Positions 1 through 64,000 of a DNA stretch of 64,000 nt are shown here, piece by piece. The position numbers and the translations under genes are program-made. The DNA is taken from NCBI RefSeq assembly GCF_014926585.1, contig NZ_CP045422.1, positions 2,510,001 to 2,574,000 of the forward strand, written 5' to 3'. Origin of the DNA: Devosia beringensis. Lineage in GTDB: Bacteria; Pseudomonadota; Alphaproteobacteria; Rhizobiales; Devosiaceae. The notes below the pieces were generated by a model that saw only the letters and a list, made by a program, of their open reading frames with translations, did not search any database and was not told the DNA's origin. Every line of letters begins with the position of its first letter. Position 1 is the first letter of the stretch.

Positions 1-2
1 CC

Positions 3-518
3 CATGAGGGCATTAAGGCGGCCGTCAGCAAGGTGCTGTGCGCCACCAGGCAGCGCTGCCGCGTCCACTTCATGCGCAATGTGCTGGCCCATGCCGGCAA
101 GAGCGGGCGGCGCGTCGCCAGTGCCTTCATCGCCACCGCCTTCGCTCAGGAAACGCCAGAGGCAGCCAGTAGCCAATGGCGGGCCGTCGCTGACCAGATC
201 CGCCCCAAAGTGCCCAAGCTCGCCGCGATCATGGACGAGGCCGAGACCGATGTGCTGGCTTATATGACCTTCCCCAGGGAGCATCGCGTCCAGCTCCACA
301 GCACCAACCCGATCGAACGGGTCAATGGCGAGATCAAGCGCCGCACCGAGGTCGTGGGCATCTTCCCCAACGACGACGCCATCATCCGCCTGGTCGGCGC
401 CATCCTGCTCGAGCAAAACGATGAGTGGGCCGTCCAGAGGTCTCGCTACATGACGCTGGAATCCGTCGCCCCATTGAGCGATGATCCTCTCGTCAGCCTG
501 CCAGCCGTGGCCCGCTGA
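3..518 (+). CDS. IS256-family transposase, C-terminal part (cut by window edge)
   Basis: This is the last 171 residues of a Mutator/IS256-type DDE transposase; the 5' part lies outside the window. The frame is open from position 3 and begins HEGIKAAVSKVL, followed by CRVHFMRNVLAH, a conserved stretch before the last catalytic block. The block HSTNPIERVNGEIKRRT carries the catalytic glutamate of the DDE triad. It ends normally at a TGA. There is no sign of decay in the visible part, so it may be a complete insertion sequence outside. It marks the left side as accessory DNA. Family assignment is confident; activity cannot be judged from a fragment. Confidence 0.93.
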   Translation, partial: HEGIKAAVSKVLCATRQRCRVHFMRNVLAHAGKSGRRVASAFIATAFAQETPEAASSQWRAVADQIRPKVPKLAAIMDEAETDVLAYMTFPREHRVQLHSTNPIERVNGEIKRRTEVVGIFPNDDAIIRLVGAILLEQNDEWAVQRSRYMTLESVAPLSDDPLVSLPAVAR

Positions 519-552
519 TCAGCCCGGCCCATGCCGGAAAAGCCTCGAGGCC

Positions 553-586
553 AAGCCTCAGCTACACCACGCTACGGGACACGATC
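553..586. repeat. candidate right terminal repeat of the IS256-type element
   Basis: The stretch ending GGGACACGATC lies about 35-70 bases after the transposase stop. Its reverse complement, GATCGTGTCCC followed by TAGCGTGGTG, resembles ends I associate with rhizobial IS256-type elements. The left end is outside the window, so the repeat cannot be paired here and the exact boundary is a guess. Confidence 0.35.
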
Positions 587-962
587 AGCTAATCCCTCCA
601 CGAACTTTTGGAGAGCTCCCCCAAGGCGTCCAATACTGTCTGGGGGCACTTCCATTCGGTCGAGTTATGGATGAGGCGACTGGTATCTCTCGACGGCGGA
701 AGGCAGGACTGGCGGTAACTAGGCGACCTAGCGCGCGAGAACCTGTCAGTCTTCTTTCCACCGCCCCATCAGCAATCGGATAGACGACACGATGCTTCGA
801 AGGGGCAGTCTGCAGACTGGAAAATGTAGCCATAGAATTGGGACATCAATTGGGTGACTACTGAATTAACCAAACTGGAATGTCCGCAATCGGATCGATG
901 TGGCAAGCCAAACTGGAGGAAATTGAACGATGGAAATTTGAACCATCGGCAGGAGGACCAAA
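587..962. other. intergenic, no gene seen
   Basis: About 375 bases lie between the IS256 end and the first tctC. Open frames here are short, have no ribosome binding site and match no family I recognise. The only functional sequence I can point to is the purine-rich GGAGG just before the tctC start at 963. A promoter for the transporter operon should lie here, but no clear -35/-10 pair stands out. Confidence 0.5.
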
Positions 963-1943
963 ATGAAGATGCTCAGCACGCTGGTTGCGCGGAGGATTTC
1001 GTTCGTCATAATGGCAGGCACTGCGGTCGGAATGGCAATGCCCGCTATTGCGCAGTCGTATCCCGAACGGCCGATTACGGTGATTGTTCCATTCGGCCCA
1101 GGGGGTACCACAGACCTGACGGCCCGGGCATTCCAGAAGGCATTCGCCGACAACAACCTTCTTGCCCAACCGCTGGTAGTTGCCAATGTCACTGGCGGTG
1201 CAGTGGGCTCGGTTGGCGCCCGCCAAGTGCTCTCCAGCGCGCCTGACGGCTACACCTTCCTTCTTCACCATCTGGGGATGATGTCGGCGGGAGCGGTTGG
1301 CACCCAGGATTTCAGCTACACCGACTTCGAGCCGGTCGCGGGCACTACCGACTTTTGTTCCGTTGTAGTCGTGGCCGCCGACAGCCCCTACAATTCGCTT
1401 TCCGATATGCTCACGGACGCCGCTGCCCACCCCGATACGATCCTTTATGGCGCTAACCTGGGTGGCAATATTCATATTGCTGGCCTGATGCTCGAAGCGC
1501 TCCAGCCCGGCGCCGATTTCCGCATCGTCCAGATCGGGGCGGAGGTAGACAATGTCACCGCCATCAAGGGCGGCATCATCAATGCGACAACCCTCTCCAC
1601 GGGCACCTACACCCGTTACAAGGCAGAGGGACTGAAGGCCCTTGCGGATCTGGCTGAACTTCGGGAGCCGACTGTGCCGGAAGTCCCCACCGCCAAGGAG
1701 CAGGGCTATGACATGACATTCTGCGTAGCGCATTGGTGGTTTGCGCCCAAGGGAACGCCGCCTGAGGTGATAGATACATTCGCGCAGGCATTGAAGGCCG
1801 CCATGGATGACCCCACTCTGCGGGCCTATTTCGAAGAACGCTCGACGTTGCTGACCTTTGAATCCGGGCCCGAATTCAAGGCCGATCTTGATGCGACCTA
1901 CGAAGTGATCGCTCCAATCGCGGTGCGCGCTGCGGAACAGTGA
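963..1943 (+). CDS. tctC: TctC/Bug-type periplasmic substrate-binding protein of a TTT transporter
   Basis: 326 residues. An N-terminal signal peptide (about 1-30, ending AIA before Q31) directs it to the periplasm. The mature start PERPITVIVPFGPGGTTD is the hallmark of the Bug/TctC family, whose two-lobed fold binds carboxylates through the PGG loop (about 46-51). The start is fixed by AGGAGG six bases upstream. It is followed by tctB and tctA in the same direction, giving a complete tripartite tricarboxylate transporter. The ligand cannot be read from sequence; the neighbouring LigJ and Pht5-like genes make an aromatic or tricarboxylic acid likely. A second, divergent copy is at 8722-9699. 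Confidence 0.93.
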   Translation: MKMLSTLVARRISFVIMAGTAVGMAMPAIAQSYPERPITVIVPFGPGGTTDLTARAFQKAFADNNLLAQPLVVANVTGGAVGSVGARQVLSSAPDGYTFLLHHLGMMSAGAVGTQDFSYTDFEPVAGTTDFCSVVVVAADSPYNSLSDMLTDAAAHPDTILYGANLGGNIHIAGLMLEALQPGADFRIVQIGAEVDNVTAIKGGIINATTLSTGTYTRYKAEGLKALADLAELREPTVPEVPTAKEQGYDMTFCVAHWWFAPKGTPPEVIDTFAQALKAAMDDPTLRAYFEERSTLLTFESGPEFKADLDATYEVIAPIAVRAAEQ

Positions 1944-2011
1944 CATCGCTTCGTCGGCAGGAAGCGGCCGGCAGGCGACGCCGATTGCCCGCCCTTGATT
2001 AGGATCCTCTG

Positions 2012-2494
2012 ATGTTCAGACGAGATGTGTTGCTTGTTTTTGGGCTGCTGGTGGTGTGTGGCGTTGTTGCGTTGGGTTCCGCCAACCTTCGGACGAGCAG
2101 CTTCGAACCTCTAGGTCCGGCAGCGTTTCCGTTGGGCCTAGCCTCGGTCATTGCCTGCCTTTCCCTGGTTCTGCTTGTTCAGTCCTGCATGCAGGCAAGA
2201 TATAAATCGCGCCTGCCGAAAGTAGTCGAAGCAATCCCAACAGAAGGGGTATCGCCCCTGCGACAGTCCTGGCTGGCCGCTGCGATGATGGCTTTGGCGA
2301 TTGGCTTTGGCGTAGCCATAGGAATCCTTCGAATAGACTTCGCCCTGGCCAGCGCGATCTTTCTGTTGGCGACGATGACGATCATGACGCGGTTCAGACT
2401 ACGCTCCTTGCCGCTCATACTCGCGATTTCGGCCGCGACGGCCTTTGGTAGCGACTACCTTTTCACGAAAATACTCGTGATCAATCTGCCCTGA
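2012..2494 (+). CDS. tctB: TctB small membrane subunit of TTT transporter
   Basis: 160 residues, very hydrophobic, with about four membrane segments (near 5-25, 36-55, 88-110 and 115-155). The length, the N-terminal hairpin followed by SFEPLGPAAFPLG, and the position between tctC and tctA fit TctB, the poorly conserved small subunit. It starts 68 bases after the tctC stop. Its TGA at 2492-2494 sits 13 bases before the TTG start of tctA, with GGAG in between, so the two are translationally close. Similarity between TctB proteins is low, and the call leans partly on gene order. Confidence 0.85.
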   Translation: MFRRDVLLVFGLLVVCGVVALGSANLRTSSFEPLGPAAFPLGLASVIACLSLVLLVQSCMQARYKSRLPKVVEAIPTEGVSPLRQSWLAAAMMALAIGFGVAIGILRIDFALASAIFLLATMTIMTRFRLRSLPLILAISAATAFGSDYLFTKILVINLP

Positions 2495-2507
2495 AGGAGA
2501 GCGGTCG

Positions 2508-3998
2508 TTGGAATGGGTTGGCTATAGTCTCGCACTCTTTGCCCCGACGCCCCTGTTGCTGATGTTGGTGGGCACTACGCTCGGTATTGTGGTCGGGGCA
2601 ATCCCCGGCCTCAGCGGAACGATGCTAATTTCGCTGACGCTCCCACTTACTTTCGCAATGTCGCCACTCAACGCCATCGTGCTGCTTATCGCCATGTATG
2701 TCGGGGCGATCTCCGGCGGGTTGATCTCAGCAACGCTGCTGCGAATGCCGGGAACGCCATCTTCCATCATGACAACCTTTGACGGCTATCCAATGGCCCA
2801 GCAAGGCAAGGCTGCACGCGCACTCGGCCTGGGTATCGTCGCTTCGTTTGTAGGTGGCCTTCTGTCCTGGGTCGTGCTGGTTTTGCTAACCCGGCCGCTC
2901 GCTGACCTTGCGGCCGGATTCGGACCCTTCGAGAAATTCAGTTTGGTGATGATGGCGCTTGTTCTTATCGCCGCGGTGAGCGAGGGCTCCCTCCTGCGCG
3001 GACTAATCGCGGGACTGCTTGGCATGCTTGTGGCAATGCCGGGCGTCGATCCGGCGCTTGGCGGGTTGCGCTTGACCTTCGGTTTCAACTTCCTTGATGC
3101 AGGGTTGGATCTTGCGCCGGTGCTTATCGGCGTTTTTGCCGTTAGCCAGATCATCCGGGACAGCAGCGACATTGAGGGCCAGCCGCCGCAGATACATGAT
3201 ATCGGTACTCGAGACGTGTTGCTGCCGTGGAGGGACTGGAAGCGGCACGGCGGTAACATGCTGCAATCATCGGCCATCGGCACGTGGATCGGCATATTAC
3301 CCGGCATCGGGGCAAATATTGCGTCGGTGGTAGCGTACACTTTCGCTCGACGCGTTTCCAAAGAGCCCGAGAAATTCGGCAAGGGCAGCGAAGAGGGCAT
3401 AATAGCATCGGAGGCGGCCAACAATGCCAGCGTCGGCGGCGCCCTGGTGCCCCTGATCGCAATGGGTATTCCCGGCAGTGTCATTGATGCGGTCCTGCTC
3501 GGGGCGTTTGCCATGCATGCGCTCACGCCCGGTACGCTGCTTTTTCAGAATAACCCGGATCTCGTCGCCGCCATGATGGGGTCGGCGTTGATTGCCAACT
3601 TCATGATGTTTGTGCTCATGGTTCTTACGGCCAGGTATATCGCCAAGCTCTGCGCTGTGCCCCGCGCCTTTCTGCTGCCGCTGATCATGTTCTTTTGCGT
3701 CGTTGGTACATTTGCCCTGCGTGGCAACATGCTGGATGTGTGGGTAATGTTGGGCTTTGGACTCGTCGGGCTTGCGCTTGAGGCCTGTCGCATTCCCCTG
3801 GGACCCTTTGTCATTGGACTGGTTCTTGCACCCATTGCCGAAATCAATCTGCGCTCGGGCCTTATGATCTCCGCCGGCTCGATCGAGCCGTTGTTCACGC
3901 GACCCATATCCGCGGTCTTCATGTTTGTAGCGATCGTTTTGCTAGCCTGGCAGCTACGTGAGGAGCTGATTGTGTCGCGGCAAACTCGGCGGGTATGA
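2508..3998 (+). CDS. tctA: TctA large membrane subunit of TTT transporter
   Basis: 496 residues with about ten to twelve membrane segments. The N-terminal repeat contains GAIPGLSGTMLISLTLPLTF and YVGAISGGL, and the second half has the matching GILPGIGANIASVVAY and ANNASVGGALVPLIAMGIPG, the two conserved TctA signatures. TTG at 2508 is chosen as start because GGAG precedes it by about 9 bases and the protein then begins MEWVGYSLA, just ahead of the first membrane helix. It is the last gene of the tctCBA operon. Transport is expected to be proton- or sodium-driven, not ATP-driven. The substrate is unknown. Confidence 0.93.
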   Translation: MEWVGYSLALFAPTPLLLMLVGTTLGIVVGAIPGLSGTMLISLTLPLTFAMSPLNAIVLLIAMYVGAISGGLISATLLRMPGTPSSIMTTFDGYPMAQQGKAARALGLGIVASFVGGLLSWVVLVLLTRPLADLAAGFGPFEKFSLVMMALVLIAAVSEGSLLRGLIAGLLGMLVAMPGVDPALGGLRLTFGFNFLDAGLDLAPVLIGVFAVSQIIRDSSDIEGQPPQIHDIGTRDVLLPWRDWKRHGGNMLQSSAIGTWIGILPGIGANIASVVAYTFARRVSKEPEKFGKGSEEGIIASEAANNASVGGALVPLIAMGIPGSVIDAVLLGAFAMHALTPGTLLFQNNPDLVAAMMGSALIANFMMFVLMVLTARYIAKLCAVPRAFLLPLIMFFCVVGTFALRGNMLDVWVMLGFGLVGLALEACRIPLGPFVIGLVLAPIAEINLRSGLMISAGSIEPLFTRPISAVFMFVAIVLLAWQLREELIVSRQTRRV

Positions 3999-4216
3999 TG
4001 GCGCGGGGACAATTCCTGTTTGTACGCCGCTGACGGACTATCCAGGACCGAACACTGGCGTCAGACGCGGCGCTGCACACCATGCCCGAAGAGGTGTGCT
4101 TGTCCAAAAAGGTCATGCTGGCCTTTAGGCGTTGTGAGCATGCCGTGGCCTAGTCTGCACAGTCTTGGCGGCTTTTCATCTGGTTTTGCATGTCCTCAAG
4201 CGGCCACGCTATTTGA
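3999..4216. other. convergent intergenic gap between tctA and lysR
   Basis: About 220 bases separate the converging tctA and LysR genes. I see no coding remnant and no strong hairpin with a T-run, so the terminators here are not obvious. Confidence 0.4.
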
Positions 4217-5116
4217 TTAGAGGCCGCGGATTTTCATGCAGACGTCGCGCATGACGTCAGCGACCATCCTGGCACCCTTCGAAAGCGGGCTATCTGCAAC
4301 AACTGCTGTTTCAACATGGTACGCGACGGCTCGGTTGGCTATTGGTCGCGTACGGATCAGGCCCGCAGCCACTTCTTTCGCCACGGCAAATTTTGGCAGC
4401 AGGGTGGAGCCACCGCCGGCCAGAATGAGTCCCTTTATGATCTCGATAGAGTCTATGAGGTAGAGGGGTTCGAGCGTAATGCCTTCCTGGTCGGCCGCAG
4501 AAAATATCGCGGCGCCGATGCCATTTTCTCGTCCAGGGATAATCAATGGCATTGCCAAGACCTCGGTAATCTCGATCGGACCGTCACCCGTCGCATCTGC
4601 GGTAAGGCAAACATATTCAAGCACGTCACTGGCTAGTTCCGTGGTCTTGATAAGCTTGCTGACCTCGGTCAGCGAACTTACGACGCCGAAGTCGATCCGT
4701 CCTGCCAGCAGCCATTCCTGCACGGCATATGACATGCCAACCATTATTTTGATTTTTAATGCCGGGTAAAGTTCCCGACAACGGATAAGAAGTTCCGGAA
4801 CGACTGCTGCACCAAAAAGTGGCGGCAGACCCAGCGTTACATCCCCCCCCACCGTCCCGGAAAAGGCCATCACCGCACGTCGAGCCTCATAAAGTGACTG
4901 GAATATCTGGGTAGACCTGCTCAGAAGCTCCTGACCTGCGGGGGTAGCCTCAGCGCCACGGCCATCTCGGCTCAGCAATAGAACGCCGAGTTCTTCCTCG
5001 AGAAGCTTGATTTGTCGGCTGAGTGCGGGAGGGGCGACATTCAGTTTCTCCGCCGCCTTTGTAAAACTCCCGATTTCAGCAACCTGAACGAAATAGCGCA
5101 ACTGTATAAGTTTCAT
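4217..5116 (-). CDS. LysR-family transcriptional regulator
   Basis: 299 residues, the usual LysR length. The winged helix-turn-helix is at about 1-60 (MKLIQLRYFVQVAEIGSFTK, then KLNVAPPALSRQIKLLEEEL). The effector domain follows from about 90 to 290. The start ATG at 5116 gives the canonical LysR N-terminus. It converges on tctA and lies close to the transporter, so it is a candidate regulator of the tctCBA operon or of the aldolase gene. It is clearly paralogous to the regulator at 6563-7501, sharing SRDGRG and VGMSYAVQEWLLAGRIDFGV-like blocks. The inducer is unknown, probably the transported acid or a pathway intermediate. Confidence 0.93.
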   Translation of the reverse strand: MKLIQLRYFVQVAEIGSFTKAAEKLNVAPPALSRQIKLLEEELGVLLLSRDGRGAEATPAGQELLSRSTQIFQSLYEARRAVMAFSGTVGGDVTLGLPPLFGAAVVPELLIRCRELYPALKIKIMVGMSYAVQEWLLAGRIDFGVVSSLTEVSKLIKTTELASDVLEYVCLTADATGDGPIEITEVLAMPLIIPGRENGIGAAIFSAADQEGITLEPLYLIDSIEIIKGLILAGGGSTLLPKFAVAKEVAAGLIRTRPIANRAVAYHVETAVVADSPLSKGARMVADVMRDVCMKIRGL

Positions 5117-5152
5117 GGCTAAGTGCTCTTTGTTCCAGGCTCAATGCTCTAA

Positions 5153-5168
5153 TTGGTTCGTCAACCAT
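5153..5168. promoter_or_regulatory. possible LysR-type operator dyad
   Basis: The interrupted dyad GGTT-cgtc-AACC lies about 40 bases upstream of the LysR start at 5116. It contains a T-N11-A pattern. Autoregulatory LysR sites typically sit here. The dyad is short, so this is a weak call. Confidence 0.25.
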
Positions 5169-5230
5169 GCTTCGGGCGCCCATCCTATCGGAACCACCTC
5201 CGATATCGAGTTCTCGGTGTTCTGCAGACA

Positions 5231-5562
5231 ATGCTCGCCAGCGTTGTCCTGCTGAAAACACATGCGGTACTTGCCCTGACGGGGACGGGATTCTACAATT
5301 TGACTGCTGGATTGATTATCTTGGGGTAGGTTGGAGCTTCCTGTACATCGGCGTTGCCAATCTCCTCACCCAAACCTATGCGACCGCCGAAAAGGGCAAG
5401 GCGCAAGCCACCAACGATCTGACCATCGTCGTCGTGGGAGTTGCAGCTTCGCCCGGCGCCGGCGCGCTGCAAAACACCATCGGCTGGCAGGCACTAAACC
5501 TGTGGCTCTTGCCCTGGCTGGCTGCTGCAGCCGCAGCAAGCCTCTGGCTTCAGCTGTCACCA
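5231..5562 (+). pseudogene. MFS transporter remnant with a one-base deletion
   Basis: Two adjacent frames together read like the C-terminal third of a major facilitator superfamily protein. Frame one from 5231 reads MLASVVLLKTHAVL, then TGTGFYNLTAGLIILG, and hits a TAG. The neighbouring frame continues without loss as VGWSFLYIGVANLLTQTY, then ATAEKGKAQATND and GWQALNLWLLPWL. The break falls in the G-run at 5323-5326, and one extra G would restore LGVGW. The first part of the gene is missing, as no upstream MFS sequence is seen. It sits between two catabolic genes, so it may be a lost importer made redundant by the TTT systems. Confidence 0.8.
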
Positions 5563-5803
5563 ATGTTCAGTGTGGCGTCGGCAAATCGCCCCATGTCGGT
5601 CGTCCCGGGCCCTTCGGCAGGTTCCTATGAGCTGTCGTTCCCTCAAGGGCGCGGCAAATGGGTGGCAATCGGGGGTTGGTGTGTTTCGGAGAGTGCTCGG
5701 ACCTGACATCGCGCTCTTTTTGTCGCTGCAATTGATGCCTCTACCCTAGATGTCTTGTGCGCAGCGCGGGACCGGTGCCAGACGTGGACTGATTATCGCG
5801 AAA

Positions 5804-6445
5804 TCAGCCTTCAGGCAGAAACCGCTCCAATTTCATTATTCCGTAAGTTGACTCTCCAGCTGCAAGCCGAAGACGCAATTTTGCCTCGCCTTCTTCGCGT
5901 GTTTGGCTGAGCTGCAGCACCTGATCCAACTCATGCGGGTCAATCACCACTAGTCCATCGCGATCGCCGACAACAATATCACCGGGTCGGACAAGGGTTC
6001 CACCACACATAACAGGCGTCTGTACCTTTCCAACCTGACGCTTGCCCGATCCCTTTATCGAAATGCCGCGTGCAAAAACGGGGAAGCCGCTGTCAATCAT
6101 GGACTGCACATCCCGCACTGAGCCATCAACGACCAGACCACCCGCTCCAATGGCGAGGGCCCCCGCCGTCATGACATCACCCCAGATGCCTGATTCCATG
6201 AATCCCTTGGCGTCGACAACCATGATGTCGCCCGCGGCCATGCGAGTTAAGGCGTAGTGCAGCATGAGGTTGTCGGCAGGTTCGCTATCAACTGTAAATG
6301 CACGACCGGCCAAACGCATTTTGGGATCAATCGGCTTGATGCCTGAATCCATTGCTCCGCGCCGGCCCTGCGCCTCATGTATGGTGGCCGATCCCAATCT
6401 CTTGAGCGTCTCGAGCGTGATTTCGTCGGGCACCTGCCCCTCCAT
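5804..6445 (-). CDS. RraA/LigK-type aldolase (4-hydroxy-4-methyl-2-oxoglutarate / CHA aldolase family)
   Basis: 213 residues, typical of the RraA-like fold. GIWGDVMTAGA (86-96) and VVDGSVRD (106-112) supply the pyruvate-binding loop, the substrate Arg111 and the metal-ligating Asp112 known from HMG/CHA aldolase. These class II enzymes split 4-carboxy-4-hydroxy-2-oxoadipate into pyruvate and oxaloacetate. That is exactly the product of the LigJ hydratase at 14686, so a joint pathway is likely. The gene is divergent from the LysR gene at 6563, with 117 bases between, a classical LysR-target arrangement. RraA-like proteins without aldolase activity exist, but the intact R-D pair and the context favour the enzyme. 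Confidence 0.85.
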   Translation of the reverse strand: MEGQVPDEITLETLKRLGSATIHEAQGRRGAMDSGIKPIDPKMRLAGRAFTVDSEPADNLMLHYALTRMAAGDIMVVDAKGFMESGIWGDVMTAGALAIGAGGLVVDGSVRDVQSMIDSGFPVFARGISIKGSGKRQVGKVQTPVMCGGTLVRPGDIVVGDRDGLVVIDPHELDQVLQLSQTREEGEAKLRLRLAAGESTYGIMKLERFLPEG

Positions 6446-6562
6446 ATTTCGAACCGCAGAATTGACGCGGCAAGTGTTTATGAGCCTAGAGTAGGCAAAG
6501 GGCGTCGGCCGGGAAGAGAGCTTTTTCTTCTAACAGCTAGACACGACACCGGGGGAACGACC

Positions 6563-7501
6563 GTGAAGCTTCAGCAGTTGCGCTACCTTATCCAAGTTGC
6601 CGAGTCAGGCAGCTTCACCAAGGCCGCAACCAAGCTCAATATCGCCCAGCCGGCGCTCAGCAAGCAGATTCGATTGCTGGAAGACGACTTGGGTGTTCTC
6701 CTGTTTAGTCGCGACGGGCGTGGCGTACTGCCAACCGCCGCGGGCCGCGAACTTGTTGACAGGGCCAGCTCGTTGTTCACTGACCTCTATGACATGCGCC
6801 AATCGGTGATGCGGTATCGCGACACCGTCGAGGGGAGCGTGACAATCGGCATGATGCCGTTACTTGGCGCACATGTTGTTCCTGGCTTGCTGCTGCGGGC
6901 TCGAGAGTTGCATCCCAACGTGCGTGTCAACCTCATGGTGGGCATGTCCAGTGCGATACATGAGTGGGTGATATCGGGACGTGTCGATTTCGGAGTGGTC
7001 TCCGCTGCAGCGGAGACGAGCACCTACTTGGTTTATGAAGTGGTTGGTCGAGACAGGCTTCATCTGGTCACCAGCACGCTGGATTTGCCGGCTGAAGAGG
7101 GGGGAGTAGTTACCCTTGCGGAGGCCCTGGCCTATCCATTGGTTCTCCCGACCAAGTCGAACGGAATCCGAGCACTGATCGAGCGCAACGCGACCAATCT
7201 GGGCCTAACCGTCCAGCCGGTGCTGGAGGTGGATTCGGTAGAGATAATCAAGCGGCTCCTGCCGACTGGCATCGGGCGAACCATCTTGCCCAGCTACTCC
7301 ATAGCGGAGGAAGTCAAGCGAGGAGAGTTACGCAGCGATCCCATCGTCGATCCGGAAATGGACCACGAGGTGGCGATCAGCTTCACGGCCGAGCGCCCCC
7401 TGAGCCCGATAGCCTCAGCTATCGCGTCGATCCTCCGCCAGGTCGTCGTTGCCGAACTGCATCCGCTGGCCGCTCTAAACGCGCCGACTGAGTATAACTG
7501 A
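6563..7501 (+). CDS. LysR-family transcriptional regulator
   Basis: 312 residues from the GTG at 6563. The frame is open further upstream, but GTG-AAG-CTT gives the normal LysR start VKLQQLRYLIQVAESGSFTK and is preceded by GGGGGA. Helix-turn-helix at about 15-60 (AATKLNIAQPALSKQIRLLE), effector domain from about 90. It is divergent from the RraA-type aldolase and points towards the hydratase at 7725, so it probably controls one or both. It shares long blocks with the LysR at 4217-5116, suggesting a duplication within the cluster. The C-terminus (about 290-312) has no counterpart I recognise. Confidence 0.92.
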   Translation: MKLQQLRYLIQVAESGSFTKAATKLNIAQPALSKQIRLLEDDLGVLLFSRDGRGVLPTAAGRELVDRASSLFTDLYDMRQSVMRYRDTVEGSVTIGMMPLLGAHVVPGLLLRARELHPNVRVNLMVGMSSAIHEWVISGRVDFGVVSAAAETSTYLVYEVVGRDRLHLVTSTLDLPAEEGGVVTLAEALAYPLVLPTKSNGIRALIERNATNLGLTVQPVLEVDSVEIIKRLLPTGIGRTILPSYSIAEEVKRGELRSDPIVDPEMDHEVAISFTAERPLSPIASAIASILRQVVVAELHPLAALNAPTEYN

Positions 7502-7724
7502 TAGAGCGGATGGTCAGCTTCCGGTGGTAAGCCCGCCAGTCCAAAATACTCATGGTTGGGGAATGGCACCGGTCGGCAATCGAGTGACTCAGATGATCTG
7601 CAGGACGGTGTGTGCGCCCAAGGCTCGCCTGAGCGTCCACTCGTTCAGAACCTGAATAAGAGTACTGAGCCTGCCACGCGTTCCCCTTTCGTCAAAGCGC
7701 ACAAGACCTCCCAAGGGGAACTGC

Positions 7725-8507
7725 ATGAAATTGTTGCCAGGGCAGATTGCCAAAGCCGCGGAGTTTCTCATCCAGGCGCGCCGGGATGGACGGCGGCTAG
7801 ATTCGCTGCCGGATGCTCTCCGGCCTCAGTCCATCGATGAGGCGCACGCGATCCAGGACGCCGTATTCGCGCGTTCTGGAGAAAAAATCTCGGCCATAAA
7901 AGTCGGTGCGACGAAGGACGGTACCGTCTTTCGCGGCATTCTTCATGAGTCGCTATGCCGCGCCAGCCCGGCCGTTTTCGATGCCACCGAACATGACTTC
8001 GTCGGTATTGAAGCGGAGATCGCTTTTCGCTTTCCTGACGGTCTGGCGCCCTCCGACAAGAGCTATTTGCCTGAGGTCGTTGCAGCCGCCGCCAGCGCCT
8101 TGGCGGCCTTTGACATCGTCGGCACGCGTTTCGACAACTTCATGGCGCTGAGCCAGTTCGACAGGATCGCGGATGGACTGAATGCCGGCGGCTTCGTCTA
8201 CGGCAGGGAACTTGCCGACTGGCGAGGTGTGGACTTCACGACCATGCCTGTTGAGGTCTGGGTCGATGGCAGCCGCGTGTACTCGGGCATTGGCGGCCAT
8301 GCTTCAGTGGACCCCTTCCTGCCGGTTCTGAGATATGTGGATTCGGTGCGAGAAGCGGGGCTGCCACCGGGCACCTGCCTGACAACGGGCTCTTTTTGCG
8401 GCTTTTTGCCAGTCGCTCCAGGTCAAACTATTGGCGCCACCCTAGGTCGATTCGAAGCGATAGAGGTAACGCTGCGGGCCGCCGACGGAAGAGCCCGGCA
8501 AAGTTGA
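7725..8507 (+). CDS. 2-keto-4-pentenoate hydratase (MhpD)-family protein
   Basis: 260 residues, the normal length for the MhpD branch of the fumarylacetoacetase superfamily. SAIKVGATKDG (57-66) and VGIEAEIAFRF (94-103) are visible; Glu96 and Glu98 match the acidic metal ligands of the family. The late block PGTCLTTGSFCGFLPVAPGQ is also conserved. Members add water to 2-hydroxy-dienoates after meta ring cleavage, or decarboxylate 4-oxalocrotonate. The start ATG follows AAGGGGAACTGC. The gene lies between a LysR gene and a TctC gene and ends well before a terminator serving the opposite strand. Which of the two reactions it performs cannot be decided here. Confidence 0.88.
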   Translation: MKLLPGQIAKAAEFLIQARRDGRRLDSLPDALRPQSIDEAHAIQDAVFARSGEKISAIKVGATKDGTVFRGILHESLCRASPAVFDATEHDFVGIEAEIAFRFPDGLAPSDKSYLPEVVAAAASALAAFDIVGTRFDNFMALSQFDRIADGLNAGGFVYGRELADWRGVDFTTMPVEVWVDGSRVYSGIGGHASVDPFLPVLRYVDSVREAGLPPGTCLTTGSFCGFLPVAPGQTIGATLGRFEAIEVTLRAADGRARQS

Positions 8508-8680
8508 CTGCGACACAGGCTCACTGGAACTACCTTGCGTCAAACGGCTAGTGTCGGCCGGGCGAATGCTCAATCATCGCGTGGCGATACCAGAGCTTGG
8601 CGAGGCGAAAGGTCGTACCAGCGTTCCCAACCTACAATCGACTGGTCCGGCGCGTTGGCCGCTGATGGGCGGGTAAAGTC

Positions 8681-8709
8681 AAAAAACGCCCACGCTGCAG
8701 CGTGGGCGT
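8681..8709 (-). terminator. Rho-independent terminator for the minus-strand tctC operon
   Basis: A perfect 24-base palindrome (ACGCCCACGCTG and its complement) at 8686-8709 is followed, on the minus strand, by six T residues. It lies a dozen bases past the stop of the tctC gene at 8722, so it ends the transcript HpcH aldolase - TPP enzyme - tctC. Confidence 0.85.
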
Positions 8710-8721
8710 CATTGGTCATGG

Positions 8722-9699
8722 TCAGTTGCCATCCTGCTTGGCAAGGTCGATCAGAGGCTTGAAGCGCTTCTCGATCTCGTCCCAGGCCGCAGCGTATTCG
8801 CTAGGGTTGAGGAAACGGCCGTTGATCGCCCGCTCTTTGAGATAGGCTTGGGTTTCTGGGGCATCCAGAGCCTTCTTCAACGACGCAGCAAGTATATCGA
8901 CTGTCGCTGGCTCCATATTGGCAGGCCCGACGACGCCGAGATCTACCGAAAGGGAGCCGACGTCATAGCCCTGTGCCTTGAAGGTCTTGACGCCAGAAAC
9001 ATCCTCGCCATCGGCCATGACGCCGAGGATGCGCAACTGGCCGCTTGCCACCTGCGGCAAAACCTCACTAAGCGTATTGAACGATACATCGATATGGCCA
9101 CCAAGAAGGGCAGTCATCTGCTGTGCGCCGCCCGTGAAGTTGACGGTGGCCAACTTGATGCCGAGTGAGCGGGCGAAGTCGAGGCTGGCCAAGTGACCAG
9201 TAGAAAGACGTCCTGCGGTACCGGCCTTGAGGGAGCCGGGGTTCGCCTTAGCCGCAGCAATCAGATCCTCCACCGTGTTGTATGGGCTGGAGGCGAGAAC
9301 AGTCGCTGCCGAGTTGGACGTCTGCAGTGACGCGATGGGCTGGAAGTCATCACGGCCATATGTCGACTGCCGCTCCTCGTCGAGATACGCAGCAGCAGTC
9401 GGCAGCACCATCCACATCACCGTGTAGCCGTCGGGCTTGGAACCGACGAGTTCAACTGACCCGATTTGCATCGAAGCGCCTGGTTTATTGACAACCTGAA
9501 CGGTAACGCCAAGGTCGGCCTCCACCAGCGGCGCGATGACACGGGCGAACTGATCGGTGCCGCCACCCGGCGGCACCGGCACGATCATCGTGACGGTGCT
9601 GCCCGGGGTTGGGAACTCCTGTGCGTTAGCCGCAAGCGGCATGACACCGGCGACCAGCCCAACCAAGCCCGCCGCTACAAGATTGATATATCGTTTCAT
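8722..9699 (-). CDS. tctC: TctC/Bug-type periplasmic substrate-binding protein
   Basis: 325 residues with a signal peptide (1-26, ending ANA before Q27). The mature start has the family loop IVPVPPGGGTDQFAR, where the first lobe binds carboxylate. It is the last gene of a minus-strand operon behind the TPP enzyme and the HpcH aldolase, and is followed by a strong terminator. No tctA or tctB lies on this strand. The matching membrane genes are probably the divergent pair at 12664-14648, giving a split TTT system. It is only distantly similar to the first TctC (963), so a different ligand is likely. Confidence 0.92.
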   Translation of the reverse strand: MKRYINLVAAGLVGLVAGVMPLAANAQEFPTPGSTVTMIVPVPPGGGTDQFARVIAPLVEADLGVTVQVVNKPGASMQIGSVELVGSKPDGYTVMWMVLPTAAAYLDEERQSTYGRDDFQPIASLQTSNSAATVLASSPYNTVEDLIAAAKANPGSLKAGTAGRLSTGHLASLDFARSLGIKLATVNFTGGAQQMTALLGGHIDVSFNTLSEVLPQVASGQLRILGVMADGEDVSGVKTFKAQGYDVGSLSVDLGVVGPANMEPATVDILAASLKKALDAPETQAYLKERAINGRFLNPSEYAAAWDEIEKRFKPLIDLAKQDGN

Positions 9700-9777
9700 T
9701 GTCTAAACTCCCTTTTCCATTGTTCTTGAATACGTCTTGCCTGCCCCGCTCCTCCACCAAGCGGTCTTTCTCCAAAG

Positions 9778-11448
9778 TCAGGTCGTGGGCGGCTTGTAGC
9801 CGACGGCGTCCCGCATGTTTGGAGCCAACACCTGATCCGAGACATGAACATCCCATATCTCGACATCGGCATGTGCCTCATAGTCCTTCATCAGCCCGGC
9901 GAACTGGGCGATATCGCTGATCGTGGCGCCGCGTACGCCGAAGCCCTTGGCGATCGCCTCGAACGGCGGGCGACCGAAAACCGCACCGCTGTCGTCGATT
10001 CCATCCTTGCGCAGCTTGTGCACCTCTGCCCCGAAGGCCCCGTCATTGCAGCAGACGATGAGCAGTTTTACTCCCTGACGCTTCAACGACTCCAGCTCCT
10101 GGATTTGCATAAGCAGCCCGCCATCGCCCTCGAACAGCACGACTCGGCCATTCTTGCGGGCAACAGCGATACCGGAGGCGAAAGCGAAGGCGTTACCGAT
10201 GGCGCCGAATGCGCGCACCGCATGATAGTTGCGCGGATCGGCACCCCGCATGGTCGTGTGCCAATAGGCCTGGTGCGCAGAGCCACTGACGAAGTCGTAG
10301 TCGGTGGGAATGACTCGCTCGAGTTCTTCGAACACCCGGCGCGGATCGAGTGTACCATCGGAGATGATATAACGGGTGTCGTCGGCGGGTTCTTCACGCA
10401 GACGTTTGGATAGCGCCAAGCTGCGGATATCGGCCTTCGCCTGCTTGCTGGCAACTGCGGCCAGCAGGGCCGTTGCGGCCAGCTTTGCGTCTGCCTTGAT
10501 ATAGACGTGGGCTGGCTTCAGCCCCTCCCTATAGCCGGTCGGGAGAATGTCGACCTGAACCATCTTGGCATTGGGGAACATCTTGCCGGAGTCGGTTGTA
10601 AAACGCGAAAGGCTGGCGCCAAAGACGACGACCAGGTCGACGCTTTTGCCGACGTCCCGGGAAGCCTGTCTTGCGTATCCGCCGACTATGCCAAGAGAGT
10701 TGGGGTTGTGGTCAAACATGCCCTTGGCGAGCAGTGAGGTGCCGAGCATGGCGCCGGTTTTTTCCGCCAGTGCCTCGACCTCGCTCCGCGCGTCGGACTG
10801 CATCACACCGCGACCGGCGACGATCACAGGCGCCTTGGCCTCCGACAGCAGTGAAGCCAGTTCCGCGATCTGGCCGGGGTCTGGCGTGATGCGTTGCGGC
10901 TGTGGCAGCAGTTCTGCGGATGGGCGATACGTGCCGAGATCCGGCGCGACCAGCTCCTGCAGATCGGCGGGTACGCCGATCACAACCGGTTTGCGGTCGA
11001 ACTGCGCAATGTAAAACGCCTCGCGAACATCGTGATACATGCGCGCTGTGCTGTGCAGCGGAATATATTCTGCGCCGCAGGCCTTTGCCAGCGCAGCGTG
11101 GTCCATTGCCTGAAGGTACCATGGCGCGGTCAGCGGGGCTTCGCCGGCAAACACCACAAGCGGAACAAAATTGCGGGCCGCAGTCGTCAACGCCGTCATC
11201 GTCTGGGTGAAACCGGGACCATGGGTGACCGACGCCACGCCCACCTTGCCGGTGGCACTCCAGTAGCCGATCGCCATCATACAGGCGCAGTGCTCATGCC
11301 GAACGCCGAAGGTGGTCATGCCGGGCAGATGGCTCATCGCCGTCATCCACAGCATGTTGCCGTCACCCATCAGGCCGAATTGCGTATCGACGCCTTCTGC
11401 GGCAAACGCTTCAGCAAGGGCGTGGTAGATTTGTCTTTGGTGACTCAC
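9778..11448 (-). CDS. thiamine-diphosphate-dependent decarboxylase/acetolactate-synthase-like enzyme
   Basis: 556 residues from the GTG at 11448, which has CGGAG five bases upstream; a longer frame to 11526 would run into the previous gene. The three-domain TPP fold is visible. The pyrimidine domain carries FGVRHEHCACMMA with the catalytic Glu at about residue 52, the central domain has VVVFGASLSRF, and the diphosphate domain has the GDGG...ND motif (FEGDGGLLMQIQELESLKRQ). The family includes benzoylformate and oxalyl-CoA decarboxylases and acetolactate synthases. Between an HpcH aldolase and a TctC gene, a 2-oxoacid decarboxylase yielding an aldehyde for the dehydrogenase at 16997 is plausible. 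The exact substrate is not readable. Confidence 0.85.
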   Translation of the reverse strand: MSHQRQIYHALAEAFAAEGVDTQFGLMGDGNMLWMTAMSHLPGMTTFGVRHEHCACMMAIGYWSATGKVGVASVTHGPGFTQTMTALTTAARNFVPLVVFAGEAPLTAPWYLQAMDHAALAKACGAEYIPLHSTARMYHDVREAFYIAQFDRKPVVIGVPADLQELVAPDLGTYRPSAELLPQPQRITPDPGQIAELASLLSEAKAPVIVAGRGVMQSDARSEVEALAEKTGAMLGTSLLAKGMFDHNPNSLGIVGGYARQASRDVGKSVDLVVVFGASLSRFTTDSGKMFPNAKMVQVDILPTGYREGLKPAHVYIKADAKLAATALLAAVASKQAKADIRSLALSKRLREEPADDTRYIISDGTLDPRRVFEELERVIPTDYDFVSGSAHQAYWHTTMRGADPRNYHAVRAFGAIGNAFAFASGIAVARKNGRVVLFEGDGGLLMQIQELESLKRQGVKLLIVCCNDGAFGAEVHKLRKDGIDDSGAVFGRPPFEAIAKGFGVRGATISDIAQFAGLMKDYEAHADVEIWDVHVSDQVLAPNMRDAVGYKPPTT

Positions 11449-11504
11449 GTCAACTCCGGTGATGCTTGAGTAAAAGAATGGCGTTGAGTATCGCGCCCGC
11501 GACT

Positions 11505-12278
11505 CTATTTCTTGGCAAACGTCCACTTCTCCGCCAGCGTATCCGCCGCCCGGGCCAGGATCACTGCATCTACGCCGACCGCGATGAACTGAAATCCGTA
11601 GTCGATATAGCGTTCGATCTCATCGTCGTTGGTGGCAATGATACCCGATGGCTTGCCGACGGCCTTGAGCCGCTTGGCTGCGAAAGCGATCAGCGTCTGC
11701 ACGTCGGCATGGCCCGACTGACCGATAAGACCCATCGACGCCGACAGATCGGCCGGTCCGATAAAGACACCGTCCACACCATCCACTAAAGCGATGTCCT
11801 CGATGACCGCGATCGCATCCTTTGTCTCGGCCTGCACCAGCAGGCAAATTTCCTCTGAGGCGCGGTGCAGATAGTCGGGAATGCGGCCAAAGCGACCTGC
11901 GCGTGTGGCGCCCCCGATGCCGCGTATGCCGGCCGGCGGGTAGCGTACAGAGGCCACGGCTGCCCGTGCCTCGTCAGCGCTCTGGATATAAGGCACGATC
12001 ATGCTGAGCGCCCCTAGATCGAGCATCATCTTGAACAGGACTGGGTCATTCCAGGGCAGTCGAACCACCGGCATGGTTCGGCTACGCCCCAGAACCTGCA
12101 ACTGCGCAAGAACATCGGTAATGGTGTTGGGTGAATGCTCACCGTCGATGACCATCCAGTCGAAGCCAGCATCACACAGCACTTCCGTAACTAGTGGATC
12201 ACGGAACGTCTGCCAGAAGCCAAGCTGGCGCTGACCCGCAGCCAGCGACTTCTTGAATGGATTGGTCGGTAATTCCAT
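11505..12278 (-). CDS. HpcH/HpaI-family class II aldolase
   Basis: 257 residues from the ATG at 12278, preceded by AGAGGACAGG; 19 further codons upstream are in frame but lack a binding site. FDWMVIDGEHSPN (39-51) carries the general-base His48. The later blocks VQAETKDAI and VDGVFIGPADLSASMG carry the metal-binding Glu and Asp of the HpcH/HpaI fold. These enzymes split 4-hydroxy-2-oxoacids into pyruvate plus an aldehyde. It is the first gene of the minus-strand operon with the TPP enzyme and TctC, and is divergent from the tctA-tctB-ligJ operon. A 2-keto-3-deoxy-acid or 4-hydroxy-2-oxo-dicarboxylate is a likely substrate. Confidence 0.88.
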   Translation of the reverse strand: MELPTNPFKKSLAAGQRQLGFWQTFRDPLVTEVLCDAGFDWMVIDGEHSPNTITDVLAQLQVLGRSRTMPVVRLPWNDPVLFKMMLDLGALSMIVPYIQSADEARAAVASVRYPPAGIRGIGGATRAGRFGRIPDYLHRASEEICLLVQAETKDAIAVIEDIALVDGVDGVFIGPADLSASMGLIGQSGHADVQTLIAFAAKRLKAVGKPSGIIATNDDEIERYIDYGFQFIAVGVDAVILARAADTLAEKWTFAKK

Positions 12279-12663
12279 GACGCTACCTGTCCTCTGCCTC
12301 TGTCCGGTTGCCAATGCAGCGAACTTGCCGTGCAAGGCGAACCTCCAGATTGACGCGCTTTCTCCATGTGCCGGTGAGGGTGGTGGTAACGCGTCCGAAA
12401 TGGACTAGGACACAGCGTGGCCAACGGAGCCACAACAGTTTGGTTATTTCAGGTGTGCCGCAATGCTGTCTTGTGGCCGCGAAGGTTTGGGCCATAACTC
12501 GGGACGCTGACCTGCGGAACTCTTTCGAGCAATCGATAGCCGACGCGGCGACGTAAAAAGATCAAGTGCGTGATGTGGCAACTGTTTTGAATCATTGCGT
12601 TTACGGTTTGCTTTGGGAAGACTTATCGCCTTGCCGCGAGATGTCTCGGGAGGAGAACACACG
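12279..12663. promoter_or_regulatory. divergent intergenic region of the two catabolic operons
   Basis: About 385 bases separate the minus-strand aldolase operon from the plus-strand tctA operon, so both promoters must be here. No protein remnant is visible. I see no convincing operator shared with the other LysR-flanked gaps. A GGAGGAG ribosome binding site at about 12649 serves tctA. Confidence 0.5.
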
Positions 12664-14160
12664 GTGGATACTTTCCAGCTGCTGCTCGGCGGTTTTGCGA
12701 CCTGTCTCGAGCCGCATAACCTGATGTTTGCGTTCCTCGGTTGTCTCATCGGGACAATGGTGGGTGTGCTACCAGGGCTCGGGCCGGCCGCCGGCACTGC
12801 AATCCTTATTCCAGTGACCGCCGGCCTCGATCCGACTGGCGCAATCATCATGCTGGCCGCGATCTACTACGGAGCCATGTACGGGGGCACGATTACCTCT
12901 GTGCTGATGAACACCCCGGGCGAGGCAGCGTCCGCCGTGACCTGCATCGACGGCTACGAGATGGCCAAGAGGGGGCGGGCAGGCGCCGCGCTCTCGATCG
13001 CTGCCATCGGTTCGTTTGTCGGTGGCATTATCGCGACCATCGGCCTTGTATTCCTGGCTTTGCCACTGACAAAGCTGGCGCTGACCTTCGGTCCGCCCGA
13101 GGTATTCGCCGTCCTTGTGGTCGGCTTGTCGCTGGTGACGGCGCTGGCAAGCCGCTCCCTGCTTCGTGGCCTGATCGCCGCTGTGATTGGCTTGCTCATC
13201 GCCCAGGTGGGCATCGACCCCGTTCAGGGCGCCCCGCGCTTCATCTTCGGCTTTCCCGAACTGCTCGACGGTTTCGGCGTGGTCCCGGTCGTAATGGGCC
13301 TGTTTGGCATCACCGAAATCCTGCTCAATGTCGAATCCCGCGCGACCCAGCCGAAAACGGCAAAGCTCTCGACCCTGATGCTCACCAGGGACGATGTAAA
13401 GGCCTCCGTCGGCCCGATCGGACGTGGCACGGTTATCGGCTTTTTCCTCGGACTGGTGCCTGGGCTCGGAACCGTCGTGCCGGCCTTTCTGTCCTACGTC
13501 GTGGAGAAGCGCATTTCCAGGACGCCCGAGCGGTTCGGCAAGGGCGCGATCGAGGGTGTCGCCGGGCCAGAAACCGCCAACAATTCCTGCGCCAATGCTT
13601 CGCTGATCCCGCTCTTTACACTTGGCGTGCCGAGTTCGCCGACGACCGCGATCCTGATGGGTGCCTTCATGATCAACGGCCTCACCCCTGGGCCGCAGCT
13701 CTTCATCGATCACGCCGAATTCGTATGGGCGGTAATTGCCAGTCTGGTGGTCGGCAATGTGATCCTGCTGATCCTGAACCTGCCCTTTGTCCCGGTGTGG
13801 ACGACAATTCTCAAAATCCCCTATTCTCTGATGATCGTTATCATCATCGGTTTCTCGGTGATTGGCGCCTACAGCATCAACAACAATGTCTTCGATATCG
13901 CGGCGATGCTTGTCTTCGGCTTGGTCGGTTACATTTTCAAGAAACTCGATATCCCGACCGCTCCGCTGGTGTTGACCTTCGTGCTGGCTCCCCTGATGGA
14001 AAGCGGACTGCGCCAGTCTCTTGAAATGTCGCAGGGTGACTTCTCGATCTTCCTCACCCGGCCCATCACCACGACCCTACTAACCTTCGCACTGGTCTCG
14101 ATCGCGGTGTCGACCTTCCAGGCAGTCAAGCCGGTGCGCGGAGCGGACAGCGAAGCATGA
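12664..14160 (+). CDS. tctA: TctA large membrane subunit of a second TTT transporter
   Basis: 498 residues from the GTG at 12664, placed by GGGAGGAG about 10 bases upstream. Hydrophobic throughout. The two internal repeats are clear: [19 protein letters not shown] with [14 protein letters not shown] in the first half, and [17 protein letters not shown] with [20 protein letters not shown] in the second. Its stop overlaps the tctB start (ATGA). It heads the operon tctA-tctB-ligJ-decarboxylase-aldehyde dehydrogenase, so the imported acid is very probably the substrate or precursor of these enzymes. The cognate binding protein is likely the divergent tctC at 8722-9699. Confidence 0.93.
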
Positions 14161-14648
14161 GTGAACCATCCCTTGCCCCGCCCCGAACCATGCAGCGTAG
14201 CTACCAGATCGCAGGCGCAGTGCTGCTGCTTTTCGCGGCGTACATCGTGACGACCGCGCTTCGCATGCGCTACTACACCTCGCTCGGCCCTGGCCCCGGC
14301 TTCTTCTCCTTCTGGCTCGGGCTTGCGCTCGGCATACTGGCCCTGGTCATGGTCGGCCAGGCAACATTCGGCAAATCTGATGATATGCCGGAAGGCTATA
14401 TCGCCGAACGCGGCGGCTATCTGCGGCTAGGCACGATCATCCTCTGCCTCGTTGGCGTGGTCGTCTTCTTCGAGCGGCTGGGCTATTCGCTGACCATGCT
14501 CATAGTATTCGCAGTTTTGCTGCGCGGTCTCGGTCGCTTCAACTGGCTGGTGTCCATCGGCGGCGCGCTGATTGGAAGTTTCGGCATCAATTATATCTTC
14601 ACTACCTGGCTCCAGGTGCCTCTCCCCAGAGGCGTCCTTGGCTGGTGA
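14157..14648 (+). CDS. tctB: TctB small membrane subunit of the second TTT transporter
   Basis: 163 residues with about four membrane helices (near 15-33, 50-70, 88-108 and 113-155) and the TctB-like YYTSLGPGPGFFSFWLGLAL after the first helix. Its ATG overlaps the tctA stop by four bases, giving coupled translation. The order tctA-tctB is the reverse of the first TTT operon, so the two systems were not copied as a block. 37 bases separate it from ligJ. Confidence 0.87.
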   Translation: MSEPSLAPPRTMQRSYQIAGAVLLLFAAYIVTTALRMRYYTSLGPGPGFFSFWLGLALGILALVMVGQATFGKSDDMPEGYIAERGGYLRLGTIILCLVGVVVFFERLGYSLTMLIVFAVLLRGLGRFNWLVSIGGALIGSFGINYIFTTWLQVPLPRGVLGW

Positions 14649-14685
14649 GTGCCATTGCACACATATTGAAAATAGGACCCCTAAA

Positions 14686-15714
14686 ATGATCATCGACGTC
14701 CATGGGCATTACACGACCGTGATGAAAGACGTAATGGCGTGGCGCGCCATGCAGCTCAACGCCATGAACGATCCGGCCAACAAGCCCAAGCCCGATTTCG
14801 GCATCAGCGATGACCGTATCCGGGAGACGCTGGAGAGCGGCCAGATCAGGCTGCAGCGTGAGCGCGGCACGGACGTGACCATCTTCTCCCCGATCGCCAG
14901 TGCTATGGCCCACCACCTCGGCAACGAAGCGATCAGTCAGGAATGGACGCGAATGTGCAACGACCTGATCTACCGCGCCGTCTCGATGTATCCCAAGAAT
15001 TTCATCGCCGTCTGCCAATTGCCTCAGTTCCCTGGAGTATCACCCAAGAACTGCATTGCCGAGCTCGAACGCTGCGTCGAGACCATGGGTTTCGTGGGCT
15101 GCAATCTCAATCCGGACCCCTCCGGCGGCAACTGGAGCGGCCCCCCACTAACCGACCGCTACTGGTACCCGATCTACGAGAAGATGGTTGAGCTAGACGT
15201 GCCGGCGATGATCCACACGGCGCTGTCCGATAACCCCAACTTCCACACCACCGGCGTCCACTACATCAACGGCGACACCACCGCCTTCATGCAGTTTCTG
15301 CAATCGCAACTGTTCAAGGATTTCCCCACGCTGCGCTTCGTCATTCCGCATGGCGGTGGCGCTGTGCCTTATCATTGGGGTCGTTATCGCGGTCTCGCCA
15401 TTGACCTCAAGATGCCTCCGCTCGGCGAGCACCTGCTCGACAATATCTTCTTCGATACATGCGTTTATCACCAGCCGGGCGTCGAATTGCTGGCCAAGGT
15501 AATCCCGGCCAAGAACATCCTCTTTGCTTCCGAAATGATTGGCGCTGTCCAGGCGATCGATCCGGAGACCGGGCACTACTTCGACGACACCAAGCGCTAC
15601 CTCGACGATGTGCCGTTTCTTTCCGACGACGAGCGTACGCTGATTTTCGAGGGCAATGCCCGTCGGGTCTATCCGCGGCTCAATGCTCGTCTCGCCGCCG
15701 TGGGCCTCAGCTGA
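14686..15714 (+). CDS. ligJ: 4-oxalomesaconate hydratase (LigJ type)
   Basis: 342 residues, amidohydrolase fold. MIIDVHGHYTT at the start and QERGSD-like RERGTDVTIFSP follow the Sphingobium LigJ pattern nearly block for block, as do FVGCNLNPDPSGG, WYPIYEKMVEL, IPHGGGAVPYHWGR and NILFASEMIGAV. The zinc ligands expected in LigJ are all present: His6, His8, His177 and Glu283. LigJ adds water to 4-oxalomesaconate to give 4-carboxy-4-hydroxy-2-oxoadipate, in the 4,5-cleavage routes of protocatechuate and gallate. The next enzyme, an RraA/LigK-type aldolase, is at 5804. ATG at 14686 is chosen because it gives the family N-terminus. The ring dioxygenase is not in the window. Confidence 0.92.
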   Translation: MIIDVHGHYTTVMKDVMAWRAMQLNAMNDPANKPKPDFGISDDRIRETLESGQIRLQRERGTDVTIFSPIASAMAHHLGNEAISQEWTRMCNDLIYRAVSMYPKNFIAVCQLPQFPGVSPKNCIAELERCVETMGFVGCNLNPDPSGGNWSGPPLTDRYWYPIYEKMVELDVPAMIHTALSDNPNFHTTGVHYINGDTTAFMQFLQSQLFKDFPTLRFVIPHGGGAVPYHWGRYRGLAIDLKMPPLGEHLLDNIFFDTCVYHQPGVELLAKVIPAKNILFASEMIGAVQAIDPETGHYFDDTKRYLDDVPFLSDDERTLIFEGNARRVYPRLNARLAAVGLS

Positions 15715-15734
15715 CGCTCAGACAGGAGGTAAAT

Positions 15735-16676
15735 ATGGCTGACAAACTTATTCTGAAAACCTGGTTCGAAATGGCGCCTCATTTGGAGGCGCTGGTTGAT
15801 GGCCGTGTCACGTCCGAACGCATCGTTCTGGATCGCGTCAACTATCCGTTCCCTAAGGCCGTGCGGGCCCTGGTGCGCGATGAAGAGTTCGACGTCTCGG
15901 AGGTGCCGCTAACAACCCTGGCGCTGGCCCGGGCCTATCGCGACACCTATATCGGGCTGCCGGTGGTCGTGTCGCGTGACTTTCATCAGCGCTCCATCGT
16001 GGTGCGAAAGGACGCACCATTCCACGGACCGGCCGATCTCGCCGGAAAGCGCATCGGCGTGCGAGCCTATTCGGTGACCACTGGCGTCTGGGTGCGCGGA
16101 ATCCTGCAGGAGGAGTTCGGCGTCGATCCCGCCAAAGTGACCTGGGTAACCACCGAGGACGCCCATGTTAGCGAATATAGCGAACCTTCCAACGTCGAAC
16201 GCGCACCCGCCGGCGCCGATCTTCTCGACCTGCTGCTTAAGGGCGAGATTGACGCGGCGATCGGGCTCCGGAACCACGACTTCTCAAAGGTCCGCTATCT
16301 GTTCGACGATGTCGACAAGGCGACCGCCGAGTGGCACCGCAAAACTGGGGTCTATCCGGTAAACCACATCATGTCGGTGCGCTGCACGCTTGCGGCCGCC
16401 CATCCCTGGTTGTCGGCCGAGATTTTCCGAATGTTCGAAGAGGCCAAGCAACTCGCCATGCAGGCAGGCTGGCAGGCCCAGCCGACCTTCATCGACGGCA
16501 CCGCCCGCGAAACACTTCTCGCCATGGTCGGCCCCGACCTCATGCCCAACGGCCTCATCCCCAACCGCCCAGCATTCAGCATGCTCCTCGAAATGGCCCA
16601 CCACCAGGGCCTCACCCCGCGGCTGTTCGGGATCGACGATGTTATCGCTACGCCAGGGTCACCAGCGAGCAACTAA
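15735..16676 (+). CDS. 4,5-dihydroxyphthalate decarboxylase-like protein
   Basis: 313 residues starting at an ATG preceded by a perfect AGGAGGT. The fold is that of periplasmic binding proteins type II, but there is no signal peptide. Blocks such as RALVRDEEFDVSEVPLTTL, FHQRSIVVRKDAP, LAGKRIGVRAYSVTTGVWVRG and NHIMSVRCTL match 4,5-dihydroxyphthalate decarboxylase (Pht5-like) proteins, which use this fold as an enzyme. It sits 20 bases after ligJ in the same operon. A role in decarboxylating an aromatic polycarboxylate before ring cleavage would fit. Many proteins annotated this way have unknown activity, so the reaction is uncertain. Confidence 0.78.
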   Translation: MADKLILKTWFEMAPHLEALVDGRVTSERIVLDRVNYPFPKAVRALVRDEEFDVSEVPLTTLALARAYRDTYIGLPVVVSRDFHQRSIVVRKDAPFHGPADLAGKRIGVRAYSVTTGVWVRGILQEEFGVDPAKVTWVTTEDAHVSEYSEPSNVERAPAGADLLDLLLKGEIDAAIGLRNHDFSKVRYLFDDVDKATAEWHRKTGVYPVNHIMSVRCTLAAAHPWLSAEIFRMFEEAKQLAMQAGWQAQPTFIDGTARETLLAMVGPDLMPNGLIPNRPAFSMLLEMAHHQGLTPRLFGIDDVIATPGSPASN

Positions 16677-16996
16677 GCTTCGGATACGCGCAAAGCGTAA
16701 CTGGCTGGAACCTGCGACGACCAACCGATTGAAAAGCCTCAGTTTGGAACTGATGGAGACGCCGATCCCGAAAACAGTTCGCGCCATCTTTGGTTACCAG
16801 CGCGTCATAGCGACGCCGACCGTGCCGAAGCGCGGGGACTGCCGCTGACGTCGCTATGTGTTGTTCCTTGCCGCCTATTGGGGGGCTCTGGATCAACCGA
16901 GCCAATGTTGCCTTCGCTGGTGGCCTCGAAGCATCGATCAAAGCCGAACTACTCGGCTTCTAATAACGGAGCGCTGCGGCGCAGGAGGAGACTGAC
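16677..16996. other. intergenic gap within the ligJ operon
   Basis: 320 bases lie between the decarboxylase-like gene and the aldehyde dehydrogenase. Short open frames on both strands match nothing I know. A GGAGGAG binding site precedes the dehydrogenase start. The gap is long for an operon and may hold a separate promoter, but no motif is clear. Confidence 0.4.
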
Positions 16997-18442
16997 ATGG
17001 ACATTGGATTTCTGATCGACGGCGCTGATCGTGGCGCCAGTGGGGGCGCAACCTATGACCGCCTGGACCCCTTCACAGGCAAGCTGGCGACGCGCGCCGC
17101 TGCCGCGACAGTGGCCGATGCCAATGCGGCCGTGGACGCGGCCGCAGTCGCCTTCAAGACCTGGTCCAAGACTGGTCCCGGGGAACGGCGCGCGCTTTTG
17201 GTCAAGGCGGCGGATGTCATGGCAAGCAAGGTCGGGGAGTTTACCCAGCTCATGATCGAAGAGACGGGTTCGACCGGGCCCTGGGCTGGCTTCAACGTCA
17301 TGCTCGCCGCCAATATGCTGCGCGAAGCGGGGGCGATGACCACGCAGATTTCCGGCGAGATCATTCCATCCGACAAGCCGGGCACGCTCTCGATGGGCAT
17401 GCGCCAGGCCGCGGGCGTGTGCCTCGGCATCGCGCCCTGGAATGCTCCGGTCATCCTAGGCACCCGGGCGATCGCCATGGCCATTGCCTGTGGCAACACC
17501 GTCGTGCTCAAGGCGTCGGAAGCCTGCCCCGGCGTGCATCGGCTGATCGGGCAATGCCTGCATGAGGCCGGCATCCCAGCCGGGGTGATCAACGTCATCA
17601 CCAACGACCCCAAGGACGCCGCCGCGATCGTCGAAGCCCTGATCGCCCACCCTTCCGTGCGTCGCGTCAACTTCACCGGCTCGACCAGTGTCGGCCGGCG
17701 GATCGGGGAACTGGCGGGCAAGCATCTCAAACCCGCTCTGCTCGAACTGGGCGGCAAGGCGCCGTTCATCGTGCTCGACGATGCCGACATCGACGGCGCG
17801 GTCAATGCCGCCATCTTCGGCTCGTTCATGCATCAGGGCCAGATCTGCATGTCGACCGAACGGATCATCGTCGACAACACTGTCGCCGATGAATTCGTCG
17901 ACAAGCTCGCCGCCCGTGCGGCGCAACTCCCGGCCGGCGATCCGCGCGGCCACGTGGTGCTCGGCTCGCTGGTGAGCCTTGCGGCGGCAGAAAAGAACGA
18001 GGCTTTGGTCACCGATGCGGTCGCCAAGGGCGCCGTGGTGCGGGCCGGCGGCAAGCGCACCGGCACTGTGGTGGCGGCGACCATTCTCGATAACGTCACC
18101 CCGGCCATGCGGGTCTATACCGAGGAGTCGTTTGGTCCGGTCAAGCCGATCGTCCGCGTCGATGGCGAGGACGAAGCGGTGCGGGTCGCCAACGACACCG
18201 AATACGGGCTGTCCTCCGCCATCTTCAGCCGCGACATCCAGCGGGCGCTGTCGGTTGCGGCGCGCCTCGAATCCGGGATCTGCCATATCAATGGCCCCAC
18301 GGTGAATGACGAGGCGCAGATGCCGTTCGGGGGCATGAAGGGGTCGGGCTATGGCCGGTTCGGGGGCAAGGCCGCCATCGCCGAGTTCACCGACCTGCGC
18401 TGGGTCACCATCGAAGATCCCAACCAGCACTATCCGTTCTAG
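16997..18442 (+). CDS. NAD(P)-dependent aldehyde dehydrogenase
   Basis: 481 residues, the standard family length. Catalytic Asn149 (IAPWNAP), Glu250 (LLELGGKAPFIVLDDAD) and nucleophile Cys284 (HQGQICMSTERI) are all present. The cofactor block NFTGSTSVGRRIGE lies at about 225-238, and the C-terminal GGMKGSGYGRFGG is typical. The sequence is closest in style to aromatic aldehyde dehydrogenases (vanillin, benzaldehyde, salicylaldehyde). GGAGGAG precedes the ATG. It would oxidise an aldehyde made by the decarboxylase at 9778 or from a side chain. It is followed at once by a pobA remnant, also aromatic catabolism. Confidence 0.9.
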   Translation: MDIGFLIDGADRGASGGATYDRLDPFTGKLATRAAAATVADANAAVDAAAVAFKTWSKTGPGERRALLVKAADVMASKVGEFTQLMIEETGSTGPWAGFNVMLAANMLREAGAMTTQISGEIIPSDKPGTLSMGMRQAAGVCLGIAPWNAPVILGTRAIAMAIACGNTVVLKASEACPGVHRLIGQCLHEAGIPAGVINVITNDPKDAAAIVEALIAHPSVRRVNFTGSTSVGRRIGELAGKHLKPALLELGGKAPFIVLDDADIDGAVNAAIFGSFMHQGQICMSTERIIVDNTVADEFVDKLAARAAQLPAGDPRGHVVLGSLVSLAAAEKNEALVTDAVAKGAVVRAGGKRTGTVVAATILDNVTPAMRVYTEESFGPVKPIVRVDGEDEAVRVANDTEYGLSSAIFSRDIQRALSVAARLESGICHINGPTVNDEAQMPFGGMKGSGYGRFGGKAAIAEFTDLRWVTIEDPNQHYPF

Positions 18443-18443
18443 G

Positions 18444-18782
18444 ATGCGGACGGGGCCGGCCCGTCAGGCTGGGGCGGCTACTCGAGCAGGCCGGCATCGA
18501 CAATGTCATCATCGAAGAGCGCAGCCCGGACTATGTGCCGGGCAGCATCTCGCCGGCGTGCTCGAACAGGGGAGCGTCGAACTGATGGAGCGGGCCGGCT
18601 TGGCCGACCGGCTGCATGCCGAGGGCCCGCCCCATGACGCGGTGGAACTCAGCTTTGACGGGGACGCGCATCGCCTCGATTTTCGAGAACTGATCGGCCG
18701 GCAGGTCATGGTCTATGGCCAGACCGAGGTGACGCGCGACCTGATGGCGGCGCGGGGGGAGTTTCGCAGAGATGCAGAATGA
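18444..18782 (+). pseudogene. pobA: 4-hydroxybenzoate 3-monooxygenase (pobA) N-terminal remnant
   Basis: Pieces in different frames read like the first 100 or so residues of PobA. LGRLLEQAGIDNVIIEERSP with DYVPG is in one frame. AGVLEQGSVELMERAGL, DAVELSFDGDAHRLDF and VMVYGQTEVTRDLMAAR are in another. The FAD-binding start is shortened (GPSG is present, the preceding VAIIGAG-like strand is lost) and a base is missing before AGVLEQG. Nothing resembling the remaining three quarters of the protein follows. The gene is therefore dead. It begins one base after the aldehyde dehydrogenase stop and indicates that 4-hydroxybenzoate-type substrates were once used here. Confidence 0.82.
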
Positions 18783-19082
18783 TCTTCCACAGAGGCCGGT
18801 GGTGCCAAAGCGATAACTCTTTTCGGCGCTCGAGCAGCTTATCGGAGTCACGCATCGAATGGCCGCTTTCCGAAGGCCTCGACGAAAAGCGGACAGACCG
18901 CTGCCGGCCCCCTTTCTGCCATTCATCAGGGCGCGGGCAACGGCAATAATGGGGCCGGTAACCGCCAGACCGCTTTCGGAAACCTGATGCGCATAGCGGA
19001 CCTTGGCAACGCTTCCATTTTCTTCAAAGTGAGAATGGCTCATGCGCTATCTTCAAGTGATCGTCTCTCTTCCTGTTTTGGC
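18783..19082. other. intergenic gap after the pobA remnant
   Basis: About 300 bases with no recognisable gene or PobA continuation lie between two converging units. It is probably decayed coding DNA. Confidence 0.4.
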
Positions 19083-19117
19083 AAGCCGCCAAGATGGAAG
19101 CTTCCACTTGGCGGCTT
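19083..19117. terminator. long hairpin between converging genes
   Basis: AAGCCGCCAAG and its exact complement flank an inner palindrome TGGAAGCTTCCA, so almost the whole 35 bases fold into one stem. It lies five bases beyond the M28 gene stop. No T-run follows on either strand, so it may be a transcript-end stabiliser more than a classical terminator. Confidence 0.55.
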
Positions 19118-19121
19118 GATG

Positions 19122-20846
19122 TCACAGGTTAAGAAGTCGGCTGGCCTGGCGTAGTGCGGCAGCGGTGCGGTTAGAGCCGCGCATCAATTGCGTGCGGGCA
19201 AAGCCGCGCATCTCGGGCGCATGGCTGGACAGTTCGGTTGCCACCGACAGGGCCGGCAGGCCAGCCACCGGCAAGGCCGGATCATGGGTAAAGCGCGGCC
19301 CGCGGGTATAGTTGAGCGGTACCAGGATGCGGGCAAGGCCCTGGATTGCCGCATTGGCATCGGCCGCCGACACGCTGCCAGCCGATATGCCCGTATAAAA
19401 GCCATCGAGGTCCTTGGTTAGTGCCGAAAGGGCGGTCGTGACCGGATCGAGCATCACGGCGTCGTCCCCGGCGGCCTTTCGATACTTCTCAAGCGTTGCG
19501 GCGAATTCAGCCGCCGTGACGCGCCAGTCGAACGGCAGGATGTCTGCATTTGCTACCGCCATCACCGCGCCGAGATAGACCTTGATGTCCCGGATCAAAA
19601 TATCGCGGTCGGCGATGTCCATCAGGTCATTTTCAGTATGCCAGGCGATGTTTCCGCCGCAGCCGCCTACAGTGTAGTAGTTCATCTCTTGGCGCTTCTG
19701 CACGGTCATCGTCGATGACAGCATGAAAAAGCTCGACAGCCCGATATTGTTGAACGAGTAGTCGCCGGCGCGCAGCGGGCGTTCGCCCTCAAATTCCAGG
19801 CCCGTCAGGTCATGCACGACGCTCTTGCAGAGCTCGGTAGCCTCGCTCATGCAGGCGACATTCTCATAGACCTCTGCCCAGCGGCAGCCGGGGCTGTCGC
19901 AATTAACCTGTGCGACGCAATTTTCGTCGAGATCAAGCGCGAAGGCGTCGGCAAACCAGGCCGAGCCCGCATAGCGACCCGTCGAGTGTCCCGGCCACCA
20001 GGCGATGCGCACCGAGCGGCGCAGCTTGTCCTTGTTGTGCCAGAGCAGGCGGGCAATTTCGAGCAGGGCCGCATCGCCTGTGGCATTGTCGCCGACGCCC
20101 ACGTCCCAGCTGTCATAGTGACCGGCCAGCAGCACGAACTTGTCCGGCTCGCTAGTGCCTGTCACGTTCACCACCGGCACCAGCGACTTGAACCAGCCCT
20201 CTTCGAGCCGGGTGCGAATGGTGGCGCTGCCGCCGGCCTTGGCCAGCGCGATCAGCTTGTGGCCATCGGCATTGTTGACCACCGCAATTGGGATGGCCGG
20301 CTTGCGCGGCAGGTCGTCCAGATCGGGCGTGCCCCAGATCGAGCTGCTGATACCCCAGTGCCGGTCGACGCCGGGATTGACAGCGATGACGCCGATAGCG
20401 CCCTTTTCCTGGAATTCCAGCACCTTGTTTGGGGAAGCAAAGCCGTCGGTCAGCACGATCTTGCCGCGAATGCGGTCGGCAGCGGCGGCGGCCTCATCGC
20501 GGTTTTTCTCGTAAAAGCTCGACACGTTCGCCGACAGCGTGCCTGGAATATGGTGCAGCACCCCCGTCAGGCCCTCAGGGCAGGAAGTCGAATAGGCCGG
20601 CGGCTTGGATGCCAGCACCTCGCCACCCGCCTCGACGGATGCTTCATAGGGAATGGACAGATAGAGATTGGCTTCGAGCAGGTCGACAGGCACGCCCAGC
20701 GCTGTCAGGCGCCGGGCAATATCATGGGCCGAGGCTTCGACATCTTCGGGCTTCCAGCGCGGCATGGTCGAAAAGGCCTCGACCAGAGGCCATGCGGCAT
20801 CCGCATTGACCTGATCTACTACCTGCCTGATTGTCGTATCCAGCAT
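19122..20846 (-). CDS. M28-family-like metallopeptidase with PA-type insert
   Basis: 574 residues from the ATG at 20846, chosen because GGAGGACGAT precedes it. No signal peptide, so cytoplasmic. A PA-like domain (about 85-215) contains RGKIVLTDGFASP. The M28 zinc domain follows: GHYDSWDVGVGDNATGDA gives His243, Asp245 and Asp253. Where typical M28 enzymes have the Glu-Glu pair (general base and ligand), this protein reads WWPGHSTGRYAGSAW, so the pair is replaced. Later HTENDLMDIAD resembles the last ligand block. It is divergent from the GntR gene and shares its operator with it, so it belongs to the peptide/hydantoin regulon. Substrate unknown. Confidence 0.82.
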   Translation of the reverse strand: MLDTTIRQVVDQVNADAAWPLVEAFSTMPRWKPEDVEASAHDIARRLTALGVPVDLLEANLYLSIPYEASVEAGGEVLASKPPAYSTSCPEGLTGVLHHIPGTLSANVSSFYEKNRDEAAAAADRIRGKIVLTDGFASPNKVLEFQEKGAIGVIAVNPGVDRHWGISSSIWGTPDLDDLPRKPAIPIAVVNNADGHKLIALAKAGGSATIRTRLEEGWFKSLVPVVNVTGTSEPDKFVLLAGHYDSWDVGVGDNATGDAALLEIARLLWHNKDKLRRSVRIAWWPGHSTGRYAGSAWFADAFALDLDENCVAQVNCDSPGCRWAEVYENVACMSEATELCKSVVHDLTGLEFEGERPLRAGDYSFNNIGLSSFFMLSSTMTVQKRQEMNYYTVGGCGGNIAWHTENDLMDIADRDILIRDIKVYLGAVMAVANADILPFDWRVTAAEFAATLEKYRKAAGDDAVMLDPVTTALSALTKDLDGFYTGISAGSVSAADANAAIQGLARILVPLNYTRGPRFTHDPALPVAGLPALSVATELSSHAPEMRGFARTQLMRGSNRTAAALRQASRLLNL

Positions 20847-20900
20847 ATCGTCCTCCATCTATCCCGTGAGCATGTCCGGCTACACGATGCCTGATGGATT

Positions 20901-20930
20901 ATTGTACGACAATCCAGATTGTCGTACAAT
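20901..20930. promoter_or_regulatory. GntR operator, double site
   Basis: ATTGTACGACAAT at 20901-20913 and its exact reverse complement at 20918-20930 are separated by CCAG. Each half is itself a near-palindrome of the form TTGTnnnACAA, the type of site bound by FadR/GntR-family dimers. The pair lies between the divergent M28 gene and the gntR gene. The same 13-mer recurs at 28996-29008. Confidence 0.8.
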
Positions 20931-21040
20931 TTGTCTGGGCATAGCCGTTTGCCCCGGTTAGTGTTCGCAAAAAGCTCTTGCGCCGGCGCATGTCGTCATG
21001 GTGTCGGTGAGCCAGTTTTCATTCTAGACGGGCGGGACTG

Positions 21041-21760
21041 ATGGACGATTTGCGCACACTCTTTCAAGCCGACGCGGAGAGCCTTGCTGCCGCGCCGGGT
21101 GGAGAGGCGGTGCAGGCTCCCCAATTGGTGCGCGAGCGGGTGTTTGTCTTGGTGCGTAATGCCATTGTGGATGGGCGCCTGGCGCCCGGCACGCGGTTGA
21201 CCGAGCGGGAGCTTTGCGAGGCCTTCGGCATTTCCCGGACCGTGGTCCGCGAGATCGCCAGGCGTCTGGAGGCCGAGAAGCTGGCCACGGTCATCCCCCA
21301 TCGCGGCCTGACGGTAGCCACCTTGACGCGCAAGCATGTCCAGGAAATCTACGAGATTCGCACCGAGCTGGAAGCCATCGCCGTCCGCAGCTTCCTCAAC
21401 GCGGCGACGGATGCACACATTGCCCAGGCGCAGGCCTTCGGCGCGCAACTGCTCGATGCCGGCAAGCGTGGTGACAAGGTGCGCCTGGTCGAGACCATGG
21501 CGCGTTTCAACCATTTCATGAGCGAAGTGGCCGACAACCAGGTTGTCACTGAAGTCCTTGATCAGCTGAGTACCCGGATCAACAGGCTGCGTGTAATGGC
21601 CATGGCCGAGCCGGGTCAGCTCGAGACCGGCATGGAGGGCGTGCGCGCCATCATTGCCGGGATCACGGCACGCGATTTGACGGCCGCCGAATCCGCGGTC
21701 CGCGTCTATGTCCGCCGCTCCGGCGAGGCTGTTCTGCGGCATATGGACGGTGACCATTGA
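21041..21760 (+). CDS. GntR-family regulator, FCD (FadR) subfamily
   Basis: 239 residues. The N-terminal winged helix (about 28-95) reads LVRNAIVDGRLAPGTRLTER, then LCEAFGISRTVVREIARRLE. The C-terminal all-helical FCD ligand domain spans about 100-230 and contains HFMSEVADNQVVTEVLDQL. Such regulators usually repress and are released by a small carboxylate or amino acid. The double TTGTnnnACAA site about 110 bases upstream suggests autoregulation and control of the divergent M28 gene. It is followed after 37 bases by hyuB and hyuA, so it leads the operon it likely controls. Confidence 0.93.
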   Translation: MDDLRTLFQADAESLAAAPGGEAVQAPQLVRERVFVLVRNAIVDGRLAPGTRLTERELCEAFGISRTVVREIARRLEAEKLATVIPHRGLTVATLTRKHVQEIYEIRTELEAIAVRSFLNAATDAHIAQAQAFGAQLLDAGKRGDKVRLVETMARFNHFMSEVADNQVVTEVLDQLSTRINRLRVMAMAEPGQLETGMEGVRAIIAGITARDLTAAESAVRVYVRRSGEAVLRHMDGDH

Positions 21761-21797
21761 CCGGCTCCCGCCAACACTTTTCTTCCCTGAAAGGCCA

Positions 21798-23630
21798 ATG
21801 ATGACTCCTGCTTCATCTGCTCTGCCGGCCCTGGCGCCGGATGCATCCCCGCTTTGCGATCCCGTCACCGTGGAAATCATTCGCGGCGCGATCATGGCCA
21901 CGCAGCGCGAGATGGAGGCCCTGATCGAGCGCACGGCTATCTCGGCCTTCATTCGCGAGAAGAAGGATTTCTACACCGCGCTGTTCGATGAACGCGGGGT
22001 CATGGCGGTCGGCTCGATGGTGCCGATCTTCGGAGATCTGACGACGCCGGTATTCGAGAAATTCCCGCGCGAGAGCATGCGCCCCGGCGATCTCTATTGG
22101 TACAATGACTGCTATGGCTCCAAGGGGGCCGTGACCCATTCCAATGATCAGGTCTTGCTGGCCCCGGTGTTTCATGGTGACCGGCTCTGTGCCTTCGTGA
22201 TGAGCTGGGCGCATTTTGCCGATATTGGCGGCCTGCATCCGGGCTCGATCAGCCCCGACGCGACGTCGATCTACCAGGAGGGCATCATCATCCCGCCCAC
22301 CAAGCTGATCGATGCGGGCGTGGTCAACGAGATGGCCTTGGCCATCTTCCATCGCAATTCGCGCTATCCCGCCCAGAGCGAAGGCGACATGTCGGCGCTG
22401 ATGGCTGCCGTGCATCTGGGCGCGACGCGCGTTGGCGAGATCGTGGCGCGCCATGGCGCTGACCGCGTCGCTGATGCCCTGGCGCAACTGCTCGAGCGGA
22501 CCCGCAGCCTCGTCCGCCGCCGCCTGGCCGAAACCTTTGACTACGGCACCTATAAATTCGCCGACCAGATCGACAGCGACGGGCACGGCAATGGCCCCTT
22601 TGCGCTGCGCTTTGCCATCACCCGCGAAAAGGGCAAGGACGGCGAGGATCGCTTCATCTTCGACGCCACCGAAAGCGATGATCAGGCGCCCGGTCCGGTC
22701 AATCTGATCATGAACAAGGGCGTCCCCGGCATGGCGCTGGGACTGTATTTTCTCGGCGGCGACCCCTCTCAGGTCGTCAATGCCGGCGGACCGCTGGCCA
22801 TTGATGAAGTCCGCCTGCGTCCCGGCTCGATCGTCCAACCCAATTTTCCTGCGCCGCTGGGCATGCGCGGCCTGACCATGATGCGCATGCTGGCCGTGCT
22901 CAATGGCCTGGTCAATCGCGGCAAGGGTGGCGCACCGGCAGCCCATTCAGCCTATGTCGTCACCATCATGCGGGGCACCTTTGGCAAGGAGACCGGCGAG
23001 GCCAAGCCCTTCCTGCTGGCTGACGGGATCGGCGTCGGCTATGGCGCGCGCGACTTTGCCGATGGCATAGACGCGGTCTATTTCGTCGCCCAGGAAAACT
23101 ATCCCGTCGAGTTCCTCGAAGCGGGCTATCCGATCCGCCTGCGCCAATATGGCGTGGTGCCCGATTCGGGCGGTCCGGGTCGCTGGCGCGGCGGCACCGG
23201 CATTATCCGCGAATATGAAATCCTCGCCGACGAGGCCCTGCTGGCCATCCGCATCGATGGCGTCAAGAATCCGCCATGGGGCTATGCGGGCGGCATGTCG
23301 GGCGGTGGCGGCCATATCGTGGTCAATCCAGGCACACCGCAAGAACGCGAGATTGCGCCGCTGTCGGACGGCACGGCGCTCAAGAAGGGCGATATCCTGC
23401 GCATTCGCACCGGCGGCGGCGGCGGCATGGGTCACCCCTATGACCGGCCGGCTGAAAGCGTGCTGGAAGATGTCGCCGGTGGCTTTGTCACTCCCGCGGC
23501 CGCGGAAAGTTTCTACGGCGTGGTGATCACCGATGGTGAAGTCGATGTGGCGGCGACCGATCGGCTACGCCGCAATCCGCCCCCCGTCAAAGCCTTCCAC
23601 CGCAACACCTATGTCGATGAGCTCGTGTAA
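21798..23630 (+). CDS. hyuB: hydantoinase B / 5-oxoprolinase B-domain subunit
   Basis: 610 residues. DPVTVEIIRGAIMATQREME near the N-terminus, SNDQVLLAPVFHGDRL in the first half and YPVEFLEAGYPIRLRQYGVV with DSGGPGRWRGGTGI in the second half are hallmarks of the HyuB family. It ends with GGGGGMGHPYDRP. With HyuA it forms ATP-dependent enzymes that open cyclic amides: N-methylhydantoin, hydantoin or 5-oxoproline. Two adjacent ATG codons (21798, 21801) follow AAAGG; the first is listed. It is one base upstream of hyuA. The order B before A is unusual for the family but seen. The exact ring substrate is unknown. Confidence 0.92.
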   Translation: MMTPASSALPALAPDASPLCDPVTVEIIRGAIMATQREMEALIERTAISAFIREKKDFYTALFDERGVMAVGSMVPIFGDLTTPVFEKFPRESMRPGDLYWYNDCYGSKGAVTHSNDQVLLAPVFHGDRLCAFVMSWAHFADIGGLHPGSISPDATSIYQEGIIIPPTKLIDAGVVNEMALAIFHRNSRYPAQSEGDMSALMAAVHLGATRVGEIVARHGADRVADALAQLLERTRSLVRRRLAETFDYGTYKFADQIDSDGHGNGPFALRFAITREKGKDGEDRFIFDATESDDQAPGPVNLIMNKGVPGMALGLYFLGGDPSQVVNAGGPLAIDEVRLRPGSIVQPNFPAPLGMRGLTMMRMLAVLNGLVNRGKGGAPAAHSAYVVTIMRGTFGKETGEAKPFLLADGIGVGYGARDFADGIDAVYFVAQENYPVEFLEAGYPIRLRQYGVVPDSGGPGRWRGGTGIIREYEILADEALLAIRIDGVKNPPWGYAGGMSGGGGHIVVNPGTPQEREIAPLSDGTALKKGDILRIRTGGGGGMGHPYDRPAESVLEDVAGGFVTPAAAESFYGVVITDGEVDVAATDRLRRNPPPVKAFHRNTYVDELV

Positions 23631-23631
23631 C

Positions 23632-25653
23632 ATGACCCGACCCAATCTTGCCGTTGCCGTGGATATCGGTGGTACTTTTACTGACGTCGCTCTGGTGGAT
23701 CGCGCCGGCCGCTCCTGGCGCGCCAAGACGCCCTCGATTCCGGCCGATCCCTCTGAGGCCTTCCTCAATGGTATCCGGCTTGCCCTCGAGCAGGCCGGAG
23801 CGTCGGCGGCCGATCTCGATCAGGTTCTGCATGGCACAACCGTTGCCACCAATATGATCCTGGAAGGCAAGGGCGCCCGTACCGCCCTCGTGACAACCCG
23901 CGGCTTCCGGCACGTGCTGGCCATCGGCCGGCAGGACATTCCGCGCAAGGCCAATCTCTATACCTGGATCAAGCCGGTGCCGCCCGTTCCGGCCAGCCGC
24001 ATCGTCGAGATCGACGAACGCATCGCTGCTGGCGGCGCCGTACTCGAAACGCTGGACGAGGCGAGCGTCCGCGCCGCGGCAGCCCAGATTCGGGGCATGA
24101 ATGTGGAGGCCGTCGCCGTGTGCCTGATTCATGCCTATGCCAATCCGGAACATGAGCGGCGCGCCGCCGACATCCTGCGCGCGGAGCTGCCCGACCTGGC
24201 CGTCACCGTGTCCAGTGATGTGCTGCCGGTAGTGCGCGAATATGAGCGCAGCCTGACTACCGTTCTCAATGCTACCGTGATGCCGGGCGTGACCTCCTAT
24301 GTGGCCAGGCTCGAAAAGCGGCTGACCGATGAGGGCTCGGGCGTGCCCCTGATGCTCATGCAGTCCAATGGCGGCGTCGCTGGTGCGGCCAAAATCCGCC
24401 TGGCGCCGGCGCTGACCGCCTTGTCGGGCCCGGCTGCTGGCGTGGTCGGCGCCCGTGCGGCGGCCGAAGCCTGCGGCATTGCCGACATCATTACCGTGGA
24501 TATCGGCGGTACGTCGGCCGATATCTGCCTCATCAAGGATGGTCAGATCGGCCTGACCCAGCACGGTTCAGTGGGCGATTGGCCCCTCGCTTTGCCCATG
24601 GTGGACATGATTACCATTGGTGCGGGCGGCGGTTCGCTGGCGCGGATCAAGGATGGTGGTCTGACCGTGGGGCCGGAAAGCGCTGGCGCCCGCCCCGGAC
24701 CGGCCTGCTATGGCCATGGCGGCACCGAGCCCACCGTCACCGATGCCCATGTGGCGCTGGGACAATTGCCTGCCCGCCTGCTGGGCGGGCGCATGGTGCT
24801 CGATATCGATGCGGCCAAGGCGGCCGTCATGCGCGTGGCGACGCCGCTTGGCCTCGATCTGGAGACGGCGGCGCGGGGTATCCTCGCCATTGTCGACAAC
24901 CACATGGTGGGTGCCATGCGGGTGGTGTCGGTCGAGCGGGGTCACGATCCGCGTGACTTCACCCTGGTGCCGTTTGGCGGGGCAGGGCCCCTGCATGGCT
25001 GCGCGCTGGCAGAACTGCTCGATATCGGCCGCGTGCTGATAACGCCGGCGCCGGGCGTGCTTTGCGCCGATGGCCTGCTTGCCGCCGATCTGCGCTCGGA
25101 ATTCTCCCGCGCCATGGCCTTTGCCGGTCCGATGGATCCGCAGGCAACCGCGCCGATCATTGCCGAACTGGAGCAGCAGGCAGCCGACTGGCTCGATGTC
25201 GAGGATGTCGCTGCCGAGGCCCGCGTTATCGAGCGCAAGGCGCTGTTGCGCTATGCCGGCCAAGGCGGGGAAATCGCCGTCGACTATGCGCCCGACCGCG
25301 CCACGGTGGAGGACAATTTCCGCGCAGCGCACAAGGCCCTCTATGGCTTCAACCTGGGGGCGGCGATCGAACTGGTTACGCTGCGCGTGCATGCCACCGG
25401 GCTGGCGGCCAGCCCACCCATCGTCAATCTCGAACCAGGCGAAATGCCGGTGCCGCAGGAATTCACCGCTGTCAGCATCGATGGCGCCAGCCGTGACGTC
25501 CCGGTGATTGACCGGGCCACGCTCGGGGCGGGGGCTAGCTTTGCCGGTCCGCTCATCCTGACCCAGCTCGATACAACCACTTATGTTGCTCCCGGCTGGC
25601 ACGGCACGGTCCATTCATCAGGCGGCATCCTCCTGACGCGCGGTGCAGCATGA
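23632..25653 (+). CDS. hyuA: hydantoinase A / 5-oxoprolinase A-domain subunit (ATP-dependent)
   Basis: 673 residues. The ASKHA-type phosphate loop VAVDIGGTFTDVALVD (about 6-21) binds ATP. HGTTVATNMILEGKGA at about 65-80 and ITVDIGGTSADICLIKDG at about 285-302 are the other conserved blocks, with GAGGGSLARI and FGGAGPLHGCALAE further on. The ATG at 23632 starts one base after the hyuB stop, so the subunits are made together. The pair hydrolyses a cyclic amide coupled to ATP cleavage in the cytoplasm. The neighbours (M20, M28 and M24 peptidases, Dpp-type importer) suggest that the ring is part of a peptide-derived compound. Its stop overlaps the M20 gene start. Confidence 0.93.
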   Translation: MTRPNLAVAVDIGGTFTDVALVDRAGRSWRAKTPSIPADPSEAFLNGIRLALEQAGASAADLDQVLHGTTVATNMILEGKGARTALVTTRGFRHVLAIGRQDIPRKANLYTWIKPVPPVPASRIVEIDERIAAGGAVLETLDEASVRAAAAQIRGMNVEAVAVCLIHAYANPEHERRAADILRAELPDLAVTVSSDVLPVVREYERSLTTVLNATVMPGVTSYVARLEKRLTDEGSGVPLMLMQSNGGVAGAAKIRLAPALTALSGPAAGVVGARAAAEACGIADIITVDIGGTSADICLIKDGQIGLTQHGSVGDWPLALPMVDMITIGAGGGSLARIKDGGLTVGPESAGARPGPACYGHGGTEPTVTDAHVALGQLPARLLGGRMVLDIDAAKAAVMRVATPLGLDLETAARGILAIVDNHMVGAMRVVSVERGHDPRDFTLVPFGGAGPLHGCALAELLDIGRVLITPAPGVLCADGLLAADLRSEFSRAMAFAGPMDPQATAPIIAELEQQAADWLDVEDVAAEARVIERKALLRYAGQGGEIAVDYAPDRATVEDNFRAAHKALYGFNLGAAIELVTLRVHATGLAASPPIVNLEPGEMPVPQEFTAVSIDGASRDVPVIDRATLGAGASFAGPLILTQLDTTTYVAPGWHGTVHSSGGILLTRGAA

Positions 25654-27007
25654 CCTCGGCCAGTCTCGCATCGGTCTTCGACCATATCGCCGCCCGCGAC
25701 GACGACTATGTCGCCCGTCTCATCGACTATGTCCGCAACCCATCCATCAGTGCGCACAATATCGGCATTCGCGAAGTGTCCGAACTGCTGGTCACAATGC
25801 TGGGCGATCTGGGGCTGGAGGTGGAAGCCATCCCCACCAAGGGGCACCCCTTCGTGCTGGCCCGCTATACCGTCGATCCGGCCAAGCCGACGGTGCTGCT
25901 TTACGGTCACTATGACGTGCAGCCGCCCGATCCACTCGAATTGTGGGACAGCCCGCCTTTCGAGCCGACCATCCGCAATGGGCGTATCTATGCCCGCGGC
26001 GTCGGGGACAATAAGGGGCAGCATTTCGCCCAGATCATGGCCATCGAGGCGCATCTGAAGGTGCATGGCACGCTGCCTTGCAACCTCATCTTCCTGCTCG
26101 AAGGCGAGGAAGAGATCGGCTCGCCGCAGATCGCCGATTTCGTGCGCGATCACAAGGAGCGGCTCAAGGCCGATCTGGTGGTGACGGCCGATGGTCCGCT
26201 GCACGAATCAGGCCGGGCCACGCTGACCTATGGCGTGCGCGGCATGACCTCGTTCGAGCTGCGCGTCCGCACCGCCGCGCGCGATGCCCATTCGGGCAAT
26301 TACGGCGGCGTCATGCCCAATGCCATCTGGACGCTGGTGCACCTGCTGTCGACCATGAAGACCCCGGACGGTCGCATCACCATTGATGGACTGCACGACC
26401 AGATCATCCCCCCGACGGCTGCCGAAATCGCTGCAACACAAGCACTGCCGCTCGACCTGCCGGCCTATATGGCCGAGATGGGCTTGTCCCGCCTGGACGA
26501 ACCGGCAGATCGCCCGTTCTGGGACCGGTTGATGTTCCACCCGACCCTGACCATCAATGGCCTGCATGGCGGCTATGGCGGCCCGGGCAGCAAGTCGGTC
26601 CTGCCGGCCGAGGCGGTGGCCAAATGCGATATCCGCCTGGTGGATGCGATGACGCCCGAGCATGTGCAAGCCTGCGTCAAGACGCATGTGGCTAAGCATG
26701 CGCCGGAGGTGGAGGTTGTCACCTATGGCTCGATGTTGCCCTCAAAGACGCCGCTCGATGATCCCTGGGGCGTCCTTATTCAGGAGGCCATCCTCGAAGC
26801 TCGTGGCGAAGCGCCTCTGGTCTATCCTTGTGCGGGGGGCAGCCTGCCAGACTATGTCTTTACCAAAATCCTGGGGGTGCCGGCCTTCGTCATGCCCTAT
26901 GCCAATGCCGACGAAGCCAATCACGCTCCCAATGAGAATTTGGAAATCGAGTTGTTTCTCAAGGGTATCCGCACCGGCGCGGCGTTGCTAGACCGGCTGG
27001 GCCGGGG

Positions 27008-27011
<4 letters not shown>
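25650..27011 (+). CDS. M20-family metallopeptidase/amidohydrolase (dipeptidase-like)
   Basis: 453 residues, starting within ATGA shared with hyuA. LLYGHYDVQPPDP (84-95) gives the first zinc ligand His87 with Asp89. ARGVGDNKGQH carries the bridging Asp, and LEGEEEIGSP the catalytic Glu and next ligand. The dimerisation insert is at about 200-320. The overall pattern is that of the dipeptidase/acetylornithine deacetylase-like branch, including the carnosinase-like proteins. No signal peptide, so it acts in the cytoplasm, probably on the linear N-carbamoyl or dipeptide product of the hydantoinase. Its stop overlaps by three bases the stop of the converging ABC gene. Confidence 0.9.
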
Positions 27012-27974
<963 letters not shown>

Positions 27975-27985
<11 letters not shown>

Positions 27986-28976
27986 GAGTAGTCTCCGCAA
28001 GGGGGTAGTGGCAGGCATGGGCGCGCCCGGGACGGGTCGCGAGCAGTTCCGGGCGCACCTGACTGCAGAGCGCCCCGCGATGGCCGCAGCGCGGATGGAA
28101 TGCGCAGCCGCTGGGCAGGGCGATCAGGTTGGGGGGCGAGCCCTTGATAGGCTCAAGCCGCTCGACGGTTTCGATGCGCGGTGCCGAGGCCATCAGCGCC
28201 GCTGTATAGGGGTGGGCGGGGGCCCGGAACAGGTCGTCCACCGTGCCGGTCTCCACCAGCCGTCCGGCATACATGACGGCGACGCGCTCGGCGCTGCGGG
28301 CGACAACGCCCAGATCGTGGGTGATCAGCAGCATGGCCATGCCCAGTTCGTCGCGCAGCTCATCGAGCAGGTCGAGGATCTGCGCCTGCACGGTAACGTC
28401 CAGTGCCGTGGTGGGTTCGTCGGCGATCAGCACTTCGGGCTTGAGCGCAATCGCCGAGGCGATGAGAATGCGTTGCCGCATGCCGCCGGAAAATTGATGG
28501 GGAAAATCATCGATGCGGCGCTCCGATGAGGCAATATGGACCGATCGCAACAGCTCGATCGATCGCTCGCGGGCCTCCTTGCGGGACACCCCAAGATGGG
28601 TGCGGTAAATCTCGCCCAGTTGGTCTCCAATCGACAGCACGGGGTTCAGTGCCGAGAGCGCATCCTGGAAAACCAGGCTGATGACCCGCCCGCGCAGCTT
28701 GCGCTTGGCGTCCTCGTCCAGGGTGAGCAGGTCGTGTCCGGCCAGCTGCATCCGGTCCGCCTGGATCGATGCTTTGCCGCGTACAATGCCCATAATCGCG
28801 CGCGTCGACACCGATTTTCCCGAGCCCGATTCCCCAACCAGGGCAAGCACTTCGCCACGTTTGAGATCAAAGGATACGTCGCGCACGGCCTGTACCTCGC
28901 CCCGCAGGGTGTCGAAGCTCACATTCAGCCCGGAAACCGATAGTACGGTGCGTTCATCTGCCTGTTGTTTAGTCAC
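27975..28976 (-). CDS. Dpp/Opp-type peptide ABC importer ATPase (DppD-like)
   Basis: 333 residues. The GTG at 28976 is preferred over an in-frame start upstream because GAGG lies seven bases before it and the longer start would read through the GntR-type operator. Walker [13 protein letters not shown], signature [12 protein letters not shown], Walker [13 protein letters not shown] and switch HDLGVVA are complete. The C-terminal [14 protein letters not shown] cluster marks the oligopeptide subfamily. The operator at 28996-29008 sits 20 bases upstream, between this gene and the divergent binding-protein gene. Half of a split ABC operon. Confidence 0.94.
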
Positions 28977-28995
28977 GCGATGGCCTCGCTTATAA

Positions 28996-29008
28996 ATTGT
29001 ACGACAAT
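28996..29008. promoter_or_regulatory. GntR operator, single site between divergent ABC operons
   Basis: ATTGTACGACAAT is identical to the left arm of the double site at 20901. It is followed two bases later by TTGACA, a good -35 hexamer for the plus-strand genes, although no clean -10 is seen at the right distance. A repressor here would block both the ATPase operon and the binding-protein/permease operon. Confidence 0.78.
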
Positions 29009-29068
29009 CCTTGACACGGCTTTGGAGAGGCCGCAACACTCACGTGTCAATCGAACAGCGAGACCGCT

Positions 29069-30676
29069 ATGATCCGCAATGTTAGGAATGCCTTTACCCG
29101 CCGAGCCGTGCTGATGGGCGGTATCTTGGTGGCTGCCGCAGCCACCGGCCTGACCGCGGTCAGTGCCCAGGATGCCACCCGTCTGGTCATCGGGACGACC
29201 GCCGATGTCGTCAACTTCAACCCACTGGTCGGCAATAGCCGCTCCGATACCTGGGTTACCAACCTGATGTATCCGCGCCTCATGCAGATGACCGCCCAGG
29301 GCTCCAAGGACCCCTACGTGGCCACGGACTGGGGCTATTCGGAAGACGGTCTTACGGCCTGGCTCGAGATCCGCGATGATCTGACCTGGAGCGATGGCAC
29401 CGCCTTTTCCGCCGAAGACGTCGCCTTCACCATCACGGCGGTGACCAGCGAAAAGATTGGCGTTACTGCCGGTCTGGTTCCCGCCTTTGTCAGTGCGACG
29501 GCTGCATCGCCGACGCGCGTCGAATTCGTGCTGAGCCGCCCCGACAGCACCTTCCTGACCAATATCGGCTTCTGGATGCCGATCGTGCCAAAGCATGCTT
29601 TCCCCGAAGTCGGCCAGGTCGCCGCCTTTGCCAATGACAAGGATTGGGTGAGCGCCGGCCCGTTCCAGCTGGCCAGCGTGGAAGTGGGTCAGCGCTACGT
29701 CCTCGAAGCCGTCGACAACTATCCACTGGTCGAGGCCGGCCGCGCCACGATCGACGAAGTCGAATTCCGCGTCTTCCCCGACGTCAATGCCGAAGCCCTG
29801 GCCCTGCGCGCCGGCGATCTGGATCTGATCGCCAATGCCCTGCCGGCGCCGATCGCCCAGACGCTCAACGGTCAGCCCGGGATCACCGTCGAACAGGCGC
29901 CATCGCTGGGCTGGTCGCACGTGCTCTACAACATGCAGCGCGAGCCGCTGGACAATGTGCTGGTGCGTCAAGCCCTGGCCCATTCGGTGGACTATGAGGC
30001 CATTCGCGCCATTGCCATGCAGGGTCTGGCGCAATCGACCAATTCTTCCGTGATTTCGCCGGTGCTGAGCTATTGGGCGGATCCGGCCATGGAAGAATAT
30101 ACCTTTGATCCTGAGGCCGCCAAAGCCTTGCTGACGGAGGCCGGCTATGCCGATGCCGATGGCGACGGCATGTTCGACGATCTTGAACTCTCCCTGCTCT
30201 ATGAGCAGAGCGCTGCCGATATCGCGAACTGGGCGCAGATCATGAAGGACAGCGCTGCGCAGTCCGGCATAACGATCAATCTGGTTGGCCTTGAGCGCAA
30301 TACCTACCTGGCACGCGGCCGGGAAAAGGACTTCGATATCTATGCCGGCAACTGGGCCGTCATGGAAGAACCGGCTGCCTATCTGGGTCTGGCCTACCGC
30401 ACCGATGGCTTTATCAACTACGCCTCGATTTCCGATCCGGAACTCGAAAAGCTGATCGACGCGGCCCAGGCTGCGACCACGCCGGAGGCCGTCAAGGAAC
30501 AGGTCCAGGCTGCGGCCCGCCTGATCCAGGAACAGGTCTATGACAACGTGCTCTACTACCAGACCTTCCAGTTCGCTTATAACAGCGACAAGTGGGAAGG
30601 TTTCGTGATGCAGCCGTCAGACCTGCTGTCTCTGGTCAATCCACTCTCGCTGGCCTCGGTCAAGCCAAAGGGCTAA
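29069..30676 (+). CDS. family 5 extracellular solute-binding protein (peptide/oligopeptide type)
   Basis: 535 residues. The N-terminus MIRNVRNAFTRRAVLMGG has a twin-arginine-like pair and a hydrophobic stretch ending VSAQ (about residue 32), so it is exported. The mature part starts TRLVIGTTADVVNFNPL and contains WLEIRDDLTWSDGTAFSAED, the classical family 5 signature. DADGDGMFDDL near 365-375 is an EF-hand-like loop often seen in this family. It leads the plus-strand half of the importer and binds the peptide-like substrate in the periplasm. The ribosome binding site is weak; the ATG at 29069 is chosen from the signal sequence. Confidence 0.92.
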   Translation: MIRNVRNAFTRRAVLMGGILVAAAATGLTAVSAQDATRLVIGTTADVVNFNPLVGNSRSDTWVTNLMYPRLMQMTAQGSKDPYVATDWGYSEDGLTAWLEIRDDLTWSDGTAFSAEDVAFTITAVTSEKIGVTAGLVPAFVSATAASPTRVEFVLSRPDSTFLTNIGFWMPIVPKHAFPEVGQVAAFANDKDWVSAGPFQLASVEVGQRYVLEAVDNYPLVEAGRATIDEVEFRVFPDVNAEALALRAGDLDLIANALPAPIAQTLNGQPGITVEQAPSLGWSHVLYNMQREPLDNVLVRQALAHSVDYEAIRAIAMQGLAQSTNSSVISPVLSYWADPAMEEYTFDPEAAKALLTEAGYADADGDGMFDDLELSLLYEQSAADIANWAQIMKDSAAQSGITINLVGLERNTYLARGREKDFDIYAGNWAVMEEPAAYLGLAYRTDGFINYASISDPELEKLIDAAQAATTPEAVKEQVQAAARLIQEQVYDNVLYYQTFQFAYNSDKWEGFVMQPSDLLSLVNPLSLASVKPKG

Positions 30677-30681
30677 CTCCT

Positions 30682-31644
30682 GTGCACTTGAGCGGCTATG
30701 TATTGCAGCGGCTGCTGCGCGGACTGGCGACCTTCTGGTTCGCCGTGACCATCACCTTCTTCCTCGTCCGGCTGCTGCCGGGCGACCCGGTGCTGGCTGT
30801 TGCCGGCCCGGGCATGACGGAGGAAATCCGCCTCCAGCAGCTCGCGCTTTACGGATTGGACCGCCCCCTGGCGGTCCAATACTTTGCCTATCTGCGTGAA
30901 CTCGTGCAGGGCAATCTGGGCATTTCCTTCCTTCGGAGCCAGCCTGTTACCCAGGTCCTGATGGAGCGCCTGCCGTGGACGCTCCTGCTGACCGGGGCGG
31001 CGCTGGTGCTGACAGTGCTGTTGGGCATACCGCTGGGCGTTCTGGCGGCGACCCGTGCCCGTGGCTGGGTGGACCAGTTTGTCCAGGTCTCCGGCGTCAT
31101 CGGCCAGTCCCTCTTCGTGCCATCCATCGGCATCTTCCTGCTCTATACGCTGGGCCTGATGGCCGGGCTGTTTCCCATTGGCGGCGCCGTCAAATCCGGA
31201 CTGACCGGCTTTGCCTGGTATGCCAGTGTGGCCCACCATCTCGTGCTGCCCTGCCTGACCCTGGTCATGGCTCAACTAGCTTCCTACGTCCTGACCCTGC
31301 GCTCGACACTGATCGAGGCGCTGGGTGAGGAATATTGCGACCTCGCCCGCGCCAAGGGCACACCCGAGCGCACCGTCGTTTGGAAGCATGCTTTGCGCAA
31401 TGCCCTGTTGCCGACCACGACGCTGATCGGTCTGCAGATCGGCTTTCTGGTGGGTGGTGCGGTGCTGACCGAAACCATCTACGCCTATCCCGGCGTCGGT
31501 CGGGCTATTTTCGAAGCGGTGGGACAGCTCGATTTCCCCGTGCTGCAGGGCGCCTTTGTGCTGCTGGCCGCTACCGTGGTGCTGGCCAATCTCGTCACTG
31601 ACCTCGCCTACGGTTTCCTCGATCCACGGGTTCGCGCCGGATGA
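30682..31644 (+). CDS. Dpp/Opp-type ABC permease (DppB-like)
   Basis: 320 residues with six membrane helices. The start is taken as GTG at 30682, six bases after the binding-protein stop, because it gives the family N-terminus YVLQRLLRGLATFWF; no good binding site is visible, so translation is probably coupled. FFLVRLLPGDPV near residue 30 and the EAA-type loop EYCDLARAKGTPERTVVWKH near 225-245 contact the ATPases. The late block ALLPTTTLIGLQIGFLVGGA is typical of DppB. It overlaps the next permease gene at ATGA. Confidence 0.93.
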   Translation: MHLSGYVLQRLLRGLATFWFAVTITFFLVRLLPGDPVLAVAGPGMTEEIRLQQLALYGLDRPLAVQYFAYLRELVQGNLGISFLRSQPVTQVLMERLPWTLLLTGAALVLTVLLGIPLGVLAATRARGWVDQFVQVSGVIGQSLFVPSIGIFLLYTLGLMAGLFPIGGAVKSGLTGFAWYASVAHHLVLPCLTLVMAQLASYVLTLRSTLIEALGEEYCDLARAKGTPERTVVWKHALRNALLPTTTLIGLQIGFLVGGAVLTETIYAYPGVGRAIFEAVGQLDFPVLQGAFVLLAATVVLANLVTDLAYGFLDPRVRAG

Positions 31645-32546
31645 CCATGACGACAATTACCCCCGCACCATCCCCGCTTCCCACAGCCGCGGTCCTACCA
31701 CCGGCAGACCTCTCGCCAGGCCGCCGGACGTGGCGCGCCTTCCGCCGCAATCCGCTTGGCATGGGCTCGGCTGCCGTCATTCTGCTCATGGTCGCCGTCG
31801 CGGTGCTGGCGCCGCTGCTCGCGACCTTTCCCGGCGGCTATGGCCCGGAGATCCTGCAGGCGCCTTCGGCTGCCCATCCCTTTGGCACGGACGATCTGGG
31901 CCGCGATGTCCTGGCTCAGGTCATCTGGGGAACCCGCATCTCCATGATCATCGGCTTTGCCGCGTCCTTCCTGGCCATCATCATCGGGGTGGCCCTGGGC
32001 GTGCTGGCCGCCTATGCCCGCCGGCTCGACGGCGTCATCTCGATGCTGGTCGATGTCTCGCTGGCATTGCCCGTGCTGCCGTTGATGATCCTGGTCGCCG
32101 CCTTGGTGGGGCCGTCGGTGACGACGCTCGTCGTGGTGATTGCCCTGTTCTCCTGGCCTGAAGTCACCCGCATCGTGCGCTCACAGGCGCTGTCGGTGAC
32201 AAGGCTGCCCTATGTCGATGCGGCCCGCACGATTGGCGGCTCCCACATCTGGATCATGACGCGCCATATCCTGCCGGCCGTGGCGCCGATCATCGTGGTG
32301 TCGGTCGTGCTGACCGCGTCGCGCGCCGTGCTGTCGGAGGCGGGCCTCTCCTTTCTGGGGCTCGGCGATCCGGAAAGCTGGTCCTGGGGCAAGATCCTGT
32401 TCAATGCCCAGCGCTCGGGCGCGCTGACCGTCGCCTGGTGGTGCACGCTGTTTCCCTCACTGGCCATCCTGCTGCTCGTGGTGTCCTCCACCCTCGTGTC
32501 CATCGCCTATAACGATGCGCGCAATCCCAGAACAAGGGAGAACTAG
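31641..32546 (+). CDS. Dpp/Opp-type ABC permease (DppC-like)
   Basis: 301 residues with six membrane helices and an N-terminal cytoplasmic tail, as in DppC. RRNPLGMGSAAVILLMV starts the first helix, HPFGTDDLGRDVLAQVIWGTR is the conserved periplasmic loop, and YVDAARTIGGSHIWIMTRHI is the ATPase-contact EAA loop. The ATG lies in the overlap with the DppB-like gene. It pairs with that protein to form the channel. Confidence 0.94.
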   Translation: MTMTTITPAPSPLPTAAVLPPADLSPGRRTWRAFRRNPLGMGSAAVILLMVAVAVLAPLLATFPGGYGPEILQAPSAAHPFGTDDLGRDVLAQVIWGTRISMIIGFAASFLAIIIGVALGVLAAYARRLDGVISMLVDVSLALPVLPLMILVAALVGPSVTTLVVVIALFSWPEVTRIVRSQALSVTRLPYVDAARTIGGSHIWIMTRHILPAVAPIIVVSVVLTASRAVLSEAGLSFLGLGDPESWSWGKILFNAQRSGALTVAWWCTLFPSLAILLLVVSSTLVSIAYNDARNPRTREN

Positions 32547-32548
32547 CC

Positions 32549-33712
32549 TTGAAACAACGGCTCTCGCCAGTCACCTATCGGCGCATCCAGGACGGCGTGC
32601 GCGCCCGCATGGAAGCGGGCGGGTTTGATGGCCTCCTGGTCGACGACCACCATCATGTCGCCTATCTCACCGGTTTTTTTCATTTCCCCAATGAGCGCCC
32701 TGCCGCGGTCTGGCTGACAGCGACGCAATGCCTGATGCTGGTGCCGGCGCTGGAAGCCGACCATGCCGAAAAGCAGAATACGGTTGCCGAATTCGTCGTC
32801 TATCCCGAGTTCCCGGGCATAGAAGATGCCTTTTCCATCCTGCTGGGTCAGGTCAGACCAACCGGTCGCATCGCCTATTCGCCGGCGACGCCGGCGGGGC
32901 GGGTTGAGAAATTTAAGACCTATGCGCCGGATGCGACGTGGGTGATGTCGGAAATCCTCGAGGAGGCCCGGCTGCTGAAATTTCCCGAGGAGATCGTGCT
33001 ACACCGCGAGGCGGCGCGCATTTCGGACGCCATGGTCGAAGCCGGGCTCACGCTGATACGCGATGTCATTGCATCGGGTGCGCCCCTGCCCACCGAGGCC
33101 GAACTGGCCAGCCACGTTACCCGATTTGGCGTGTCCACCATGTATGCCGAGCATGACGATGTCGTGGTCGGCCAGATGCTGGCTGGCGGCCTGGTCTATA
33201 CCGGCAAGAATGCCGCCTTTCCACATGGCCTGCCATCGGCCGAACGGGTCAAGCCGGGCGAGACCTTCATCCTTTCGCTCGGTTGTGCCGTCGGCGGGCG
33301 CTTGGCCGAGAGCGAGCGGACTTTTGTCATGGGCCAGCCCAGTGACGAGCAGCGCCGCTATTTCGAGGTCGCCACCCGCGCCCAGCAGACGGGCGTAGAG
33401 GCCCTGGTCGCAGGGCGCGCCTGTTCGGAGGCCAACCGGATCTGCATCGATGTGATCAAGCAGGCGGGCATGGGGAAATTCCTGCGCCACCGCATGGGCC
33501 ATGGCATCGGCATCTGGCTGCACGAGCCGCCCTGGATCGCCGATGGCGATGACAGCCCGCTACAGCCGGGCATGATCGTCTCCTGCGAACCGGGCCTTTA
33601 TATTCCCGGTCATGGCGGCTACCGCATTTCCGATACGGTGCTGATCACCGAGGCCGGCCCGGAACGCCTGACCAATCGTCCCCGCACCATCGATGAAAGC
33701 ATCATCGGCTAA
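32549..33712 (+). CDS. M24-family (Xaa-Pro type) metallopeptidase
   Basis: 387 residues from a TTG at 32549, two bases after the permease stop and with GGGAG upstream. An N-terminal creatinase-like domain (about 1-150) is followed by the pita-bread domain. That domain has the metal-ligand blocks LVYTGKNAAFPHGLPS, GETFILSLGCAVGG, the HRMGHGIGIWLHEPP histidines and MIVSCEPGLYIPGHGGYRISD. In position one of the metal site, the usual Asp-x(10)-Asp is less clear (LSLGCAVGGRLAESE), so catalytic details may differ. The family removes an N-terminal residue ahead of proline or opens creatine-like amides. Its place in the peptide operon fits an intracellular dipeptide hydrolase. Confidence 0.88.
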   Translation: MKQRLSPVTYRRIQDGVRARMEAGGFDGLLVDDHHHVAYLTGFFHFPNERPAAVWLTATQCLMLVPALEADHAEKQNTVAEFVVYPEFPGIEDAFSILLGQVRPTGRIAYSPATPAGRVEKFKTYAPDATWVMSEILEEARLLKFPEEIVLHREAARISDAMVEAGLTLIRDVIASGAPLPTEAELASHVTRFGVSTMYAEHDDVVVGQMLAGGLVYTGKNAAFPHGLPSAERVKPGETFILSLGCAVGGRLAESERTFVMGQPSDEQRRYFEVATRAQQTGVEALVAGRACSEANRICIDVIKQAGMGKFLRHRMGHGIGIWLHEPPWIADGDDSPLQPGMIVSCEPGLYIPGHGGYRISDTVLITEAGPERLTNRPRTIDESIIG

Positions 33713-33734
33713 ACCGCATTAAAGGAGAACAGCA

Positions 33735-34586
33735 ATGGATGTGACCATCAATGGCGCACGCCTGAACGTCGAGGTCCTGGGTGGAGACGACAAAGCCAAG
33801 CCTGTAATGATCGTCCACCACGGCGCGCCGGGGCTGGGCAGCCATGCCGAGCCCAAGGCCTCGTTCGGTCCGTTCGCGGACGAATACCGCGTCGTCGTCT
33901 TCGACGCGCGCGGCAGCGGCGCCTCCGAGGACAAGGCGCCCTTTACCCATGAGCAGTGGGCGGCCGATGTCGATGCCATCCGCGAATGGATCGGCGCCGA
34001 GCAGATCATCATGGCTGGCGGTTCCTATGGCGGCTTCATCTCGATGGAATATGCCATCCGCTTTCCCGACCGGGTCCTGGCCATGGTGCTGCGCGATACC
34101 TCGGCCGACAATGCCCATCGCGAACTGTCGCGCGCCAATGCCCTGGCCTCGCCGCGCATCGAGGTCGACCTCGACCTGTTCAACCGCATCATGGCCGGCA
34201 CGACGCGCGACAACGCTGACCTCAAGGCCGCCTGGGCCCATATCCTGCCGCTCTATGACCACGACCTCGATATGGCAAAGGTGCAGTCGCGCATCGAGAA
34301 CACGCCCTATCACTATGCGACGCACAATTTCGCCTTCGCCGTGAACCAGGAAAACTACGACCTCAAGGACAAGCTGCCCGGCATCAAGGTGCCCACACTG
34401 ATCACCGTCGGCCGACATGACTGGATCACGCCCGTATCAGCGTCCGAGACGATCCACCGCCTGATAGCGGGCAGCGAACTGGTGATCTTTGAACATTCCG
34501 GCCATGCGCCGCAGGTGGAGGAAGCGCCCAAGTTCCAGGCCACGGTACGGGACTTCCTCAAACGCGCCCTCGACACAGCCGACTGA
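33735..34586 (+). CDS. alpha/beta hydrolase, proline-iminopeptidase-like
   Basis: 283 residues with AAAGGAG before the ATG. The oxyanion block HHGAPGLGSH (28-37), the nucleophile elbow GGSYGG with Ser97, an acid in VGRHDWITP and the final His in FEHSGHAPQVE make a complete triad. The GGSYGG elbow and the following lid (about 125-195) resemble proline iminopeptidases, which release N-terminal proline. It closes the operon with the M24 peptidase. Other small-molecule hydrolases share this pattern, so the substrate is inferred from the neighbours. Confidence 0.85.
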   Translation: MDVTINGARLNVEVLGGDDKAKPVMIVHHGAPGLGSHAEPKASFGPFADEYRVVVFDARGSGASEDKAPFTHEQWAADVDAIREWIGAEQIIMAGGSYGGFISMEYAIRFPDRVLAMVLRDTSADNAHRELSRANALASPRIEVDLDLFNRIMAGTTRDNADLKAAWAHILPLYDHDLDMAKVQSRIENTPYHYATHNFAFAVNQENYDLKDKLPGIKVPTLITVGRHDWITPVSASETIHRLIAGSELVIFEHSGHAPQVEEAPKFQATVRDFLKRALDTAD

Positions 34587-34682
34587 TGGCCCATTATTTG
34601 GCAAACTGCATGTCTGCTTCAAGGTGATTGGTAGCAGGCTCACAATGACCGCCTGGGGCGCACTGCCGACTGGCCGCTGTCG

Positions 34683-34697
34683 CCCCATGTCGGTCAT
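34683..34697 (+). repeat. dispersed repeat core (CCCCATGTCGGTCAT)
   Basis: A 15-base core, CCCCATRTCGGTCRT, recurs at 5589-5603, here, and at 36408-36422, each time in non-coding or decayed DNA. The surrounding bases are only loosely alike. It may be the conserved part of a degenerate intergenic repeat. Confidence 0.45.
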
Positions 34698-34758
34698 TCG
34701 GGCACCGCGTCAGCTTGCTTAAAGCGGCCGTGCAAGGCGGCTGAACGTCAGTGATGGA

Positions 34759-35484
34759 TCAATAGTGGCCAGCGGAAGGTGCACGCACACTGTCGATGAT
34801 GGCCTTGGGTGCCGGGAGGTGCCAGATGACCTGGTAGGCCTCAACCACATCGAATGGCGTGACCTCCCGTCCGGGCAATGCCACCCATGGGGGTACCGGC
34901 AACCCGAGCAGGGCCGCCAGCGTGACGCGCGCTGCGGCGCAGCCCTGATCATAGGGCATCTGGGCGCCGACCCCCTTGATCATGCCATGGCGCGCCATGT
35001 CGAGGGCGACCTCGTTGCCCAGGTCGACGGTGGTAATGGGCATGTCGATGCCGTCCTGGGACAGTGCCCGAGCCGCCTTCATTGCCGGCACGTCCCAGAC
35101 CGCAAAAATGCCCGAGAGCCCAGGAGTCTTGTCCACCATGGCCAGGGCTGCCGGCCTGGCGCCATCCAGTTCGGCAAAGCGTTCGCGCACCAGCGTGACA
35201 TCGGGCCGATGGGTGGCCATCCATTTGCGAAAGGCGATTTCGCGTTCGTGGGTGGCAAAGAAGTCGATGCCATAGCCGAGAATGCCGGCGGCGCCGTTAG
35301 CCGGAATGTGGGGCGACAGCATCGCGGCGCAGCTCTGGCCGAGTCCGAAATTGTCGGTCGAAACCACGCTGGCATAGTCGGCCCCCGGCAGCATGCCCGT
35401 CGGGGCGTTGTCGAGCAGTACCAGCTTGCGGCCGGGGCTATAGCCAGTTTTGGAGCGGTGGATCCCTTCCGCCGCTTCGCTCAA
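34759..35484 (-). pseudogene. sugar ABC transporter periplasmic binding protein, C-terminal remnant
   Basis: The readable 241 residues match the last two thirds of a type 1 periplasmic (LacI-like) sugar-binding protein. VVSTDNFGLGQSCAAML, AGILGYGIDFFATHEREIAF and MPITTVDLGNEVALDMARHG are the typical blocks. The N-terminal lobe, including any signal peptide, is missing: upstream the frame runs into unrelated sequence next to the resolvase. No ribosome binding site precedes the first possible start. It is best read as a gene cut by a recombination event. The permease and ATPase partners are absent. Confidence 0.75.
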
Positions 35485-35673
35485 ATAGGCATAGTGGGAG
35501 CCAGTGTAACGTCTGCTCCGACAGTCGGGCGTTCAACCCGTTTGCCGCATTGCCTCGGTTTGAGCGGCCCGTCGGCTTTCAGGAAAATCAAAACGTGGTC
35601 TGAACGGCCGGAATGGGGCGCGTTGCTGCCAATGGCTGTCGAACAGCGACCGGCGCCCTTGGACCAAGAATCA

Positions 35674-36222
35674 TCACTCAGGTTCAGCCAGAATTCGATA
35701 GACCTGCATGCGGGAGCAGCCAAGGCGTTGGCCTATTTCAGACGGCCCCAATCCCTCCCTATGTAGAACACGCACCTGTGCTCGATCTACTCGACGCTTA
35801 CCACCGACATACCGGCCTTGCGCCTTGGCCTGCTGGATACCCTCGCGCTGACGCTCCTTGATGAAACGTCGCTCCATCTGCGCCACCATGCCAAGTACGG
35901 TCAGGACGATATGCCCCATTTCACCGCGGGTGGACACGTGGGGGTCGAGCATGGTGACGAATGCCTGTCGCTGCTCGCACTCGTGGATCAGGTTTAGTAC
36001 GTCACGTGTGTCGCGGCCGAGCCGGTCCAAGCGCGCCACCATCAACTCATCGCCGGGTCTTAGAAACTGTATGACGGTTTCTAATTCGACACGCCCTTCG
36101 CGACTGCCGCCAGATACCTTTTCTGACCGAATTATCTCGCATCCTTCTGCTTTGAGCTTGGCAATTTGGATGTCTAGATCTTGATCAATGCTGCTAACGC
36201 GGGCGTAGCCGATGCGGGCCAT
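35674..36222 (-). CDS. Tn3-type serine resolvase/invertase
   Basis: 182 residues. The N-terminal catalytic domain has MARIGYARVSSIDQDLDIQI with the nucleophile Ser10, then LVARLDRLGRDTRDVLNL, the arginine-rich active-site block (written MVARLDRLGR in this protein), and RGEMGHIVLTVLGMVAQMER. The C-terminal helix-turn-helix (about 140-180) reads GLGPSEIGQRLGCSRMQVYR. It is full-length for resolvases. No Tn3 transposase or 38-bp terminal repeats are seen nearby, so it is probably a remnant of a lost transposon or a stand-alone resolution system. Confidence 0.92.
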   Translation of the reverse strand: MARIGYARVSSIDQDLDIQIAKLKAEGCEIIRSEKVSGGSREGRVELETVIQFLRPGDELMVARLDRLGRDTRDVLNLIHECEQRQAFVTMLDPHVSTRGEMGHIVLTVLGMVAQMERRFIKERQREGIQQAKAQGRYVGGKRRVDRAQVRVLHREGLGPSEIGQRLGCSRMQVYRILAEPE

Positions 36223-36619
36223 GTGTCACCTCAAGGTTTAGCCTTGAGGCTCGCACGTCACAAATAGTGGGTGTCAACCCAGAGGTTACGCTACCGTCGC
36301 CAGCGACGTTACGTCACGCGCGGGTACGCCCTGACGTGACTGGGGGTGGGCGTAGCAGGGACTGATTTTGGCAGGCAAGGTGCGCGTTCCGGCTCGGCAG
36401 TTTTCGACCCCATATCGGTCGTACCAGCCAGTCCGGTGAATGCCTGAAAGCGGTCATGCTCCGGTCCAGGGCGCGAGCCAGCAGTCAAGTTAGTGAATTA
36501 ATAACCATAATCTGCTAACCTTATCGTTGACCGACTAGCGTCTGCGGTCCTTCATTTTACCACCACTTGCCTTCGCTCCCTGCCGGTAGCCCGCAGGAGC
36601 TTAAGCATTTATTCATCAG
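36223..36619. other. gap holding a possible res site and a dispersed repeat
   Basis: CCTCAAGG-TTTAG-CCTTGAGG forms a hairpin at 36229-36249, right upstream of the resolvase start, where resolvases usually have their res site. The repeat core CCCCATATCGGTCGT follows at 36408-36422. No gene is seen. The binding site for the chemoreceptor gene at 36620 is not obvious: GGAG at about 36595 is too far away. Confidence 0.4.
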
Positions 36620-38686
36620 ATGAGACTGGTCATGATTTTTGCAAAGTTGGGTATAGCTGGACGCCTCTCAGTTGGCTTCGGCTTCGTGTTGTTGATGATG
36701 ATTGCTTTGACTTGGAATTCAGTGAGCCAGGTCAATTTTATGAATGGCAATCTTGTCCAGGTGAACGAGGTCAATAGTGTTAAGCAACGCTATGCAATCA
36801 ACTTCCGCGGTAGCGTCCATGACCGGGCGATCGCTGTTCGTGATGTGATCCTGGCAGGGTCACCAGATCAGGTCGCCACCGCCTTGACGCTGATCGGAAA
36901 GCTCGCCGGCGACTATGCTGTCAGCGAACTGGCGATGACACAAATGCTAGCCGGGCCATCAGGTGCGACCGATACTGAAAAGACAATCATCGCCGAGATC
37001 GCGGACATTCAAGCGCGGACCAATCCGCTCGTCTCACAGATCATAGACCTGCGTAACCAGGGCGATCTTGCGCAGGCGAGCTCTGTATTGAACGCACAGG
37101 CAGCGCCACTTTTCCGAGACTGGCTGGGAGCAATTAACAAGTACATTGATTATCAGACCGGGCTGAACGACGAGATCGGCGGTCAGGTCAATGCGTCGGC
37201 AAGTGGCTTCCAACTTACTGCGTTGATGTCGCTTGCACTGGTCCTGGTTCTCTCCATCGCTGCGGCTGTTCTGGTAAGTCGATCAGTCACCGTTCCCGTT
37301 AGAAAGCTTTCCCGGACCATGCGTGTTTTGGCGGACGGCGACTATACAAACGAAGTGCCGTATGTTGGGCGCCCTGACGAGTTGGGCGTGATGGCAGGAA
37401 CGGTCGAGGTGTTCCGCAAGAACGGGCTACAGGTAGCCAACATGACCGCAGCAGAAGCCTCTCGCATCATTGAGGACGAAACAGCTCGAAAGACTATGAT
37501 GTCAGAGTTGCAAGAAGCATTCGGGACTGTCGTAAATGCTGCAGCCGAAGGCGATTTTTCGCGACGCGTCAACGCCTCCTTCCCCGATGCCGAACTCAAC
37601 GCGTTGGCCGGCAGCGTCAACACCTTGGTTCAAACTGTCGATACCGGCCTGGCCGAGACGAGCCTCGTCCTGGCAGCGATTGCAGAGGCAGACCTTACCA
37701 AGCGCGTGACTGGCAATTACCAAGGGGCCTTTAGCACCTTAAAAGACGACACTAACGCCGTTGCAGACAAGATGAGCGATATTGTCGACCAATTGCGCGT
37801 CACGTCGAGGTCTCTCAAGCTCGCCACTAGCGAGATATTAGCGGGTGCCAACGATCTGTCGGAGCGCACTACCAAACAGGCTTCAACCATTGAACAGACC
37901 TCAGCCGCCATGGAGCAAATGGCCCACACGGTCACGCAAAATGCACAGCGTTCTCAAGACGCCAGTCTCAATGCTTCCTCTGTGACAAAGATTGCAGAAG
38001 AGGGCGGTCAGGTGATGATCGAGACCACCTCTGCTATGGAGCGGATTACCAGTTCATCAGCCAAGATATCCAATATCATCGGGTTGATCGACGACATCGC
38101 GTTCCAAACCAACCTTCTTGCCCTTAACGCGTCTGTTGAGGCAGCCCGTGCGGGCGATGCTGGCAAGGGATTTGCTGTCGTGGCAGTCGAAGTGCGTCGT
38201 CTCGCACAATCGGCTGCCAGCGCTTCATCCGAGGTCAAGGTTCTAATCGAACAAAGCGCCGGCGAAGTATCGGGCGGTACCCGCCTCGTTGCTGAAGCAG
38301 CTGACAAACTCAATGCGATGCTCGAAGGTATCCGCGCCAATTCTGGCCTGATGGATGGCATTGCAAAAGACAGCCAAGAACAGGCTTCCTCGATCAAGGA
38401 AGTGGCAACAGCGGTTCGTCAGATGGATGAGATGACCCAGCACAACGCCGCTCTGGTTGAACAGATAAACGCATCGATCGAACAGACAGAAGCCCAGGCG
38501 ATCCAATTAGACGGCATCGTGGATATCTTCACCATTGATGACAATCGGCAAGTTGAGGCGAGTGCAGTTGCCAAGAGGGTATCGTCAGGTGGGATTAAGG
38601 ATCTGCAGGGCCGCGCCAAGCTTGCTGCGAAGCGTTTCGTTACCCAAGGCAATGCCGCAATAAAGCAGGATTGGAACGAGTTCTAA
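36620..38686 (+). CDS. methyl-accepting chemotaxis protein
   Basis: 688 residues. The first membrane helix is at about 14-36 and the second at about 193-218. Between them is a roughly 155-residue, mostly helical periplasmic sensor region of the four-helix-bundle type. HAMP follows (SRSVTVPVRKLSRTMRVLAD), then a second HAMP-like segment at about 300-370. The signalling hairpin is NLLALNASVEAARAGDAGKGF with the preceding IDDIAFQT. No C-terminal CheR-binding pentapeptide is seen. An ATG at 36632 is an alternative start. No chemotaxis kinase genes are nearby. Codon use is less GC-rich than in the catabolic genes around it, so it may have a separate origin. Confidence 0.93.
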   Translation: MRLVMIFAKLGIAGRLSVGFGFVLLMMIALTWNSVSQVNFMNGNLVQVNEVNSVKQRYAINFRGSVHDRAIAVRDVILAGSPDQVATALTLIGKLAGDYAVSELAMTQMLAGPSGATDTEKTIIAEIADIQARTNPLVSQIIDLRNQGDLAQASSVLNAQAAPLFRDWLGAINKYIDYQTGLNDEIGGQVNASASGFQLTALMSLALVLVLSIAAAVLVSRSVTVPVRKLSRTMRVLADGDYTNEVPYVGRPDELGVMAGTVEVFRKNGLQVANMTAAEASRIIEDETARKTMMSELQEAFGTVVNAAAEGDFSRRVNASFPDAELNALAGSVNTLVQTVDTGLAETSLVLAAIAEADLTKRVTGNYQGAFSTLKDDTNAVADKMSDIVDQLRVTSRSLKLATSEILAGANDLSERTTKQASTIEQTSAAMEQMAHTVTQNAQRSQDASLNASSVTKIAEEGGQVMIETTSAMERITSSSAKISNIIGLIDDIAFQTNLLALNASVEAARAGDAGKGFAVVAVEVRRLAQSAASASSEVKVLIEQSAGEVSGGTRLVAEAADKLNAMLEGIRANSGLMDGIAKDSQEQASSIKEVATAVRQMDEMTQHNAALVEQINASIEQTEAQAIQLDGIVDIFTIDDNRQVEASAVAKRVSSGGIKDLQGRAKLAAKRFVTQGNAAIKQDWNEF

Positions 38687-39241
38687 GCTAGAGCTCTATT
38701 TTTTGAGATTGCGACCTCGCCTTCTCATACCCGCCGCGCAACATCACAGCCTGCGGCTTTCAGTCTGCCATCGAACTGGAAACGAAGGTCAGCCGGCGCA
38801 ATATTGTTCCGGCTGATCCCGCTTTATGCCAAGTCTAACCAAGAAGGCTGGGTTCACTTTCGTCCCGATGACGTTGCCCCAAGTTTGCCAATCCACCAAT
38901 GCCTGCTTTTCCTGTAGGCTATTCCCAATGCTGCCGGTCTGCCCCCTAACTTGCCACCTAGGCTCAAGCAAGGGTAAGCGACAATCGGTCTGGCGGCAGT
39001 CGTACCATTTTGCCGTTCACGCCGCCTTTTCGATTTCCTGAAGGCGGTCGGTCAAGTGAAGGTCTCGCAAGTGTCGAAAAGCGGTGCTTTGCTGGTAGTC
39101 TAATTGTGGCGATTGATCGCGCCACTCAACAATTCTAGGACTAAAAAATCACGCCCTAAAGTGATCTCCAGCGACGTTACCCACTTGGATCAATCCTGAT
39201 TAAAGTATCCTCTTTCCCATAAGAAAGAGGGCAGGCGCGGT
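38687..39241. other. intergenic region, no recognisable gene
   Basis: About 550 bases lie between the chemoreceptor and the response regulator. Short frames exist on both strands (for example 38826-39041 plus and 38789-38971 minus) but overlap each other and match no family I know. The sequence looks like decayed intergenic DNA. Confidence 0.4.
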
Positions 39242-39607
39242 CTAAATCGCCAGCAAATCGCGCAAGGAAACCATCACGTCGTCATGTCGGTAAGGCTTGC
39301 TAAAGAAGACGCTACCGTCGGGCATATCGGAGGGTAGAATCTTATGGTGTCCAGACGTGACGATGATTCTAACCGGCGGCCACCGATCCCGCACAGCCGC
39401 AGCCAGCTTCAGCCCATCCATGCTGCCGGGCATATCAATATCGGTAAACAGCATGCTGATCGACGGATTGGCTTCCAACAAGTCGATCGCTTGATCGGCG
39501 TTTTCGGCCTCGAATACACGGAAGGCCTCGCGCTCAAGCTGATCAATGACATCCATGCGGATCAGAGGCTCGTCCTCGACCACTAGGACTGATATTCGCG
39601 TGCTCAT
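39242..39607 (-). CDS. single-domain response regulator (CheY-like)
   Basis: 121 residues, a receiver domain only. The acidic pair EDE (11-13), the phospho-acceptor Asp56 in MLFTDIDMPGSMDG, the Thr/Ser block IIVTSGH and Lys in FFSKPYRHDD are all in place. There is no output domain, so it must act by protein contact, as with FixJ-less or HWE-kinase partners. GGAAAG precedes the ATG. A histidine kinase lies on the same strand 369 bases upstream, its probable partner. Confidence 0.92.
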   Translation of the reverse strand: MSTRISVLVVEDEPLIRMDVIDQLEREAFRVFEAENADQAIDLLEANPSISMLFTDIDMPGSMDGLKLAAAVRDRWPPVRIIVTSGHHKILPSDMPDGSVFFSKPYRHDDVMVSLRDLLAI

Positions 39608-39976
39608 ACTTTCCGGGCACCTTTGGTTGGATTATGGGTAGAGCTACTCAAATTTAAGCGAACAACTCGACGTTTCGATCCCTGTCTCAAGATATTTTGA
39701 TGGTTTGTCATGCAAATCTCAATACCTCTGCTTTAAGCCGTCAAGCGGACAATCGGGACTGGGCGAAAGCTGTGATCTGCTGATCTGACATTAGGAGTTG
39801 GATTGGTGGCCGACGCTAAGACCTCGCACTGCAATTGTATGGCCCGGTGGAGACGACCCAGCATCGGTGGATCTCGCCCCCGTCATAAGGAATGAAATCG
39901 AAAGTTGCCGACTAGCCATCGATGGTCAATGCGTCATATGTGCCTTGTGGAACGGATGTTTTGCGTCGCAAAACCA
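39608..39976. other. gap between kinase and response regulator
   Basis: The only structure seen is the palindrome GTTTTGCG-T-CGCAAAAC at 39958-39974, touching the kinase stop. It could end the kinase transcript, but no T-run follows. No gene is visible. Confidence 0.4.
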
Positions 39977-40645
39977 CTATGATGACACAATGCTGGTCGG
40001 CAGTCGGACAGTGATCGTCGTACCTCCGGCTCCACTCGCCCGCGCGAGTGTTCCGCCGATCTGGCGGACGAAGGCGTCTATGAACCGTGTTCCCATGCCT
40101 GACGATGCTGACGCCCGCTCACTTCCATCGATGCCGACGCCGTCATCTTGCACTGACAGGCTGAACTCGCTGTCACGCTGTCTGAAGCCGAGAATGATAC
40201 GTCCTTTCTTGGCGGGGAAAGCATATTTTACCGCGTTTGTAACAAGCTCGTTGACCAACAAGCCAATCGGCACGGCATTGTCGGCACTGACCGTAAAAGG
40301 TTCGACATCCAAGGCGATCTCGATTGTCGATTTTTCGCCAAGCAGACTTGAACGAAGGCTTGCGGCAATTCCGGCGAGGTAGGCGGGCATATCCACCGGC
40401 CCAAAGACACTCGAGCGGGCGATCACGTCGTATAGATTTCCAACCGCGTTGATGCGCGACTGCATGGCTTGATATCCCGGGACGCACGGGTCTGCTGCTT
40501 GTCTGAGTTCAAAAGAGACAAATGCCGAGATTACCGCGAGCGAGTTTTTGATGCGGTGCGCCAGTTCCGCCGCCATCATGTCCTTGTTGCGATCTGAATT
40601 GATGGCCTCAGTGACATCCTCGAAAGCCAGCAGGAGGTTGGTCAT
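39977..40645 (-). CDS. HWE/HisKA_2-type sensor histidine kinase, probably truncated at its N-terminus
   Basis: 222 residues. LAHRIKNSLAVISAFVSFEL gives phospho-acceptor His30 and the HRIKNSL block of the HisKA_2/HWE group. The ATP domain has LLVNELVTNAVKYAF, VQDDGVGID, GMGTRFIDAFVRQIGG and GGTTITVRLP. Such kinases normally carry one or more PAS domains in front. Here only the tail of a linker (FEDVTEAINSDRNK) remains, and the IS3 element begins 36 bases upstream. It may be a gene cut off from its sensor by that insertion. Downstream is the response regulator at 39242. Confidence 0.85.
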   Translation of the reverse strand: MTNLLLAFEDVTEAINSDRNKDMMAAELAHRIKNSLAVISAFVSFELRQAADPCVPGYQAMQSRINAVGNLYDVIARSSVFGPVDMPAYLAGIAASLRSSLLGEKSTIEIALDVEPFTVSADNAVPIGLLVNELVTNAVKYAFPAKKGRIILGFRQRDSEFSLSVQDDGVGIDGSERASASSGMGTRFIDAFVRQIGGTLARASGAGGTTITVRLPTSIVSS

Positions 40646-40744
40646 ATCGTCGATCAGCTTCTGGCGCAGTGGACTGACAGTGACGTTGCCCCCTGCGCCT
40701 AATCCAGTTTGAAGTAGGCTCTGGCCCCATCAGAAGGACCAGAG

Positions 40745-41011
40745 ATGAAGCGAACCAGGTTCACCGAAGAGCAGATCATTGCGATCTTGAAGGAGCAGGA
40801 GGCCGGCGTTCCAGTTGCCGACCTGTGCCGCAAGCATGGCGTCAGCAATGCCAGCATCTACAAATGGAAGGCCAAGTATGGCGGCATGGACGTCAGCGAG
40901 GCCCGACGACTGAAGGCGCTTGAGGACGAGAACGCCCGGCTCAAGAAGCTGCTGGCCGACAGCATGCTCGATAATGCCGCGCTGAAAGATCTTCTTGGAA
41001 AAAAATGGTAG
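40745..41011 (+). CDS. IS3-family transposase OrfA
   Basis: 88 residues. [20 protein letters not shown] is the classic IS3 helix-turn-helix start, followed by [20 protein letters not shown] and a leucine-zipper-like helix ([20 protein letters not shown]). It binds the IS ends. The run of seven A at 40999-41005 near its end is a suitable -1 frameshift site for making the OrfAB fusion transposase. GACCAGAG before the ATG is a modest binding site. Confidence 0.95.
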
Positions 41012-41934
41012 CGCCCGCCGCCGAGCGGGATGCTGTCGCCCATCTCCAGACTGCCTATGGGATGAGCGAGCGGCGGGCGTGCCGAGTATTGGGATGTTGC
41101 CGGATGACGATGCGCTACCAGGCGCTGCGAACCGATGACATCGTGCTGCGCGACCGGATGAAGGCCATTGCCCATGAGCGGCGACGGTTTGGCTATCGGC
41201 GGCTGCACGTCCTGCTGCGGCGGGAAGGGTATCAGGTCAATCACAAGCGCCTGTTCCGGATCTATCGCGAGGAGAAGCTGATGGTGCGCCGTCGAGGCGG
41301 CCGCAAGCGTGCCATGGGCACCAGGGCGCCGATGCTGATCCCAATGGCGCCCAACGAACGCTGGTCCCTGGACTTCGTCTCCGACCAGATGACCGACGGT
41401 CGGCGCTTCCGGGTGCTGACAGTGGTCGATGACTGCACACGCGAATGCCTGACCTTGGTTGCCGACACCTCGCTGTCTGGTCTGCGCGTTGCCAGAGAGC
41501 TGGAGACGCTGATGGCTACTCGAGGACGCCCCAAGATGATCGTCAGCGACAATGGGACTGAGTTCACGTCCAATGCCATCCTGGGCTTCGCTGACCGGAT
41601 GGGGATCGACTGGCACTACATTGCCCCTGGCAAGCCGATCCAGAATGCCTTCATCGAGAGCTTTAACGGCCGGCTGCGGGACGAACTGCTCAACGAGACC
41701 CTGTTCCCATCGCTTGCTCACGTCCGGGCCACCGTGGCGTCTTGGCGCGCCGATTACAATCTGCACCGGCCGCACTCGCGGCTGGGTTGGATGACGCCTG
41801 CCGAATACGCCGACACCTTCAACCCGCGACGGGATCTGCCGCTCCGCTCAATGACCAGCTCCGCGCCAGCCCCCGTCGCTCACCCCGGCCAGATCGACCA
41901 AACTAACCGCCCGAGTCTACTTCACGCTGGATAG
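41005..41934 (+). CDS. IS3-family transposase OrfB (DDE integrase domain)
   Basis: 309 residues. The ATG at 41005 lies in the A-run of orfA, so it is probably made mainly as an OrfAB fusion. The HTH_21-like region at about 45-90 contains [15 protein letters not shown]. The DDE triad is visible in [22 protein letters not shown] and [18 protein letters not shown]. No stop or frameshift interrupts it, so the element may still be active. Confidence 0.95.
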
Positions 41935-41952
41935 AAGTTGGGGGCAACGTCA

Positions 41953-42146
41953 CCGACCGTTTACTCAAGTCCGGGTCGGCGGCGGTGAGGACAAAATCAG
42001 CGCTGGTAACGATCAAGATCGGGGACGACGCGACGCTGAAGTGGAAAGTGGCAGACGCTAGTCATCTGGCAGCGATCATCGCCAAGCTGAGGGCCGTTGG
42101 TGAGGTGATCCCCCTTCAATCTCCAACACCGTCAAAGCCCGGCTAA
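41953..42146 (+). pseudogene. short unrecognised coding remnant next to the IS
   Basis: A frame open from the IS border to the TAA at 42144-42146 encodes about 64 residues ending LVTIKIGDDATLKWKVADAS, HLAAIIAKLRAVGEVIPLQS. It looks like protein-coding sequence (possibly the end of a transposon accessory protein) but has no start, and the IS cuts its beginning. It overlaps the stop of the integrase gene. Family unknown. Confidence 0.3.
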
Positions 42147-43411
42147 TCTTCAGGTTTGGTGGATGCCTTCGCCATCGCAGCCATGGCTTCGCCGGTTTGT
42201 TCCCCGTAGGCGCGTAGGGCCTCGACTGCATGGTCGGCGTACCGAAGTGTAGTCTGAGTGGATTTATGCCCGAGCAAGGCACCCACCTGCGCCAGCGATA
42301 GACCGCCCATGACCGACCAGGATGCAAAAGTGTGGCGCAGAGTATGAAGGGTCGCCGATGCGTCAATCTCTGCAGCGGCGCGTATCTGATGCCAAGGCCG
42401 CTGCAAGGATATTGGTGATCCCTCCTTCGCACCTTCAAATAACAGCTTGTCCGGTGCTCCGCGCTCAAGTGCGGACAATGCCAAAACAACCTGGGTACCA
42501 TACGGGATCACCCTGGATCCGGTCTTGCTATCGGCCAGCCGAAAGCAGTTTTTTCCTTCGTCCACGTCACGCCACCTCAGGGTCATAACCTCGCTGTAGC
42601 GCATACCCGTATATAGCAGGACGCGAATGGCCGCAGTCGCTTTGCTGCTCACGACCTGGGCCTGATCAGTGACGTCGAGTTGAGTGATTAATCTGCCGAC
42701 CTCAGCTTCATCAAGGAAACGATCCTTCCGATGCTCCTTGTATTTCCGAATGGAGCTGGCCGGGTTGTCGTCGCGTAAGCCCCATTCTTGAGCGCAGCCA
42801 AACATTTTGGAAACCAGTGCAACGACCCGGTTGGCAATGCCTTCGCCGCCGCGGATTATACGCCGGCCGCGCGGCTTAGCCTTCAACTCGCGCGCGGTTT
42901 TGCCGTCTCTCACGGCAACCTTCATGCGATCAATGTCCTGTCGCGTCACATCTCTGACGCGCATTAAACCGAGGGTAGGGATCACGTGGTTGTCCAGGTT
43001 AGCTCGGTCAGTCTGGACGCTCCGGGGCTTTTTATGGGGCACGGCATACTCAGCGAGATACCGCGTCGCGAGCTCCGCTACAGTGCCCGATGCCCGGTCA
43101 GTTTGACGCTGCTGACTAACATCCTCTCCGGCGGCCGACTTCGCCAGCCATTGGCGAGCGATCTGGCGGGCCTGGTCCACAGTGAGGGGGCCGTGATCTC
43201 CAACTTTGGGGCGGCGTTGTTGGCCACTGGACGTTCGATAGTACACGAAATAGACGCGCTTCCCAGCTGGCGTGACCTTGACGCCGAAGCCAGGAACCTC
43301 TGTGTCCCAGCGAATTACGTCAGGCGCTTTTCTGGCTTTGCCAGTTTCATCGATCGGCGGCGTGGCGGGGGTGATAGCCTCGACGATCTTTTTCGTTAAT
43401 TTGACTCGCAT
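42143..43411 (-). CDS. tyrosine-type site-specific integrase
   Basis: 422 residues. An N-terminal arm-binding domain of the DUF4102 type (about 1-90, TEVPGFGVKVTPAGKRVYF) is followed by a core-binding domain and the catalytic domain. The active-site residues are all found: Arg271 (YTGMRYSEV), His356 and Arg359 (LHTLRHTFAS), His382 (LLGHKSTQTT) and Tyr391 (LRYADH). Such integrases recombine elements into the 3' ends of tRNA genes. Here its start faces a tRNA 3' half 168 bases away, as expected for an integrated island. Transcription runs away from that site. It is intact. Confidence 0.94.
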   Translation of the reverse strand: MRVKLTKKIVEAITPATPPIDETGKARKAPDVIRWDTEVPGFGVKVTPAGKRVYFVYYRTSSGQQRRPKVGDHGPLTVDQARQIARQWLAKSAAGEDVSQQRQTDRASGTVAELATRYLAEYAVPHKKPRSVQTDRANLDNHVIPTLGLMRVRDVTRQDIDRMKVAVRDGKTARELKAKPRGRRIIRGGEGIANRVVALVSKMFGCAQEWGLRDDNPASSIRKYKEHRKDRFLDEAEVGRLITQLDVTDQAQVVSSKATAAIRVLLYTGMRYSEVMTLRWRDVDEGKNCFRLADSKTGSRVIPYGTQVVLALSALERGAPDKLLFEGAKEGSPISLQRPWHQIRAAAEIDASATLHTLRHTFASWSVMGGLSLAQVGALLGHKSTQTTLRYADHAVEALRAYGEQTGEAMAAMAKASTKPED

Positions 43412-43432
43412 GTTTGACGATCATCTGTGCCG

Positions 43433-43454
43433 CTAGGTAGCAAACTAGGTAGCA
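43433..43454. repeat. tandem CTAGGTAGCA direct repeats upstream of the integrase
   Basis: CTAGGTAGCA occurs at 43433-43442 and 43445-43454, spaced 12 bases start to start. Short direct repeats between an integrase gene and its attachment site are often arm-type binding sites. Only two copies are seen. Confidence 0.4.
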
Positions 43455-43579
43455 GTGTAGCGGGTGATTGGTCGTATTACGAGGGGGCTGATGGGAATGA
43501 GCCAATCTGAAGATGTTTTATATTCAGGGGTTTGTGGTAAAAGCTGGTAATTGAGGGTGCTCGCACGCGCGAGGGTATC

Positions 43580-43629
43580 GCGGAATCATAATCCGTGTGT
43601 CCCCAGTTCAAATCTGGGCTTCGCTACCA
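43580..43629 (+). tRNA. 3' half of a tRNA gene (CAT in the anticodon loop): probable attachment site
   Basis: The anticodon arm GCGGA-ATCATAA-TCCGT, a five-base variable loop, the T arm CCCAG-TTCAAAT-CTGGG, acceptor strand CTTCGCT, discriminator A and encoded CCA are all in place. No 5' acceptor strand (AGCGAAG) or D arm lies upstream. The loop would read CAT, i.e. tRNA-Met or lysidine-modified tRNA-Ile. This is what is left of the target tRNA on the far side of an integrated element, with the complete tRNA expected at the other end, outside the window. Confidence 0.72.
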
Positions 43630-43635
43630 ATTCAG

Positions 43636-43673
43636 ACCCCTGGAAACCTGATGGTTTCCGGGGGTTTTTGTTT
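43636..43673 (+). terminator. Rho-independent terminator of the tRNA
   Basis: ACCCCTGGAAACC and GGTTTCCGGGGGT form a 13-pair stem (one G-T pair) with a TGAT loop, followed by a run of T. It directly follows the tRNA half, showing that the 3' side is native chromosome. Confidence 0.88.
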
Positions 43674-43750
43674 GTTGGCCATGGCGATCATCTGGCATGG
43701 CAGCGCGGGGGCGTGCATGGTGGCGGCGACTTGATTTGCGGGAGTTCGCC

Positions 43751-44722
43751 ATGCCGTTTCCAGACCTGACCCAGCCCGAACTGGGCGCCTATCAAAGCGG
43801 CGTGCAGACGCCCGGGGATTTCGCGGCGTTCTGGGAGAGCACCCTGGCCGAGGCGCGGGCGATCGGCGGGACGGTCAGCATTGTAAAGCAGGCGACGACG
43901 CTGACCGCAGTCGAGGTCTTTGACGTGACGTTTCCGGGGTTTGGCGGGCATCCGGTCAAGGGCTGGCTGGTGCTACCGACGCAACGCAGCGGGAAACTGC
44001 CGCTGGTGGTGCAGTTTGTCGGCTATGGCGGCGGGCGGGGATTTCCGCACGAACAGCTGCACTGGGCAGCCTCGGGCTATGCCTATTTCCGCATGGATAC
44101 GCGCGGGCAGGGCAGTGGCTGGAGCGTGGGGGAGACGCCCGATCCGGTGGGCTCAACGCCCTCGGTTCCGGGCGTGATGACCAAGGGCGTGCTGGACAAA
44201 AACGGGTATTACTACCGGCGGGTATTCGCCGACGGGGTGCGGGCGATCGATGCGCTGCTGGGCCAGGACTTTGTGGATGCTGACAAAATTGCCGTCTGTG
44301 GCGGCAGCCAGGGCGGCGGGATTGCGCTGGCGGTGGCGGGCATAGACATGCGGGTGACCGCAGCGATGCCGGATGTGCCGTTCCTGTGCGATTATCCCCG
44401 GGCAGTGGCGAAGGCGACGCGCGACCCCTATGGCGAAATCGTGCGTTTCCTGGCCCAGCATCGCGACAAGAAAGACCAAGTTTTCGAAACACTTGCCTAT
44501 TTCGACGGGGTGAATTTTGCCCGGCAGGCCAAGGCGCCAGCTCTGTTCTCGGTGGCGGTGATGGACGATATCTGTCCCCCCTCGACGGTCTATGGCGCCT
44601 TCAATGCCTATGCCGGGGATAACAAGACCATGATCGAATATGAGTTCAACAATCACGAGGGCGGTGGACCGTTTCAGGACCGGGCACAGATGGAGTGGCT
44701 GGCCAAGCAGTTCCGGGGATAA
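43751..44722 (+). CDS. CE7-type acetyl xylan esterase / cephalosporin-C deacetylase
   Basis: 323 residues from the ATG at 43751, preceded by GGGAG. The CE7 pattern is complete: FVGYGGGRGFPHE, RMDTRGQGSGWS, nucleophile Ser186 in CGGSQGGG, the acid in MDDICPPSTVYGAFNAY and the His in NNHEGGGPFQ. No signal peptide, so it removes acetyl groups from small sugars inside the cell. It sits next to a LacI regulator and a binding-protein ABC operon, which fits deacetylation of imported acetylated oligosaccharides. Confidence 0.93.
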   Translation: MPFPDLTQPELGAYQSGVQTPGDFAAFWESTLAEARAIGGTVSIVKQATTLTAVEVFDVTFPGFGGHPVKGWLVLPTQRSGKLPLVVQFVGYGGGRGFPHEQLHWAASGYAYFRMDTRGQGSGWSVGETPDPVGSTPSVPGVMTKGVLDKNGYYYRRVFADGVRAIDALLGQDFVDADKIAVCGGSQGGGIALAVAGIDMRVTAAMPDVPFLCDYPRAVAKATRDPYGEIVRFLAQHRDKKDQVFETLAYFDGVNFARQAKAPALFSVAVMDDICPPSTVYGAFNAYAGDNKTMIEYEFNNHEGGGPFQDRAQMEWLAKQFRG

Positions 44723-44751
44723 GTGCAGTCAGGACTTGCCTCGCGCAAGAA

Positions 44752-44766
44752 ACGCAAATATTGCGT
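44752..44766. promoter_or_regulatory. LacI-type operator candidate
   Basis: ACGCAA-ATA-TTGCGT is a near-perfect 15-base palindrome 23 bases upstream of the lacI-like start. Its TTGCGT half recurs in the repeats upstream of the ABC operon (45883, 45901). Confidence 0.7.
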
Positions 44767-44789
44767 AGTTGAGCAGTTCGAGGCAGATC

Positions 44790-45809
44790 ATGGCAGTGCA
44801 GAAGCGGGCCAACCAGGCCGATATCGCCGAACGCCTAGGCGTATCAGTGAGTACGGTGTCGCGCGCGCTGGCCAATGAGATGGGCATCAGCGATGCGGTG
44901 CGGCGTGATGTGCAGCGCATGGCGCGCTCTCTTGGGTATAAATCCAAGCATATAACGGGCCCGACGGGCGGGGATAAACGGGCGGTGGCGCTGGTGCCGC
45001 TGGGGAATGCGACCAGCGGGCTGTCCGGCTTCTATTTCGGCATTGTCGAGGGCATGCGGCAGCAGGCGGCGGAAGCCGGCATGATGCTCGACGTGCGGCT
45101 GGTCAACGACCAGATGGTGACGCTCGACATGATCCGCAAACAGATTGACCAGGCCGATGCCGGCGGGCTGTTGCTGGCTGGGATCGACGCCTGGGACGAG
45201 CTGGCGGCGTGGTGCGCACAGGAAGATATCCCCGCCGTGCTGGTCAATGGCAGCGACCCGCGCATGCGGCTCAGTTCGGTCTCGCCGGCCAATTTCTACG
45301 GGGCCTATCTGGCCACGCAGCGGCTGCTCGATGCCGGACACCGCCGCATCCTGCACTATACCCATCGCTATCGGCCGACAATTCTGCAGCGGCAGCGGGG
45401 CTTTGAGGCGGCCATTGCAGCCACGCCCGGCGCGCAGGGGATCATCGTCAATACGGCCGACCGGGATTCCCGCGGCCTGCTGGCCGACCTTCTGACGGGC
45501 AAACATGACGTGACCGCGCTGTTCTGCTGGAACGACATTGCCGCCGTCGAAATGCTCGAGAGCATTTATGCCCCCGACAGTCCGCTGCCTAAGGGCTTTT
45601 CGATCATCGGCTTTGACGACCTGCCGCTGGCAGGGATGGCGACGCCGCGGCTGAGCACGACGCGGGTGGATCGCGAGGCGATCGGGCGTGGTGCAGTGCG
45701 GCTGCTGAGCCAGCATATGGAGGGGGAAGGGGCGGTGCAGCAGCTCGAGATCGGCGTCAGCATGGTCGAAGGCGAAACCGTGTTTGCCGCCATTTCGTCG
45801 CCAGTATGA
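44790..45809 (+). CDS. LacI-family transcriptional regulator
   Basis: 339 residues from the ATG at 44790, with GAGG seven bases before; seven more codons from a TTG are possible. The N-terminal helix-turn-helix reads ANQADIAERLGVSVSTVSRA, followed by the hinge helix MARSLGYKSK. The sugar-binding core (about 65-335) contains GLSGFYFGIVEGMRQQAAEAG and SIIGFDDLPLAGMATPRLST, with a DNA-release pattern typical of repressors. The nearby ACGCAA/TTGCGT motifs are likely its operators, upstream of itself and of the ABC operon starting at 46223. The inducer is probably an intracellular sugar. Confidence 0.93.
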   Translation: MAVQKRANQADIAERLGVSVSTVSRALANEMGISDAVRRDVQRMARSLGYKSKHITGPTGGDKRAVALVPLGNATSGLSGFYFGIVEGMRQQAAEAGMMLDVRLVNDQMVTLDMIRKQIDQADAGGLLLAGIDAWDELAAWCAQEDIPAVLVNGSDPRMRLSSVSPANFYGAYLATQRLLDAGHRRILHYTHRYRPTILQRQRGFEAAIAATPGAQGIIVNTADRDSRGLLADLLTGKHDVTALFCWNDIAAVEMLESIYAPDSPLPKGFSIIGFDDLPLAGMATPRLSTTRVDREAIGRGAVRLLSQHMEGEGAVQQLEIGVSMVEGETVFAAISSPV

Positions 45810-45882
45810 ACGTATGATGTTGTTCCGTTCATCGGCTTTCCTCAGCCTAAAACCTTGTTCGCGCGACGCAAAATGAACAAAT

Positions 45883-45935
45883 TTGCGTAACTTGCATGAA
45901 TTGCGTAAATTGCTTGAAATAGCGCAAGTTGTGAA
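45883..45935. promoter_or_regulatory. array of TTGCGTAA direct repeats (probable operators)
   Basis: Two 18-base direct repeats, starting TTGCGTAAcTTGC (45883-45900) and TTGCGTAAaTTGC (45901-45918), differ at two positions. A looser inverted copy, GCGCAAGTTG, follows at about 45922. An ACGCAA half lies upstream at about 45866. They precede the ABC operon and share the core of the palindrome at 44752. Confidence 0.6.
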
Positions 45936-46095
45936 CTAGCCTCTGTCCATCGGCAGAGCGCACCGACGAGCCCCAAGCTCAGGTGACGCTGCCGGGAGGG
46001 GCGCCGACAAACCATACCCCGTTCATCTGCCGCCTCAGGCGGACTGCTGCTCGCCTGGCGCGGGACGCAGATCTCACCGCTCACAACGAGCGGGA

Positions 46096-46145
46096 GCGCC
46101 GGCCAAAGGCCGGCACAGGAGGACGTGCCGGCCTTTGGCCGGCGC
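46096..46145. repeat. perfect 21-bp inverted repeat in the leader of the ABC operon
   Basis: The two 21-base arms are exact complements (each holds GCCGGCCAAAGGCCGGC, itself nearly palindromic). The eight-base loop is AGGAGGAC. It lies about 80 bases before the binding-protein start. It could be a mobile palindromic repeat, or an mRNA leader hairpin. The rest of the 413-base gap (45810-46222) holds the operator array and no gene. Confidence 0.8.
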
Positions 46146-46222
46146 GGTTGCGGATGGTGGCACTGGGTCGCCATGCGCCAGACGAAACCCGGGCGAGGCA
46201 GCCCGGAACAGGGAGGATGAGG

Positions 46223-48163
46223 ATGAAGCAGTTTACACTTTTCGGTCGTGCCGAGGGGCCAAGTGGCCTGCGGCTGGCCGGCGCAGTGGCGCTGACGGCG
46301 CTACTGGCGGCGGCGGGGCCGGCGCTCGGCCAGCAACAGGCGCCGATACTGGACGCCATGGTCGAAAGCGGCGACCTGCCGCCGGTGGCCGAACGGCTGC
46401 CAGCCAATCCGCTGGTGGTTGAACCGGTCGACAGCGTCGGCACCTATGGTGGCACCTGGCGCTCGGCGTTGCGCGGCGGGCTCGACAATGCCTGGATCGC
46501 ACGTACCGTCGCCTATGACGGGCTGGTGCGCTACAATCGCGAATGGGATGAAATCATTCCCAACCTTGCCGAGAGCTGGGAGGTCAGCGAGGACGCGACC
46601 ACCTATACGTTCAAGCTGCGCGAAGGGCTGAAGTGGAACAACGGCACGCCCTTTACCAGCGCCGATATCGCCTTTGCCGTCGAACTGATGAGCGAGCCCA
46701 GCTATGGCGTAGGCACCTTCATCAAGAATGCCAACAATCCAGTGACGGCCGAGGTGGTCGACGAGACCACGGTCAAGCTGATCTTTGAAAAGCCCAACGG
46801 CATCATCATGGACGAGCTGGCCAGTGTGAACGGGCTGACGCTAGTGTCGCTGAGCAAGGACTATTGCAGCCAGTTCTACCCCAAATACAATCCGAACGCT
46901 GCCGAAGAGGCCAAGGCGGCCGGGTTTGAAACCTGGGAATTGTGGATGGCCAATCGTTGCAGCTGGTCCACAGAGACCATCCGCTTCGCCAATCCCGAAT
47001 TGCCGTTCATGAATGCCTGGATGATCGAGGAGCCGCTGACCGGCGACGCCACCCGGGCTACCTTCGTGCGCAATCCCTATTACTGGAAGGTCGACAGCGC
47101 GGGCAACCAGTTGCCCTATATCGACCGGCTCGAAATGCGGGTCTCGGATTCGCTCGAAGAAATCACCCTGATGGCGCTCAACGGGGAAATCGACTTCCAG
47201 GATCGTCACATCGCGACGGTGGCCAACCAGCCGCTGTTCTTTGATGGCCAGGAAGAAGGCGACTATCGCCTGGGCGAGAATATCCCCTCGAACATGAACA
47301 CCATGGTGCTGCAGTTCAACTTGAACCATGTCGACCCGGTCCGGCGCGAGCTGTTCTCCAACAAGGACTTCCGTATCGGCGTCAGCCATCTGATCGACCG
47401 CCAGGAAATCATCGATGTGGTGTTCACCGGCCAGGGCTCGCCAGGCCAGGCCGCGCCGCGTCCGGAATCGCCATTCTATGACGAGGAAATGACCACCCAA
47501 TATACCGAGTTCGATCCCGACGCGGCGGCTGCGGCCTTTGCGGCGGCGGGCCTGGGCGAAAAGAATGGCGATGGCTTCTACACCATGCCGGACGGTTCGC
47601 CGCTGGTGGTGACCATCGACATGATCTCGGCCTTCCGCGCGGAATGGACCGATATGATGGAGCTGATGCAGCTGCAGCTCGAAGCGGGTGGCATCGATAT
47701 CGAGCTCAACAATATCGACCGCACGCTCTATTACGACAAGCGCCCCACCGGCGACTATGACGCGCAGATCTGGCAGGGCGATGGCGGCCTCGATGTGATC
47801 CAGGAGCCGCGCTACTACATGCCGAGCGGCGATGAATCGGTCTGGGCCTATCGCTGGGCGCAGTGGTATCTGGGCTCGCGCCCCGAGATTGCCGAGGAGC
47901 CGGCCGAATGGGCCAAGCAGCAAATGGAGCTGATGAACCAGCTGCGGGCCAGCGGTGATCCGGCGGAGCGCGACGAGCTGATGAAGCAGATCCTGACCAT
48001 CGCCAAGGAAAACTTCCCGGTGATTGGCGTCAGCCTGCCCGGCAACGGCTACTATATTGCCAAGAACAACCTGCGCAATGTCGCCGAGCCCATGCTGCAT
48101 GCCTATCTGTTCCCCACCCCCGGTCCCTACGATCCGTTCCAGTGGTACTTCGCCGCGGAATAA
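46223..48163 (+). CDS. family 5 extracellular solute-binding protein
   Basis: 646 residues from the ATG at 46223, placed by GGGAGG; a closely spaced ATG at 46217 lies too near that site. The signal peptide (about 1-42) has a long hydrophobic stretch and ends ALGQ. The mature part contains VEPVDSVGTYGGTWRSALRG and FKLREGLKWNNGTPFTSADI. It belongs to the long family 5 branch that often serves oligosaccharides as well as peptides. The LacI regulator, CE7 esterase and DUF2264 neighbours favour a sugar ligand. It leads the operon with two permeases and two ATPases. Confidence 0.9.
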   Translation: MKQFTLFGRAEGPSGLRLAGAVALTALLAAAGPALGQQQAPILDAMVESGDLPPVAERLPANPLVVEPVDSVGTYGGTWRSALRGGLDNAWIARTVAYDGLVRYNREWDEIIPNLAESWEVSEDATTYTFKLREGLKWNNGTPFTSADIAFAVELMSEPSYGVGTFIKNANNPVTAEVVDETTVKLIFEKPNGIIMDELASVNGLTLVSLSKDYCSQFYPKYNPNAAEEAKAAGFETWELWMANRCSWSTETIRFANPELPFMNAWMIEEPLTGDATRATFVRNPYYWKVDSAGNQLPYIDRLEMRVSDSLEEITLMALNGEIDFQDRHIATVANQPLFFDGQEEGDYRLGENIPSNMNTMVLQFNLNHVDPVRRELFSNKDFRIGVSHLIDRQEIIDVVFTGQGSPGQAAPRPESPFYDEEMTTQYTEFDPDAAAAAFAAAGLGEKNGDGFYTMPDGSPLVVTIDMISAFRAEWTDMMELMQLQLEAGGIDIELNNIDRTLYYDKRPTGDYDAQIWQGDGGLDVIQEPRYYMPSGDESVWAYRWAQWYLGSRPEIAEEPAEWAKQQMELMNQLRASGDPAERDELMKQILTIAKENFPVIGVSLPGNGYYIAKNNLRNVAEPMLHAYLFPTPGPYDPFQWYFAAE

Positions 48164-48385
48164 CCTCGTCCCTCCCACCCCTCGCGGCAGCAGTGCTGCG
48201 GGGGGACCCAATGCAGCCACGCCTGGTGGCGGCTGAGCAGACGTTCCCTCCCCATGGGATGGGGCCGGCGAGGGGCTGGTCAGGTCGACCCTCATAGTCC
48301 CCCGCCATCATTGCCTCCCCTCACTGGGCTGAGGCGAAAAGAGCCGCTGCAGCGCGTGGCGAGCAGGCTTTACAGGAGATGCCCC
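48164..48385. repeat. intergenic sequence with palindromic patches
   Basis: 222 bases separate the binding-protein and permease genes, long for an ABC operon. They contain small palindromes such as CCCCATGGGATGGGG and CCTCACTGGGCTGAGG, and a mosaic look typical of rhizobial intergenic repeats. It may stabilise or end the upstream mRNA so that more binding protein is made than permease. Confidence 0.45.
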
Positions 48386-49378
48386 ATGCTGGGTTTCATC
48401 GGCCGACGATTGATTGCCATGGTCCTGACCATGTGGGCGGTGAGCTTTGTGGCCTTTGCCATTATCCAGCTGCCGCCGGGCGACTACCTGACCACCTATA
48501 TGGCGACGCTGGCCGCCAATGGCGACCGGGTCGACCCGGCTACCATCGAGGCGCTGCGACAGCAGTATGGCTTTGGCGAGCCCTATATCGTGCAGTACTG
48601 GAAATGGATCAGCGGCATCGTGCTGCGCGGCGATTTCGGGCAGAGCTTTGAGTGGAAGGCGCCGGTGACAACGCTGATCTGGGGCCGGCTGGGCAATTCC
48701 ATCCTGCTCGAAGGGCTGGCCGTGATCGTGATGTGGCTGGTGGCCGTGCCGATCGGCATCTATGCGGCAGTGCGCAAATATTCGCTGGGCGATTACCTGG
48801 CCACCATCGGCGGCTTTATCGGCCTCGCCATTCCCAATTTCTTCTTCGCGCTGATCCTGATGTATCTCAGCTTCATCTGGTTCGGGGAGACCATTGGCGG
48901 GCTGTTCTCGCCGCAATATGAGGCGGCGCGCTGGAGCCCGGGCCGGGTCTGGGACTTCCTGAGCCATGCCTGGGCCCCGGTGCTGGTGCTGTCGATGGCC
49001 GGCACTGCCGAGCTTATCCGCATCCTGCGGGCCAATCTACTCGACGAGCTCAAGAAGCCCTATGTGACGACGGCGCGGGCCAAGGGGCTCAGCGAATTCC
49101 GCACCATCATGAAATATCCGGTGCGGGTGGCGCTCAACCCGCTGATCTCGACCATTGGCTGGCTGCTGCCGGCGCTGGTGTCGAGCTCGGTGATCGTGTC
49201 GGTCGTGCTCAACCTGCCAACAGCCGGGCCGCTGCTGCTGCGCTCGCTCACGAGCCAGGACATGTTCCTGGCCGGCGCCATCATCATGCTGCTGGGCATG
49301 CTGACAGTCATCGGCACGCTGGTCTCTGATCTTCTCCTCGCGTGGATCGATCCGCGCATTCGGTACGGGAGCAAATAA
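48386..49378 (+). CDS. ABC permease (DppB-like) of the sugar/oligosaccharide importer
   Basis: 330 residues with six membrane helices, from the ATG at 48386 preceded by AGGAG. MLGFIGRRLIAMVLTMWAVS is the first helix, and PPGDYLTTYMATLAANGD begins the periplasmic loop. The ATPase-contact loop is YVTTARAKGLSEFRTIMKYP. The last helix is near LVSDLLLAWIDPRIRYG. Its stop TAA directly abuts the next ATG. The longer loop after helix one (about 30-90) is typical of the branch that goes with long family 5 binding proteins. Confidence 0.93.
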   Translation: MLGFIGRRLIAMVLTMWAVSFVAFAIIQLPPGDYLTTYMATLAANGDRVDPATIEALRQQYGFGEPYIVQYWKWISGIVLRGDFGQSFEWKAPVTTLIWGRLGNSILLEGLAVIVMWLVAVPIGIYAAVRKYSLGDYLATIGGFIGLAIPNFFFALILMYLSFIWFGETIGGLFSPQYEAARWSPGRVWDFLSHAWAPVLVLSMAGTAELIRILRANLLDELKKPYVTTARAKGLSEFRTIMKYPVRVALNPLISTIGWLLPALVSSSVIVSVVLNLPTAGPLLLRSLTSQDMFLAGAIIMLLGMLTVIGTLVSDLLLAWIDPRIRYGSK

Positions 49379-50524
49379 ATGGCAATGGATACCCTGACCC
49401 GCAATCCTGCCGTCGATACGGTCCCGGTGGTACGCGCCAAGCGCGAGAGCCAGTTCGACCTGATGTGGCGCCGCTTCCGCCAGCACCGGCTGGCGCTGGT
49501 GAGCCTGTGGATCGTTGTGGCCTTCTATCTGGTGGCGATCTTTGCCGAGTTCCTGGCGCCGACCGACCCGGGCGCCTATAGCGCACGCTATACCTATGCA
49601 CCGCCCCAGGGCATCCAGCTGTTCTCGACCGGCGAGGACGGCTCCTGGCGCCTGGCGCCGCATGTGAATGGCTATGCCAGCGAAATTGACCCCAAGGCGA
49701 TGCGGCGGACCTTCGTCATCGACCCCGAGGTGGAAATCCCGGTGCAGTTCCTGGCCCCCAGCGAACCCTATCTGCTGGCCGGGGTGATCCCGATGAGCGT
49801 CAAGTTCATCGGGGTGACCGAGGCGCGGGCGCCCTTCTACATCCTGGGTGCCGACCGGCTGGGACGGGACCTGCTGAGCCGGCTGATCCATGGCACGCGG
49901 ATTTCGCTCTCCATTGGCCTGGCCGGCGTGACGCTCAGCCTCTTCTTCGGCATCATCATCGGCGGCTTTGCCGGCTATTATGGTGGTTGGTTCGACAGCG
50001 CGGTGATGCGGGTGGTCGAGTTCATCCGCTCGATGCCGACCATTCCGCTGTGGCTGGGCCTGGCCGCCGCCATGCCCAAGGACTGGAGCGCGCTGCAGAC
50101 CTACTTCGCCATCACCATCATCCTCAGCCTGATCGGCTGGACCGAACTGGCGCGGGTCGTGCGCGGGCGGTTCCTCAGCCTGCGCACCGAGGACTTCGTG
50201 ACCGCGGCGCAGCTGGATGGCGCCAGCGATTGGCGCATTATCACCCGGCACATGGTGCCCAGCTTCATGAGCCACATCATAGCGGCGGCGACGCTGGCCA
50301 TTCCGGGCATGATCCTGGCGGAGACGGCGCTGAGCTTTCTCGGTCTGGGGCTGCAGGCGCCGATCGTCAGCTGGGGCACGCTGCTGCAGGACGCCCAGAA
50401 TATCCGCACGCTGGCGACGGCGCCATGGCTGCTGACGCCGGGCCTTTGCGTGGTGGTGGTGATCCTGGCGATGAACTTTTTCGGCGACGGCCTGCGCGAC
50501 GCGGCCGATCCCCATGGACGGTGA
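49379..50524 (+). CDS. ABC permease (DppC-like), long form
   Basis: 381 residues, longer than the usual 280-300 because of an insert at about 60-145 after the first helix (SARYTYAPPQGIQLFSTGED and following), predicted to face the periplasm. The conserved loop LGADRLGRDLLSRLIHGTR, the EAA loop FVTAAQLDGASDWRIITRHM and the end FFGDGLRDAADPHGR are normal. It starts directly after the previous TAA. The insert may help dock the long binding protein. Confidence 0.93.
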   Translation: MAMDTLTRNPAVDTVPVVRAKRESQFDLMWRRFRQHRLALVSLWIVVAFYLVAIFAEFLAPTDPGAYSARYTYAPPQGIQLFSTGEDGSWRLAPHVNGYASEIDPKAMRRTFVIDPEVEIPVQFLAPSEPYLLAGVIPMSVKFIGVTEARAPFYILGADRLGRDLLSRLIHGTRISLSIGLAGVTLSLFFGIIIGGFAGYYGGWFDSAVMRVVEFIRSMPTIPLWLGLAAAMPKDWSALQTYFAITIILSLIGWTELARVVRGRFLSLRTEDFVTAAQLDGASDWRIITRHMVPSFMSHIIAAATLAIPGMILAETALSFLGLGLQAPIVSWGTLLQDAQNIRTLATAPWLLTPGLCVVVVILAMNFFGDGLRDAADPHGR

Positions 50525-50525
50525 G

Positions 50526-51557
50526 ATGATGACCGAACACAGCAAACCCATCCTGACCATCCAAGACATGTCGATCGTGTTCTCCTCGCCCGACGAGGCC
50601 GATATCGAGGCGGTGCGGCAGGTCGACCTGACGCTGACGCCGGGCAAGACGCTGGCGCTGGTGGGCGAAAGCGGCTGCGGCAAATCGGTTACGGCGCGGG
50701 CCATCCTGCGCCTGCTCGACTCCAATGCGAAAATTCCGCGCGGGCGCATCCTGTTCGAACCCGAGGGCGAGGCGGCCACCGACATTGCCCAGCTCAAGCA
50801 GGACAGCCTGGCGCTGCGCAAGATCCGCGGCAACCAGATCGCCATGATTTTCCAGGAGCCGATGAGTTCGCTATCGCCGGTGCATACGATTGGTGACCAG
50901 ATCGACGAGATGATGACCATCCATGAGGGGCTCAACCACAAGCAGGCTCGCGAGCGCACGGTGGCGCTGCTCGACAAGGTGGGTGTGCCGGGGGCGCGCG
51001 AGCGGGAGGGGGCCTATCCATTCGAGCTCAGCGGCGGGTTGCGGCAGCGGGCGATGATCGCCATGGCTTTGGCCTGCACACCGCAATTGCTGATCGCCGA
51101 CGAGCCGACCACGGCGCTGGACGTGACGACACAGGCGCAGATCCTCGACCTTCTGCGCCAGCTGCAGGCCGATTTCGGCATGGCCATGCTGTTCATCACC
51201 CATGATCTGGGCGTGGTGGCGGAAATCGCCGACGAGGTGGCGGTGATGTATCTGGGCGATGTGGTGGAGCAGGGCAATGTCTTCGATGTCTTCGCCCGTC
51301 CCAGCCATCCCTATACCCAGGCGCTGATGGCCTCGATCCCCAAGATGGCGCGCAAAGCCGAGCGGGTGCGGCTCAACCCAATCAAGGGCACTGTGCCGGC
51401 GCCAAGGGATAGACCGGTGGGCTGCGCCTTTACCAGCCGGTGTCCGCATGCCTTCGAGCCCTGCGCCAGTGTGCGGCCGGCGCGGACGGCAGTGGGCGAT
51501 GGCCATCATGCCCGCTGCCACCTGCTGACAGCGGTACCGGTGGAGGAAATGGCATGA
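50526..51557 (+). CDS. ABC importer ATPase (DppD-like)
   Basis: 343 residues from the ATG at 50526, one base after the permease stop; an ATG 12 bases upstream is in frame but has no binding site. Walker [13 protein letters not shown], signature [12 protein letters not shown], Walker [13 protein letters not shown] and switch HDLGVV are intact. The C-terminal [14 protein letters not shown] extension is that of the oligopeptide/oligosaccharide group. It overlaps the next ATPase gene at ATGA. Confidence 0.94.
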
Positions 51558-52588
51558 GCCGGCTGCTGACCGTCGAGAATCTGAGCAAGCATTTCACCCT
51601 GGGCGCGGGCCTGTTCGGCAAGGGCAGGCGGCTCGATGCGCTGACCGAAATCAACCTGACCGTGGAGGCCGGTGAAACGCTGGCCATCGTGGGCGAAAGC
51701 GGCTGCGGCAAGACCACTTTAGGGCGCTGCATCATCCAGGCGCAGTCGGTCAGCGAGGGAAGGGTGGTGTACCATCCCAAGGCGGGTGGCGATGTCGAAC
51801 TGACCGCGCTGAGCAAGCGCGACATCAAGCCGTGGCGGCGCGATATCCGCATGATCTTCCAGGACCCGATGAGCTCGCTCAACCCCAATATGCGGGTGTT
51901 CGACATCGTCGCCGAACCGCTGCGCATACACAAGATCGCCAAGGGCAAGGCGCTTGAGGACATGGTGATCTCGATCCTCGAAAAGGTGGGCATTCCGGCC
52001 GAGGCGGTGGGACGCTATCCGCATGCCTTTTCGGGCGGGCAGCGGCAGCGCATCGGCATTGCCAGGGCGCTGGTGCTCGAGCCCAAGCTGGTGATTGCCG
52101 ACGAGGCGGTATCGGCGCTGGACGTGTCGATCCAGGCGCAGGTACTCAACCTGCTCGAGGATCTCAAGACCGACCTGGGGTTGACCTATATCTTCATCAG
52201 CCACGACCTCGGGGTGGTCAACTATATCGCCGACCGGGTGGTGGTGATGTATCTGGGCCATGTGGTGGAAAATGCGCCCACCGAAATGCTCTTCGAGCGG
52301 CCGCGCCATCCCTATTCAGAGCTGCTGCTCGAGGCGCTGCCGATTGCCGACCCGCTGCGGCGCAAGGGCCCGAGCGCCGAGGTGCGCGGCGAGATCCCCT
52401 ATCTGGGCAACCGGCCCAAGGGCTGCCCGTTCAACACCCGCTGCAAATATGCCCAGGATGTCTGCCGCACCGACAGGCCGGTGCTGCGACCCATCCATGG
52501 GAGCGCGCAGGAAGCGGCCTGCCACTTTGCCGAAGAACTCAATCTGAAGGGCGCCTATGACGGCGCGCCAGTCAAGGAAATTGCCTAG
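51554..52588 (+). CDS. ABC importer ATPase (DppF-like)
   Basis: 344 residues, with GGAGG upstream of the ATG that overlaps the preceding stop. Walker [13 protein letters not shown], signature FSGGQRQRIGIAR, Walker B LVIADEAVSALD (Ala where most have Pro) and switch HDLGVV. The C-terminal cysteines CPFNTRCKYAQDVC follow the family pattern. It completes the importer. The DUF2264 gene begins on the base after its stop. Confidence 0.94.
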   Translation: MSRLLTVENLSKHFTLGAGLFGKGRRLDALTEINLTVEAGETLAIVGESGCGKTTLGRCIIQAQSVSEGRVVYHPKAGGDVELTALSKRDIKPWRRDIRMIFQDPMSSLNPNMRVFDIVAEPLRIHKIAKGKALEDMVISILEKVGIPAEAVGRYPHAFSGGQRQRIGIARALVLEPKLVIADEAVSALDVSIQAQVLNLLEDLKTDLGLTYIFISHDLGVVNYIADRVVVMYLGHVVENAPTEMLFERPRHPYSELLLEALPIADPLRRKGPSAEVRGEIPYLGNRPKGCPFNTRCKYAQDVCRTDRPVLRPIHGSAQEAACHFAEELNLKGAYDGAPVKEIA

Positions 52589-54442
52589 ATGACCCATGAT
52601 CCGGTGAGCGCCAATCCACTGTTTGGCAATCCGCTGCAGACCCGAGCCGATGCGACAAAGGCGCTGGGAGACCTGTTTAATCCGCTGCTGCCGTATTTTT
52701 CCGAAGGCGGAGCGCGGGTGCGGCTCGACGGGGCGGGGGCGCATTTCGACCGCGCGGCGGCCGACCTCGAAGGCTTTGCCCGGCCGCTCTGGGGACTGGC
52801 ACCGCTGGCGGCAGGCGGCGGGGATTTCGCGCATTGGGAACTCTATCGCCGTGGTCTCGCCAATGGCACGGACCCCGAGCATCCCGACTATTGGGGCGCG
52901 GTCAATTCGACCGACCAGCGCATGGTGGAGCTGGCGGCGATCGGCTTTGCCATGCGGCTGATCCCGCAGCTGGTTTGGGAACCGCTGGAGCAGAAGGCCA
53001 AGGACAATCTGGCGGCCTATCTCAAGCATGCGCGGCAGTTCAACTATGCAGACAATAACTGGAAGTTCTTCCGGGTGCTGGTCGATCTGGGACTGGAAGA
53101 ATGCGGCGTCGAATTCGACCGGACGCTGACCGACAAGTATCTCGAGGAACTGGACGGCTTTTACATCGCCGATGGCTGGTACCGCGACGGGAATATCCGC
53201 CGCATCGACCACTACATTCCCTTCGCCATGCACTTTTACGGGCTGATCTACGCCAAGCTGGCGCGGGGCGACGAGAAGCGCGTGGCCGCCTACAAGGAAC
53301 GGGCGGTGGCCTTTGCCAAGGATATTCGCCACTGGTTCGACGAGGATGGCGGTACACTGGCCTTCGGGCGGAGCCTGACCTATCGCTTTGCCTGTGGCGG
53401 CTTCTGGGGCGCGCTGGCCTTTGCCGATCTCGAGGCCTTGCCGTGGAGCGAGATCAAGGGGCAGTATATGCGCCACCTGCGCTGGTGGGCGGACAAGCCG
53501 ATTGCGCATGGCAATGGCGTGCTGTCGATCGGGTTCGGCTATCCGAACCTGTTCATGAGCGAGAGCTACAATTCGGCCGGCTCGCCCTATTGGGCGCTCA
53601 AGGCATTTTTGCCGCTGGCGCTGGGCAAAGAGCATCCGTTCTGGGCGGCGGCGGAAGCGCCGGCCGTGGTGGACGAAAAGCCGGTGCCGCTCAAGCATCC
53701 GGGCATGGTGATGATGCATACCAAGGGCAATGTGGTGGCCCTGTCGAGCGGGCAGCAGAACTGGCAGATGCGGGCGGGCGTCGAGAAATATTCCAAGTTC
53801 GTCTATGCCAGCCGCTATGGCTTTTCGGTCGAGGTCGACGAGCGGGCCTACAATATGGGCGCCTTTGACGGGGTGCTGGCCTTTTCCGATGACGGACGCC
53901 ATTACCGGATGCGCGAGAGCAATGAAGTGGCGCAGATCGCCGGCGACACGCTCTATGCCCAATGGAAGCCATGGAGCGATGTCACGGTCGAGACTTGGCT
54001 GATCCCGGCCAATCCCTGGCATATTCGTGTGCACCGGATCACCACGCCGCGGCCGCTGCATGCCACAGAAGGCGGCTTCGCCATCGCGCGGGCCGACCTC
54101 AATGCCGACACGCTGACCGAAGCGGCGGGTCGCGCGGTGGCGCAGAGCGCCAGTGATATCAGCGCGATTGTCGATCTGGGCGGACAGCGGGAAGGGCGGG
54201 CGCACAAGGCCTTTCCCAATACCAATCTGATCGTGGCCAAGACGCTGGTACCGCAATTGCGCGGCGATATTGCGGTGGGCACGACGGTGCTGGTGACGGC
54301 GGCCATGGCGCTGCCAGCGGGGGAGGATGCCGACGCTGCGCTGGCGCGTGTGCCGGCGGCACCGGACATCGCGGCACTCGAAGCGCTGTTTGCCCGCGAG
54401 GGCGTCGACGTCAGCGCCATCCTGGTTCCGGAGCGGTTCTGA
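52589..54442 (+). CDS. DUF2264-family protein (putative glycoside-active toroid)
   Basis: 617 residues. NPLQTRADATKALGDLFNPL at the start and VNSTDQRMVELAAIGFAMRL, NNWKFFRVLVDLGLE, DGWYRDGNIRRIDHYIPFAM and FGRSLTYRFACGGFWGALAF are the typical DUF2264 blocks. The N-terminal two thirds look like an alpha/alpha toroid and the rest is beta-rich, an architecture shared with several glycoside hydrolases and lyases. As far as I recall, related proteins have been linked to uronic-acid removal (GH154). No signal peptide, so it acts on imported sugars. Aspartates in the RDG and HYIP segments are candidate catalytic residues. Confidence 0.82.
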   Translation: MTHDPVSANPLFGNPLQTRADATKALGDLFNPLLPYFSEGGARVRLDGAGAHFDRAAADLEGFARPLWGLAPLAAGGGDFAHWELYRRGLANGTDPEHPDYWGAVNSTDQRMVELAAIGFAMRLIPQLVWEPLEQKAKDNLAAYLKHARQFNYADNNWKFFRVLVDLGLEECGVEFDRTLTDKYLEELDGFYIADGWYRDGNIRRIDHYIPFAMHFYGLIYAKLARGDEKRVAAYKERAVAFAKDIRHWFDEDGGTLAFGRSLTYRFACGGFWGALAFADLEALPWSEIKGQYMRHLRWWADKPIAHGNGVLSIGFGYPNLFMSESYNSAGSPYWALKAFLPLALGKEHPFWAAAEAPAVVDEKPVPLKHPGMVMMHTKGNVVALSSGQQNWQMRAGVEKYSKFVYASRYGFSVEVDERAYNMGAFDGVLAFSDDGRHYRMRESNEVAQIAGDTLYAQWKPWSDVTVETWLIPANPWHIRVHRITTPRPLHATEGGFAIARADLNADTLTEAAGRAVAQSASDISAIVDLGGQREGRAHKAFPNTNLIVAKTLVPQLRGDIAVGTTVLVTAAMALPAGEDADAALARVPAAPDIAALEALFAREGVDVSAILVPERF

Positions 54443-55449
54443 TGCGACCCAAGATCGCCTTCGCCATGGCGGCGGACAAGACCAAGTTCGTCTTCGATGA
54501 GCAGGCCCTGGCGCGGCTGGCGGTGCATGGCGACATCGTGCAGGCAACCCCGCTCAATGAGTTCAGCGGCGACGCCGCGCGGGCGGTGCTGGCCGAGATC
54601 GATATTCTGATCACCGGCTGGGGCTGCCCGATGATTTCGGAGTCAGTGGTGCGCGCGGCGCCAAGGCTAAAGCTGATCGCCCATGCGGCGGGGACGGTGA
54701 AATATACGCTGGACCCGTCGGTCTATGCGGCGGGGATTGTGGTGACGCATGCGGCCGATGCCAATGCCGTGCCGGTGGCCGAATATACGCTGGCTTCGAT
54801 CATCTTCGCCAACAAGCGGATGTTCGAAATGCGCGACGGTTACCGGGCCGATCGGGCGCGGCACACGAGCCACGCGCTGATGGACGAGCCGATCGGCAAT
54901 TATCACCGTACCGTGGGGCTGGTGGGGGCCTCGCGTATCGGCCGCAAGGTTGCCAGGTTCCTGGCCGGCTTCGACTTTACCGTGCTGCTCAGCGACCCGT
55001 TCGTGCAGGCGGACGATCCGGTGACCGCCCTGGCCGAGCTGGTCGACCTCGATACGCTGCTGGCGCGCTCGGATGTGGTGTCGCTGCATGCGCCATCGCT
55101 GCCGACGACGCGGGCGATGATCGGGGCGCGGCAACTGGCGCTGATGGCCGACGGGGCCACCTTCATCAATACGGCACGCGGGGCGCTGGTGGACGAGGCG
55201 GCGCTGATCGCCGAACTGCAGAGCGGGCGCCTGCATGCGGTGATCGATGTGACCGAGCCTGAAATTCCACCATTGGACTCGCCGCTCTACAGCCTGCCCA
55301 ATGTGTTCCTGACGCCGCATGTGGCTGGGGCCATCGGCACCGAGCGGCTGCGGCTGGGGCAATTGGTGGTCGATGAGATCGAGCGGTTTGTCGCCGGGGA
55401 GAAACTCGAATTCGTGGTGGAACCGGCGCTGCTGGAGCGGTTGGCGTGA
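54442..55449 (+). CDS. D-isomer-specific 2-hydroxyacid dehydrogenase
   Basis: 335 residues, one-base overlap with the previous stop. The NAD-binding domain contains [20 protein letters not shown], where the usual GxGxxG is [24 protein letters not shown] and [20 protein letters not shown] follow, with the arginine near INTARG and the acid-base pair near TPHVAGAIG. The sequence is distant from serine-pathway phosphoglycerate dehydrogenases and resembles proteins found in sugar-acid clusters. It could reduce or oxidise a hydroxyacid derived from a uronic acid. Substrate unknown. Confidence 0.87.
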
Positions 55450-57122
55450 ACAACACACCCCTCATCCGCCCCTTCGGGGCACCTTCTCCCTCAAGGGGAG
55501 AAGGGAAGTCCGCAGATGCTGAGCACGAAGCGCGGTTGCAGTTCCTCACCTGGGACCGGACGCCGGAGGATATTGCCAGCCCGGCGCATCGGGCGCGGCT
55601 GGCGCGCTGGCAAGAGGTGGCGGGCGCGCAGTTTGCCCAGGGGTCCTATGTGGCGACGGAAGCGGCGATCTTTACCAGCCATCTGGTGCTGGGTGAGCAA
55701 AGCTGGATTGCCGGGCATGCGCTCGTGCGCGGCGATGTCGAATTCGGCGCCCATTGCACGGTCAATGCCTATGCGATGATCTCGGGCAAGGTGCGCTGCG
55801 GCGACGGGGTGCGGATTGCCAGCCATGTGAGCCTGGTCGGGTTCAACCATGGGTTCGATGATCCCGATGTACCGATCCATACGCAAAAGCATGAGAGCCT
55901 GGGCATTACCATCGAAGACGATGTGTGGATCGGGGCCAATGCGGTAGTGCTCGACGGGGTAACGGTGGGCAAGGGCGCCGTGATTGCGGCGGGGGCGGTG
56001 GTGAGCAAGGATGTGCCGCCGCTGGCCATTGTCGGCGGCGTGCCGGCAAGAATCGTGCGCTATCGCGGGCAATCGGCCAAGCGCGATAGCTTGGCGCAGC
56101 TGGAACGACTGGGGGCGCGGGCGGCGGCGCAGTGGTCGCAGGTGCTGGCCAATCACCGCGTGAATGGCGTCTATGTGTCGATCGAGGCCGATGGGCAAAG
56201 CCGGCCCAGCCTGCGGCACCGGAATGACGCCATCGAGATTGCCGCCGGTTTCGGCGCGTTGCCCGAAGGGATCGATGTCGCGGCGACGCGGGCCGAACTG
56301 CAGGGGCTGCAGGACAAGGCCACGGGGCTGTTTCCCGATCCGCATCGGCCGCTGGCGCCGGGGCAGGCGCTGCGCGATGACGGGCTGGCGCTCTATAATG
56401 TGCTCTCGGTAGGCTATGTCCTCGAGCTGCTGGGCGGCCAGCCGCTGCACCCCATTGCGGCAGTGGAGCTGGACGCGCCGGTGCTATGCGCGTGGCTGGA
56501 AAGCCTGAGCTGGCGCGAGCGGGCCTGGGGCGCCGGCGCGGCGGTGGATGCCATCGGCACGGCGCTTTATTTCAATGCGCGGTATTTTTCGACCGGTCGG
56601 GCCCGCGAGACGCTTCTGGGCTGGTTGGCACTGAACCAGGATCGGGCCACCGGATTGTGGGGCGCGCCGACCGCAGCCGAGGGATTGCTGCAGCCGGTCA
56701 ATGGCTTTTACCGGCTCACGCGCGGCACCTATGCCCAGTTCGGCCTGCCGGTGCCGCAGGCGGAGCGGGCGATCGACACCATGCTGGCAAACTACCGCAA
56801 TTATGGCGGGTTTTCCGGGCCGACCTATACGGCGTGCAACCTACTCGACACGGTGCATCCGCTCTGGCTGTGCCTGCAGCAGACTGACCATAGGCGCGCG
56901 GAAGCCGAAGCCATTGCCCGGGCGGTGATTGCGCGGGCAGAGGAGCGCTGGCGGGACGGGGCGGGCTTTGCCTTTGCCGACGGACAGGAGCCGAGCCTCC
57001 AGGGCACCGAAATGTGGCTGAGCGTGGTGCATCTGGCGGCCAAGCTGTTGGGCATCGAGAGCGACTTTGCCTTTGTGCCCAAGGGGGTGCATCGGACGCA
57101 GGCAGTGGGGCTGGGATTGTGA
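55446..57122 (+). CDS. hexapeptide acyltransferase fused to a helical-toroid domain
   Basis: 558 residues from a GTG overlapping the previous stop. Residues about 1-25 are encoded by a RIME-like palindrome. Residues about 55-205 are a left-handed beta-helix acyltransferase of the maltose/galactoside acetyltransferase type: [33 protein letters not shown] with the catalytic His, and the repeats [20 protein letters not shown] and [20 protein letters not shown]. Residues about 240-545 form a mainly helical repeat region ([59 protein letters not shown]) like alpha/alpha toroids. I know no described enzyme with this fusion. It may acetylate and also bind or cut a sugar. Confidence 0.8.
55452..55503. 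repeat. RIME-like palindromic repeat inside a coding start
   Basis: CCCCTCATCCGCCCCTTCGG and the following GGCACCTTCTCCCTCAAGGGG form the double hairpin typical of Rhizobium intergenic mosaic elements. It falls within the first 20 codons of the acyltransferase fusion, so it is translated unless the real start is later. Confidence 0.75.
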
Positions 57123-57124
57123 GC

Positions 57125-57772
57125 ATGACAGGCAAGAAAGCGCTGGTGGTCTGGGGCGGGATGGAATTGCACACGCCCGAGCGCGGCGCCCAGGTGGTGC
57201 GCGACCTGCTCGAGGCGGAGGGCTTTGCCGTCACGGTGACGCCCGACTATGACGCGCTGGGGGCCGAGGATGTCGGCAGCCATGACCTTGTCGTGCCGGT
57301 GATCACGGCGGGCGAGCTGGCGCCGGAAAAGATGGACCGGCTGATCGCGGCGGTGCGCGCGGGGACCGGGCTGGCCGGCTATCACATGGGGCTGGCGACC
57401 AGCTTTCGCGCCAGCGTGCCGTTCCGCTATGCGGCCAGCTGCTACTGGGTGCAGCATCCGGGCAATATCATCACCTATCGGGTCGACGTTGCGCAGGCCG
57501 AACACCCGATCATGGCGGGGATCGAGAGCTTCGAGCATACGTCTGAGCAGTATTACCTGAACTATGACCCGGCGGTGGATGTGCTAGCGACAACCACGTT
57601 TTCGGGGGAATTCCACCCCTGGCGCAAGGAAGTGGTGATGCCGGTGGTGTTCACCACCATGCATGATCGCGGCAGGGTGTTCTATTCCTCGCTTGGCCAC
57701 ACGGCCGACGAGTTGGCGGGCGGGCCGGTACGCGAAATCCTGCGGCGCGGCCTGCTCTGGGCGGCACGGTAG
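57125..57772 (+). CDS. ThuA-like family protein
   Basis: 215 residues. KKALVVWGGMELHTPERGAQ at the start, then VPVITAGELAPEKMDRLIAA, GYHMGLATSFRASVPFRYAA, and HTSEQYYLNYDPAVDVLATT with GRVFYSSLGHTADEL near the end match ThuA domains, which resemble class I amidotransferases and are found in sugar-utilisation clusters. The usual catalytic cysteine is absent, as is normal for ThuA. The start ATG lies just after the acyltransferase stop. It is the last gene of the sugar operon. Confidence 0.87.
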   Translation: MTGKKALVVWGGMELHTPERGAQVVRDLLEAEGFAVTVTPDYDALGAEDVGSHDLVVPVITAGELAPEKMDRLIAAVRAGTGLAGYHMGLATSFRASVPFRYAASCYWVQHPGNIITYRVDVAQAEHPIMAGIESFEHTSEQYYLNYDPAVDVLATTTFSGEFHPWRKEVVMPVVFTTMHDRGRVFYSSLGHTADELAGGPVREILRRGLLWAAR

Positions 57773-57778
57773 GACCCG

Positions 57779-58501
57779 CTACTGCTGCTGGGCCGCCTCG
57801 GCCTGGCGCCGGAGCACTTCGGATTCCGGCAGGGCATTGGCAAAAGCCAGTTCGCGGTTGGCGCGGGACCAGAAGGCGGGGTGGACGGTGTCGAGCAGAG
57901 CCGGGTCGGTGGGGGTAAGGCCCAGGGCTGTCGTGGTGGCGGCGTCCAGATAGAGCACCGCGTTCTGGCGGTACCAGGCGGGGATGGCGTCGTCGGCCCA
58001 TATTGCGGTGCGAATGAGGTCATGCGCCGTGTAGCCGTGGGCGGCGAAATGGGCGGCCCACCAGCTCTGCCACTGCTCATTGATGTGGCCAACGCCGCCC
58101 TGGCCGGGAATGGCGGCGCTGAACAGCACGGCAGGGGCTAGTGCCACCAGATCGGCGACGAAGCTGTCGGCGCGGGCTGGCGAGAGATGTTCGGCGACTT
58201 CCAGTGACAGGGCCAGGTCGACGCGGGGGCCGGCAAAGGGCTGTTCCAGATCGTGGGCGACAAAGTCGATGCGCGGATCGTCGAGCATGGCCTGCGTGAC
58301 CCAGGCGCCTTCGACGCCCAGGGCCGTACGCGAGCCGCTGGCCAAGGCGGCGGCAAGCCAGGTGCCGGTGCCGCAGCCGAGATCGGCAATGCTGGCGCGG
58401 GGCAGGCCTGCAGGCAGGGCAGCCAGCAGGCGGCTGGCGGCATGGGCGGTGTGGCCGCGCCGGTTCTGGTAGAAATCGGCGGGATAAAGAGCTGCTGTCA
58501 T
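57779..58501 (-). CDS. class I SAM-dependent methyltransferase
   Basis: 240 residues from the ATG at 58501. SIADLGCGTGTWLAAALASG (about 36-55) is motif I for S-adenosylmethionine, ALGVEG the acidic second motif, and VDLALSLEVAEHLSP motif IV. The acceptor is unknown. The gene converges on the ThuA gene with only six bases between the stops. Its binding site is weak, and 19 additional in-frame codons lie upstream, so the start could be earlier. Confidence 0.85.
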   Translation of the reverse strand: MTAALYPADFYQNRRGHTAHAASRLLAALPAGLPRASIADLGCGTGTWLAAALASGSRTALGVEGAWVTQAMLDDPRIDFVAHDLEQPFAGPRVDLALSLEVAEHLSPARADSFVADLVALAPAVLFSAAIPGQGGVGHINEQWQSWWAAHFAAHGYTAHDLIRTAIWADDAIPAWYRQNAVLYLDAATTTALGLTPTDPALLDTVHPAFWSRANRELAFANALPESEVLRRQAEAAQQQ

Positions 58502-58647
58502 GCGGCGGCCGATCTGAAGAGAGGCACGAGTGGGGGCAACAGGTACGGTACGGTACAACGTGCCCCGTGGATCAATTGTCGGGAACCGTCAGCATGTTAC
58601 TACGTTGTTTGGCCAGCGTCCTCAATTACCACGCATGGAGACAGCAA

Positions 58648-59139
58648 ATGGCTGCCGAAAAGACTCTCGACGACCTGTTCCTCGATACGCTCAAGGACAT
58701 CTATTATGCCGAACGCCAGATCGTGAAGGCGCTGCCCAAGATGGCCAAGGCAGCCCAGTCGGCCGAGCTCAAGGCCGGCTTTGAAAAGCACCAGGTGGAA
58801 ACCGAAGGCCAGATCGAACGCCTCGAGCAGATCTTTGAACTGCTGGGCAAGCCGGCCCGCGGCAAGACCTGCGACGCCATCCTCGGCATTCTCGAGGAAG
58901 GCAAGTCGATCATGGACGAGTACAAGGGCACGATCGCCCTCGATGCCGGCCTGGTCGCCGCAGCCCAGGCTGTCGAGCACTATGAAATTGCCCGCTATGG
59001 CACGCTCAAGACCTGGGCCAACGAGCTGGGCATGAAGGAAGCGGTGACCCTGCTCGAGGCCACGCTCCAGGAAGAAGTGGCCACCGACCAGACGCTGAGC
59101 CAGCTGGCCACCAGCGCGGTGAACCAGAAGGCGGCCTAA
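58648..59139 (+). CDS. YciF-like ferritin-fold stress protein (DUF892)
   Basis: 163 residues from the ATG at 58648, with GGAG upstream. TLDDLFLDTLKDIYYAERQI and LPKMAKAAQSAELKAGFEKH are the DUF892 start, and AVEHYEIARYGTLKTWANEL carries the later metal-binding EHYEIARY helix. A ferritin-like four-helix bundle is expected. Members respond to osmotic and general stress; the biochemical role is unclear. DUF2934 follows, another common partner in Alphaproteobacteria. Confidence 0.92.
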   Translation: MAAEKTLDDLFLDTLKDIYYAERQIVKALPKMAKAAQSAELKAGFEKHQVETEGQIERLEQIFELLGKPARGKTCDAILGILEEGKSIMDEYKGTIALDAGLVAAAQAVEHYEIARYGTLKTWANELGMKEAVTLLEATLQEEVATDQTLSQLATSAVNQKAA

Positions 59140-59195
59140 GGGTCGTTTCGGGCGCGGCTCACACGGTCGCGCCCGATCCCTTGGGAACTGGCATC

Positions 59196-59417
59196 ATGCA
59201 CAAGAATTCCGAGCTGGCCGAGGCGATGCGTCGCACGGCCTATTTCCTGTGGGAGCAGGATGGCCGGCCCGAGGGCCGGGCTATCGACTACTGGTTGCGG
59301 GCCAAGCATATCCATCAGCGCCACATGGCCTATGACCGCTGGCTGGCCGAGGGCACGCCGGTTGACCGGGCCGAGGCACACTGGAATGCAGCGGCCGGAC
59401 AGCTGGACGAGAAATGA
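59196..59417 (+). CDS. DUF2934 small protein
   Basis: 73 residues from the ATG at 59196, with GGGA about 11 bases upstream. MRRTAYFLWEQDGRPEGRAI with DYWLRAK and AEAHWNAAAGQ match DUF2934, a small helical protein often encoded near stress genes. A strong terminator follows immediately. Function unknown. Confidence 0.85.
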   Translation: MHKNSELAEAMRRTAYFLWEQDGRPEGRAIDYWLRAKHIHQRHMAYDRWLAEGTPVDRAEAHWNAAAGQLDEK

Positions 59418-59419
59418 GA

Positions 59420-59447
59420 ACGGGCCCCGATGGGGCCCGTTTTTTTT
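59420..59447 (+). terminator. Rho-independent terminator
   Basis: ACGGGCCCC-GAT-GGGGCCCGT is a nine-pair stem followed by eight T. It ends the DUF892-DUF2934 transcript. Confidence 0.93.
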
Positions 59448-59534
59448 GGTGCGCGTGGAGGTAGATCGGCATCGTGCGTGAGGATCACCTCGGCCCTGCG
59501 CGCCCCGGCCTTCGCCGGGTCAGGCTCCGCTCCA

Positions 59535-60104
59535 TCAGTCCTTGGCGCGCTCGACGTAGGAATTGTCTTCGGTATTGATGACGATGCGGATGCCGGCGCC
59601 GATATGGGGCGGGACCATGCATTTGAGGCCATTGGTGAGCAGAGCGGGCTTGTAGGAGGAGGAGGCCGTCTGGCCCTTGACCACCGGCTCGGTCTCGGCG
59701 ATCTCGACGGTGACGCGCTGGGGCAGTTCCATCGAGAGGGCATTGCCCTCGAAGGTCTTGAGGTGAACCTTCATGCCATCGGTCAGATAGGCCTTCTGGT
59801 CGCCGATCACGTCGTCATGGACGGTGATCTGCTCGAAGCTCGAGGGCTCCATGAAGTGATGGCCCTCGCCATCGGAATAGAGATAGTCATATTCGCGGTC
59901 ATCGACATCGGCCTTTTCGACCATCTCGACGGTGCGCCAGCGGCCGACGACCTTCACGCCATCGGAAATGCGGCGCATGTTGACGTTGGTGATGGAGTTG
60001 CCTTTGCCGGGGTGGACGTTTTCCGCCGTCAGCACGACATGCAGCGCGCCGTCCTGCTCGACCACATTGCCCTTGCGCAGCGAAGAGGCGATGACCTTGA
60101 CCAT
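59535..60104 (-). CDS. efp: translation elongation factor P
   Basis: 189 residues from the ATG at 60104, with AAGGAAG upstream; a longer in-frame start is not supported. KOW-like domain I holds the loop HPGKGN, where Lys34 is the residue modified by EpmA. OB domains II and III follow, with [20 protein letters not shown] and the end [22 protein letters not shown] rescues ribosomes at polyproline. It is divergent from epmA, which with epmB carries out the modification. Confidence 0.96.
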
Positions 60105-60230
60105 TATTCTTCCTTGTTCGTAACCAATGCGCGTCGTAGAGGCAGGGCCGTCCGCGCGCGGAAATAAGCTTTCGTGCGCCAACTACCCTATCTCGGCGCA
60201 AATCTCCAGCCTTGGTGTCATAAAGGTCTC

Positions 60231-61289
60231 ATGAGCGCATCCGATCCCTTGCCAGCCTCGCCGTGGTGGACCCCGGGCGTGCATGCCGACCGGCGGCCGA
60301 TCCTGCTGGCGCGCAACCGCATCGAGGCGGCGGTGCGGACCTATCTGGCGGCAGCGGATTTTTTGCTGGTCGACCCGCCGGGGCTGCAGCGCTCGCCGGG
60401 CAACGAGACGCATCTGCATGCCTTCGGAACGACCATGATCGGCAATGACGGGGTGGGGCAGGCAATGTACCTGCATACCTCGCCCGAATTCAGCATGAAG
60501 AAGCTGCTGGCGGCCGGGGAGATGCGGATCGCGAGCCTCGGCCATGTCTGGCGCAATCGCGAACGCAGCGCGCTGCACCATCCTGAGTTCACCATGCTCG
60601 AATGGTATCGGGCGGGGGAACCCTATGACGCGGTGATCGCCGACTGCGTGGCGCTGCTGCGGCTAGCGGCGACGACGACCGGGGTGGCGGCGCTGATCTA
60701 TCGGGAGCGCAGCTGCGATCCGTTTGCCGCGCCGGAACGGCTGAGCGTGGCCGAGGCGTTCCTGCGGCATGCCGGGATCGACCTGTTTGCCAGCATGGAT
60801 GCGGACGGCCGGACCGATGGCGAGAAGCTGGCAGCGCAGATGGCGGCTCTGGGCATGGATGTGCCGGACGATATCAGCTGGAGCTATCTGTTCAGCCTGA
60901 TCCTGACCGACAAGGTCGAGCCGCAGCTGGGGCTGGGGCGGATCACCGTGCTCGACCGCTATCCAGCGGCCGAGGCGGCTTTGGCGCGGCGGGCAGGCGA
61001 CGACAGAAGGGTCAGCGAGCGGTTCGAGCTCTATGCCTGCGGCGTCGAACTGGCCAATGGCTTTGGTGAACTGACCGATGCGGATGAGCAGCGGCGGCGG
61101 TTCACTGCCGAGATGGACGAGAAGGCGCGGCTCTATGGCGAGACATATCCGATCGACGAGGATTTTCTGGCGGCGCTGGCACTGATGCCGGCGGCCAGCG
61201 GCGTCGCGCTTGGCTTTGACCGGCTGGTCATGCTGGCGACGGCAGCGCCGAAAATCGAGGCGGTGCTTTGGGCGCCGGTGGCCCAATGA
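60231..61289 (+). CDS. epmA: EF-P lysine ligase EpmA (GenX/PoxA)
   Basis: 352 residues from the ATG at 60231. It is a class II lysyl-tRNA-synthetase core without the anticodon domain. Motif 2 reads HVWRNRERSALHHPEFTMLE, motif 3 ASGVALGFDRLVML. LANGFGELTDADEQRRRF is conserved in EpmA. It attaches beta-lysine to Lys34 of EF-P. It overlaps epmB at ATGA, so they are translated together. AAAGG precedes the start. Confidence 0.95.
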   Translation: MSASDPLPASPWWTPGVHADRRPILLARNRIEAAVRTYLAAADFLLVDPPGLQRSPGNETHLHAFGTTMIGNDGVGQAMYLHTSPEFSMKKLLAAGEMRIASLGHVWRNRERSALHHPEFTMLEWYRAGEPYDAVIADCVALLRLAATTTGVAALIYRERSCDPFAAPERLSVAEAFLRHAGIDLFASMDADGRTDGEKLAAQMAALGMDVPDDISWSYLFSLILTDKVEPQLGLGRITVLDRYPAAEAALARRAGDDRRVSERFELYACGVELANGFGELTDADEQRRRFTAEMDEKARLYGETYPIDEDFLAALALMPAASGVALGFDRLVMLATAAPKIEAVLWAPVAQ

Positions 61290-62341
61290 GCGGGCAGCGG
61301 GCGATCAAGTCGGTGGCAGGCCTGGTCGAGGCAGGCCTGGTGAGTGAGGCCGGCGGGGTTGAGGCCGTGGCGGCGAAATATGCCGTGGCGATCACGCCCG
61401 ATGTGGTGGCGCTGATCAATGCCGGCGATGCCGATGATCCGATCGCCAAGCAGTTCGTGCCGAGCGCGGCCGAGCTGGTGACCACGCCGGACGAGCGGGC
61501 CGATCCGATCGGGGACCTGAGCCATTCGCCGGTCGAGGGGATCGTGCATCGCTATCCCGACCGGGTGCTGCTCAAGGCGGTGCATGTCTGCCCGGTCTAT
61601 TGCCGCTTCTGCTTCCGCCGCGAAATGGTGGGGCCGGCCGGGCTGGGGACGCTGACGCCCGAGCAGATGGATGTCGCGGTCAGCTATATCGCCGCGCATA
61701 GCGAGATTTGGGAAGTGATCCTGACCGGCGGGGATCCGCTGGTGCTGTCGCCGCGGCGGCTGAGCGAGATGATGGCGCGTCTGGCGGGCATCGATCACGT
61801 CAAGGTCGTGCGTTTTCACACGCGGGTGCCGGTGGTGGAGCCCGGGCGGGTGGATGCCGACATGATCGCGGCGCTCAAGGCGAGCGGCAAGACGACGTAT
61901 CTGGCCGTGCATGCCAATCATCCGCGCGAGTTTACCGACGCGTCGCGCGCGGCCATGGCACGGATGGCCGATGCCGGCATTGCGCTGGTCAGCCAGTCGG
62001 TGCTGCTGCGCGGGATCAATGACGACGTCGAGACGCTGGCGGCGCTGATGCGGGCCTTTGTCGAGAACCGGGTGCAGCCCTATTATCTGCACCATCCGGA
62101 CCTGGCGCCGGGGACCGGTCATTTCCGGCTCAGCATCGAAGAGGGCCAGGCGCTGGTGGGGGCGCTGCGTGGCCGCATCTCGGGGCTGGCCCAGCCCACC
62201 TATGTGCTCGATATTCCCGGCGGGCATGGCAAGGCCGATATCGGCGCGGCGAGCATTGCGGGCAGTGACGGGCAGTTTGTAGTGCGCGACTGGCAGGGCG
62301 GAGAACATCTCTATCCGCCGGCAGCGGAGAATGCAGAGTGA
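61286..62341 (+). CDS. epmB: EF-P beta-lysylation protein EpmB (lysine 2,3-aminomutase)
   Basis: 351 residues. The radical-SAM cysteines are Cys102, Cys106 and Cys109 in CPVYCRFCFRRE. ILTGGDPLVLSPRRL is the SAM-binding GGDP block, and the PLP-lysine segment is near PTYVLDIPGGHGK. It makes (R)-beta-lysine for EpmA. Its end overlaps the next small gene (GTGA). The hydroxylase EpmC is not in the window. Confidence 0.95.
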   Translation: MSGQRAIKSVAGLVEAGLVSEAGGVEAVAAKYAVAITPDVVALINAGDADDPIAKQFVPSAAELVTTPDERADPIGDLSHSPVEGIVHRYPDRVLLKAVHVCPVYCRFCFRREMVGPAGLGTLTPEQMDVAVSYIAAHSEIWEVILTGGDPLVLSPRRLSEMMARLAGIDHVKVVRFHTRVPVVEPGRVDADMIAALKASGKTTYLAVHANHPREFTDASRAAMARMADAGIALVSQSVLLRGINDDVETLAALMRAFVENRVQPYYLHHPDLAPGTGHFRLSIEEGQALVGALRGRISGLAQPTYVLDIPGGHGKADIGAASIAGSDGQFVVRDWQGGEHLYPPAAENAE

Positions 62342-62625
62342 AGATGCGCAGACCTGGCGACAATGGTGGTCCGCCGCTCGACGATTCCGGGCGCCCCTGG
62401 GGCGAGGGCAAGGTCGGCAATTACTTTGAATGGAAGAAGGCCAAGCGCGAAGCCTTTGACGAAGTGCCCTATGAGATCGCCATGATGCGGGCGCGACGAG
62501 CCGAGAAAATCGGCCTCACCTATGCGGAATATACGCTCGAACTGATGGAGCGCGGCCGCTTCCTGCAGGCCGAGGATGTCGAGCGGATCGCTGAGATCAT
62601 CGCCAAACGCGGCGTGCGCTATTAG
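62338..62625 (+). CDS. conserved small hypothetical protein
   Basis: 95 residues. RRPGDNGGPPLDDSGRPWGE at the start and YEIAMMRARRAEKIGLTYAE are familiar from unnamed alphaproteobacterial proteins. The start GTG overlaps the epmB stop; an ATG two codons later is equally possible. It is charged and helical with no membrane segment, and is co-transcribed with epmAB. Function unknown. Confidence 0.75.
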   Translation: MKMRRPGDNGGPPLDDSGRPWGEGKVGNYFEWKKAKREAFDEVPYEIAMMRARRAEKIGLTYAEYTLELMERGRFLQAEDVERIAEIIAKRGVRY

Positions 62626-62628
62626 CGC

Positions 62629-63114
62629 TCAGAGCACCAGCAGGCCAAGCACGGTGCTGCCCCAGATGGTCAGCAGAAAATGGGTATGCTGGGCGCCTTC
62701 GGCGCCGGCCCAGTAGTGTACCCACTGGCCGCCCACCAGGAAGGCTGACCAGATCAGGGTGAAGCCGAGCATGCCGATGCTGGCCAGGATGCGGGCGAGT
62801 TCGAGATCGACGGCACCCAGCGCGGCAAGGAGCAAGGCGATGGTGCCCGTCAGCATGACCAGGGCGATCAGGGTCTCGCTGATGACAATGGCGGCAAAGA
62901 TCCAGCGATGCAGACGCGGCGATTCGATGCGATTGCGGCCGAGGTCGGCGTAGAGATGGGGGAATTCGTCTCGCATGCCGCGCATGGCCAGAACGTCGGC
63001 CACCATGGTGCCATTGGCCGCGGGGGCGCGAATGTTTTCGAGGGCGCCTAGCACCAGCCAGAGCGTTGGCATGGCCACCATGAAAAGCTGCACCCAGATC
63101 AGCATTTGCGGCAT
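62629..63114 (-). CDS. DUF2165 small integral membrane protein
   Basis: 161 residues with about four membrane helices (near 5-25, 72-95, 98-122 and 140-160). IFAAIVISETLIALVMLTG and FLVGGQWVHYWAGAEGAQHT match DUF2165. It converges on the small gene before it, with three bases between. Function unknown. Confidence 0.87.
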   Translation of the reverse strand: MPQMLIWVQLFMVAMPTLWLVLGALENIRAPAANGTMVADVLAMRGMRDEFPHLYADLGRNRIESPRLHRWIFAAIVISETLIALVMLTGTIALLLAALGAVDLELARILASIGMLGFTLIWSAFLVGGQWVHYWAGAEGAQHTHFLLTIWGSTVLGLLVL

Positions 63115-63224
63115 GCATCATTCCCCTGTTCGGGCAAAGGTTGGCATGGGCTCAAGGTGACTGCCAAGGGGCGTCAAATGCTTGGGGGGCATGCAGGCGG
63201 GGCACGGAGAATTTTGCCCAGACC

Positions 63225-63249
63225 AAAAAAGGGGCGCCAGAGGCGCCCC
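63225..63249 (-). terminator. Rho-independent terminator of fabV
   Basis: On the minus strand GGGGCGCC-TCT-GGCGCCCC is followed by six T, eleven bases after the fabV stop. Confidence 0.92.
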
Positions 63250-63260
63250 GGAATTTGGTG

Positions 63261-64000
63261 TCAGTTGACGACCTGCGGATCGACATCGGCGCTGTAGTCG
63301 ACGCCGCCCAGGCCAAAGCCGAAGAGCTTGAGGAATTCGGCGCGGTGCTTGGGCAGGTCGGCCAGACTGGGCAGAGTCTCGGTGGTGAGCGCGGCCCAGC
63401 GCGTCTTGAGCTCGGCCTGCACGGTGTCGGACAGTTCCCAATCATCGACGCGGACGCGGTGGTCGCTGTCGAGCGCGATCTCGCCCTGCAGCTTGACGCG
63501 GAAAAGGCGATCGATCTGCTCGATCGTGCCCTCGCCAATGCCCATTTCGTCCATGACCTTGATCAGCAGGGTGCCATAGAGCGGCACGACGGGAATGGCC
63601 GAGCTGGCCTGGGTGACGACGGCCTTGAGGGCGACGACATGGGCGGCGTGGTCGCCATGGGCGGCGCGGATGGCGGCGGCGGCACGGTCGAGATCGGCCT
63701 TGGCGCGGCCCAAAGTGCCATTGTGGTAGATCGGCCAGGTCAGCTCGCTGCCCAGATAGGTATAGTTGAGCGACTGGAAGCCCTCGGCCAGCACGCCGGC
63801 CTCGGCCAGCGCCTTGATCCAGAGTTCCCAATCCTCGCCGCCCATGACCTTGACGGTGGCGGCAGCCTCCTCCTCGGTGGCGGGCTCGACGGTGATTTCC
63901 GAGACTTCGCCGGTAGCGGTATTGAGCGTCTTGGAGGTGACCTGGGCGCCATAGGGCTTGATGGAAGAGCGATAGGTGACGCCGTCGCTCGGATCGGTGC
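63261..64000 (-). CDS. fabV: trans-2-enoyl-CoA/ACP reductase FabV (5' part outside window)
   Basis: The C-terminal 245 or so residues of a roughly 400-residue enzyme; the frame is open to the window edge. GGEDWELWIKALAEAGVLAE and KAVVTQASSAIPVVPLYGTL are conserved, as is the end AEFLKLFGFGLGGVDYSADV. The FabV active-site pattern Tyr-x8-Lys is intact in IYHNGTLGRAK. It reduces the enoyl double bond in fatty-acid synthesis with NADH and is an alternative to the triclosan-sensitive FabI. The Rossmann N-terminus is outside. Confidence 0.94.
   Translation of the reverse strand, partial: TDPSDGVTYRSSIKPYGAQVTSKTLNTATGEVSEITVEPATEEEAAATVKVMGGEDWELWIKALAEAGVLAEGFQSLNYTYLGSELTWPIYHNGTLGRAKADLDRAAAAIRAAHGDHAAHVVALKAVVTQASSAIPVVPLYGTLLIKVMDEMGIGEGTIEQIDRLFRVKLQGEIALDSDHRVRVDDWELSDTVQAELKTRWAALTTETLPSLADLPKHRAEFLKLFGFGLGGVDYSADVDPQVVN

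Follow-up and report, generated by a model that had tools for sequence, protein, structure and literature searches.

In genome annotation, a LigJ gene is read as a sign that protocatechuate or gallate undergoes 4,5-cleavage. The window analyzed here, the whole stretch of 64,000 nucleotides, had in a preliminary description been said to pair a LigJ hydratase with an RraA-type aldolase without a 4,5-dioxygenase, which raises the question of what feeds these two enzymes. We examined the chromosome (4.05 Mb, single contig, 99.82% complete); gene calling, reading by eye and tblastn with our own reference set covered positions 24 to 64 kb of the window.

The LigJ-type 4-oxalomesaconate (KCH) hydratase homologue (14686..15714, + strand) is real, as is its described start: the open reading frame spans 14572–15714, but homology starts only at 14686, and the protein matches the 4-oxalomesaconate hydratases 2gwg, 6dwv, 6dxq and 6dxs of the PDB with E-values of 8e-149 to 1e-144, the similarity to solved LigJ being full-length (residues 1–340 or 1–341). 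Comparison with eight LigA-linked LigJ proteins and the 119 nearest relatives reveals an altered loop (residues 178–182) after the presumed metal-ligand histidine, where IHTALSDN replaces the usual IHVSxSCN. The changes V178T, S179A and C182D affect positions that are nearly fixed among these relatives (V in all 119, S and C in 117 each), one of which likewise has D at residue 182. V178 and C182 are kept in the LigJ of G001, which together with G130 makes up the two family members with LigJ of 63–65% identity, in nine other Pht5-linked LigJ proteins among those listed and in six plasmid LigJ proteins, in which residue 179 varies. We infer that the loop may matter for function, and since an otherwise almost fixed loop is changed, OMA/KCH hydratase activity of the window LigJ is not assured. 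The protein might no longer be an OMA hydratase at all, either because it shifted to another unsaturated 2-oxo acid or because it drifted after function loss, with the aldolase cleaving another 4-hydroxy-2-oxo acid such as HMG. We consider this unlikely, as the reading frame is unbroken and the window LigJ retains 125 of the 143 positions that do not vary among the eight LigA-linked proteins; most other Pht5-linked LigJ proteins differ at 9 to 20 of these positions.

The RraA-type aldolase (5804..6445, − strand), likewise real, is recognised by Pfam (RraA-like, 141 bits), by the NCBIfam model PRK09262 for CHA aldolase/oxaloacetate decarboxylase (194 bits, cut-off 179) and by its PDB match 3noj (E 4e-45); with ligK_PcmE it scores 171 bits, under the cut-off of 304.5. 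Nine of the ten residues studied in a characterised HMG/CHA aldolase are identical (R40, N71, H75, R123, D124, G144, K147, R195 and E199; T145 is replaced by S), which makes it a probable CHA/HMG aldolase. According to the available part of PMC5065237, RraA-type HMG/CHA aldolases accept both HMG and CHA, which speaks for the reading with a changed LigJ; N71 and K147 are proposed there as binding residues for the C5 carboxylate of CHA, and their retention argues against that reading. The pairing of the two enzymes is plausible. Their genes lie 8 kb apart on opposite strands and thus do not form one operon.

All companions listed in the preliminary description, namely a Pht5-like protein, a TPP enzyme, an HpaI-type aldolase, an MhpD-like protein and two TTT systems, were recovered by profile or PDB matches. 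The first TTT system comprises a TctC-type solute-binding protein (8722..9699, −; Pfam TctC, 140 bits), whose PDB relatives include terephthalate-binding proteins, TctA (12595..14160, +; 534 bits) and TctB (14157..14648, +; 60 bits). The second is made up of TctC (963..1943, +; 104.7 bits), TctB (2012..2494, +; 49.9 bits) and TctA (2508..3998, +; 481 bits), its TctC and TctA having equivalents at 51% and 67%, respectively, in the G001 cluster L088. Two LysR-type regulators were assigned by Pfam (4217..5116, −; 6377..7501, +, 71% in L088); in the latter reading frame the HTH begins near residue 65, which places the true start later. The MhpD/4-oxalocrotonate decarboxylase-like protein (7725..8507, +) is a distant one: dmpH and dmpE of NCBIfam give 42.6 and 41.6 bits, both far under cut-off, and the PDB match is NahK (E 6e-10). 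Three Pfam TPP domains define the TPP-dependent enzyme (9778..11526, −; 65% in L088), and Aldedh (494 bits) an aldehyde dehydrogenase (16997..18442, +), which possibly belongs to the cluster; neither reached a cut-off among the 25 NCBIfam models listed. The dehydrogenase gene falls just beyond the interval of the preliminary description. The HpaI/GarL-type pyruvate aldolase (11505..12335, −) scores 306 bits with NCBIfam HpaI, cut-off 369, and has an HpaI-type PDB match (E 2e-78); its reading frame overlaps the TPP gene. G+C over 1–16 kb is 57–61% and in most of the remaining window 62–66%; LigJ is present in four of 136 family genomes and the MhpD-like gene in two, its own included. The low G+C and the rarity of LigJ fit a recent gain of the island.

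We searched for the enzymes that would precede LigJ in 4,5-cleavage. The described absence of a 4,5-dioxygenase extends beyond the neighbourhood of the window: the LigB family (PF02900), and with it LigAB or GalA, has no match in the whole chromosome nor in G001 or G130, whereas the same search found it in each of the 13 other genomes with LigJ that were sampled across the class. LigC gave no match in the 64 kb window at E 1e-12, with one query named by its lig-cluster position. The chromosome holds four Amidohydro_2 proteins, none of which matched two LigI-type queries (named by position in lig-type clusters) at 1e-3. With three LigI2-type queries, which are more distant, the result was no more than about 25% to one of the four proteins and 22% to LigJ. 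The sole OMA tautomerase (LigU-type) of the genome lies at 1443554–1444576, 1.08 Mb from the cluster, which has none of its own. Among the 14 tested genomes without a LigB match, this one included, ten have an OMA tautomerase, and hence most of the 14 retain that part of the standard pathway. Compared with the protocatechuate 4,5-cleavage (lig/pmd) pathway, the cluster shares a LigJ homologue, a CHA-type aldolase and, presumably, the end products pyruvate and oxaloacetate, but it has TTT importers and Pht5-like, TPP, MhpD-like and HpaI genes in place of the upstream enzymes.

The implied lack of ring cleavage for this pathway does not hold for the chromosome as a whole, which has a type I extradiol candidate at 1.44 Mb. 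There, a catechol-2,3-dioxygenase-like (C23O-like) gene, a PIG-L protein in the place of GalB, a LigK/GalC gene above both NCBIfam cut-offs and the OMA tautomerase stand in a row (1443554–1446963), and a LigM/DesA-like demethylase accompanies these galB-, galC- and galD-type genes. The gallate pathway of Pseudomonas putida (galA/galBCD; enzyme names from the available text of PMC12314914) has the same hydratase and aldolase steps as the window cluster, whose hydratase is, however, LigJ and not GalB; the 1.44 Mb set, for its part, has a type I extradiol gene instead of the LigB-family GalA. LigJ and the RraA aldolase could therefore be spare downstream copies for an OMA pathway starting from this dioxygenase, the rest of the island serving other acids, and the grouping of the dioxygenase with galB, galC and galD homologues recurs in two of the ten other class genomes having that dioxygenase. 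This seems improbable to us, since the 1.44 Mb set comes with a hydratase-type and an aldolase gene of its own and looks complete for OMA processing without the window cluster, from which 1.08 Mb separates it. Moreover, G001 has a window-type cluster and no tautomerase match, and neither the dioxygenase nor GalB is matched in L088 or in the 15 kb around G001's own two-domain VOC gene.

The G001 cluster holds together RraA, LysR, the MhpD-like protein, the TPP enzyme, TctCAB, LigJ, the Pht5-like gene and a second TctCBA, while the HpaI and aldehyde dehydrogenase genes have no match in it. Lacking both a LigB-family and an OMA tautomerase match, G001 misses two parts of the standard pathway genome-wide. 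An MhpD-like gene accompanies LigJ in only two genomes. In other loci, LigJ is accompanied by LigAB or by an intradiol or type I extradiol enzyme, or has no such gene in its vicinity, and similar clusters without LigA recur among the fetched loci. Of the 48 fetched LigJ loci, eight have LigA, LigB, LigC and LigU, and in none of these does Pht5-like sequence occur within 12 kb. A Pht5-like gene is present in 37 loci, all of them without LigA, although Pht5 had been the route to 30 of the 48, where it is present by construction. Two Caballeronia plasmids (L168, L170) carry units of LysR and MFS-LigJ-RraA, with LigJ at 68.5–70% to that of the window; as in the window, RraA aldolase and LigJ adjoin an importer and LysR with no ring-cleavage gene in the unit, but the importer is MFS rather than TTT, Pht5-like, TPP and MhpD-like genes are missing and the LigJ loop is normal. 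A third Caballeronia plasmid lists LysR, LigJ and RraA in order in an incomplete gene table.

The description as a Pht5-like decarboxylase stands for the fold of the protein at 15735..16676 (+), but not for its conserved motif. This periplasmic-binding-protein fold, in which no signal peptide was seen by eye, has as its sole PDB sequence match the 4,5-dihydroxyphthalate decarboxylase 9jp7 (Pht5/PhtD), with the same fold and 30–32% identity. Where 9jp7 has GLPEYQLTANVWARAIL, the window protein has GVRAYSVTTGVWVRGIL: PEYQLTANVW with FRHTS and FPIMH in the former correspond to VRAYSVTTGVW, FHQRS and YPVNH in the latter, a motif that is our own reading from the sequence of one structure and no published signature. 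Its gene adjoins LigJ and not a recognised phthalate dioxygenase. The available portion of PMC4714105 lists 4-oxalomesaconate hydratase and 4,5-dihydroxyphthalate decarboxylase together in a phthalate degrader, which would be the ordinary reading. A genuine 4,5-dihydroxyphthalate decarboxylase, supplying protocatechuate to a chromosomal protocatechuate 3,4-dioxygenase with LigJ incidental, is nevertheless a very unlikely identity for this protein. In its favor, no solved protein is closer in sequence and fold than 9jp7, an adjacent pair of intradiol dioxygenase genes (pcaGH-like) occupies 1458855–1459993, and in each of L058, L079 and L121 a LigJ neighbour does have the 9jp7-type motif. Against it, the window motif differs, relatives with the window-type motif adjoin LigJ in many loci, and neither profile searches nor reading by eye recognised a phthalate oxygenase beside the gene.

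With about even confidence we favor a horizontally acquired catabolic island as the explanation for the region between about 1 and 18.4 kb: a TTT-import module that ends at pyruvate and oxaloacetate and is fed other than by LigAB. The tripartite tricarboxylate transporters would import an organic acid, which the Pht5-like lyase or decarboxylase, the TPP enzyme and the MhpD-like protein may convert to 2-keto-4-carboxy-3-hexenedioate (KCH) or a close analogue; the last two enzymes, LigJ and the RraA aldolase, would then yield pyruvate and oxaloacetate, and the feeding reaction would be other than LigAB/GalA-type ring cleavage. The observed basis is the gene content, the lack of a LigB-family match in the chromosome, the aldolase residues, the synteny with G001 and the LigJ clusters without LigA; the horizontal gain, the direction of flow, the substrates, the transported compound and the roles of the Pht5-like, TPP, MhpD-like and HpaI proteins are what we infer. 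The earlier suggestion of a substrate other than protocatechuate or gallate is partly supported: it agrees with the lack of LigAB/GalA matches and the recurrence of LigA-less LigJ clusters, but the chromosome does have a ring-cleavage candidate at 1.44 Mb. An imported tricarboxylate, also suggested, is possible and gains some support from TPP enzyme relatives (42–43% identical, E 1e-80) in three plasmid records, each of which has TTT genes next to the TPP gene and two of which also have tricarballylate dehydrogenase (TcuA). Among them, the TTT-tautomerase-TPP-TcuA clusters of Pacificitalea and Roseivivax plasmids (L167, L169) have tricarballylate dehydrogenase genes and no LigJ among their listed genes; in Roseivivax a PIG-L protein, a CHA aldolase and a tautomerase follow. 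As TTT binding proteins also carry aromatic acids, the transporter itself does not indicate an aliphatic one.

A wider reading, which we put forward as a long shot, is that LigJ and RraA make up a portable pair of enzymes whose use extends to compounds that never arise from ring cleavage. TTT would import an aliphatic tricarboxylate akin to tricarballylate or aconitate, and the TPP enzyme and a dehydrogenase would connect oxo acids of the KCH/CHA level with acids of the aconitate or citrate level, for instance through decarboxylation of KCH to an aldehyde that an aldehyde dehydrogenase oxidises to aconitate. The clusters suggest that LigJ and its aldolase are a final stage that can be reused, with input from LigAB, from an intradiol or type I extradiol enzyme, or from another source. 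Identifying the substrate would give functions to a large Pht5-like group, labelled 4,5-dihydroxyphthalate decarboxylase by one source, and would also assign a function to the group of TPP enzymes found beside tricarboxylate transporters.

The preliminary description had recognized a LigJ hydratase and an RraA/LigK-type aldolase amid import and lyase genes, and both proved to be real. LigJ (14686–15714) matched four PDB sequences named 4-oxalomesaconate (OMA) hydratase with E values of 8e-149 to 1e-144, and the aldolase (5804–6445, minus strand) belongs to the RraA-like family and scored above the PRK09262 cut-off and below the stricter ligK_PcmE cut-off. The two genes are accompanied by two complete tripartite tricarboxylate transporter (TTT) sets, two LysR regulators, a TPP enzyme, an HpaI-type aldolase, a Pht5-like protein, which has the fold of 4,5-dihydroxyphthalate decarboxylase and a different motif, an aldehyde dehydrogenase and a distant MhpD/4-oxalocrotonate decarboxylase-like protein. 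The transporters, TPP enzyme, HpaI-type aldolase, MhpD-like and Pht5-like proteins were likewise borne out by family or PDB matches. The TctC proteins of the two TTT sets are encoded at 963–1943 and 8722–9699. Pfam, NCBIfam and PDB sequences gave no placement for the TPP enzyme, which also found no match among viral contigs, and comparison of TctC with solved structures indicated no single ligand class. Relatives of the MhpD-like protein (34–43%, seven genomes of the class) had no LigJ match nearby, and Pht5 relatives in loci without LigJ had varied neighbours. Between the Pht5-like and aldehyde dehydrogenase genes, positions 16680–16996 contain no clear gene and resemble a remnant.

A sister cluster was found in another Devosiaceae genome (G001, locus L088), in which RraA (82%), LysR (71%), TPP enzyme (65%), LigJ (65%) and MhpD-like protein (59%) correspond to those of the window. 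This cluster also carries a Pht5-like gene (35%, on the opposite strand), TctC, TctA and TctB as well as a second TctCBA set, and MhpD, TPP enzyme, TctC, TctA, TctB and LigJ share one direction. Neither HpaI nor the aldehyde dehydrogenase has a match there, and hence they are not core genes. The G001 LigJ retains the normal form of a loop that is altered in the window LigJ. The G001 genome yielded neither a LigB nor an OMA tautomerase match.

For Devosia beringensis itself, the LigB family (PF02900), which comprises LigB, GalA and DesB, had no match in the chromosome, a single contig of 4,048,765 bases (99.82% complete) in which the window occupies 2510001–2574000. As a control, LigJ was detected at E ≤ 1e-90 in 14 of the 385 sampled alphaproteobacterial genomes including our own, and all 13 others carry LigB-family genes. 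Within the 136 Devosiaceae genomes, LigJ was present at E ≤ 1e-60 in four, namely D. beringensis, G001 (65%), G130 (63%) and G117 (37%); a LigB match occurs in G117 and in neither G001 nor G130. LigB was present in 25 of 38 genomes tested for it. LigJ lay in a fetched locus for 33 of these 38, ten of which have no LigB match, an absence that is weak for several because they are metagenome bins. When 14 genomes lacking a LigB match were searched for an OMA tautomerase, 10 proved to have one, so that most of these genomes keep that part of the pathway.

A dioxygenase just beyond the window was likewise rejected. The flanks considered extend 60 kb leftwards and 20 kb rightwards; gene calls were inspected by eye over 40 and 20 kb of these, respectively, and the most distant 20 kb (L123) entered BLAST and G+C counts only. 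A two-domain VOC protein 53 kb left of LigJ was rejected as a dioxygenase (25.5 bits to catechol 2,3-dioxygenase), as was a Rieske/reductase-like protein 1.2 kb beyond the right end and about 50 kb from LigJ, which remained below every NCBIfam cut-off. Left of the window, an acid-sugar kinase and dehydrogenase cluster was seen by eye (L091:2217–8831) that is apparently unrelated to LigJ.

We compared 48 fetched loci containing LigJ, of which 30 had been obtained through alignment of Pht5, so that the presence of Pht5 in those 30 is by construction. LigA, LigB, LigC and the tautomerase occur together in eight of the 48, and no Pht5-like gene lies within 12 kb in any of these eight. Conversely, 37 of the 48 carry a Pht5-like gene, with LigA in none of them and a LigB match in one (L062). 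Among the 18 loci chosen otherwise, LigA is found in eight, Pht5 in seven and a LigB match in the remaining three. NCBIfam served to verify the references for LigB and LigU used in this comparison, and LigA, LigC and LigI were named from their position in the clusters. When plasmid records were included, the loci numbered 56. With limits of 10.5 kb and E 1e-15, 15 of them matched LigA/LigB, an intradiol or a type I extradiol enzyme and 41 matched none of these, a count that covers those oxygenase families alone and includes some loci ending at contig ends. In a tree of LigJ sequences, the protein from the window lies apart from the clade holding seven of the eight LigA-linked sequences; the backbone of this tree is unresolved and its sample is biased, as most other rows came from the Pht5 search and one row of fewer than 300 residues was omitted. 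Since LigJ occurs with varied partners, LigJ and its partners represent shared endings and are not proof of LigAB.

This variety extends to plasmids. The smallest LigJ unit among the loci compared, MFS-LigJ-RraA with LysR and without an oxygenase, is found on two Caballeronia plasmids (L168, L170). On one of the two, a gene of the phytanoyl-CoA dioxygenase family lies 3.7 kb away from LigJ. A third plasmid is listed with LysR, LigJ and RraA, and its MFS position is empty. On Acidovorax (L162) and Diaphorobacter (L163) plasmids, Pht5-LigJ-amidohydrolase is accompanied by genes whose annotations read protocatechuate 3,4-dioxygenase, aldolase/citrate lyase and acetolactate synthase. A second protein of substrate-binding type is also annotated there and, on the Acidovorax plasmid, bears the Pht5 motif of the window type. 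The intradiol enzyme type of these plasmid clusters as feed in D. beringensis was rejected, as tblastn gave no match better than E 0.5 in the own-genome pieces searched, with the loci of all three intradiol hits in the genome among them; this result excludes a close relative only, pcaGH-like genes being equally missed by the same query. In Roseomonas gilardii, the Pht5-like gene is flanked by genes for a 4-carboxy-4-hydroxy-2-oxoadipate (CHA) aldolase and TctC, with a class III extradiol gene located 5.5 kb further along. On plasmids of Pacificitalea (L167) and Roseivivax (L169), tricarballylate dehydrogenase genes are accompanied by TTT genes, a TPP enzyme and a protein annotated as OMA tautomerase; nearby, the Roseivivax plasmid also encodes PIG-L, a CHA aldolase and a further tautomerase.

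Elsewhere on the D. beringensis chromosome, four genes stand in a row on the minus strand at 1443554–1446963 (L122:3551–6963). The first, at 1445995–1446963, encodes a dioxygenase of the type I extradiol kind, which scored 299 bits against catechol 2,3-dioxygenase (cut-off 320). It is followed by a PIG-L protein that occupies the position of GalB, then by a LigK/GalC aldolase above both curated cut-offs and a galD-type OMA tautomerase (544 bits, cut-off 440). PurU adjoins them, as does a LigM/DesA-like protein truncated by the end of the stretch (LigM 430 bits, cut-off 580; DesA 381, cut-off 800). Relatives of the dioxygenase at E ≤ 1e-60 were found in ten other genomes among the 385, and within the 4 kb fetched, galB, galC and galD homologues lie beside it in two (L152, L153); the grouping is missing from the short stretches around the other eight, the closest relative (84%) among them. 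We infer that a ring-cleavage enzyme from outside the LigB family serves a syringate/3-O-methylgallate or gallate pathway here, with either gallate or 3-O-methylgallate as its possible substrate. No type I extradiol enzyme cleaving these compounds was seen in passages of PMC12314914 and PMC8027834. The terms 'type I extradiol' and 'gallate dioxygenase' co-occur in PMC4250580 and in PMC3962378, and the idea may thus have been published before. A TRAP-type transporter set was seen by eye close to these genes (L148:9549–13494, at about 1.43 Mb), beside it an Amidohydro_2 protein without an NCBIfam match. Since the gal-type gene row looks complete without the window genes, the window cluster would probably represent a separate pathway, the less likely alternative being a spare ending.

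The best-supported reading of the window cluster is an acquired import-and-split island, which is based on low G+C and patchy distribution of its genes across genomes. G+C is 57–61% across the first 16 kb versus 62–66% in most other pieces, further low values being 54–59% at 36–44 kb and 61% in the fetched piece L092. Resolvase-, transposase- and integrase-like genes recognized by eye at 35674–43411, together with a dip in G+C to 54% at 36–40 kb, suggest that mobile DNA adjoins the island. Our search of open-licence PMC articles found no paper joining oxalomesaconate to tripartite tricarboxylate or tricarballylate, nor one matching a set of terms for the cluster; oxalomesaconate hydratase and dihydroxyphthalate decarboxylase both appear in one paper (PMC4714105). 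The island pathway would be fed by something other than LigAB and would terminate in pyruvate and oxaloacetate. The imported tricarboxylate proposed in the preliminary description as its substrate is consistent with the neighbourhoods of the TPP enzyme, and an aromatic polycarboxylate is as likely.
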